A DNA stretch of 24,595 nt from a virus. Under the pieces are notes generated by a model that did no database searches, was not told the DNA's origin, and saw only the letters and a program-made list of their open reading frames with translations. How positions within the stretch are numbered: the first letter of the stretch is position 1; the number at the start of each line of letters is the position of its first letter. Below are positions 1-24,595 of the stretch, piece after piece. A program made the translations under genes and the position numbers. Where the stretch lies: positions 1 to 24,595 of the IMG/VR virus record IMGVR_UViG_3300025889_000898. The stretch is one strand, 5' to 3'.

Positions 1-146
1 GATGAATAACTTCGGTCTACCGGGGCAGTAGTACCCTGTGATCTGAGCTGCTTGTAGCTGTTTGCTACAGTCTCAAACTCAGGTGTGCCTTGCTTATTTT
101 GGTTCGCAACGAGCCAATCAGCGTAGGCTGAAAGCCTATCTGCCAT
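1..146 (-). CDS. Virion-associated protein, N-terminal fragment (cut by window edge)
   Basis: The first 48 codons of a gene running off the left edge. The start is an ATG at 146-144, preceded on the minus strand by GAGG seven bases upstream. The visible protein begins MADRLSAYADWLVANQNKQG and continues with TPEFETVANSYKQLR. From memory, a short helical head with a 'KGTPEF/Y..V..AY..L' pattern is common at the N-termini of large internal-virion or structural proteins of marine phages, but the rest of the protein is outside the window, so the role is inference. It is the next gene of the leftward structural operon, 23 bases after the preceding stop codon. Confidence 0.6.
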   Translation of the reverse strand, partial: MADRLSAYADWLVANQNKQGTPEFETVANSYKQLRSQGTTAPVDRSYS

Positions 147-169
147 ATTATGACCTCATGATTTCGGTG

Positions 170-1348
170 TTAGTTTGTGATGCCTACAATCGCATCGGCT
201 GCGGACAGGTTTCCGGCTGCGGCTGGTTGGATTGATGAAGACCCGCCACCTATAACGCCTCGCATTTGATTGATCATGGCGTCCGCACCAGCTGGTGGTG
301 AATAAGGGTGGTTACCCTCGCCGTGGATCATCGAGTTGTAGACATAACGGAATAACTCAAGGTTGTACTTTAATTGCTCTGGTGACTGATCTTGATCGAG
401 CGATCCAAACACAGATTGCAGGAACCTGATCTCTTTGTCAGACACTTGGCCTAATGCACCACCTGTTGGAGATGCTTCGCGCATTGCTTGTAACTTGTCA
501 AAGCCAGCATTGGCTTTCACGCTATCAATTAACTTGGTCAGGTCAGTTGCGTCTGTACCGGGTATCTTGGAAAGAAGCGAACCACCAAATCCTGCTGTCA
601 ACTTGTTGATCATAGGTAGGCCACGGTCGATTGCGTCATTGACTACAATTGAGCCGTATAAGTTACCGGCATCGCCTTGTTTCTTTTCTTTGCCTTTAGC
701 TTTTGCTTCGGCTTTCTGCATTGCAAGGTTGTAACTGTTTAACGCAGAACGATTGGTGTCCTGAATTGCGCCGTACATGTCACCCATAGCACCTAGTGAT
801 ACTGTTGCGCCTTGACTGTTTGCGCCAAGACCAGCCAAGCCCATGCGAATAAGCATTTCGTTGTTGTCTATAGTTTGAGGCTTGAATGACATTGGCGTTT
901 GGTCACGCCGGTTGCCTGTTTGTGGTATTGGGTTAGCCAAAATCCCTTGGTTTGACGCTGGTTCAGCTGTGTTTTCCAAAATTGGCTGCGTTTTCATCGC
1001 TAGATTGTTGTTCAAAAGATAGTTTTCGATGACTGAACCGTCAGTCACTACTTCTGGGTCAATCTGAGGATTGCGAAGACTGGGATCATTACCATCAGTT
1101 GGCATCATCGGCCCACCTGTGATGCGGTTACCGTTGTTTAGTGAACGATACTGAGATTGAGGTACCTGAACTGGGTCACCTGCTTGCGCCAAGCTTCCGT
1201 CATGGTTTTTCTCGATGAAATCAAGTACGCCGCGTTCATTTGATGGTGTGTTTCTATAGTATCGACCGGCATTTTGGGCTGTACTTAGGATGCTACCAAC
1301 AATGCGATCGTACATACTTTGATTGGCAGGGTTAATTGAGTTACTCAT
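170..1348 (-). CDS. Hypothetical phage structural protein (392 aa)
   Basis: No family recognised. The protein is rich in Asn, Gln, Gly and Pro, and the first half (about residues 50-160) looks disordered. A segment near residues 165-215 (MGLAGLGANSQGATVSLGAM, then helical sequence) is followed by a Lys-rich stretch (AEAKAKGKEKKQGDAG) and a mostly helical C-terminal half. There is no signal peptide or clear membrane segment. The ATG is preceded by AGGTAGG-type purine sequence and lies 13 bases after the upstream stop. Its place between a Gly/Asn-rich candidate ejection protein and another virion gene in the late operon suggests an internal virion or DNA-ejection component. This is inference from context only. 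Confidence 0.7.
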   Translation of the reverse strand: MSNSINPANQSMYDRIVGSILSTAQNAGRYYRNTPSNERGVLDFIEKNHDGSLAQAGDPVQVPQSQYRSLNNGNRITGGPMMPTDGNDPSLRNPQIDPEVVTDGSVIENYLLNNNLAMKTQPILENTAEPASNQGILANPIPQTGNRRDQTPMSFKPQTIDNNEMLIRMGLAGLGANSQGATVSLGAMGDMYGAIQDTNRSALNSYNLAMQKAEAKAKGKEKKQGDAGNLYGSIVVNDAIDRGLPMINKLTAGFGGSLLSKIPGTDATDLTKLIDSVKANAGFDKLQAMREASPTGGALGQVSDKEIRFLQSVFGSLDQDQSPEQLKYNLELFRYVYNSMIHGEGNHPYSPPAGADAMINQMRGVIGGGSSSIQPAAAGNLSAADAIVGITN

Positions 1349-1361
1349 TTTTCACCTACCT

Positions 1362-2711
1362 TTAGAAACTTGGGTCATAGCCAGGTCCAGAAGGCCAATA
1401 TGTTGCCCCTGGACGCTGCGCTGGGGGGTTAGTGCCTAAACCACCAAAGAAATTACCTATCTGCTGACCGTATTTGTTTCCAAAGCCAAACCCAGCCATT
1501 GCGCCAGTCAACCCGCCCATAGTTGGGTTGTTGTAATTAGGGCTTTGACCTGGTGGTGACATTGGCGCACGGCCTAAGATGCCGGACATAAAGTTTCCGT
1601 ACTGATTTGACGCAAAGTCACGATCACCCTCAAACCTTTGTCGGTCTGCATCAAGGCGGTTCTGTGCGTCAATTTGATCTGCGGAACCTGAGCCTAACAT
1701 CCCTGTGATACCAGAATTTGCAGTATCCATTCCAATGCCGTATGTCGCTGCCAATCCGCGATTAGCTGCCATCATATTGTTGAAGGTATTGTTGTTGGCT
1801 GTGTTCATCGCACCGAAGCCGGTGTACATATTGTTAAAACGTGATTGATCGCCAGCTCGGAGATCAGACAACCCTCCTCTCATGGCGTTAATTTGGTTCA
1901 TGGAACCTGATTTCATACCACCGAGGGCGTTCATTCTATTACTGAAGTCTTGATTGCCTTGAGACAGTGAGCGTCCCATTAAGCTATCGTTTATTTGAGC
2001 CGTTGTGGCGGCTTCTAGTTCAGAGTTTCTGTCTCGCAGAATAGCTTCAGTCACGCCCGCTCTTGAGTTATTGGTGTTGCCTGTACCTGATGCTGCGTTG
2101 TTAAGGCCGGGTAATTGAACCTCATTTAGGTTCCTGTTTGCCCCTCTCATTGCTGCGTCAACTAAAGGACGCGAGTTATTTAGGGCGTAATTTTGGGCGT
2201 TGCCCATGCTGTCTTGACCAGCTGCATTATAAAGATCGCGGGCTTCTTGATCGTAAAAACCACCAGTTGCTCTATTGTAGATGTCATTAGCTTGGTTGGA
2301 ATACATATTGTTACCAGCTGCATCGTTATACAGGTCCCTGGCTGCATTATTCGTATTCGTGGCGTTTGCACGGTTGTATAAGTCAGCGTAGTTGCCTGAA
2401 AAACCGCTGGCAGTGTTCATCATATTATTACCAGCACCAAAATTGGACCTGCCAAAATTGTATTGGCTATCTAGACCAAAACGCTGTCGATCGTTCAGTC
2501 CAGCATATGTGTCACCACCGTAGTAGCCTTTAGCTAGAGCATCGTTTAGGGCGTCTTCACCACCTCTGTAACCACGTTTGATGTAGTCTCGTGCGTCAGT
2601 GTAGCCTCGAGCGTTAAGCTCATCTGAGTAGCGTTGAGCGTTACGGTCAGCTTTGGCTGATTTCGCGCCGATTAATGCGCCGCCAATCGCGCCTATTGCA
2701 CCCCATACCAT
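1362..2711 (-). CDS. Gly/Asn-rich candidate internal virion or DNA-ejection protein (449 aa)
   Basis: The N-terminus (MVWGAIGAIGGALIGAKSAK) is a glycine-zipper-like hydrophobic helix, a feature seen in phage ejection proteins that insert into membranes. Residues about 100-170 carry four imperfect repeats built on D-[LI]-Y-N-x-A. The remainder is Asn/Gly/Ala/Met-rich (NNMMAANRGL, MNTANNNTFNN) and ends in a Gly/Pro-rich tail. The low-complexity composition and size recall podovirus injectosome or internal virion proteins, but no named family is recognised. The start ATG has AAGGA nine bases upstream. It belongs to the leftward structural operon downstream of the tail genes. Function is inference; that it is a virion protein is fairly likely. 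Confidence 0.7.
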   Translation of the reverse strand: MVWGAIGAIGGALIGAKSAKADRNAQRYSDELNARGYTDARDYIKRGYRGGEDALNDALAKGYYGGDTYAGLNDRQRFGLDSQYNFGRSNFGAGNNMMNTASGFSGNYADLYNRANATNTNNAARDLYNDAAGNNMYSNQANDIYNRATGGFYDQEARDLYNAAGQDSMGNAQNYALNNSRPLVDAAMRGANRNLNEVQLPGLNNAASGTGNTNNSRAGVTEAILRDRNSELEAATTAQINDSLMGRSLSQGNQDFSNRMNALGGMKSGSMNQINAMRGGLSDLRAGDQSRFNNMYTGFGAMNTANNNTFNNMMAANRGLAATYGIGMDTANSGITGMLGSGSADQIDAQNRLDADRQRFEGDRDFASNQYGNFMSGILGRAPMSPPGQSPNYNNPTMGGLTGAMAGFGFGNKYGQQIGNFFGGLGTNPPAQRPGATYWPSGPGYDPSF

Positions 2712-2748
2712 ATCGTTAATTCCTTAATGTTGTTATATTTGTTCATCG

Positions 2749-3021
2749 TCAGACAGCCACCCATGCCGTACCGTTGTAGACATACAGGCCATCACCGCTG
2801 CCCGGATTCCACGGTGCCACGGCATATCGAACCATTCCTTTGATTGGGTTTTCAGGTGGATCTTCGGCTACTTGTATTGCAGCTTGTGCTAGCGTACTTA
2901 TAGCGATTTCAATACGTTGAAGTTCGTCTTGAAAGTAACGTCTGATGCCTTCGTCCAAAACTGGATACTGTGTTCGAGTGTAGGGCTTAACTAGGACATT
3001 GGTTTTATCACTGAGAGCCAT
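2749..3021 (-). CDS. Small tail-associated structural protein (90 aa)
   Basis: A 90-residue protein with a helical N-terminal half (residues 21-52, including YFQDELQRIEIAISTLAQA) and a compact C-terminal part ending KGMVRYAVAPWNPGSGDGLY followed by VYNGTAWVAV. That C-terminal pattern (MVRYA..W.PG.G.G.Y.YN.TAW) is a recurrent small virion/tail motif in marine phages, from memory. The start is well supported by GGGAGG eight bases before the ATG, and the upstream tail gene stops inside that same segment. Its place directly after the beta-propeller-like tail protein suggests a tail or fibre-attachment component. The exact role is unknown. Confidence 0.7.
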   Translation of the reverse strand: MALSDKTNVLVKPYTRTQYPVLDEGIRRYFQDELQRIEIAISTLAQAAIQVAEDPPENPIKGMVRYAVAPWNPGSGDGLYVYNGTAWVAV

Positions 3022-3023
3022 TA

Positions 3024-4637
3024 CTAACGCCTCCCAGTTGCTGTGACCTCTAGGTCGAAGTTGGATAATTCAAAGTCTTTGGTGTCTGTGAATGAAACCT
3101 TGTAAGACAAATATCGACCAGCTGCTCTGCTATCAATCTTATGATCAGTTGCCATATCGAAGTTTTGGTTTGAGCTATAAGTTGGCGTTGATCTTGGGAT
3201 GTCAGACGCTCCAAATTCAAAGGTTAAGGTAGTGTCTGCCGTGTTCAGTGTATCTGCTTGCGGGTATATCCGTGTACAGACGACATACTGATTAGCGCCT
3301 AGCCCGGCCTCATCTAAGTCAATACCAGTTCGTTCTAGTAGAATTGGCTTAGTGGCTTCAGTGTCTAATTGGAAAGCAATCTGCCCCTCATCTGCCAAAT
3401 CAAGGCCGTACAGCTTGTCGCTAGTAAGACCATCGGTTGTTAGGGTTTCGCCTACCATAAGTGAGTGCTTATCAAAGCTGTCAGATTGCTGATAATAGGT
3501 TCCACCTGTTAAGGCATATGTGGTGGTACTGGTTGCGTAGGTCGCAACGGAATCAACATTCGCAACTGCCCCTGCGCTGACATTTGGTAAGTCCATGAAG
3601 GCCCAAGTGTCATTTCTGTAGTTATAGACAGCTGCCCTATTACAACGGTTAGCGTTAGGAAATGCGACATACTGATCGCCTGACTGGTAGCAGAACATAA
3701 CTTCGTTCAGGGTTGGGTTGTGGTGAACGAAGCAAACGTCTGATGCTTGGTTATTGAGGCTTCCAAAGATAAAGTCTTTGACACGCTCATCGCAGATGCT
3801 TTGCTTTGAGGTTCCATCGTGAACGTAGATGTCGAATGGCCCAAAGCAGTAATGCTTGCCCTCGATCTGCACTACGCAGTTCTGGCTCATGATACCAGCG
3901 TCTACAAATAGCTGACGGAAGTTGAAGATGAAGGTTCCACCGACATATTCCATCAACCAAACTTGGTCATTTGAATAGATGATAAAGTTAGATCCTAAAG
4001 GCGCACCGTCTATGATTTCGGTTTTGATTTGGACTAGATCGTTGAAGCCAGCAGACTTGGTGGTGTCTGTTTCATCCCAGCTATCTGGGACATTGTTGGC
4101 TGTCGTGATATTCGACCACCTGACACGCACTGGATAAGAGGTAGAGCCTTCGCTCATATTTAAGCCAAGCAGAAAGTCACCAAAACTACGCAAAGAGTTA
4201 CAACGCCAGTTACTTGTCCAGTTAGGTAGGTTAGCGAAGTTTACACCAGACGGCCCACGGTACACTGGTACACGGTCAGGACGATTGATGTAGGTGACGT
4301 TGGCTAGGCTTGTACCTGTGAATGGGCGGGGGTCACTTGATCCTGTGATGGAACCAGAACGGTTATTGATAATACCGTTTGAGTATTCTCCAATGTACCA
4401 ATCATCTGAGACAACCAGTGCAGAATCAAAGTTGTTATTAGGAACGATACCGTAGGCAAACCGTGGGCTATAGCCGAGGTTGTCCTTGATGTTTCTAAAG
4501 ATTGGAGACCGGCTTACCTTGCCTTCATCAAAACGTACATTGATGCCGGTTGAGTAAGCGTTCAGCGGTAGGTTGTAGGGTGCGACATCAGTGATAACAC
4601 CAACGCTTCCTAAATCCTTGATTGGGAGCATAGCCAT
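3024..4637 (-). CDS. Podovirus tail (nozzle/hub) protein, beta-propeller-like (537 aa)
   Basis: A beta-rich protein with repeated Trp/Tyr/Phe blades, such as NVTYINRPDRVPVYRG, FLLGLNMSE, NFIIYSNDQVWLMEY, HYCFGPFDIYVHDG and VYNYRNDTWAFMDLP. This alternation resembles beta-propeller tail proteins of short-tailed phages (P22 gp10 and T7 gp12 are known examples of the fold type), though I see no direct sequence match to either. The N-terminus (LPIKDLGSVGVITD..PYNLP.NA) is typical of a tail protein in marine podoviruses. It starts with GGAG nine bases before the ATG, 17 bases after the tail-fibre stop. It probably forms the distal tail tube or adapter to the fibre. Family-level call moderate; structural role likely. 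Confidence 0.65.
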   Translation of the reverse strand: MAMLPIKDLGSVGVITDVAPYNLPLNAYSTGINVRFDEGKVSRSPIFRNIKDNLGYSPRFAYGIVPNNNFDSALVVSDDWYIGEYSNGIINNRSGSITGSSDPRPFTGTSLANVTYINRPDRVPVYRGPSGVNFANLPNWTSNWRCNSLRSFGDFLLGLNMSEGSTSYPVRVRWSNITTANNVPDSWDETDTTKSAGFNDLVQIKTEIIDGAPLGSNFIIYSNDQVWLMEYVGGTFIFNFRQLFVDAGIMSQNCVVQIEGKHYCFGPFDIYVHDGTSKQSICDERVKDFIFGSLNNQASDVCFVHHNPTLNEVMFCYQSGDQYVAFPNANRCNRAAVYNYRNDTWAFMDLPNVSAGAVANVDSVATYATSTTTYALTGGTYYQQSDSFDKHSLMVGETLTTDGLTSDKLYGLDLADEGQIAFQLDTEATKPILLERTGIDLDEAGLGANQYVVCTRIYPQADTLNTADTTLTFEFGASDIPRSTPTYSSNQNFDMATDHKIDSRAAGRYLSYKVSFTDTKDFELSNFDLEVTATGRR

Positions 4638-4654
4638 TGTCTATTACTCCTATC

Positions 4655-5884
4655 TTACCAAATCCATAGTTCAATGTAACCCGCTCGACCAGCCTCTGGT
4701 TGAATAGAGCCACCGTTAGTTGTGGCTGTACCGCCCGCACCAAGCGAATAAGACAAAACTTGCCCACCAACATTTGCGCCAGTGACATATTTTTGCACCA
4801 GTACGCCGTTGCCGCCGTCTTGGCTCCCACCATCAAAATTGTTTGTTGTTGTTCTGCCGCCAGATGCGCCTGCATTGTAAAGAATATCACCGCCCGTGGA
4901 CGATGAACCAACATTTGTAAACCAATTAGTTGTGTCAGCTCCAGACCCCAAATTTGTTCCGTGCGGACCACCAGCCGCAGTGATAGCAATCCCTAGTGTG
5001 CCGTTGCTCACCGTTGTTGTGCCGCCATCGCCACCAATAGTGACACTGTTTAGGCCAAGACCGCCGGTTCCAGGATTAGAGTGAACTGAACCGCCGCCAC
5101 CACCGCCTGATGCTCTGATCAGGATTGCTTTGGCTCCGGCTGGGATAGTGTAGCTTGTGCCGCTGGTTAAAACACGGATATCAAGAGGATAACCGCTGAC
5201 GTTGTTAAGCTGGGTCTGGATGTTGCTTGTGACACCATCGAGATACCCAAGTTCTGTTGATGTAACGGCACTAATAGACATCTTGCCACTACCGTCTGTA
5301 ATCATAGCGCGGTTGGCAGTTAAGTTGGATGATGTTCCTGTGGATGCTGCACCAGTTATCGTGGCTTGCTTGGCGTTGAGTTGGGTCTGGATGTTGCTTG
5401 AGACACCGTTTAGGTAATCAAGTTCAGTGGATGTGATTAAGGAACTTGCAGCAACCTTACCACTGCCATCAGACACCAAAGCCCTGTTGGCTGTGAGGTT
5501 AGACGACAGAATAGTTGTAGCCGCGCCTGTTATATTAGGCTGCTTGCTGTTTAATTGGGTCTGGATGTTACTTGTGACACCATCGAGGTAATCAAATTCA
5601 GTTGAGGTTACGCCTGTGGCTCGTAAGTCCTTGGCGTAGTTGAGGTCAAAGACTGCACCTGTGAAACCATCGAGTTTGTTTAGTTCTGCGGTTGTTGAGG
5701 TCAGACCATCTAACAAGTTTAACTCAGCCTGTGTAGCTGTGATTGCACCTGTGATGTTAGGAAAGGTGTTCTGGATGGTACTTTTGATCAGACGCATATG
5801 GTCGTCAGCTTGAGCCAAACCATCGGTAGCGACTGGGTACAGCGGGTTAAGCTGGTTTATCGTGGTGGCGGATTCTAGGGCCAT
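4655..5884 (-). CDS. Tail fibre / adhesin protein with tandem repeats and Gly-rich tip (409 aa)
   Basis: The N-terminal part (about 1-60) contains LNPLYPVATDGLAQADDHMR, a head common at fibre anchors of marine phages. Residues about 60-230 hold repeated stalk units of the type TSTEL.YLDGVTSNIQTQLN, with GAA..SSNLTANRA..SDGSGK between them. The C-terminal domain (about 245-409) is strongly glycine-rich (SGGGGGGS, GGDGGTTTVSNG, GGTATTNGG) and ends GYIELWIW, like Gly-rich adhesin tips. It probably binds the host surface. The RBS is AAGGA six to seven bases before the ATG. It is the first recognised gene after the late phage promoter at 6579-6597, about 700 bases downstream of it. High confidence as a fibre; receptor unknown. 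Confidence 0.85.
   Translation of the reverse strand: MALESATTINQLNPLYPVATDGLAQADDHMRLIKSTIQNTFPNITGAITATQAELNLLDGLTSTTAELNKLDGFTGAVFDLNYAKDLRATGVTSTEFDYLDGVTSNIQTQLNSKQPNITGAATTILSSNLTANRALVSDGSGKVAASSLITSTELDYLNGVSSNIQTQLNAKQATITGAASTGTSSNLTANRAMITDGSGKMSISAVTSTELGYLDGVTSNIQTQLNNVSGYPLDIRVLTSGTSYTIPAGAKAILIRASGGGGGGSVHSNPGTGGLGLNSVTIGGDGGTTTVSNGTLGIAITAAGGPHGTNLGSGADTTNWFTNVGSSSTGGDILYNAGASGGRTTTNNFDGGSQDGGNGVLVQKYVTGANVGGQVLSYSLGAGGTATTNGGSIQPEAGRAGYIELWIW
5211..5616 (-). repeat. Three in-frame fibre stalk repeats, 57-58 codons apart
   Basis: The 10-mer TGGGTCTGGA followed by a conserved stretch of about 60 bases begins at 5211, 5382 and 5556, spaced 171 and 174 bases. It encodes three copies of a TSTE(L/F).YL(D/N)GV(T/S)SNIQTQLN unit. 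The copies are similar enough at DNA level to recombine, which would change fibre length in frame. Confidence 0.85.
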
Positions 5885-6208
5885 ATTGGGATTCCTTGGT
5901 TTTTCAGGGGGTGACCCCGGTTAACGAAGGTCGAACAACAATAACAACAAGCCAAGCTTTAGCCTTACTTTTGAAATTGAATTAAATCTGATGGTACTGG
6001 GGTGGCAAAAGCTAGCGTATGGAACCAAAATCGGGTGGTGATCGTTGGTGTTAAAGTAACGATGTACGCTAAGTATCTGTAATCGTTAGGTGTAGATGGG
6101 CAAGCGACTGACTATCGCCTAACCATCATGATGCCTGATGTCCAAGACATTAGGTCATTAGAGAAATTTGTCTGGATGGGGCCATTTGATTGTGTTTAAA
6201 ATCGGGAC
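5885..6208. other. 324-base region without a recognised gene (late leader)
   Basis: No convincing long gene lies here. On the minus strand it is the leader between the late phage promoter and the tail fibre. It contains a short GC-rich dyad (GGGG-TGA-CCCC, about 5909-5920) just upstream of the fibre RBS. On the plus strand there is one tiny frame at 6128-6199 (23 codons, starting MMPDVQDIRS), without a clear RBS; I do not call it a gene. ATCGTT(G/A)G-type words occur at 6041 and 6082. GCAAGCGACT, identical to a sequence next to attP (21207), occurs at 6100. Confidence 0.5.
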
Positions 6209-6412
6209 ATGGAACATGAAGCACTAGGTCAAGGGATTATCGCAGCTACTACAGTTGTTATGTTAGTCCTGCCCTTCGTAATCTTACGTTGGCTATGGAA
6301 AGCTATCTTTGGTGCGAAGAAACGATGCTCTTCCTGTGCTGAGAAGATACAAGACAAAGCAATCAAGTGTAGACACTGTGGGGAACTACAGCCACTCAAG
6401 GCTAGTAAATGA
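6209..6412 (+). CDS. Small membrane-anchored zinc-ribbon protein (67 aa)
   Basis: Residues 9-35 form one hydrophobic segment (GIIAATTVVMLVLPFVILRW). This is followed by a basic linker (KAIFGAKKR) and a zinc-ribbon-like CSSC ... CRHC pair (C-x2-C, 12 residues, C-x2-C) at the C-terminus. The topology suggests an inner-membrane protein with a cytoplasmic metal-binding tail. It overlaps the next gene by ATGA, so the two are probably translated together. The RBS is weak (CGGGA just before the ATG). It is encoded against the direction of the late operon, so it needs its own promoter, which I could not identify. Function unknown. Confidence 0.65.
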   Translation: MEHEALGQGIIAATTVVMLVLPFVILRWLWKAIFGAKKRCSSCAEKIQDKAIKCRHCGELQPLKASK

Positions 6413-6564
6413 ACGACAAACACATCCTCTTAGGTAACTCCTTTAGCACCCTGCGAACCAAAGCAAACCAGCGTAACCAACGAAGACGTTGGTGGACTGT
6501 TGTTATAGTGGTTATCTGTGGTTCATTGGTACTAAGTTGGAAGGTTATAGGTATTACTACTTAA
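6409..6564 (+). CDS. Small single-pass membrane protein (51 aa)
   Basis: The ATG at 6409 overlaps the stop of the preceding gene (ATGA), and the frame runs 51 codons to TAA at 6562. The N-terminal half is polar and strongly basic (TLRTKANQRNQRRRWW). It is followed by one membrane segment, about residues 30-46 (TVVIVVICGSLVLSW). The positive-inside pattern predicts a cytoplasmic N-terminus. The coupled start and clear topology support a real gene in spite of its size. Its function is not recognisable; small host-membrane effectors such as superinfection exclusion or lysis-modulating peptides are possibilities only. Confidence 0.55.
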   Translation: MNDKHILLGNSFSTLRTKANQRNQRRRWWTVVIVVICGSLVLSWKVIGITT

Positions 6565-6578
6565 GAACTAAAGTTCCC

Positions 6579-6597
6579 TCAAACGATACCCACAACT
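6579..6597 (-). promoter_or_regulatory. Phage-type promoter for the tail/late operon (divergent copy)
   Basis: On the minus strand this reads AGTTGTGGGTATCGTTTGA, matching the 19-bp consensus AGTTGCGGGTATCGTATGT at 16 of 19 positions. It lies downstream of the nucleotide-operon terminator and upstream of the tail operon, where a late phage promoter is expected. Its deviations from the consensus may make it weaker than the copies near the polymerase gene. Confidence 0.65.
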
Positions 6598-6627
6598 CTG
6601 GAATAGCCTGATATTCAACGATTCCCT

Positions 6628-6657
6628 TTGAATTGGCACAAAAATAGCTTATATAAT
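6628..6657 (+). promoter_or_regulatory. Sigma70-type promoter for the candidate small RNA
   Basis: The -35 is TTGAAT (6628-6633), the spacer is 18 bases, and the -10 is a perfect TATAAT (6652-6657). The predicted start is near 6664. No start codon with a useful frame follows before the terminator, so the transcript would be non-coding. Confidence 0.6.
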
Positions 6658-6663
6658 ACTTGA

Positions 6664-6801
6664 GTACGAGGGAGCGTCTGAAAAGTCCGAAATCGTATGT
6701 AGTGTAACATTGTAGCCAGTTTATTATTAACGGGAGGCTGTTACACAGGAGAGACTGGAACGACCCAACTTATATTTGGGACTTCTGGTCTCTTTTTTTT
6801 T
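6664..6801 (+). ncRNA. Candidate structured phage small RNA, about 135 nt
   Basis: This gene-free segment begins after a sigma70-like promoter and ends in a strong intrinsic terminator. Inside is a perfect 8-bp stem, GTGTAACA (6702-6709) with TGTTACAC (6739-6746), which can be extended by GCC/GGC across a bulge. A second long hairpin is the terminator itself. No open frame of note occurs. The segment 6692-6702 (ATCGTATGTAG) equals the 3' half of the phage promoter consensus in plus orientation. I do not recognise it as tmRNA, 6S, RNase P or any other named RNA. Promoter, structure and terminator are seen; that it is transcribed is inference. Confidence 0.5.
6750..6801 (+). terminator. Rho-independent terminator of the small RNA
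   Basis: AGAGAC (6750-6755) pairs with GTCTCT (6788-6793). The stem continues through TGGAA/TTCTG with wobbles, then a small internal loop and CCCAA/TTGGG. A run of nine T follows (6793-6801). Confidence 0.8.
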
Positions 6802-6817
6802 GTGCCTTTCGTTTTAG

Positions 6818-6850
6818 GAAAAAAAGCCCACCAGCGTTAACTGATGGGCT
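6818..6850 (-). terminator. Terminator of the replication/nucleotide operon
   Basis: On the minus strand a 10-bp stem AGCCCATCAG / CTGGTGGGCT with loop TTAACG is followed by a T-run. It sits immediately after the thyX stop codon and ends the long leftward operon. Confidence 0.85.
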
Positions 6851-6854
6851 AAAG

Positions 6855-7484
6855 TTAGACAGCACTCAAAGCCATCCAGCTGACCGGGAACTTGGCGATT
6901 GCCTGTTCCTGTATCTGCCTTGCGATGACTTGCGTCTCCTCTTGTGAGTGACTGTCTAATCGTTGGTTGCAAACCCTTGCAAATGCTTGCAATGACCCAG
7001 ACCAATACCATTCGGTCATCATGGTCTGAGGTAGTATCATTCGTGCTTGTTCTGGGGCTACACCCTGCTTGATGAGGATGTTGTAGTTCTTGAAGGCAAG
7101 AAGGTTTGTCTGCTCCAAGATTTTCTGAGGCACATTCTGGTCTTCTACTTCACCATCACTGCCCTGTTTGCTGTTCTTTGGTCTTCCGCGCCACACCGTT
7201 GGATTGTGAAACTCCGGCGGCTCATCGACATAACGCCGACTGACCTCGTTCCAAGACAGCCCAACTTGATGCTTCACTAGCTGCCTAGCGACAAAGATTG
7301 GTGCTTTGATGCGGAACTGAAGGAACGCATGGGCAAAGGGTGACCAATGCCCATGTTCCGCTAGGTAATGAATGAGCCTATCCTCTTGCTCTGTCATCAC
7401 TTCGCTTTCTTTGGCAAACGACACTCTGGCTGCATTAACAACCGTCAGGTCGCTACCCATGCTGTCTACTAAGGTAACATTCAT
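6855..7484 (-). CDS. thyX: Flavin-dependent thymidylate synthase ThyX
   Basis: Makes dTMP from dUMP using methylenetetrahydrofolate, FAD and NADPH. The ThyX signature region is present as KHQVGLSWNEVSRRYVD, between the helix PIFVARQLV and the downstream ILPQTMMTEWYWSGSLQAF core. Compared with the bacterial RHRxxSxNExSxRY form, the first and third residues are Lys and Gln and the loop is one residue longer, a variant I associate with viral ThyX. The length of 209 aa is normal. I chose the ATG at 7484, which overlaps the nrdJ stop (ATGA) and has AAGGAG five bases upstream; a GTG two codons earlier is possible. It is the last gene of the operon and feeds thymidylate to phage replication together with the ribonucleotide reductase. 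Confidence 0.92.
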   Translation of the reverse strand: MNVTLVDSMGSDLTVVNAARVSFAKESEVMTEQEDRLIHYLAEHGHWSPFAHAFLQFRIKAPIFVARQLVKHQVGLSWNEVSRRYVDEPPEFHNPTVWRGRPKNSKQGSDGEVEDQNVPQKILEQTNLLAFKNYNILIKQGVAPEQARMILPQTMMTEWYWSGSLQAFARVCNQRLDSHSQEETQVIARQIQEQAIAKFPVSWMALSAV

Positions 7485-9196
7485 CCACACTCCTTCTGAC
7501 CTGTAGCTGGGTCGATGAAACAGGCTTCTGCTTTTGGTTCATTGTCGTTAGCTGCTGGCTTAACCTCATTCAGGATGCCAAAGCGTTTACCAGCTGCCCT
7601 GAAGGTAGTGATGCCTGAACAACCGTTCTTCCAAGCCTTGTAGTAAAGCTGTTTGAAGTCATCGTAGCTTACGTTGTCGCCTACATTGCACGTCTTGCTG
7701 ACTGCGCTATCAACGTACTTTGAGGCTAGGATGAGGACATTCAGATGCTCATCAGCACTGATTTCGTTGGCTGTACGCCCTGCGATGCCCTGCGTGTAAG
7801 CGTAATCCTCAACTCGCTCGATGTTCTGACCATCAAATGACTGCACAGTTCGGTCGTAGTAATGACTGAACGGCGGCTCAATGCCGGAAGACACATTATC
7901 AGCTGTGAGGCTGATTGTGCCTGTCGGTGCGATTGATGTGAGGTGGCTATTCCTGATGCCATACAGATGGATTGCTTCTTGAACTTCAGGTGAAAGTGTC
8001 TGGATGAAGTTGCCTTCACTGTACTTTTCTTGGTCGTACAGCGGGAACGGCCCCTTCTCTTTTGCCAGCATGGCTGACTGGTAGTAACAAGTGTCACGGA
8101 ACATCTCCATGACCTCTTCCATCCAAATCATGAAGCGTTCAGATGCGTAAGGGTAACCAAGCATTTCGCCGGCATTAGCCAGCCCAGTGACCCCCAAGCC
8201 CATGCGTCTTTTGCTCTTTGCTTCAGCTTCCTGCTCTGGCAGCGGGTAGATGGTGCGGTCAATGACGTTATCCATCGCCCTGACCACAGTTCTGATGTCA
8301 CCAACGAACTGATTGTAATCAAAATCACCGTTAACAACGTATTTTACGAGGTTAAAGCTACCGAGCAAACACGCCCCAAATGGTGGCAGAGGTTGTTCTC
8401 CACAAGGATTTGAACTGCTAATGTTTTCAATGTAGTAAAGGTTGTTCTTATTGTTAATTCTATCAATGAAAAGAACGCCTGGTTCAGCCCAATCCCACGT
8501 TGAACGCATTATCATGTCCCACAAGGCGTTAGGGTCAACGTACTTGTAGACTTCACCTTCAAAGACCAACGGAAACTGTTCGCCACTGGCAAGGTGTTGC
8601 ATGAATTTGTCAGTCACACCTACTGAGATGTTGAAGCCAGTCAGCTTGTCGCTGTTGTTCTTTGCTGAAATGAATTGCTCGATGTCAGGGTGGTCAATGC
8701 GTAAGACACCCATCTGTGCGCCACGTCTGTGACCTGATGAGGCGATGGTCTGACAAACACTGTCAAAAATGCCCATGAAGCTGACAGGGCCGCTGCTCAT
8801 GCTTTCTAGCGACTTAATCCGGTCGCCTCTGGGGCGAAGGCGACTAAAATCGTAACCGATTCCTCCACCTCGCCGCATTGTTTCTGCGGCTTCAGTCGCC
8901 CTCTGCATAATGCTAGTCATGCTGTCCTCAATTTGTCCACTGACAAAGCAATTGTAAGCTGTGGTCTGCCTTGCGGCTCCCATTGCATTTTGAACACGAC
9001 CAGCTGGCAGGAAGCGCATATGGCGCAGCGCATCCTTGAAGTCTTTGAAGTGTTGGTGGTCGTCTTTTAAGGCGTCAGCGATGCGAACCACCTTGTCGTA
9101 GAAACTTTCGCCTGTCTGTCTGTATTTGATGGTATCCAATTCTTCAGACAGTGGAAGAGTTGGGCCGTAGTGCTGGTTGTGTTTGGTGTTTGTCAT
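7481..9196 (-). CDS. nrdJ: Adenosylcobalamin-dependent (class II) ribonucleotide reductase
   Basis: Reduces ribonucleotides to deoxyribonucleotides with a B12-generated thiyl radical. The active-site motif NPCGEQPLPPFGAC places N263, radical Cys265, E267 and the redox Cys276. Its partner is Cys83 in YNCFVSG; the C265/C276 spacing of 11 matches class II NrdJ enzymes. Other family blocks are RRGGGIGYDFSRLRP, RRGAQMGVLRIDHPDI, NSHLTSIAPTGTISL and NGCSGITTFR. The C-terminus has Cys559 and Cys570, fitting the re-reducing tail pair. At 571 aa it is a compact phage form and needs no small subunit. The ATG at 9196 overlaps the upstream stop (ATGA); a longer N-terminal reading from 9238 is less likely. 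The host must supply cobalamin. Confidence 0.93.
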   Translation of the reverse strand: MTNTKHNQHYGPTLPLSEELDTIKYRQTGESFYDKVVRIADALKDDHQHFKDFKDALRHMRFLPAGRVQNAMGAARQTTAYNCFVSGQIEDSMTSIMQRATEAAETMRRGGGIGYDFSRLRPRGDRIKSLESMSSGPVSFMGIFDSVCQTIASSGHRRGAQMGVLRIDHPDIEQFISAKNNSDKLTGFNISVGVTDKFMQHLASGEQFPLVFEGEVYKYVDPNALWDMIMRSTWDWAEPGVLFIDRINNKNNLYYIENISSSNPCGEQPLPPFGACLLGSFNLVKYVVNGDFDYNQFVGDIRTVVRAMDNVIDRTIYPLPEQEAEAKSKRRMGLGVTGLANAGEMLGYPYASERFMIWMEEVMEMFRDTCYYQSAMLAKEKGPFPLYDQEKYSEGNFIQTLSPEVQEAIHLYGIRNSHLTSIAPTGTISLTADNVSSGIEPPFSHYYDRTVQSFDGQNIERVEDYAYTQGIAGRTANEISADEHLNVLILASKYVDSAVSKTCNVGDNVSYDDFKQLYYKAWKNGCSGITTFRAAGKRFGILNEVKPAANDNEPKAEACFIDPATGQKECG

Positions 9197-9474
9197 GTCT
9201 TGGTCTGTTCCTCTTCCAGTAATTTGCTCATGTACCAACGAGCCTTGGCGATGTCTTCAAGACCATTCTTGTGGCTCATTCTCCAATTGTATTTTATTGC
9301 GTTGCCACGACAGAAAGCTGCAAAGCCTTCAGGGCCAAGTGCGGCGCGGATGGCGTCTATGCACTCGATTTCGCCGTCTTGGCAGTAATGTGGTGGATGA
9401 TTAACCATGTCTTGATTGTCAGACTGCTTGGCAGCTTGCTTCATGTACTCTTCATGCCTCATGTAGGTGTCCAT
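9193..9474 (-). CDS. DUF3310-family protein, possible nucleotide kinase
   Basis: A 93-residue protein with the family signature VNHPPHY ... GEIECIDAIRAALGPEGFAA, then CRGNAIKYNWRMSHKNGLED and KARWYM. This pattern is diagnostic of the small phage family DUF3310. I recall that T7 gp1.7, a dGMP/dTMP kinase, contains this domain, so a role in nucleotide phosphorylation is possible but unproven. The start has AGGAG eight bases before the ATG. The gene overlaps the exonuclease gene by 16 bases and its stop overlaps the nrdJ start (ATGA). The neighbourhood (exonuclease recycling host DNA, nrdJ, thyX) supports a nucleotide-metabolism role. Confidence 0.8.
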   Translation of the reverse strand: MDTYMRHEEYMKQAAKQSDNQDMVNHPPHYCQDGEIECIDAIRAALGPEGFAAFCRGNAIKYNWRMSHKNGLEDIAKARWYMSKLLEEEQTKT

Positions 9475-10190
9475 AGGCGTATCTCCTGTATTTCTTCATG
9501 CCAGTCAGACCAGCGTAAAATCCGCGCTAACCGTGCTTGTTGAATTGCGTCATCTCTGGTCATGCCAGCCTTGATGTAAGCCTGTTCGACTGCACCCCAA
9601 TGAGGCCGTGAACCAAGGATGGCTTCAGCTTTCTTGGGGCCGATACCGGGGATGCCTTTGTATCCGTCAGTGGCGTCACCAGTCAGAACTTGCGTAAAGA
9701 AGTTCTTGTCAGCTTCCGCTTCGCTTATCTCCAGCTGCTCATCAGCCATAGGCCGATAGAGTTTGCCCGGCACTGTCTTCAAATCTTTGTCATCACTGAC
9801 CATGATGCACTTGCCTTTATTGACTGGCATCGTTGCTAGTATCCCTAGACAATCGTCAGCTTCCATTTGTGGCTTCCTGAATGTCTTGAATGTTTCCTCA
9901 ACCCAATCGCATAAAGCCACATAGCCCACTGGCTTGCGTGTGCCTTTGCGATTTGATTTGTAGGATGGGTCAACAACCTTACGGAAATTGTCTTTATGGT
10001 CAGACAGGCAGCAGACGTAATCTTTAACGCCCAGACTGTCTGTGATTTTGGCAATTTGGTACTCAAACGCTTGTTTAGCTTCTTTCAGGTCAGTCTGGAG
10101 TGACCAAACATCGTCACCCCAGTCCACTTCTTTTTCAGCAGCTGACGCTGCCTTGTACATCAGGATGTCACTGTCTAGTGCTAAGAACAT
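9459..10190 (-). CDS. 5'-3' exonuclease (FEN/T7 gp6-like)
   Basis: A 243-aa nuclease with the acidic metal-binding set of the FEN family: D6/D8 in LALDSD, E110-A-D-D113, D133-D-K-D136 and the helix-hairpin-helix block TGDATDGYKGIPGIGPKKA (170-188). It should degrade duplex DNA from 5' ends, remove RNA primers and help to break down host DNA, as gp6 does in T7. It lies two genes after the DNA polymerase, overlapping the 117-aa gene upstream and the DUF3310 gene downstream. The first-codon ATG puts the N-terminal Asp motif right at the start, as in the family. High confidence. Confidence 0.92.
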   Translation of the reverse strand: MFLALDSDILMYKAASAAEKEVDWGDDVWSLQTDLKEAKQAFEYQIAKITDSLGVKDYVCCLSDHKDNFRKVVDPSYKSNRKGTRKPVGYVALCDWVEETFKTFRKPQMEADDCLGILATMPVNKGKCIMVSDDKDLKTVPGKLYRPMADEQLEISEAEADKNFFTQVLTGDATDGYKGIPGIGPKKAEAILGSRPHWGAVEQAYIKAGMTRDDAIQQARLARILRWSDWHEEIQEIRLWTPT

Positions 10191-10521
10191 CTTCCATCCC
10201 TTCCATCCACTCTAGCCCTTCGGCTGTCACCATCCATTTGTTGGTGTATGTGGTTTCATTTAGCCGAGTGGACAGAAGCCCCTCACTAGCGCACAAGGCT
10301 ACTGGATTAGCTGCCACTCGTGCGAAGTCGCTTTTGGTGGTGAATGGTGATTGCTTGGCGTGTACAAGCACTGTGTAGATTTCCATCAGCACTGCTAATT
10401 CAGTGTCATCAATGAGTGTCTGCCCAAGTTCGTCCGACACTAAATTCTGCTTCGATTGGGATTTTGAAGCCGAAATGTCTTCCTGCTTCCTCCGCCATTC
10501 TTCTAGCGAGATTACCGACAT
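10168..10521 (-). CDS. Hypothetical protein overlapping the DNA polymerase C-terminus (117 aa)
   Basis: No family recognised. The start is set by a near-perfect AGGAGG six bases before the ATG at 10521, which lies inside the end of the DNA polymerase gene, so the two genes share 113 bases in different frames. The N-terminal 35 residues are polar and charged (VISLEEWRRKQEDISASKSQ). The rest looks like a small helical domain (DTELAVLMEIYTVLVHAK, DFARVAANPVALCASEGLLS), perhaps winged-helix-like with TNKWMVTAEGLEWMEGM as a terminal hairpin; this is only an impression. The downstream exonuclease start overlaps it by 23 bases. A later in-frame ATG (10386) would avoid most of the overlap but has no RBS. 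Confidence 0.7.
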   Translation of the reverse strand: MSVISLEEWRRKQEDISASKSQSKQNLVSDELGQTLIDDTELAVLMEIYTVLVHAKQSPFTTKSDFARVAANPVALCASEGLLSTRLNETTYTNKWMVTAEGLEWMEGMEDVLSTRQ

Positions 10522-12175
10522 TATCTGCCTCCTCTGGTTTTGTTGCGATTTGTACTTCGTCATGCACCCAAGCGATGATGGTCGCATCGAGGTTTTGACG
10601 TTTGATTTCTAAGTCGATTAGCTGCACCCACTTTTTTGCTATGAGGGCGCCCGCTGACTGGAGCAGTACGTTCAATGCTGCGTGTTCACTGCGAACTGGT
10701 AGCTGACGACCATCGAGGCCAAGTAAATGACCACGCTGTTTGACGACCTGTTTGATTTGGCGCAGCAAGGTGGGGAACGCTGGCACAGCCTTAAAGTAGG
10801 CTTCTTTGATTGCCTTACCTTCTTTGATGCCTTTGCCTAGTATGTCGCCTAGTCGAGCATCGCCTGAACCGTACAGCGTGGCGTACTGGACTGTCTTCAT
10901 GTGGTCACGGCTTATGCCCAACTTGTCAGCGTTAATCTGGTGGATGTCACCGTTGATTAGTTCACGCCCATATTCGCCACCATCAGGTAGGAAATGAGCG
11001 AAGCACCTTAACTCAATGCCAGACAAATCTGAGCCGACAAGGACGTAGCCGTCAGGTACAGTGAACAGTTCCCTGCACTCTTTGCCGTATGCGGCGCGTG
11101 TGGCTGGTACTTGCTGTAAGTTAGGGCCAAAGCTAGATGCACGGCCTGTAACAGTACCAAGCGGGTTGATGGTATGACGCAGTTTGCCATCAGCATCTAC
11201 CAGCTTCATCCATGCGTTTTTGCCTTCAGCCAACATCCCAAGTCGCTTTTGCAGCATGAATGAACGAGCCAGCTTCTGCGCTTCAGGGTAATGCAGACCA
11301 ACCAATACGCTTTCATCAATCTTGGCGTCACCACTTGGGGTGAACAGCTTCGGTTTCCATCCGTACTTCTGCCGCAGACAATATTCGATGTGCTGGCGAC
11401 TGTTTGGATTGAACTGCACCTCACGGTACTTGATGAATGGTTCGCCTTTGACGTAACCCAGCTTCTTGTTGTTGACCTTCGGAATAAACTCATCCTCTAG
11501 CGTCCATGCTGGAAATAACGTCTGTAAATCGTCTTCAATCGTGGATTGCTCAAGCGACAGCTGGGCGTATAACGCCGCTGCCTTCTGAGTATCGAATGTC
11601 CATCCTGCTGTGCCAATGCGATGGCAAATCTCAGCTATTGAGTGTTCAAAGCGGATGGCTTTTTGTGACCACTTCTCAGGCTGCAAATGCTGCCAAAGAG
11701 CGTGGGTGACAGTAACGTCTTGCTCACAGTAATCCTGCATTTCGTGTGACCACTCGCTCCAGTCGGTGTCATCATTGCTGAAGTCACCTTTTAGAACGCC
11801 TAGCCTTTTGCCCCATGCCTTCAAGCTGTGCGACCCATGCAGACGCTTTGGAAATGCCTCGTTAGTCCAGCATTTCTCAAAGTCGTCTTGCTTTAGGTTG
11901 CCCTTAATCAGCCTCGACAAGACCAGTGTGTCAGTCACAATGATCCCATCGGTGCTGAAGAAAGGGTACAGTTTCTGGATGGCAGGAATGTCAAACGTGA
12001 TGCCGTTGTGGGCTATCAGTTCTGACGCTTGCGACAATTGCTCAACAGCTTGGTCAATCTGGTCTGGGCCGTAAGCCCAGCGTTGACCTGTGTCAGCGTT
12101 CATTATCGCTATGCAGTGGATGGTAGTGAGTTGGTCTAGGAAGCCGTTACTTTCGAGGTCAAACAACAACCTCAA
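10409..12175 (-). CDS. T7-like DNA polymerase, family A, with 3'-5' exonuclease domain
   Basis: Replicative polymerase. Exonuclease residues: D6 and E8 in FDLESNG, D62 in HNGITFD, Y148/D152 in YCEQD. Polymerase motif A is SDLSGIELRCFAHFL with D383. Motif B is RDHMKTVQYATLYGSGD with Tyr431 at the E. coli Phe762 position. Motif C is WVHDEVQI with D539. At 588 aa it is about 115 residues shorter than T7 gp5, so an equivalent of the thioredoxin-binding loop is probably reduced or absent (inference). The start is a TTG whose last bases overlap the MazG stop (TTGA); no ATG occurs before the exonuclease motif, so the rare start is forced. The 3' end overlaps the next gene by 113 bases. Confidence 0.95.
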   Translation of the reverse strand: MRLLFDLESNGFLDQLTTIHCIAIMNADTGQRWAYGPDQIDQAVEQLSQASELIAHNGITFDIPAIQKLYPFFSTDGIIVTDTLVLSRLIKGNLKQDDFEKCWTNEAFPKRLHGSHSLKAWGKRLGVLKGDFSNDDTDWSEWSHEMQDYCEQDVTVTHALWQHLQPEKWSQKAIRFEHSIAEICHRIGTAGWTFDTQKAAALYAQLSLEQSTIEDDLQTLFPAWTLEDEFIPKVNNKKLGYVKGEPFIKYREVQFNPNSRQHIEYCLRQKYGWKPKLFTPSGDAKIDESVLVGLHYPEAQKLARSFMLQKRLGMLAEGKNAWMKLVDADGKLRHTINPLGTVTGRASSFGPNLQQVPATRAAYGKECRELFTVPDGYVLVGSDLSGIELRCFAHFLPDGGEYGRELINGDIHQINADKLGISRDHMKTVQYATLYGSGDARLGDILGKGIKEGKAIKEAYFKAVPAFPTLLRQIKQVVKQRGHLLGLDGRQLPVRSEHAALNVLLQSAGALIAKKWVQLIDLEIKRQNLDATIIAWVHDEVQIATKPEEADNVGNLARRMAEEAGRHFGFKIPIEAEFSVGRTWADTH

Positions 12176-12609
12176 CGGTTGTCGCCGCTGCCTCGTAGAT
12201 GACCACGGTTCTTGCGGTCAGCTAGTTTTTCGATGTTCATCTCAGCGATTTCGCCAAGCGTGTAGTCAATGTCATCGGCAATCATTGCGATGTAAAACAA
12301 GACATCACCAAGTTCTTTTGCAATCTCTAGTCGCTTTTCAGCGTCAATCTCGCGTGTGTCAAAAAACTCGTCTAATGGCATTTCATCGTCACGAATGAGT
12401 TTCTTGACCTTTTCGACTACCTCGCCAGCCTCGCCAGCCAGTCCCAGTGCAGGGTAAAGCAACATTCCGGGGTAAAACGCAAATTCACTGGCGCATTGCT
12501 CTTGGTAATGGTCAAAGGAATCGCCCTCTTCAGCGCGGAGCCACTGCTCATCTTCCTCAGCCATTATCCGTTCTTCTTCAGCCAGAAAGGCTTCACTGTA
12601 TTTTGCCAT
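12172..12609 (-). CDS. MazG-like nucleotide pyrophosphohydrolase
   Basis: A 145-aa all-helical protein with the MazG metal-binding signature: GEAGEVVEKVKK (E60, E63) and, 36 residues on, ELGDVLFYIAMIADD (E99, D102), followed by INIEKLADR-type sequence (MNIEKLADRKNRG). It should hydrolyse (d)NTPs to monophosphates and pyrophosphate. In marine phages it has been proposed to change ppGpp or nucleotide pools, but the true substrate here is not known. An acidic 40-residue N-terminal extension precedes the domain. Its ATG overlaps the upstream stop by one base (TAATG) and its stop overlaps the polymerase TTG start, showing tight coupling. Confidence 0.88.
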   Translation of the reverse strand: MAKYSEAFLAEEERIMAEEDEQWLRAEEGDSFDHYQEQCASEFAFYPGMLLYPALGLAGEAGEVVEKVKKLIRDDEMPLDEFFDTREIDAEKRLEIAKELGDVLFYIAMIADDIDYTLGEIAEMNIEKLADRKNRGHLRGSGDNR

Positions 12610-12971
12610 TATCCGGTTACCTTTCTGATTGGTGCAATTGTCAGAAAACCCTCTAGTTCAGGGTTTAGCTTGTTGAACAGGCGTGTGTAGTAAGGGGCTA
12701 GAGCGTTCTTTAGCTTGTAGCTGCCACCTATCGTATTGACTGGGTAATCCCAGCGAATGATTTCAAAGATGCTTTTCATGCCGTAGCGTGGTCTGCCACT
12801 AGCTATCTTTTCCATCACCAGCTTCTCCACCAAGTCGTAGACATGAGGGTTTGCAGCGTGAAACTCACGAAAGTATGCCTCGTGTTCATTGATTGGTGGT
12901 CGATTGTCATTGGCTGCTGTCGCCGCGCCGTCAGTATCTTCAAACGGCAGTTTCATTTGTGCGTTCATCAT
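12609..12971 (-). CDS. Conserved phage protein of unknown function (120 aa)
   Basis: After a polar leader (about residues 1-30) comes a compact domain: EAYFREFHAANPHVYDLVEK, then MEKIASGRPRYGMKSIFEII, RWDYPVNTIGGSYKLKNALA and PYYTRLFNKLNPELEGF. Proteins with this 'F...NP.V...........GRPRYG....E..RW.......G...KLNN..APYY.RLF....PEL.GFF' pattern are widespread in phages and prophages from memory, without a known function; the shape suggests nucleic-acid binding (inference). I start it at the first of two tandem ATGs (12971), with AAGGAG nine bases upstream. The start lies inside the end of the primase-helicase gene. A longer reading to 13022 is an artefact of the open frame. Confidence 0.75.
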   Translation of the reverse strand: MMNAQMKLPFEDTDGAATAANDNRPPINEHEAYFREFHAANPHVYDLVEKLVMEKIASGRPRYGMKSIFEIIRWDYPVNTIGGSYKLKNALAPYYTRLFNKLNPELEGFLTIAPIRKVTG

Positions 12972-14598
12972 TTTCGCTTTCTCCTTCTTCTGTTTCGGTA
13001 AATTCAACCAGTTGAGCCTCAATCAGCCGTCCTGTGTCGCGCTGGTAAAACAGCGTTCCGGCATCGCCAATAGAGCCGCTGAAACGGTTCTTCAGCACTC
13101 TGACCATGCGGAAATCGCTGTCGGGGTCGTCTGGGTCTTTCTGGAGGCCAATCGCTGCATCTGACAGCTGTGCCAATGAATGGCTTGACCGAAGTTGGCT
13201 CAAGCTAACTGCCGCGCCGTCCTCGTGACCTCGCCCACTGGGACGTGTCAGATGGCTGACCATTATCATGCCAATGTCCAGTTCCTGAACCAATGTCCTG
13301 AACTGTGTGACGCATTTGTCTAGTTCACGGCGTTCATCGACCATGTTGGCTGTCAGCATCGTAACGTGGTCTAAAATTATGAAATCACAATCCAAAGCCC
13401 TCGCCATGTACTGGATGCGCTGGCAGATGGTTTCCACGCTGCTCACGCCAAAACTGTCGTAAAGGACGCAAGTCCGGTCATTGAACAGGTCGTCAAACCC
13501 TTTTATGACCTCTTGGTCTGACGCTTGGCTCCGGTCAATCAACAGGTTCTTGTTCAGGTGGATACCCACCAGCCCCAGCAATGTGCGCTTTGGAGCCTCT
13601 TCAAGACTGATTAGACCAACCTTCTGGCCTGACATCATCAGGTGGTAAGCCACTTCCTTAACAAAGGTGGTCTTTCCGCAACCTGAACCAGCTGCCAAAC
13701 AAATCAACTCTTTCTTGCGTAACCCCATGAGGCGTTCATCAAGCATTGAGTAAGGCCAGCTGACTGCGCTTGCAGTTTCATCGACACTGATGATGTTACG
13801 GAAATCGTGGGCTGACCTAATACCATCTGGCCTGTATTCACGAGCCTGAAAGATGGCTTGAATGACATCAGCTGACTTGCCCTGCATCAGACACTCATTG
13901 GCGTCTTTAGCTGGTAGGTAAGCGATGAAAGCCTTGCCGGGCGGTAGTAATTCAGCACAAGCGACTGCTGCCTTCTGACCGACCTCATCAAGGTCGTACA
14001 TTAGGATTATCTCTTCAAAGCCCATCAGGTAATCCCAATTTGCTTTCAGTGTCTTAACTGCCGAAGGTGCGCCGTGGCTTAAACTAACAGTAGGCCACTT
14101 GTGGTTCTGAATTTGGCTGACTGACATCGCGTCAATCTCGCCTTCGCAAATCACCAGCTTTTTGCCCTTGTGCCACAAATGTGAACCGAACAGTGTCATC
14201 TGCTTGGCATCACCAACGATGCTAAATTGCTTCGTTGCTGTCCTTATTTTTTGTGCTACTGGCTTGCCGCCTTTGTTCCTGTAAACAGCCAGCTGGACAG
14301 GTTGCCCATTATGCTGGCTTGTGAGGTAGCCCCACTTTTTACAGGTAGCCTCTGTCAATCCTCTAGCTGGTATCGCTTTTGGGACGCCCGACAGTAGGCT
14401 TTCTTGCTTTTGATTATCTTGGTTTGGTATTGGCTTCTCCTTTCTGCCATCTTCCGGGCTACCGGATTGATAGGTTTGACAGGAGAAACAGAACGTATGT
14501 CCGTCATCGTAAACTCCATTTGCATCACTGCTGCCACAAGCGTCACAGCTTGTTCTGTGTAGGAAGGTTGACTGGCTGTCAGGTACGGCTTGCCGCAT
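12940..14598 (-). CDS. T7 gp4-like bifunctional DNA primase-helicase
   Basis: N-terminal zinc-binding motif Cys18-x2-Cys21 ... Cys37-x2-Cys40. The TOPRIM primase core has EGEIDAMS (152-159) and DLDEVG (202-207). The C-terminal RecA/DnaB-like helicase has Walker A GSGCGKTT (304-311), the Walker B strand CDFIILDHVTML, and the arginine/sensor region SHLTRPSGRGHEDG with the glutamine/arginine helix SLSQLRSSHSLAQLSDAAIG. The acidic tail (ETEEGESENDE) may contact the polymerase, as the T7 gp4 tail does. The RBS AAGGAG lies six bases before the ATG. At 552 aa it is close to T7 gp4. It overlaps the following gene by 32 bases. Confidence 0.95.
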   Translation of the reverse strand: MRQAVPDSQSTFLHRTSCDACGSSDANGVYDDGHTFCFSCQTYQSGSPEDGRKEKPIPNQDNQKQESLLSGVPKAIPARGLTEATCKKWGYLTSQHNGQPVQLAVYRNKGGKPVAQKIRTATKQFSIVGDAKQMTLFGSHLWHKGKKLVICEGEIDAMSVSQIQNHKWPTVSLSHGAPSAVKTLKANWDYLMGFEEIILMYDLDEVGQKAAVACAELLPPGKAFIAYLPAKDANECLMQGKSADVIQAIFQAREYRPDGIRSAHDFRNIISVDETASAVSWPYSMLDERLMGLRKKELICLAAGSGCGKTTFVKEVAYHLMMSGQKVGLISLEEAPKRTLLGLVGIHLNKNLLIDRSQASDQEVIKGFDDLFNDRTCVLYDSFGVSSVETICQRIQYMARALDCDFIILDHVTMLTANMVDERRELDKCVTQFRTLVQELDIGMIMVSHLTRPSGRGHEDGAAVSLSQLRSSHSLAQLSDAAIGLQKDPDDPDSDFRMVRVLKNRFSGSIGDAGTLFYQRDTGRLIEAQLVEFTETEEGESENDERTNETAV

Positions 14599-14620
14599 CT
14601 GTTTCTCCTTATGATTTGGG

Positions 14621-14815
14621 TTAAGCTAGGCTGTAGCGGGTGTAACGCTGACCAAGATGGTCTTGCTTCCACTCACTAATGATTTCGTATCCACGCTGCC
14701 GTAAGTCGGCTATGCGGCGCGGAAGCGACCTGACCCTGTAAAGGTCAACAGCCTCAACGAATGTGATCGAACCAACCTTCATCAAGTGGTCTAAAATCCG
14801 GTCATTCTGGCTCAT
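14621..14815 (-). CDS. Small helix-turn-helix protein (HTH_39-like, 64 aa)
   Basis: The whole protein is one winged-helix-like domain: NDRILDHLMKVGSITFVEAV, then DLYRVRSLPRRIADLRQRGY and EIISEWKQDHLGQRYTRYSL. This matches the phage HTH_39 pattern (RIL.HL...GSIT..EA...Y.I..L..RI.DLR..G..I). It may bind DNA as a local regulator or replication accessory. The start ATG (14815) overlaps the endonuclease stop, with AAGGAG nine bases upstream; an ATG two codons earlier is possible but would have only three bases of spacing. Confidence 0.78.
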   Translation of the reverse strand: MSQNDRILDHLMKVGSITFVEAVDLYRVRSLPRRIADLRQRGYEIISEWKQDHLGQRYTRYSLA

Positions 14816-15245
14816 TGTCATTTGCTCCTTCTTGTAACCATTCGGGTGGTATCGTCTTGTGGGCGTATCGGAAGCCGTGCTTCTCGCACCAGTCGCAGTA
14901 ACGATTGGGACTGCCTTTGTACAAAGGGGCGTTCTGATTGCTGAAGACGAAGCGAATGTCGATGTCGGGGTGCTGTTCTTTGATGAGCAAGTGTTTCTGC
15001 CTATCATCAACAGTCCAGCGACCCTTCGTTTCGACAAAGAAAAAGCCGCCTTGTTTTGGCAGCTTGAAATCAGGTAAGTAGGTGGATTGTCTTTCAGGCC
15101 AAGTGTACGAAACTTTGTCGTCCTTTGGTTCGTACACAACTGGTAGACCAGCATCTGCTATTTGGCGTGAAACTGTTTCTTCCAGACCACTCCTGTAGCC
15201 ATTTGCTATGGCGTGGCGTCTGCGCTTAGAAATTGTAAGCGACAC
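14802..15245 (-). CDS. T7-like endonuclease I (Holliday-junction resolvase)
   Basis: Clear homologue of T7 gp3. YRSGLEETV contains E22, YLPDF has D59, and FVETKG has E72 and K74; these correspond to the T7 catalytic set E20, D55, E65, K67. The following block DDRQKHLLIKEQHPDIDIRF and the segment LYKGSP..Y...CEKHGFRYA are nearly the T7 sequence. It should resolve branched DNA before packaging and cut host DNA. The start is a GTG (15245) inside the end of the SSB gene (20-base overlap), with a weak GAAG upstream; no in-frame ATG precedes the catalytic helix. At 147 aa it has the usual length. Confidence 0.93.
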   Translation of the reverse strand: MSLTISKRRRHAIANGYRSGLEETVSRQIADAGLPVVYEPKDDKVSYTWPERQSTYLPDFKLPKQGGFFFVETKGRWTVDDRQKHLLIKEQHPDIDIRFVFSNQNAPLYKGSPNRYCDWCEKHGFRYAHKTIPPEWLQEGANDNEPE

Positions 15246-15756
15246 CGTCTGCTTCTTCAGCGTTGTCGTTGGCTGCTACGAAGCCGCCCTCTTCAGCGGC
15301 AAATGAAACACCGCCGTTGCTACCTTCTGACAGTTCAATAATTTGAACGCCAGCAAGCTGAAGTGAGATGCCGACATTACCGCCAGCCTGGTATGGGTAC
15401 ATTGTGCCAGCTGCCTTCAACGTGGAGCCGCCAAAGATTGGTGGTACGTTGTTTTCGCTAATCATCTGCCCTGCGCTATCCACGAACTTTGGCTTGAACT
15501 TGGATTTAGTGACGATTATCAAATCGCCAGTGTCTTCATCTTTCTTAAAAGGCATCTTTGCGTCTTTGGCTTTCGCACCAAACGCATCGTTAGCCGCTGC
15601 TTTCGCAGCTGCAACCAATGGTTTGCCTTCTTCATGTGTAACCCTGATGTTGACCTTGTACTGACCGTTTGAATCAAACTGGAAGTCAGCCTTGTTCAAC
15701 CAAGGGTACATCGCCACCCCTTTCGGGGTTGTAAATGTTAGTTTCTGTTTTGCCAT
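15226..15756 (-). CDS. gp2.5-like single-stranded DNA-binding protein
   Basis: A 176-aa OB-fold-type protein starting KLTFTTPKGVAMYPWLNKAD. A beta-rich core (YKVNIRVTHEEGKPL, DLIIVTKSKFKPKFVD, NNVPPIFGGSTLKAAGTMYP, VGISLQLAGVQIIEL) is followed by a Gly-rich linker and an acidic C-terminal tail ending in Phe (DNAEEADGVAYNF). The acidic tail with terminal aromatic residue is the hallmark by which T7 gp2.5 contacts polymerase and helicase. It is shorter than T7 gp2.5 (232 aa). It sits right after a small gene with TAATG coupling and just upstream of endonuclease I, the same order as genes 2.5 and 3 in T7. Confidence 0.88.
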   Translation of the reverse strand: MAKQKLTFTTPKGVAMYPWLNKADFQFDSNGQYKVNIRVTHEEGKPLVAAAKAAANDAFGAKAKDAKMPFKKDEDTGDLIIVTKSKFKPKFVDSAGQMISENNVPPIFGGSTLKAAGTMYPYQAGGNVGISLQLAGVQIIELSEGSNGGVSFAAEEGGFVAANDNAEEADGVAYNF

Positions 15757-15932
15757 TAAAAGCTATCCTTTTCTGATTGTTTGGCGTCATTGTCTTGGTA
15801 TTGGGTTGGCTCACCGAAATCTTCTATCGACAAGCCAAGACTGTCGGCTTGAGCAAGCAAATCCAGTGGGATTGGCTCACCACGAGAAAGGTACAGCTTG
15901 CCCAAACCAAGGAGTTTTTCTCGTTGGTTCAT
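15756..15932 (-). CDS. Small hypothetical protein upstream of SSB (58 aa)
   Basis: An ATG at 15932 with AGGAA five bases upstream opens a 58-codon frame. Its TAA overlaps the SSB start (TAATG), a coupling repeated throughout this operon, which argues that it is real. The sequence begins MNQREKLLGLGKLYLSRGEP, continues IPLDLLAQADSLGLSIEDFG and ends in a polar, acidic tail. No family is recognised. It is the first gene after the phage promoter at 16009-16027 and the small hairpin at 15973-15994, so it would be transcribed in the same class as the replication genes. Confidence 0.65.
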   Translation of the reverse strand: MNQREKLLGLGKLYLSRGEPIPLDLLAQADSLGLSIEDFGEPTQYQDNDAKQSEKDSF

Positions 15933-15972
15933 TATTGTTCCTGCTGTTTGTTAGACATTATGCAGCGCAAAG

Positions 15973-15994
15973 AAAAAGGCGGCTGAACGCCACC
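15973..15994 (-). terminator. Weak intrinsic terminator or attenuator after the polymerase gene
   Basis: On the minus strand GGTGGC pairs with GCCGCC around loop GTTCA, followed by TTTTTC. The stem uses a T-G wobble on the minus strand, which would be a C-A mismatch on the plus strand, so it works only leftwards. It lies between a phage promoter and the replication genes, and could stop host polymerase coming from the early operon. Confidence 0.55.
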
Positions 15995-16008
15995 TCGATT
16001 TGCTTTCT

Positions 16009-16027
16009 GCATACGATACCCGCAACT
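16009..16027 (-). promoter_or_regulatory. Phage-type promoter for the replication operon
   Basis: Reads AGTTGCGGGTATCGTATGC on the minus strand, one mismatch from the 19-bp consensus. Its first bases overlap the RNA polymerase TAG stop codon. The position matches T7, where class II promoters follow gene 1. Confidence 0.8.
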
Positions 16028-18818
16028 AGCTGAAGGGGTACTTTGCCCTCTTGACCTTTGCCAATTCTAGCTTGCCATCATCCGGTATCTCTGGAAGGTT
16101 TTGACCGCCATCCGTCAATCTTGCGGCGGTTTGCCGCCTGATGTCTGCGTAAAGGCTGTAGTCAGCGTACTGGTCGTGAAATTCAAGTCTAACCGTGTTT
16201 CGTAGTATGGCAGCGTTGCCAATTGTTGTTGCAAAGCTGTCGTGGACACACATCAAATCCGTAACGCCTTTCTCAGCGCAACCTAGCACCGTAGACATCA
16301 AATGAGTTGCATCCATTGCATGAATGATGTTTGGCGCAATCGCATTTCTACTTTTCGTCCCTTTCACTTCATCTGTGTAAACGCGAGTGCTGGAGCGTTT
16401 TTCAACTGTGCGATTTGCGTAAGACCCGCCCCACCAAAAAAGCCGGACTTTACTGGGGTTTTTTTCGTGGTTTAGGTACTCTTGAAACGCTGGAAAACCA
16501 ATCTTAGTTGTCCATTGAAAATGCTTATTCTCAACCTTCAAGGCGTCTGAACAGGATTGGAAAAATGCCATTCCTTGTTCAGCTGACTTAACGGTCGCCT
16601 TGATTGCACGAACCAGTAGGTTGGCTAGGTAAAATGAAGCCGTGTAGCCACAATCCTCACCGTATGGGTGTTCTGTTCGTGGATGGGCCGGGTCTTGAAC
16701 TTGTTTGGTAAACTTGTCGAAGTAGCTTTTCCGCAACGCCTTCGCAATGCCCCAATCTTCAGAACTGTAAGCCCACGTCATGACTGGGCCTTTGGCAACC
16801 TTTCGGGTTAAACCCTCCCCACCATCATCATGCTTCAAGCTGAGAAGGGTTTCAGCTGCCACTTTGCGTCTGCTAACCTTGTCCAGTTCGTCTTCGTCCA
16901 AAGTGATTTCTTCTATCTGACCCTGCTCGTTTTCATTTAGCCTGATGCCTGTCGCAATCTCACGTTCCATCGTTTGGATGTCACTTGGAATTATCGCTAA
17001 AGCAGCGTCACGACACACAATGTACAAATCACGAGGTTCAATTTTGCCCTCATCTGGGTCAACAAGGTTTACCCAGTATCCGTCATGTTCATTCAAACTT
17101 GCCGCTGCGTAATGTTGGTAACCAGAGTTAGTGGCATCAAGGGCAACTGGAAGTCCAGAGTAGTAAACTTTACCCGCCAGTCTGGCCTCATTGTAAAGGT
17201 AGCTTTCACGACAGGCAGCTACGAACTGGAAAGGGTCATCTGCTTGCATCCAAAAATCAAAGTTCGTGCGAAAATCTGCGCCAGTCTTCGTGATGTCTTG
17301 GATGTTGTCGCCAACCCATTCCAAACGGTCTTCGTATGATTTCTTGTCGATGCGATTGCCCCAAGTGTTAGCCAGCTGAAGGTACAAAAACTCATCGTTT
17401 TCCGGCGTAACCGCTGTCTTGTTGTAAAACATGAACAACGCCCGGATGTAATCATTCTTTTGGAAATTGAAATCAGGCGTACAGTAGACACGCCCCCTGA
17501 AATCAAATTGATGGGGAAGCCAGAACTTATCCAAACCTTCGTCAGCGTAGGCCAGTAGTTCTCTAGCTTGCTTCCGGTGGTTATTGAGGTTCAGATTGTT
17601 TGCATCAACTTCTTGCTGTTCTTGCTGTACCCGCACTCTGTCCCTGTACCACTGGGCTTTTTGGGAGTTGTCGTATTTGACCCAAATTTGATTTTCGATT
17701 TCTTCATGGTCGTCAGGTCGGTGAAGTTCAGGAAAATCACCTAGTTTTTTGTAGTTTTTAGTTTCTACCACCCAATCAATGCAGTCTAAGACCGTTTCAT
17801 TGATGGTAAGCGGAACCTTCTGCAAACTATTGATGGCGTCAAGACAATGCTGCATCTCACCATTATTCACTCGTTTGGTGATTTCATCCTTCTGTTCGCC
17901 AGTTGCGTGTTTGACCAGCGGAACTAATTTTCCAACAGCTGGGTCGTGGTAAGGCCCACCTCGATTAAGAGATTTTGCATCCCAGTTATTAGGTGGCACA
18001 CCAACGATGGGTGTAAACATTGGAAACAAACCATCAATCAACTGATTGCCGTCAGCCAATTGTTGTTTGGCTAAAGTTGTCATCACAATGTGACCGATAG
18101 GATGAGGCGAAGGTTTGCCGTTTTTCTCAACGTACAGCATCTTTTCCTCAAACAAGTCACACCCACGCATCACACAAGCTATTAGGAACGAGCCAACGGC
18201 CTTGTATTTGTCGTCAGACCACTCTTCAAATGCAGCTTCCCACTCAGGAAACCTACGGTCTGCTTCAGCCATTACTCTTTCTGCGTGGGTCAATTGCCAT
18301 TCTAGGTAATCGTCTTCTTCCTTATCGCCTTGTTTGAACTTGCCCATGTACTTTAACTGGTCAACCGTGGGAAAAAGCGTCTTTTTAAGTTCAGTCATCA
18401 GGCGTCTACCCGCACGAGTTTGCCTCATGTAGGCTTCGCGTGTCAGGGCTTCCATTGCCATGCCGGCTCGATGAAAGACGTTTTGTGACTTTAGGACTTG
18501 GGCGGCACTGTCTTGGCAGATTTTCAATGCAGTGATTGCAATCAAATCGGGGTCAACAGGCATCACTGGCTCAATCCATTGGGATTTGCTGCTATGACCA
18601 GCCTCTGCGACAAAAGCCATTACAGCTCCCATCACGGCCTGTTGAACTTCCTCTGCCTGTAGCTTGCTAGACTTCGTTTCAGACAGTCCCTGACGCTGCT
18701 CAAGCTGCTTGCGCCGCTTTTCGGCACGAACACGCCCCTTCGTCAGCATTTCTTGCTCACGGTCTATTTGTTTCTGCATTTCTGGGGTGATTGGCTCACC
18801 CTGATTGTCAATTGTCAT
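16026..18818 (-). CDS. T7-like single-subunit DNA-directed RNA polymerase
   Basis: 930 aa, slightly longer than T7 RNA polymerase (883). Catalytic motifs: motif A DATNSGYQHYAAA with D561 (T7 D537); motif B KGPVMTWAYSSEDWG with K676 and Y684 (T7 K631, Y639); motif C VHDSFATT with D860 (T7 D812). The C-terminus is KYPFS, equivalent to the aromatic 'foot' FAFA of T7. The N-terminal about 60 residues are charged and helical. It should transcribe the middle and late genes from the AGTTGCGGGTATCGTATGT promoters seen in this window. The ATG has AAGGAG 12 bases upstream, a long spacing. Four such promoters precede its operon, suggesting positive feedback. Very high confidence. Confidence 0.97.
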   Translation of the reverse strand: MTIDNQGEPITPEMQKQIDREQEMLTKGRVRAEKRRKQLEQRQGLSETKSSKLQAEEVQQAVMGAVMAFVAEAGHSSKSQWIEPVMPVDPDLIAITALKICQDSAAQVLKSQNVFHRAGMAMEALTREAYMRQTRAGRRLMTELKKTLFPTVDQLKYMGKFKQGDKEEDDYLEWQLTHAERVMAEADRRFPEWEAAFEEWSDDKYKAVGSFLIACVMRGCDLFEEKMLYVEKNGKPSPHPIGHIVMTTLAKQQLADGNQLIDGLFPMFTPIVGVPPNNWDAKSLNRGGPYHDPAVGKLVPLVKHATGEQKDEITKRVNNGEMQHCLDAINSLQKVPLTINETVLDCIDWVVETKNYKKLGDFPELHRPDDHEEIENQIWVKYDNSQKAQWYRDRVRVQQEQQEVDANNLNLNNHRKQARELLAYADEGLDKFWLPHQFDFRGRVYCTPDFNFQKNDYIRALFMFYNKTAVTPENDEFLYLQLANTWGNRIDKKSYEDRLEWVGDNIQDITKTGADFRTNFDFWMQADDPFQFVAACRESYLYNEARLAGKVYYSGLPVALDATNSGYQHYAAASLNEHDGYWVNLVDPDEGKIEPRDLYIVCRDAALAIIPSDIQTMEREIATGIRLNENEQGQIEEITLDEDELDKVSRRKVAAETLLSLKHDDGGEGLTRKVAKGPVMTWAYSSEDWGIAKALRKSYFDKFTKQVQDPAHPRTEHPYGEDCGYTASFYLANLLVRAIKATVKSAEQGMAFFQSCSDALKVENKHFQWTTKIGFPAFQEYLNHEKNPSKVRLFWWGGSYANRTVEKRSSTRVYTDEVKGTKSRNAIAPNIIHAMDATHLMSTVLGCAEKGVTDLMCVHDSFATTIGNAAILRNTVRLEFHDQYADYSLYADIRRQTAARLTDGGQNLPEIPDDGKLELAKVKRAKYPFS

Positions 18819-18913
18819 CCGTTAGTAATTCTCCTTGTGAAACTACTGTCCCATGCAGCTGCGTCTTAGCGCAATAGGGCAAATGGTGTTAAATGTGGGG
18901 ATGCTGGGGAGAA

Positions 18914-19153
18914 CTAGCATTTTGCTTTGGCTAGTTCGTCAAATCCCCATCTGTGCAAAATCTCACGCACCTGTTCCCTGTCAAAACTGTCACCTTCGAA
19001 ATCAGCCTCACGGTCAGGCGACAGGACGTAAGTCACTGCCGCCTTGTGAAGGACGTTTATTGAGGCACCCATGTCGTAAAGACCACCCTCGCCGTAAAAC
19101 GAGTGGCAGTATTCGACAAAAGGCTTGAGTATCGTCTTCAGTGTGTTTTCCAT
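18914..19153 (-). CDS. Small early hypothetical protein (79 aa)
   Basis: Begins MENTLKTILKPFVEYCHSFY, then GEGGLYDMGASINVLHKAAV, TYVLSPDREADFEGDSFDRE and QVREILHRWGFDELAKAKC. The C-terminal helix resembles a small alpha/beta protein, but no family is recognised. GGGGAA lies just upstream of the ATG. It is two bases from the preceding small gene and about 95 bases before the RNA polymerase, in the early operon, where T7-like phages place small host-takeover proteins. That role is inference from position. Confidence 0.65.
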   Translation of the reverse strand: MENTLKTILKPFVEYCHSFYGEGGLYDMGASINVLHKAAVTYVLSPDREADFEGDSFDREQVREILHRWGFDELAKAKC

Positions 19154-19155
19154 GA

Positions 19156-19326
19156 TTATTCCCCTTTCGTACTGTTGTTGTCGTTGACTGCTAGCCCAGC
19201 GAGGTCAGCTAAAGTCGCTCTAGGTCGCTTCATTGACCCCATTGTCAAAGCCTTCATGAGGGCTTTCTCGGCATCGTCATTGTATTCAGCTACGCTATTC
19301 TTCGGTGTTTGGACTTTCGTTGTCAT
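19156..19326 (-). CDS. Small early hypothetical protein (56 aa)
   Basis: I place the start at the ATG at 19326 (MTTKVQTPKNSVAEYNDDAE), which has AGGAG six to seven bases upstream. A longer open frame to 19458 runs through two of the phage promoters and is not credible. The protein is polar, with a basic centre (KALTMGSMKRPRATLADLAG). No domain is recognised. It is the first gene after the promoter cluster and is followed at once by the 79-aa gene. Confidence 0.65.
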   Translation of the reverse strand: MTTKVQTPKNSVAEYNDDAEKALMKALTMGSMKRPRATLADLAGLAVNDNNSTKGE

Positions 19327-19356
19327 TTTCACTCTCCTGTGTCTGTTTCGGTTTCT

Positions 19357-19375
19357 GCATAAGGTTCCCGCAACT
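19357..19375 (-). promoter_or_regulatory. Phage-type promoter copy, proximal to early genes (degenerate)
   Basis: Minus strand AGTTGCGGGAACCTTATGC; four mismatches to the consensus, three of them in the central TATCG block. It lies closest to the first early gene and is probably the weakest of the four. Confidence 0.6.
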
Positions 19376-19405
19376 TTCGACAGGCTTTGGTCAACGCAGC
19401 TTCTT

Positions 19406-19424
19406 GCATAAGATACCCGCAACT
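19406..19424 (-). promoter_or_regulatory. Phage-type promoter copy
   Basis: Minus strand AGTTGCGGGTATCTTATGC; two mismatches to the consensus. Second of four copies spaced 49, 36 and 37 bases. Confidence 0.72.
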
Positions 19425-19441
19425 CAATTTGCTGGTTTCCT

Positions 19442-19460
19442 ACATACGATACCCGCAACT
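19442..19460 (-). promoter_or_regulatory. Phage-type promoter copy (consensus)
   Basis: Minus strand AGTTGCGGGTATCGTATGT, followed by AGGAAACCAGC. Identical over 19 bases with the copy at 19479-19497, and the two also share downstream AG(G)AAACCAGC. Confidence 0.78.
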
Positions 19461-19478
19461 CAATCGTGGCTGGTTTCT

Positions 19479-19497
19479 ACATACGATACCCGCAACT
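19479..19497 (-). promoter_or_regulatory. Phage-type promoter copy (consensus), distal
   Basis: Minus strand AGTTGCGGGTATCGTATGT, followed by AGAAACCAGCC. Furthest upstream of the four-copy cluster before the RNA polymerase operon. Confidence 0.78.
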
Positions 19498-19529
19498 GCT
19501 GGCTGCACGGATTGGCTGCGCTGTGTGTT

Positions 19530-19699
19530 TATAATGAGTGCGTCCTAATTGGACATTTTGCTTTGGATGCACGATGGGTGCATGAGAACGACCATGATGT
19601 CGTTGGTGCTGAACGTACAATGACTATTGCATCGTGCGTTCTTTGTTAGTAGAACAAAACAGGAACATCGTCAATAAAGATATCGCATGGAGACGCAAA
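19530..19699 (+). promoter_or_regulatory. Structured leader of the plus-strand zinc-ribbon gene, with -10-like TATAAT
   Basis: TATAAT occurs at 19530-19535 but lacks a good -35. Downstream are three dyads. ATGCAC/GTGCAT lies around GATGG (19567-19583). AACGAC/GTCGTT lies around CATGAT (19587-19604). GCACGATG (19569-19576) can instead pair with CATCGTGC (19630-19637). The first and third pairings are mutually exclusive, like an attenuator or RNA switch. The dyads could equally be protein operators between divergent transcription units. Confidence 0.4.
19646..19674 (-). promoter_or_regulatory. Possible host sigma70 promoter for the early operon
   Basis: Minus strand TTGACG (19674-19669), 17-base spacer, then TACTAA (19651-19646). 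The -35 matches 5 of 6, the -10 only 3 of 6. A host promoter is needed somewhere upstream of the polymerase genes, and this is the best I see. It is weak evidence. Confidence 0.3.
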
Positions 19700-19882
19700 A
19701 TGACTGAATGGCCTGTGCCTAAATGGAGACAAAAGATGCTAGATGCCGAAGCCAAAAGACAGGAACAGCCACGCTGTGTCAGCTGTGGTCAGCCAGAAAA
19801 TATAATCTGGGTACATGGACACGGACAATGTGCTTATTGTAAAGTTAACGTCCAGCCTTGCTGTAGTGGTGAGACTTGTTAG
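19700..19882 (+). CDS. Small zinc-ribbon protein (60 aa)
   Basis: I start it at the ATG at 19700 (MTEWPVPKWRQKMLDAEAKR), with GGAG seven bases upstream; a longer frame from 19634 lacks a good RBS. A basic helix is followed by RCVSCGQPENIIWVHGHGQC, then AYCKVNVQPCCSGETC. The pairs C-x2-C ... C-x2-C make a zinc ribbon, with two more Cys and a last Cys at the tail. It may bind nucleic acid or a host protein. It is on the strand opposite to the neighbouring operons and is followed by a small membrane protein, the same kind of pairing as at 6209-6564. Function unknown. Confidence 0.65.
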   Translation: MTEWPVPKWRQKMLDAEAKRQEQPRCVSCGQPENIIWVHGHGQCAYCKVNVQPCCSGETC

Positions 19883-19901
19883 TGATTGAAGGCATTGCGT
19901 C

Positions 19902-20036
19902 ATGAAGCATCCAATTTATGGCTTTTTCAAAATTGCCGGCCTTAATATCTTTTTGTTGAGTGTCTTTTGTTTTTTCATCTGGCTTTATGGCATCGGCGAA
20001 TCAGGAATCGTTAGTCTAGCTATAGGTACAGTTTAG
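19902..20036 (+). CDS. Small single-pass membrane protein (44 aa)
   Basis: The ATG at 19902 has GAAGG nine bases upstream and opens a 44-codon frame to TAG. After MKHPIYGFFK comes one strongly hydrophobic segment (GLNIFLLSVFCFFIWLYGIG) and a short apolar tail (ESGIVSLAIGTV). It follows the zinc-ribbon gene by 19 bases, so the two likely share a transcript. No family is recognised; host-membrane effectors are one possibility. Confidence 0.55.
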   Translation: MKHPIYGFFKIAGLNIFLLSVFCFFIWLYGIGESGIVSLAIGTV

Positions 20037-20081
20037 AGATTACTTTCCCTTCCTCCTTAGGGTGGACTAATTAAAAACACG

Positions 20082-20110
20082 AAAAAAAAAGGCCACCCGA
20101 AGGTGACCTT
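20082..20110 (-). terminator. Rho-independent terminator of the integrase gene
   Basis: Minus strand AAGGTCACC-TTCG-GGTGGCCTT (9 bp with one wobble, stable TTCG loop) followed by a run of eight T. It lies 20 bases after the integrase stop. The hairpin may also act weakly on the plus-strand transcript of the small genes, since CTTTTTG follows there. Confidence 0.88.
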
Positions 20111-20129
20111 AAATGTCTTTTTGATGCCC

Positions 20130-21050
20130 CTACAACGCCCTGACAGCGTTCAGTAGGTTGTTCTTGCGTGTATGTACATAGCGGCGCGTAGTGCGTGTGT
20201 CAGCGTGACCTAGAATGTCTGCAATCTCAAATTCGTTTGCACCAACATTGTTAGACAAGCGACTGGCGGCTGTATGTCGGCACACATGAAACAGCCATAG
20301 CGGGTCGCCCTTCCCTACATCACGTCTAGCCTTGTTCCAGTTACGGTAGAAGGTGCGATGGGAAAATGCCTTATCAATAACAGGCAGCAGACGCTCGTAG
20401 GCGGCCCTTGCTTCAGCATTGAGGGGAACTTCACGTTCACCGCTTTTGCACACCTCTTCGGGCAAATACAGCCATTCACCACAGTCTGACAGTTCAACTA
20501 TCGGCTTTGTGATTGCCCGGCACTCACCAAGTCTCATTCCGGTGTTGCATGACAAAATCACAAGGTCAGCCATCCACGGCTTTTTCACCACGTCACGCAG
20601 ATAGGCGACAAGTTCGCGCTGTTCATCATGAGTAAAGTAACGTGGGCGACCAGCCTTGATGGTTTCGTATTTCAGCTTAATTGGGTTGTCTACCACGTCT
20701 TTGTCGTTTGCGTAGGACATGACACGAGATATGCCAGCCATATACTTATTGGCTGTGTTCTTGCTGATGCCTCGTGTTTCGATGAGGTGGTCAACAAAGT
20801 CGTAGATATGCTTGCGTCTTACGTCTGCAAGTGTCAGCTGACCGAAATCCTTGTAGTCAGCGAACCAGCGGATACCACGCATATTGAACGTGCGGGTGTG
20901 GTCTTTTAGCCAGACACGCTCCGCAATCTTAGTTGCGTAGGCCACAAGGGTCGGTACGCTAGTGGTTACTGGTGGTTTGTTGGTAGTTGCCTGAGTTGAT
21001 ACAAATGATTGTGCAAAGAGGTCACTTTGGATTGGGCTATAGTTGTTCAT
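20130..21050 (-). CDS. int: Tyrosine recombinase (phage integrase), 306 aa
   Basis: Catalyses site-specific integration. The N-terminal SAM-like core-binding domain (about 34-130) is followed by the catalytic domain with R173 (NTGMRLGE), K202 (VCKSGEREVPL), H255 and R258 (FHVCRHT), H282 (ILGHADTRTT) and nucleophile Y291 (RRYVHTR). I start it at the ATG at 21050, with AAGG upstream. The open frame continues to 21191, but those 47 residues (beginning MAPRDGFEPPAKRLTVA) are antisense translation of the tRNA-Asn att core, a common annotation artefact. It lies beside attP, has its own terminator, and its best promoter (21246-21274) is beyond the att core. Confidence 0.95.
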   Translation of the reverse strand: MNNYSPIQSDLFAQSFVSTQATTNKPPVTTSVPTLVAYATKIAERVWLKDHTRTFNMRGIRWFADYKDFGQLTLADVRRKHIYDFVDHLIETRGISKNTANKYMAGISRVMSYANDKDVVDNPIKLKYETIKAGRPRYFTHDEQRELVAYLRDVVKKPWMADLVILSCNTGMRLGECRAITKPIVELSDCGEWLYLPEEVCKSGEREVPLNAEARAAYERLLPVIDKAFSHRTFYRNWNKARRDVGKGDPLWLFHVCRHTAASRLSNNVGANEFEIADILGHADTRTTRRYVHTRKNNLLNAVRAL

Positions 21051-21077
21051 CGCTTTACCTTCCGAACTTTGGTTTCG

Positions 21078-21232
21078 GAAGATAGGGAACGAAATGTAGC
21101 TTAACCCTTGATAAACCGCCGAAAAACAGCAGTCTGACATCGCGACTGTTAATCGCTTGGCCGGCGGTTCGAATCCGTCCCGGGGAGCCAAACCTTAGCC
21201 TCAAGAGCAAGCGACTGTAGTTCCCTATCTTC
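21078..21232. repeat. 13-bp perfect inverted repeat flanking the att core
   Basis: GAAGATAGGGAAC at 21078-21090 is the exact inverse complement of 21220-21232, and the pair is centred on the tRNA-derived core. In an integrase mRNA started from the 21246-21274 promoter the arms could close a large stem around the antisense tRNA sequence. It could also be a pair of accessory or integrase arm-type binding sites. Confidence 0.8.
21142..21190 (+). other. attP: attP core: 3' portion of a tRNA-Asn gene
   Basis: Reads as the tRNA from the anticodon stem to the 3' end. GCGA/TCGC stem (21142-21145, 21153-21156) around loop CTGTTAA with anticodon GTT (Asn); 5-base variable loop; T-arm GGCGG-TTCGAAT-CCGTC (21163-21179); acceptor 3' strand CCGGGGA, discriminator G, and CCA ending at 21190. 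No D-arm or matching 5' acceptor strand occurs upstream, so it is not a complete gene. Such fragments restore the host tRNA on integration. The probable crossover is in the anticodon loop, whose stem gives the inverted core sites (family knowledge and inference). Confidence 0.85.
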
Positions 21233-21393
21233 GCTTGACCCCCTCAATATAGCTATTCGCCGTATCGCTTGCAACCGCTAGATGTTCTTTTTCGGTGCAA
21301 GTCGTTGGTTTGCCTGAGTTTGAGCAAATCGTTGGCAAATCGTTAATGGGTAAAGCGATTGTTTATCTCTTAACCATTTTAGGCCAAGCGACT
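21207..21393. promoter_or_regulatory. Array of short repeated sites beside attP (candidate integrase/repressor sites)
   Basis: Two word families recur. CAAGCGA(C/T)-type words lie at 21207-21218 (+), 21231-21237 (-), 21263-21272 (-), 21352-21361 (+, AAAGCGATTG) and 21384-21393 (+). The same word is found in the anticodon 3' stem (minus). GCAA(A/G)TCGTT occurs directly at 21297, 21324 and 21335, the last two 11 bases apart, one helical turn. This density next to attP suggests arm-type integrase sites or operators; which protein binds is unknown. Confidence 0.45.
21246..21274 (-). promoter_or_regulatory. Sigma70-type promoter reading toward integrase
   Basis: Minus strand -35 TTGCAA (21274-21269), spacer of 17 bases, -10 TATATT (21251-21246; 5 of 6). 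Start expected near 21239, giving a leader of about 190 bases that runs antisense through the att core. Confidence 0.6.
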
Positions 21394-21453
21394 AGCTTTT
21401 TTTTGGCTATTGCAGACCAGCCTATTCAACCACTATCCTACCCAAATGAATAG
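21346..21453 (+). CDS. Possible leader peptide of the large plus-strand gene (35 aa)
   Basis: A frame starting MGKAIVYLLTILGQATSFFL, then AIADQPIQPLSYPNE. Its hydrophobic stretch looks like a membrane segment or signal peptide. Its TAG (21451-21453) lies just past the ATG (21446) of the large gene, which otherwise has no RBS, so translation coupling is possible. It has no clear RBS itself and could be a chance frame. Confidence 0.25.
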   Translation: MGKAIVYLLTILGQATSFFLAIADQPIQPLSYPNE

Positions 21454-23335
21454 TGTCAGAGAAAACAATGAGTACTGGAGGTCGGTGTATCGCAACTTCA
21501 CTGACTATTTGCAACACAACGACATCAGACTGCGTAATGTCGGTGCAAGTGAAATCCGGCAATTAGCTCAATCCGACCAGTTTAAGAATACCCTAGAAGA
21601 CCCAAGTAGACTTGCAGAACATCTCGTAAGCATGGATGCAAAGCGAACAGAAACCCTCGCTTCATTAGATATGAAATGGTTTGACTTTGGTGTTTTAGAA
21701 GATTGTTCTGACGATGGCTTTGGCCTGTTTTTTATTAAAAGTCAAAACGCCGAAACAGGTGGTCGGACATCCTTGCTAATTGATTTACCCCGATCACCAA
21801 ATGTGATGTTTCGAAAGGCCGAACTGCTTAAAGGTCATCCTATCGCTGTTTATGGTAACGAAACAGAGTTTTTGGATTTCACGGCTATGCCCTATGACGG
21901 CTCACTAGCTTCCTTCAAAAAGATTGAATCACTCTCGGATTTCACAAGCCAAGAACAGGCTGTCTCTGCTCTGAGCGATGGTGCAAAAAAAGCGATTTCG
22001 CTTGAACAAGAGCTGAAGCAAAGCCGCGAATACACCGCCAAACTTTCAAAGTTATACAACAGCGTTAAAGACAAGCCTGAAGGCATAGAGCTGTTGTTGT
22101 ACATCGACATCCAAAAACAACAGGACAAAGTAGTTGCGCTAGAAGCAGAGTTTGAAAAAGCACAAGAATGGCGAAAAAAGAAGATTCAAGCTATTTCTGA
22201 TGTCGAACAACAAGAGTTTCAGTCGTTAAAAGAGGTAGATAAAGAATACGACCAAGCCGCTACTGACCTTGGTGATTGTGTCTCTTTTGAAATGCTGGAA
22301 GCCGCTGGCGATAAGTTATATCAATCAACTTTACTAGAAGCCTTGTTCCCATGGGTTAGTGCCGACCCAGAACCATCACCAGACGATAATTTGATTGGGT
22401 TTCTGGACAGAATGTCCCTTGCAGAAACACGCACTTTATTTGGACATGGCGAAAGGATTTTAAAATTAAGGCAGGAGCGAAAAGAAATTGTTGATGCCGG
22501 GATTAAATCAAGAAGGGCTTTTGAAGACGGTGCTGCCGAGCTAGAGGAAAAAGCGCAAAAGGTAAAAGCAGAACTAGACGCAGAGCGTAAAATATTGAAC
22601 AAAATGATTTCGTTGCAGCTGGAACATGAAGAAGCAAAAAACAGCAGTAAACAGTCTCAAACAAATCTAGTTACTGGTGAGGTTATACAAGCCAGAATTG
22701 AGGCAAATCGGCGTCAAAAAGCAATTGAGGCTACTCAAGCGCAAAACGATGAAATTGAGAGAAGCACTGACGAATTAGCGTATGATGCGTCCCTTTATCA
22801 AGAAATGGTAGACGCATACCGGGTACGGAAAAACTTCCGAAACATAAAGGTCATAAACTGGCAAAAGCAAACACGAGAAAAACGTGGTGGGAAAGCCATG
22901 AAACACGCCGTAAAAGTAATCAACGAAGCCATGCCCGAACTAATCAATTCAGAAATGCACTTAGGCTTTGAAGATTTACACGGCAGAGAAATGCTTGCCC
23001 TTCGAACTGGTGTCATCCTGCCCAATGGTGATTTAACTTTCCGTGTTGTTGACCGTTTAGATGAACAAGGTAATACCCTTTGGTGTTATCTTACGGACTA
23101 CAAAACCCATTGTAACATTAGCATCCGAATCATAAACCACGGAAAGTGGCAAATTGTTACTGTTTTAAGTCATGATGAAGACCACTGGACATATTATGAG
23201 CAAAATACGGATGGTGTAGACCAGCCTGTGACACAGTTTGCTCCGGGATTTAAAACTCTTGAGCAATATGCTGAGTATCATAAGTTGATCGTTGCGCATA
23301 TTGATCGAGAAAACCCTGTCGTTGCTAGTGCGTAG
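21446..23335 (+). CDS. Large orphan coiled-coil protein, possible lysogenic-conversion gene (629 aa)
   Basis: No family recognised. The N-terminal region (to about 170) is a mixed alpha/beta domain (WFDFGVLEDCSDDGFGLFFI, SLLIDLPRSPNVMFRKAELL). From about 175 to 465 the sequence is mostly charged helix, with heptad-like coiled coil (KQQDKVVALEAEFEKAQEWR, EDGAAELEEKAQKVKAELDA). The C-terminal about 150 residues form a beta-rich domain (GFEDLHGREMLALRTGVILP, GDLTFRVVDRLDEQGNTLWC). No membrane segment or nuclease/ATPase motif is seen. I chose the ATG at 21446; a TTG at 21410 would add 12 residues, and neither has an RBS. It lies alone on the plus strand between attP and the lysis genes, an accessory position. 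Anti-phage, exclusion or host-modifying roles are inference only. Confidence 0.8.
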   Translation: MNSVRENNEYWRSVYRNFTDYLQHNDIRLRNVGASEIRQLAQSDQFKNTLEDPSRLAEHLVSMDAKRTETLASLDMKWFDFGVLEDCSDDGFGLFFIKSQNAETGGRTSLLIDLPRSPNVMFRKAELLKGHPIAVYGNETEFLDFTAMPYDGSLASFKKIESLSDFTSQEQAVSALSDGAKKAISLEQELKQSREYTAKLSKLYNSVKDKPEGIELLLYIDIQKQQDKVVALEAEFEKAQEWRKKKIQAISDVEQQEFQSLKEVDKEYDQAATDLGDCVSFEMLEAAGDKLYQSTLLEALFPWVSADPEPSPDDNLIGFLDRMSLAETRTLFGHGERILKLRQERKEIVDAGIKSRRAFEDGAAELEEKAQKVKAELDAERKILNKMISLQLEHEEAKNSSKQSQTNLVTGEVIQARIEANRRQKAIEATQAQNDEIERSTDELAYDASLYQEMVDAYRVRKNFRNIKVINWQKQTREKRGGKAMKHAVKVINEAMPELINSEMHLGFEDLHGREMLALRTGVILPNGDLTFRVVDRLDEQGNTLWCYLTDYKTHCNISIRIINHGKWQIVTVLSHDEDHWTYYEQNTDGVDQPVTQFAPGFKTLEQYAEYHKLIVAHIDRENPVVASA

Positions 23336-23342
23336 AAGAAGA

Positions 23343-23405
23343 ATGTTTTACCTGAAGATAGCAATGTGGGTGATCTTAGGGCTTTTGTTGGCTTGGCTCA
23401 TCTAA
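23343..23405 (+). CDS. Possible 20-aa membrane peptide
   Basis: Eight bases after the large gene's stop an ATG opens a 20-codon frame that is almost wholly hydrophobic (MFYLKIAMWVILGLLLAWLI), ending in TAA before the terminator. GAAGAAG precedes it. It would be a single-pass peptide cotranscribed with the large gene. The composition is striking, but the size leaves chance possible. Confidence 0.35.
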   Translation: MFYLKIAMWVILGLLLAWLI

Positions 23406-23409
23406 GACG

Positions 23410-23440
23410 AAAAAAAAGGCCAGAGGATAAACCTCTAGCC
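23410..23440 (-). terminator. Terminator of the lysis cassette (probable end of late operon)
   Basis: Minus strand GGCTAGAGG-TTTAT-CCTCTGGCC (9 bp with one wobble), then eight T. The endolysin TAG stop lies within the stem. Confidence 0.88.
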
Positions 23441-23944
23441 CATAGCTAATGCTTGTTTTCTTGTCTCGTCATTCCGTCTAAGCCACCCTCGCCCAAACGT
23501 ATCAAAAGTCTTCAAAGTCCGATAGAATTGTTCACGGTACATCGCAATCCGGTTAATGACATTCGCCACCTCATGCTTCTTCACGAGCATAAGGGTCAGC
23601 GGCCCAATAGAACCATCTTCTTTGGCTTCTACAGCCCTCTGGAGCGTCCTTGCGGCTCTTCCAGTACCAGCGTTAACAGCGAAGTCAAAGACCGCCCAGT
23701 CAAGCCCTGAAGCCAAATCTTGGCAACGACATCTGTCCCAGTAATTGCGTCTGTAGATAGGCATCACGTCATGCTTTGTGATTGCCTTCATTACTTCTTC
23801 AGTGGCGTCACCACCGTAAAACTCATCGTAGACGGCTTTGGTGACACCTAAGTTCGTCATGCCACCGGGGTCATCAGGATGGTCTACAAAGCCACCTTCG
23901 TGCGCTAGCAGCATAGTCATACAAGTATCAAAGTTCTGGTTCAT
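23435..23944 (-). CDS. Endolysin, glycoside hydrolase family 108 type (169 aa)
   Basis: The N-terminal motif LLAHEGGFVDHPDDPGGMTN carries the catalytic Glu16 of GH108 (HEGGY/F...D.GG.T..G). It is followed by YRRNYWDRCRCQDLASGLDW, AVFDFAVNAGTGRAARTLQR and the peptidoglycan-binding-3-like part DGSIGPLTL. It should cut the glycan chain of peptidoglycan for lysis. It has no signal peptide, so it needs the holin. The start overlaps the holin stop by ATGA. At 169 aa it is normal for the family. It is the last gene before the terminator. Confidence 0.92.
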   Translation of the reverse strand: MNQNFDTCMTMLLAHEGGFVDHPDDPGGMTNLGVTKAVYDEFYGGDATEEVMKAITKHDVMPIYRRNYWDRCRCQDLASGLDWAVFDFAVNAGTGRAARTLQRAVEAKEDGSIGPLTLMLVKKHEVANVINRIAMYREQFYRTLKTFDTFGRGWLRRNDETRKQALAMG

Positions 23945-24309
23945 TTCTTAAACTGCCCTATGCTCTTGAGACCAAAGCTGGCGCCGATTGACGCTAAAAT
24001 TCCCCAACTCAGCCAATCAGGGCAGTCTTCCCTAAGAAACCTGAAGCCATCAGCGATGTAGGGTTGAGCAGCTGGAATGAAACAAGCCGTGATTAAAATT
24101 ATGAAACAACAAGTCCACAGTTCATCCTTGATTGAGTTATCAGACGCCTTCATAGCTGTCTCTTCCCAGTTACCGTCCTGCTGGACTTTGGTGACTTGGG
24201 CTTCGATTTTGGCGACCTCTAGCTTCTGTTTGGCTTGGACGGTCTCTTGTTTGTTCTTAATGAAGCCGCCAGCTAGTTCAGCTATTGGCCCTATGAGTGC
24301 TGTCCACAT
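23941..24309 (-). CDS. Holin, GTA_holin_3TM-like (122 aa)
   Basis: An N-terminal amphipathic/hydrophobic stretch (MWTALIGPIAELAGGFIKNK) is followed by a charged helix (QETVQAKQKLEVAKIEAQVT). Then come a hydrophobic segment at about 67-85 (ELWTCCFIILITACFIPAAQ) and a last one at about 97-116 (WLSWGILASIGASFGLKSIG). This arrangement, with KQ.LE.AK.EA......DG.WE, is that of the holin family found in gene-transfer-agent release. It should form the membrane lesion that lets the endolysin out. It overlaps the endolysin gene (ATGA) and the upstream 79-aa gene by 32 bases. Confidence 0.85.
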   Translation of the reverse strand: MWTALIGPIAELAGGFIKNKQETVQAKQKLEVAKIEAQVTKVQQDGNWEETAMKASDNSIKDELWTCCFIILITACFIPAAQPYIADGFRFLREDCPDWLSWGILASIGASFGLKSIGQFKK

Positions 24310-24517
24310 TGGTGAATGTTCCTTCTTTGACTGGAAGACACTTCCAGCTAATTGCTCTGTAATTTGGTAGGTGTTGGTTTACGTCTGACCCCATTTCCAT
24401 ACAGCGGGCTTTACAGCGGGCGTATGTGTCTAATGGTGGAACAAATCTGGTGTTCCTAAATTCTAGACAGTCCGTGGGGTCGCCAATGAGACAAGCGAGA
24501 ACAAGTGCTTCAAACAC
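24278..24517 (-). CDS. Small conserved protein of the lysis cassette (79 aa)
   Basis: The start is a GTG at 24517, with a full AAGGAGG six bases upstream that fixes it in spite of the rare codon. The protein begins MFEALVLACLIGDPTDCLEF, then a Cys-containing part (YARCKARCMEMGSDVNQHLP, YRAISWKCLPVKEG). The hydrophobic N-terminus with three or four later Cys suggests an exported protein with disulfides. I remember similar small proteins in lysis regions of marine phages, without function. It lies between a membrane protein and the holin, so a spanin-like or lysis-accessory role is possible. Confidence 0.7.
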   Translation of the reverse strand: MFEALVLACLIGDPTDCLEFRNTRFVPPLDTYARCKARCMEMGSDVNQHLPNYRAISWKCLPVKEGTFTNVDSTHRANS

Positions 24518-24595
24518 TGGTGGCCTCCTTGATTACATAGAGAATGAGTGAGATGGCAAAGATGCCTAGACCGATACAAACAGCCCAATAGACAG
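24510..24595 (-). CDS. C-terminal fragment of a small membrane protein (cut by window edge)
   Basis: The last 27 whole codons before a TGA at 24512-24510 read VYWAVCIGLGIFAISLILYV, then IKEATSV. This is one membrane segment with a short polar tail. The stop lies beyond the GTG of the next gene, an 8-base overlap, so the frame is in the lysis operon. It may be a second holin or other lysis membrane protein; the start is outside the window. Confidence 0.5.
   Translation of the reverse strand, partial: VYWAVCIGLGIFAISLILYVIKEATSV

Follow-up and report, generated by a model that had tools for sequence, protein, structure and literature searches.

A repeated intergenic motif as the predicted promoter set of the T7-like RNA polymerase of an uncultured marine phage

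What is the function of a 19-bp motif that recurs six times on the coding strand of a viral contig fragment? The preliminary description of this DNA (here called the window, 24,595 bases or 24.6 kb in full) had taken the six copies for promoters of the phage RNA polymerase (RNAP). We weighed this reading against three others, in which the repeats would be operators, elements of a replication origin, or host promoters or RNA leaders, and consider it very probable that the six copies are promoters, as predicted here, that serve the T7-like single-subunit RNA polymerase encoded by the phage itself.

The contig and its RNA polymerase

The minus strand of the window carries, in order, genes for an endolysin, an integrase, small early proteins, the RNA polymerase, SSB, a winged-helix protein, a primase-helicase, MazG, DNA polymerase, an exonuclease, ribonucleotide reductase and ThyX, and the tail genes come after thyX. 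The window combines a phage-encoded RNAP with a T7-type replication gene order on a single strand, as in the Autographiviridae. No capsid, portal or terminase genes were identified within the 24.6-kb fragment, and because the window is a fragment, the promoter set described below may be incomplete. The features needed for the argument are as follows.

20130-21050, minus strand: tyrosine integrase (start set at ATG 21050)
20089-20110, minus strand: terminator-like hairpin, after the integrase and before the promoter cluster
19156-19326, minus strand: 56-aa open reading frame (ORF), first gene past the four-promoter cluster (ATG 19326)
18914-19153, minus strand: 79-aa ORF within the RNAP operon, without a family match; homologues in L018, L022 and L017
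16026-18818, minus strand: T7-like single-subunit RNA polymerase, 930 aa (Pfam, PHROG 414, T7 RNAP sequence and fold matches)
16374-16460, minus strand: specificity-loop region of the polymerase, ~residues 787-815, differing from T7 and other lineages
4655-5884, minus strand: first tail/structural gene downstream of the predicted late promoter (ATG at 5884)

The 930-aa product is a T7-type single-subunit RNA polymerase, as judged by its Pfam match (RNA_pol, PF00940; 3.3e-65), its match to the T7 RNAP sequence (2e-42) and its predicted fold. The AF2 model (pLDDT 82) aligned with T7 RNAP with a VIA-align Z of 41-42 over ~670-790 residues (rmsd 2.9-3.7), and the catalytic residues D561, K676, Y684 and D860, equivalent to T7 D537, K631, Y639 and D812, were invariant in an alignment of 14 polymerases. 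The nearest annotated phage polymerases are only ~25% identical to it.

Six copies of the motif in the window

The six copies were found where the preliminary description had put them, all on the minus (coding) strand.

19479-19497, minus strand: predicted promoter copy 1, identical to the consensus; predicted start ~19480, the invariant G
19442-19460, minus strand: predicted promoter copy 2, exact; predicted start ~19443
19406-19424, minus strand: predicted promoter copy 3, 2 changes; predicted start ~19407
19357-19375, minus strand: predicted promoter copy 4, AGTTGCGGGAACCTTATGC, 4 changes in 19; predicted start ~19358
16009-16027, minus strand: predicted promoter copy 5, 1 change, ahead of the replication operon; predicted start ~16010
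6579-6597, minus strand: predicted late (tail) promoter, 3 changes; predicted start ~6580

With up to 3 mismatches to the 19-mer allowed, five copies were found, on the minus strand only, where dinucleotide shuffles gave an expectation of 0.01 by chance; the reversed pattern, searched as a control, gave 0 matches. When a PWM was built on five copies and used to score the sixth, the six copies reached 23.0 to 38.4 bits, and the best non-site on either strand reached 8.3. None of the six lies inside a called gene. The conserved block, AGTTGYGGGTATCKTATGYAGRAAC, spans 24 to 26 nt and is thus ~6 nt longer than the 19-mer. Its 5' edge is sharp: agreement is lost immediately upstream of AGTTG and kept for ~25 nt onward.

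Four of the copies stand in tandem, at spacings of 37, 36 and 49 bp, between the hairpin that follows the integrase and the first ORF of the RNAP operon, and the last of them (19357-19375) is ~31 nt ahead of the first start codon of that operon. The polymerase stop codon (16026-16028) shares its last two bases with copy 5, in keeping with the overlap noted originally. The further claim that the copies sit just upstream of operons held for the RNAP and replication operons and did not hold for the tail genes: the 6579 copy lies ~695 nt upstream of the ATG (5884) of the first tail gene, and a small plus-strand ORF (6209-6412) intervenes. This copy begins GAGGGAAC, not G[TC]AGAAAC.

A position upstream of operons would also be expected if the repeats were host (sigma-factor) promoters or conserved RNA leader elements. 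However, sigma-70 promoter-like sites showed no excess over shuffled sequence, their count falling below the shuffled mean, and sigma-70-like hexamers coincided with none of the copies. As for a leader element, there was no Rfam match, conservation is confined to ~25 nt with a sharp 5' edge, and the copies share no leader structure. The sequence moreover varies with the phage polymerase, as described below, and we give this explanation next to no probability.

The leader of the late promoter differs from those of the early and middle copies in being richer in G (GAGGGA, GGAGAGA), in the window (6579-6597) as well as in contigs L047 (17811) and L023 (10425), and is in this respect reminiscent of the T7 class III promoters.

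The motif at the same sites in related phages

We gathered related contigs by polymerase, primase and motif and scanned them without presupposing a motif, looking for 18-mers near the end of the polymerase gene that are repeated in the same contig. A strong recurring 18-mer turned up at the RNAP 3' junction in many lineages, each with a sequence of its own:

L026: AAGTTGTGTTCCACCTATG
L022: AAAGTTATGTATGGCCTATG
L017: CAAGCCCCGACACTTATG
L047: AAAGTTTTGTGTCCACCCATT
L086: TTATGTCCACCTATAGAAC
L091: ATTAATTGGTTTCACCTAT

Further copies lay upstream of RNAP and, where the contig extends that far, before the tail genes, and reverse-strand matches at up to 3 mismatches numbered zero in nearly all the relatives scanned. 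Relatives of 40.5 kb and 42.1 kb had exactly three matches each (upstream of RNAP, at the RNAP stop codon or just past it, and upstream of the tail genes), all intergenic and on the coding strand; a 57-kb relative had four, on one strand only. The cultured phage CRP-804 has an extra exact copy on the minus strand, directly before a minus-strand gene cluster, and because this opposite-strand copy precedes opposite-strand genes, motif orientation follows gene direction. The junctions of six contigs (L058, L061, L062, L067, L084 and L090) gave no convincing motif. A scatter of the motif inside the genes of relatives would have counted against the original proposal; its distribution in the contig and the relatives came out in favor of promoters.

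In the more distant contig L063, the motif (at 2050-2130 and 1196-1220) is a partial palindrome with weak reverse-strand matches; it could function there as an operator, or as a site of mixed type.

The same comparison bears on whether the repeats are iterons or another element of a replication origin. The primary origin of T7, which contains promoters, directly follows the polymerase gene, and the tandem promoters after gene 1 take part in origin firing, so that four copies clustered near the polymerase would suit such a role. Against this, lone dispersed copies at the tail operon and the RNAP stop are unlike an iteron array, and several relatives carry just one copy per site. An origin role would in any case add to promoter function rather than replace it; as a substitute for the promoter reading, we regard it as highly improbable.

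LUZ100 as a positive control

The phage-specific promoters of Pseudomonas phage LUZ100, phi1 to phi8, have been mapped by ONT-cappable-seq (PMC10134795, OP329100). The same scan applied to LUZ100 recovered 7 of the 8 mapped promoters and no extra site; the eighth is dissimilar to the other seven. The motif it returned, AATTACCACACAGGTAT followed by G, has the geometry of the window motif, 17 nt and then G.

LUZ100 and the window phage are both T7-like, and in both the integrase lies just upstream of RNAP, with a phage promoter, predicted in the window, before the polymerase gene. Both have a phage-specific motif of ~17 bp ending in TATG plus purines, with a copy upstream of RNAP, copies right after it and a copy overlapping a terminator. 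They differ in the motif itself (AATTACCACACAGGTATGG in LUZ100), in their polymerases, which are only distantly related, and in the number of copies before RNAP, one in LUZ100 and four in tandem in the window. The LUZ100 promoters, moreover, are mapped experimentally, whereas those of the window are predicted from sequence.

The motif tracks the polymerase

If the copies are promoters for the phage polymerase, polymerase and motif should change together. Two relatives of the window give a clear contrast. L006, whose RNAP is 94% identical to that of the window, keeps the window motif at the stop codon, whereas L018, with a primase 98-99% identical and an RNAP only ~30-33% identical, has a different motif there. 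The L018-type candidate motif, GCAGGGTGGNNNCTTATGCA, is unlike that of the window. A similar candidate promoter (GCAGGG-TGG...CTTATGCA) is found in L020, the L018 and L020 polymerases being 54-56% identical; a search for further contigs with the L018-type promoter or polymerase gave only L018 and one distant polymerase.

Over 22 loci, mean promoter similarity was 0.73 for RNAP pairs with 50% identity or more and 0.44 for the rest. Given primase, promoter and RNAP showed a modest partial correlation of 0.22 (p ~0.002, and 0.017 after close relatives were thinned), and that between promoter and primase vanished once close relatives were thinned. For these correlations the promoter strings were hand-picked at the syntenic site, and because they were chosen by hand, the automated scans weigh more than the correlation. 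Modest as the statistics are, the L018/L006 contrast is clear, and together these sequence comparisons support the conclusion that the motif tracks the polymerase and not the replication genes.

In T7, the specificity loop reads the promoter core, whereas the upstream half is read by a different part of the polymerase. Among the relatives, near-identical specificity loops go with an identical core, TGTCCACCCATT, and upstream halves that differ. By analogy, the same division between the loop and a different part of the polymerase would hold in the relatives sharing TGTCCACCCATT. These relatives and the L018/L006 contrast amount to a natural experiment on the joint change of promoter and polymerase.

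A set of repeats ahead of a polymerase operon might alternatively consist of operators for a phage repressor or activator, such as a regulator of lysis and lysogeny, rather than core promoters. The phage does have an integrase and a tRNA-derived attachment-like site, the four clustered copies are spaced at 36 to 49 bp, and in the temperate LUZ100-type phages a MarR regulator, co-transcribed with the integrase, is thought to act at this very place (PMC10134795). Yet the motif is asymmetric, always oriented with the genes, and also precedes the replication and tail operons; its last part is TAT(G) and a purine-rich leader; its LUZ100 equivalent coincides with mapped transcription starts; and it follows the polymerase although the replication genes are otherwise almost identical. 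No MarR-like gene was recognized among those proteins of the partial contig that were scanned. Operators are thus very unlikely to account for the six copies.

The promoter reading, by contrast, is supported by the operon-upstream location of the copies, their strand, their non-random occurrence, the matched motifs at syntenic sites in relatives, covariation with the polymerase, the presence and predicted fold of a T7-like RNAP, and the LUZ100 control.

Probable exchange of the polymerase module

DNA of L018 is 83.6% identical to that of the window as far as the polymerase start codon, and the match resumes inside the SSB gene, at 91.5%. Between the two flanks (84% and 92% identical), in L018 1-5790, the polymerase gene, the stop-codon promoter and the start of SSB are replaced relative to the window. 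This pattern suggests exchange of an RNAP module, although the break may possibly reflect a metagenome chimera. In contigs L011 and L035 the match breaks in a similar way close to this position of SSB. A broader proposal, tentative and in our view rather doubtful, is that the RNAP gene, its stop-codon promoter and the start of SSB might be exchanged as one cassette among marine T7-like phages, making near-identical phages transcriptionally orthogonal and so raising a barrier between co-infecting phages, and that in one branch the promoter-reading loop might have been altered by an inserted zinc ribbon.

The insertion in question is a CxxC...CxxC zinc-ribbon-like segment within the specificity loop of L012, L014, L015, L025 and the frameshifted L017; all four Cys are invariant (for example, in L015 residues 530-560). 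An insertion without Cys occupies this position of the loop in L026 and L036. The predicted model of a zinc-ribbon polymerase (pLDDT 38) was too poor to use, and we found no literature title or abstract on a zinc finger or zinc ribbon in the specificity loop of a phage polymerase.

A terminator-like hairpin beside the stop-codon promoter

Copy 5 is closely followed by a further element:

15976-15996, minus strand: intrinsic-terminator-like hairpin with a T-run, ~14 nt past the predicted start of copy 5

The hairpin is at the same place in L006. By a strict rule, a terminator-like hairpin with a T-run starts within ~20 nt of the predicted start at the stop-codon site of 11 of 18 loci, and two beyond these (L025 and L036) look alike by eye; its position is conserved across most lineages of the window's group. 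On the simplest reading, the hairpin would end host-polymerase transcription from the early region, and phage polymerase starting at the adjacent promoter would pass. It could instead be a regulatory attenuator. LUZ100 likewise has a promoter overlapping a terminator, phi4/T6 (PMC10134795).

Proposed mode of action and known systems

By analogy with T7, the polymerase would recognize ~17 bp, made up of an upstream part and a core read by the specificity loop. We infer that initiation takes place at the copies: the TAT(G) step would be melted, RNA synthesis would begin with the invariant G that follows TAT, or at most 1-2 nt away from it, and the purine-rich leader would come next. Host RNAP would make the first small amount of polymerase, and the four tandem copies would then feed the operon that holds the polymerase gene, leading to self-amplification. 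The copy at the polymerase stop codon would feed the replication genes, and the 6579 copy the tail genes. Such positive feedback in the window phage would parallel a like arrangement with experimental support in LUZ100, where the promoter before the polymerase gene has been proposed to drive it (PMC10134795).

The window set consists of predicted T7-like phage promoters, of a well-known kind and with a new sequence. It shares with T7 (promoter TAATACGACTCACTATAG) a length of ~17 bp before the start, TAT(A/G) before +1, a single-subunit polymerase and promoters right after gene 1, and differs from it in having self-promoters ahead of the polymerase gene. No T7 or SP6 promoter was found in the window within 3 mismatches. 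The Syn5 cyanophage, also a marine T7-like phage with a short unique promoter (ATTGGGCACCCGTAA, PMC3950665), is unrelated in promoter sequence. As originally stated, the motif is unlike the T7, SP6 and Syn5 promoters.

For EM1, as here, a polymerase and its promoters were first predicted from metagenomic sequence; they were then validated in vitro (PMC9596486). The EM1 promoter (TCAGAAGTCACACTATAA) is T7-like, whereas that of the window is not. The marine Roseobacter Autographiviridae CRP-804 and CRP-403 (PMC11092137) share with the window the order integrase, RNAP, SSB, primase, DNA polymerase, exonuclease, and their replication proteins are 44-46% identical to those of the window. Our scan found a motif at the same places in these phages, whose promoters are not discussed in the paper describing them (PMC11092137); it differs in sequence (ATTAATCACCCTTATTAG), and their RNAP is distant.

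The present set adds a family of predicted polymerase-promoter pairs from uncultured marine phages, comprising about a dozen lineages, several of them very different. The pairs are directly testable and usable as orthogonal expression parts. The results also suggest a wide occurrence, among T7-like phages with an integrase, of a self-promoter ahead of the polymerase gene, as is known experimentally in LUZ100.

Other features of the contig

Between the late promoter and the tail genes, the plus-strand ORF at 6209-6412 (67 aa) has a zinc ribbon (Zn_ribbon_3). A terminator-like inverted repeat is visible on the plus strand near 6740-6800. Upstream of the first tail gene, a stretch that is apparently non-coding (5927-6031) is 71-76% identical in L023, L046, L047, L048 and L064. 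A plus-strand ORF of 641 aa (21410-23335), coiled-coil-like and also present in L009, lies between the integrase and the endolysin; it had no Pfam, PHROG, PADLOC or phage tblastn match. A scan of genome contigs for an integrated relative, as a clue to the host, found none. Positions 21144-21192 are identical over 49 bp to L017, where they lie just upstream of the integrase. This stretch resembles the 3' end of a tRNA-Asn gene and is probably the phage attachment site; a 25-nt part of it recurs exactly in the 57-kb relative G015.

What the first reader, a model, noticed from the sequence alone, without database searches (positions are those of the whole stretch)
21142..23335. After integration the orphan coiled-coil gene would lie directly downstream of the restored host tRNA-Asn
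The tRNA piece is on the plus strand with its 3' end at 21190, and the large gene is on the plus strand from 21446 with no strong promoter or RBS of its own. In the prophage, host tRNA 5' half plus phage 3' half would recreate tRNA-Asn, and read-through from the tRNA promoter could express this gene in lysogens. The accessory position, opposite strand and lack of phage promoters fit a lysogenic-conversion, exclusion or defence gene. This is my best candidate for a new system in the window.
Basis: inference. Interest (0 to 1): 0.68.

Follow-up and report, generated by a model that had tools for sequence, protein, structure and literature searches.

The report
Phage cargo gene beside integration site
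A marine bacterial virus that can settle into its host's chromosome carries, right beside the spot where it inserts, an extra gene for a large rope-like protein of a family absent from the reference libraries searched; it looks like a passenger gene used while the virus lies dormant, perhaps to keep rival viruses out, but its function is untested.

Summary
Window 21142-21190 equals the 3' 49 nt of tRNA-Asn of SAR116-type alphaproteobacteria, and a 629-aa gene (21446-23335) follows on the same strand. One SAR116 contig (L022) shows the predicted junction: complete tRNA-Asn followed by a homologous phage arm. The 255 nt between is an attP arm dense in TCGCTT repeats, without a detectable terminator or promoter. 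The six phage-RNA-polymerase promoter-like repeats all drive the opposite strand, and none is near the gene.

The gene is not a complete orphan. Two other viral contigs encode distant homologues (matching N- and C-terminal domains around a helical middle) in the same place: divergent from the integrase across attP. It is accessory: such a gene occurs in 4 of 37 comparable contigs and is missing from a related SAR116 prophage. It is AT-richer than its neighbours. This fits a moron (lysogen-stage cargo gene).

tRNA read-through is possible but unproven. In one family member the tRNA piece faces away from the gene, so read-through is not a family trait. Defence is my preferred function, but no profile, fold or experiment supports it directly. 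New protein family of a known kind (att-site moron).

The parts
20130..21050 (-). tyrosine integrase, 306 aa, without room for a separate N-terminal arm-binding domain (inference from length and Pfam layout)
   Evidence: Pfam Phage_integrase 1.9e-17 and Phage_int_SAM_5 1.3e-6; PHROG_1 2.4e-47
20089..20110 (-). terminator-like hairpin after the integrase
21142..21190 (+). 3' 49 nt of tRNA-Asn(GTT): attP core, regenerates the host tRNA
21132..21142 (.). left half of the attP core: 7 differences from sister contig L042 within otherwise identical sequence
21049..21392 (.). repeat sites RTCGCTTKRCC / TCGCTT on both sides of the core (21049, 21152, 21209, 21231, 21264, 21353, 21386), probable integrase or accessory-factor binding sites; the one at 21152 lies inside the tRNA
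   Evidence: 7 sites vs 0.29 expected in 511 bp; the 4 exact matches of the 11-mer in 24.6 kb are all here; inverted pair 21078-21090 / 21220-21232
21191..21445 (+). attP right arm and presumed leader of the cargo gene
   Evidence: conserved arm in L022, L014, L045, L043; no terminator-like or promoter-like site on +
21446..23335 (+). cargo gene, 629 aa: N-terminal beta/alpha domain (about aa 61-170), long helical, probably coiled-coil middle (about 169-463), C-terminal domain (about 476-629)
   Evidence: ORF; N and C domains homologous to L045 (0 of 1000 shuffles each); helices with pLDDT 70-83 in the middle only; GC 42.4% vs 46.4-50.3% in 13 other genes
23343..23405 (+). possible 20-aa hydrophobic peptide starting 8 nt after the cargo stop
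   Evidence: one conservative and one silent change in the sister contig
23417..23441 (-). terminator-like hairpin closing the convergent lysis operon; same sequence in L045
23435..23944 (-). GH108 lysozyme, convergent with the cargo
   Evidence: 86% identical in L045
19349..19497 (-). four of six copies of a 27-nt phage-RNAP-type promoter repeat (others at 16001 and 6571), all driving the - strand
16026..18818 (-). T7-like single-subunit RNA polymerase
   Evidence: Pfam RNA_pol 3.3e-65

Best explanation
The gene is a moron: an accessory, horizontally acquired cargo gene in a temperate T7-like phage of SAR116-type bacteria, slotted between the right arm of attP and the end of the lysis operon. 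Integration at tRNA-Asn places it about 255 nt downstream of the regenerated tRNA. Shown: location, orientation, accessory distribution, foreign composition, insulation from the phage-promoter-type repeats, and membership of a small diverged protein family that occupies the same place in other integrase-bearing T7-like phages. Inferred: (a) it is expressed mainly in the prophage state, because its upstream context is the only part changed by integration, either from the tRNA promoter or from a promoter hidden in the arm; (b) the protein forms long coiled-coil dimers with a nucleic-acid-contacting N-terminal domain; (c) its benefit is to the lysogen, most likely blocking other phages.
For: Position and junction. 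Family: window-L045 and L045-L114 each exceed 1000 of 1000 shuffles in both the N and the C domain, while six N-versus-C controls do not. Same slot, divergent from int, in L045, L114 and L080/window; L043 has a truncated large coiled-coil-like ORF there too. Accessory: 4 of 37 loci with int then RNAP and at least 1.2 kb upstream; none in the G091 prophage or the G090 remnant. GC3 0.37-0.44 for the four cargo genes against 0.46-0.56 for their neighbours. No phage-RNAP-type promoter repeat on its strand. Terminator between lysozyme and cargo. L045 N-terminus weakly resembles DNA-binding families: PHROG_323 T5 D5-like regulator E=0.0039, Pfam HTH_7 E=0.03.
Against: No expression data. No defence-library match. 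No fold: AlphaFold2 mean pLDDT 44.6 and 40.7. HTH-like signals are only in L045 and are below curated cut-offs. Direct window-L114 similarity is not significant (180 and 106 of 1000 shuffles), so that link rests on L045. No SAR116 genome tested carries it (0 of 136; but that search had no positive control), so prophage carriage is not directly seen. The attP repeats next to it could mean an att-related role instead.
Confidence: 0.5

Rival explanations
1. It is part of the integration or lysogeny machinery: a DNA-binding protein that binds the TCGCTT repeats at attP and helps integration, excision direction or repression of the early genes.
For: It always abuts attP and is divergent from int. 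The repeats run up to about 20 nt before the L043 start codon and about 60 nt before the window start codon. L045 has weak HTH-type signals.
Against: Related prophage G091 has int, RNAP and the same genome plan without the gene; 33 of 37 int-RNAP loci lack it. The repeats are largely missing in L114, which has the gene (3 TCGCTT vs 0.32 expected, no longer motif), while L028, L014 and L022 have repeats and no such gene seen. The protein is unusually large for such a factor (recalled).
Confidence: 0.18
2. It is a lysogenic-conversion gene with a non-defence effect on host physiology (surface, growth, stress).
For: Same moron evidence as the main reading. In other elements at the same tRNA-Asn, different small genes lie about 350 nt downstream on the same strand: a 116-aa ORF in L014 and a 125-aa lipoprotein-like ORF in L038.
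Against: No signal peptide, enzyme or membrane domain in any library; coiled-coil architecture gives no hint of metabolism.
Confidence: 0.17
3. It is an early or middle lytic-cycle gene (host takeover or anti-defence) or a virion or ejected protein, transcribed from an unrecognised promoter.
For: PHROG_13674 tape-measure match E=0.012, covering the coiled coil, typical of chance helix matches.
Against: The phage-RNAP-type promoter repeats found all lie on the other strand. Structural genes are all on - in window, L045 and G091. Accessory in a phage group whose virion genes are shared.
Confidence: 0.1
4. It is inert hitchhiking DNA recently trapped at the attachment site.
For: Foreign composition and rarity.
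Against: The frame is intact over 629 codons; both end domains are recognisable across three very diverged phages, which needs long maintenance.
Confidence: 0.05

Closest known systems
Prophage morons and lysogenic-conversion genes at att-proximal positions (general concept, recalled)
   Same: Accessory, different base composition, opposite strand, insulated by a terminator, next to the attachment site
   Different: Protein family not in Pfam, PHROGs, NCBIfam, PADLOC or PDB libraries searched; expression not known
BstA prophage defence proteins with their aba DNA element (PMC8585504, passages read)
   Same: Works-like analogy only: prophage cargo protein, possible DNA-binding N-terminus in L045, short DNA repeats next to the start of the gene
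   Different: No KilA-N match; protein is far longer with a coiled coil; repeats here are explained by attP; no defence assay
Transcriptional coupling of integrated elements to tRNA promoters (suggestion by Swenson et al. as quoted in PMC2951348, passages read)
   Same: Gene lies downstream of a regenerated tRNA on the same strand
   Different: No transcript shown; arrangement not conserved in L114
Integrase-bearing T7-like marine phages: cyanophages P-SSP7 and S-TIP37 (PMC8776855, passages read), pelagiphages and roseophages
   Same: T7-like RNAP with an integrase and a tRNA attP
   Different: In HTVC022P, CRP-114 and CRP-361 small same-strand genes and a MarR gene precede int; the cyanophage attP lies downstream of int; no divergent coiled-coil cargo

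Membership tests
Prophage moron / lysogenic-conversion gene | Present in some, absent in other close relatives at the same locus | tested here: met
   Absent in G091 prophage and G090 remnant; a large divergent gene in 4 of 37 loci
Prophage moron / lysogenic-conversion gene | Base composition unlike neighbouring phage genes | tested here: met
   GC 42.4%, GC3 38.6% vs 46.4-50.3% and 44-56% in 13 genes; same trend in L045, L043, L114
Prophage moron / lysogenic-conversion gene | Own transcription unit | tested here: inconclusive
   Terminator separates it from the lysis operon; no recognisable own promoter
Prophage moron / lysogenic-conversion gene | Expressed in the lysogen and changes the host | not testable with these tools
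   No RNA or phenotype data
tRNA read-through-coupled prophage gene | Gene downstream of the regenerated tRNA, same strand | tested here: met
   Window, L045, L043; junction seen in L022 without the gene in view
tRNA read-through-coupled prophage gene | No terminator between tRNA and gene | tested here: inconclusive
   None found by scan; T-run difference from empty sites not significant, 21 vs 11 sites, p=0.12
tRNA read-through-coupled prophage gene | Arrangement conserved across the protein family | tested here: not met
   In L114 the tRNA-Pro piece (3284-3354 +) faces int, the cargo is on -
Known anti-phage defence families (PADLOC 2.0.0) | Match to a defence profile | tested here: not met
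   0 families for window, L045, L114 and L043 proteins
BstA | KilA-N-like N-terminal domain | tested here: not met
   No such Pfam match in window, L045 or L114
BstA | Cognate DNA element giving self-immunity | not testable with these tools
   Repeats exist but are attP-like; function needs plaque assays
Lysogeny repressor | Present in all temperate relatives with the same early region | tested here: not met
   Absent in G091 prophage

The most novel reading that the evidence does not exclude
A new prophage-encoded defence family whose gene is switched on by integration itself: in the free phage genome nothing transcribes it, while in the lysogen the regenerated tRNA (or the new junction at the other end, as in L114) supplies the promoter. 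The repeat-rich attP arm could also bind the protein, so that the excised, replicating phage is spared. Attachment site, switch and self-immunity tag would be one stretch of DNA.
Probability: 0.08. Interest if true: 0.8.

Novelty: new member of a known kind. Interest (0 to 1): 0.42.

Why it matters
SAR116 bacteria are a major marine lineage (recalled), and these contigs suggest they are hosts of temperate T7-like phages with a cargo slot next to attP. A protein family absent from the libraries searched, held in the same slot by phages with different tRNA sites, is a concrete candidate for a new lysogen-protection gene. Because integration changes only its upstream context, it also makes the old suggestion that prophages borrow tRNA promoters directly testable.

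Tried and rejected
Whole-protein searches for relatives: viral contigs found only the sister contig, genome contigs none, phages none, plasmids two chance hits at E 3-4, PDB none below 0.1. Homologues were found only by synteny, via the shared tRNA piece and the integrase alignment, and then by domain comparison.

Genome searches: window protein in 136 genomes of the order of G003: 3 matches at E<=1, best 0.048; the one opened is a flagellar-hook-like protein. C-domain profile in 385 genomes of the class: 6 matches at E<=0.05; 4 of the 6 were opened and are unrelated, 2 were not opened. Full profile A3 in the 136: 0, with no positive control among genomes.

Other: lysozyme as an anchor gave only contigs already known. 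L045 and L114 proteins as viral-contig queries found only themselves. Structure predictions too weak for a fold search, so none was run. Loss of T-run after the tRNA: not significant. 3.5-residue periodicity of the helices: p 0.038, 0.062, 0.248 for the three helical stretches and 0.015 for the C-terminal stretch, so weak support for coiled coil; the helix prediction is the better evidence. PHROG tape-measure match rejected as a helix artefact. Rfam MIR946 at 21316-21405 (20 bits against a gathering score of 190) rejected as chance. The idea that the N domain is an OB fold is from reading the sequence pattern only and is not claimed. L043's 270-aa fragment shows no detectable homology to the others and is counted only as a large gene in the same slot.

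Full report
What the window is. The window is a 24.6-kb virus record, not a host contig. It encodes a T7-like RNA polymerase, ribonucleotide reductase, ThyX, 5'-3' exonuclease and a GH108 lysozyme, virion proteins and a tyrosine integrase. All genes but the one in question read leftwards. The polymerase and integrase are far from any phage in the annotated collection: best integrase matches about 30% identical, in pelagiphages, and polymerase matches about 25%.

The observation. The 49 nt at 21142-21190 are the 3' part of tRNA-Asn. A 47-nt pattern from it matched 36 contigs among 84,980 species genomes, 13 of 36 titled SAR116 or Puniceispirillum, the rest other alphaproteobacteria apart from one titled only Proteobacteria. 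Phage and host are identical from 21142 to the CCA end, so integration would rebuild the tRNA. The clearest support is L022, a Puniceispirillum contig: a complete tRNA-Asn followed by AACCTTAGCCTCAAGAGCAAGCGA, the same 24 nt as in the window, and then by a diverged but alignable arm with the same repeats. The contig ends 203 nt later, so whether that element carries the gene cannot be seen.

The interval. Between tRNA and gene lies an attP arm. TCGCTT occurs 7 times in 20950-21460 against 0.29 expected; L045 has 9 against 0.36 and L043 9 against 0.35. All four exact matches of RTCGCTTKRCC in the window lie at 21049-21392, and one of them is inside the tRNA itself. A perfect 13-nt inverted pair flanks the core symmetrically. 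I infer that these are integrase or accessory-factor sites. The arm shows no terminator-like or promoter-like site on the + strand, which is weak evidence either way, since the promoter scan as a whole found no more than chance.

Transcription. Six copies of a 27-nt repeat at 6571, 16001, 19349, 19398, 19434 and 19471, all in one orientation, look like the phage polymerase's promoters (0.36 chance matches expected for the 15-mer, 6 found). All would drive the leftward genes; none lies at the cargo gene. A terminator-like hairpin closes the lysis operon at 23441-23417 and has the same stem sequence in L045, shielding the cargo from antisense late transcription. The gene is thus outside the visible lytic programme. 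Whether the tRNA promoter reads into it is open. I tested whether phage-occupied tRNA-Asn genes lack the T-rich run seen after empty ones: 4.5 against 5.4 T in the first 12 nt, 11 against 21 sites, p=0.12, not significant.

A family, not an orphan. Whole-protein searches against viral contigs, genomes, phages, plasmids, PDB and four profile libraries found nothing beyond a sister contig. Looking instead at what lies in the same place in other phages gave results. L045, with the same tRNA-Asn piece, carries a 774-aa gene there. L114, found through the integrase, carries a 693-aa gene between its lysis genes and two integrases. L043 carries a large ORF cut by the contig end. Local-alignment scores with 1000 shuffles: window-L045 N domain 52 against a mean of 25.5, C domain 54 against 27.5; L045-L114 54 against 25.8 and 52 against 28.1; 0 of 1000 shuffles reached each of these four. 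Window-L114 directly is not significant (180 and 106 of 1000), nor are six N-versus-C controls. So three proteins with the plan [N domain]-[long helices]-[C domain] form a chain of homology with L045 in the middle. All three are divergent from int across attP and convergent with lysis genes. L114 also has RNAP, ssb-like, endonuclease-like and helicase-like genes in the same order after int (names by likeness to window genes), so the slot is syntenic.

Accessory and foreign. Of 72 integrase loci, 54 have RNAP downstream of int, 37 of these have at least 1.2 kb upstream, and 4 of 37 have the large divergent gene: window's population, L043, L045, L114. Smaller reverse-strand ORFs in L085, L126 and L148 were not counted. 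A prophage of the same plan in the 2.75-Mb SAR116 genome G091 runs straight from lysozyme to its end near a tRNA-Lys without the gene, and so does a remnant in G090. Cargo G+C is 42.4% (GC3 38.6%) against 46.4-50.3% in 13 other window genes; the cargo genes of L045, L043 and L114 are likewise poorer than their neighbours. Compared with its sister contig, the window is identical from 10981 to 23361 except for 11 nt at the core, then differs at 94 positions up to 24595, so a recombination boundary lies just past the cargo.

Against read-through as the rule. In L114 the tRNA-Pro piece (Rfam tRNA, 28.5 bits against a gathering score of 29, E=0.0006; 3' end at 3354) is on the + strand and faces the integrases, while the cargo starts at 3028 on the - strand. 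After integration its cargo would sit at the other junction. What is common is that the start of the gene abuts attP, so integration always changes its upstream context; a tRNA promoter upstream is not common.

What the protein might do. AlphaFold2 gave confident helices only for the middle (mean pLDDT 44.6 for one sequence, 40.7 for three), so no fold search was justified. The L045 version has weak DNA-binding-type signals at its N-terminus (PHROG_323 T5 D5-like regulator E=0.0039; HTH_7 E=0.03). No defence profile matches. By position and distribution I favour a lysogen-stage gene, and among those a phage-exclusion or defence function, as the most frequent benefit of such genes (recalled, including the known clustering of defence genes in prophage hotspots). 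BstA is a useful analogy, a prophage defence protein with a DNA repeat element overlapping its start (PMC8585504, passages), but the KilA-N domain test is not met. Coupling of integrated elements to tRNA promoters has been suggested before (Swenson et al., quoted in PMC2951348, passages).

Literature. Six searches listed no paper on this gene family or on a SAR116 tRNA-Asn temperate podovirus; I read only the listings and passages of four papers. Most subscription papers are not in that library.

Verdict. The new element is a diverged protein family held in the attP-proximal slot of several integrase-bearing T7-like phages.

Noticed in passing
21132-21142: Left half of the attP core differs at 7 positions from sister contig L042, while about 10 kb to the left and 2.2 kb to the right are identical; this resembles attP change after excision from variant sites, described for Sa3int phages (PMC8649754, passages).
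   Followed up: partly
23343-23405: A 20-aa very hydrophobic ORF begins 8 nt after the cargo stop; it stays open in the sister contig with one conservative change.
   Followed up: partly
6571-6597, 16001-16027, 19349-19497: Six copies of a 27-nt repeat in one orientation, probably the promoters of the phage's own RNA polymerase; not found by the same matrix in L045, L043 or L114.
   Followed up: partly
L069-L071 (contig 3300046170_000265, 57.4 kb): The L045 contig holds about 1.3 genome equivalents with two different terminase and capsid-region sets: chimeric assembly or tandem related phages.
   Followed up: no
L184, L190-L192 (G091 about 384.9-424.5 kb): A complete-looking T7-like prophage in a 2,753,527-bp SAR116 genome, between a tRNA-Lys and coaD; same gene plan as the window but no cargo gene.
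   Followed up: partly
L014, L038, L028, L035: SAR116 tRNA-Asn is a repeated insertion site; other elements there have different small genes downstream of the tRNA (116-aa, 125-aa lipoprotein-like, others).
   Followed up: no
20130-21050: The integrase is only 306 aa and the arm sites look like the core site, suggesting that core and arm sites may be bound by the same domain rather than by a separate arm-binding domain (inference).
   Followed up: no
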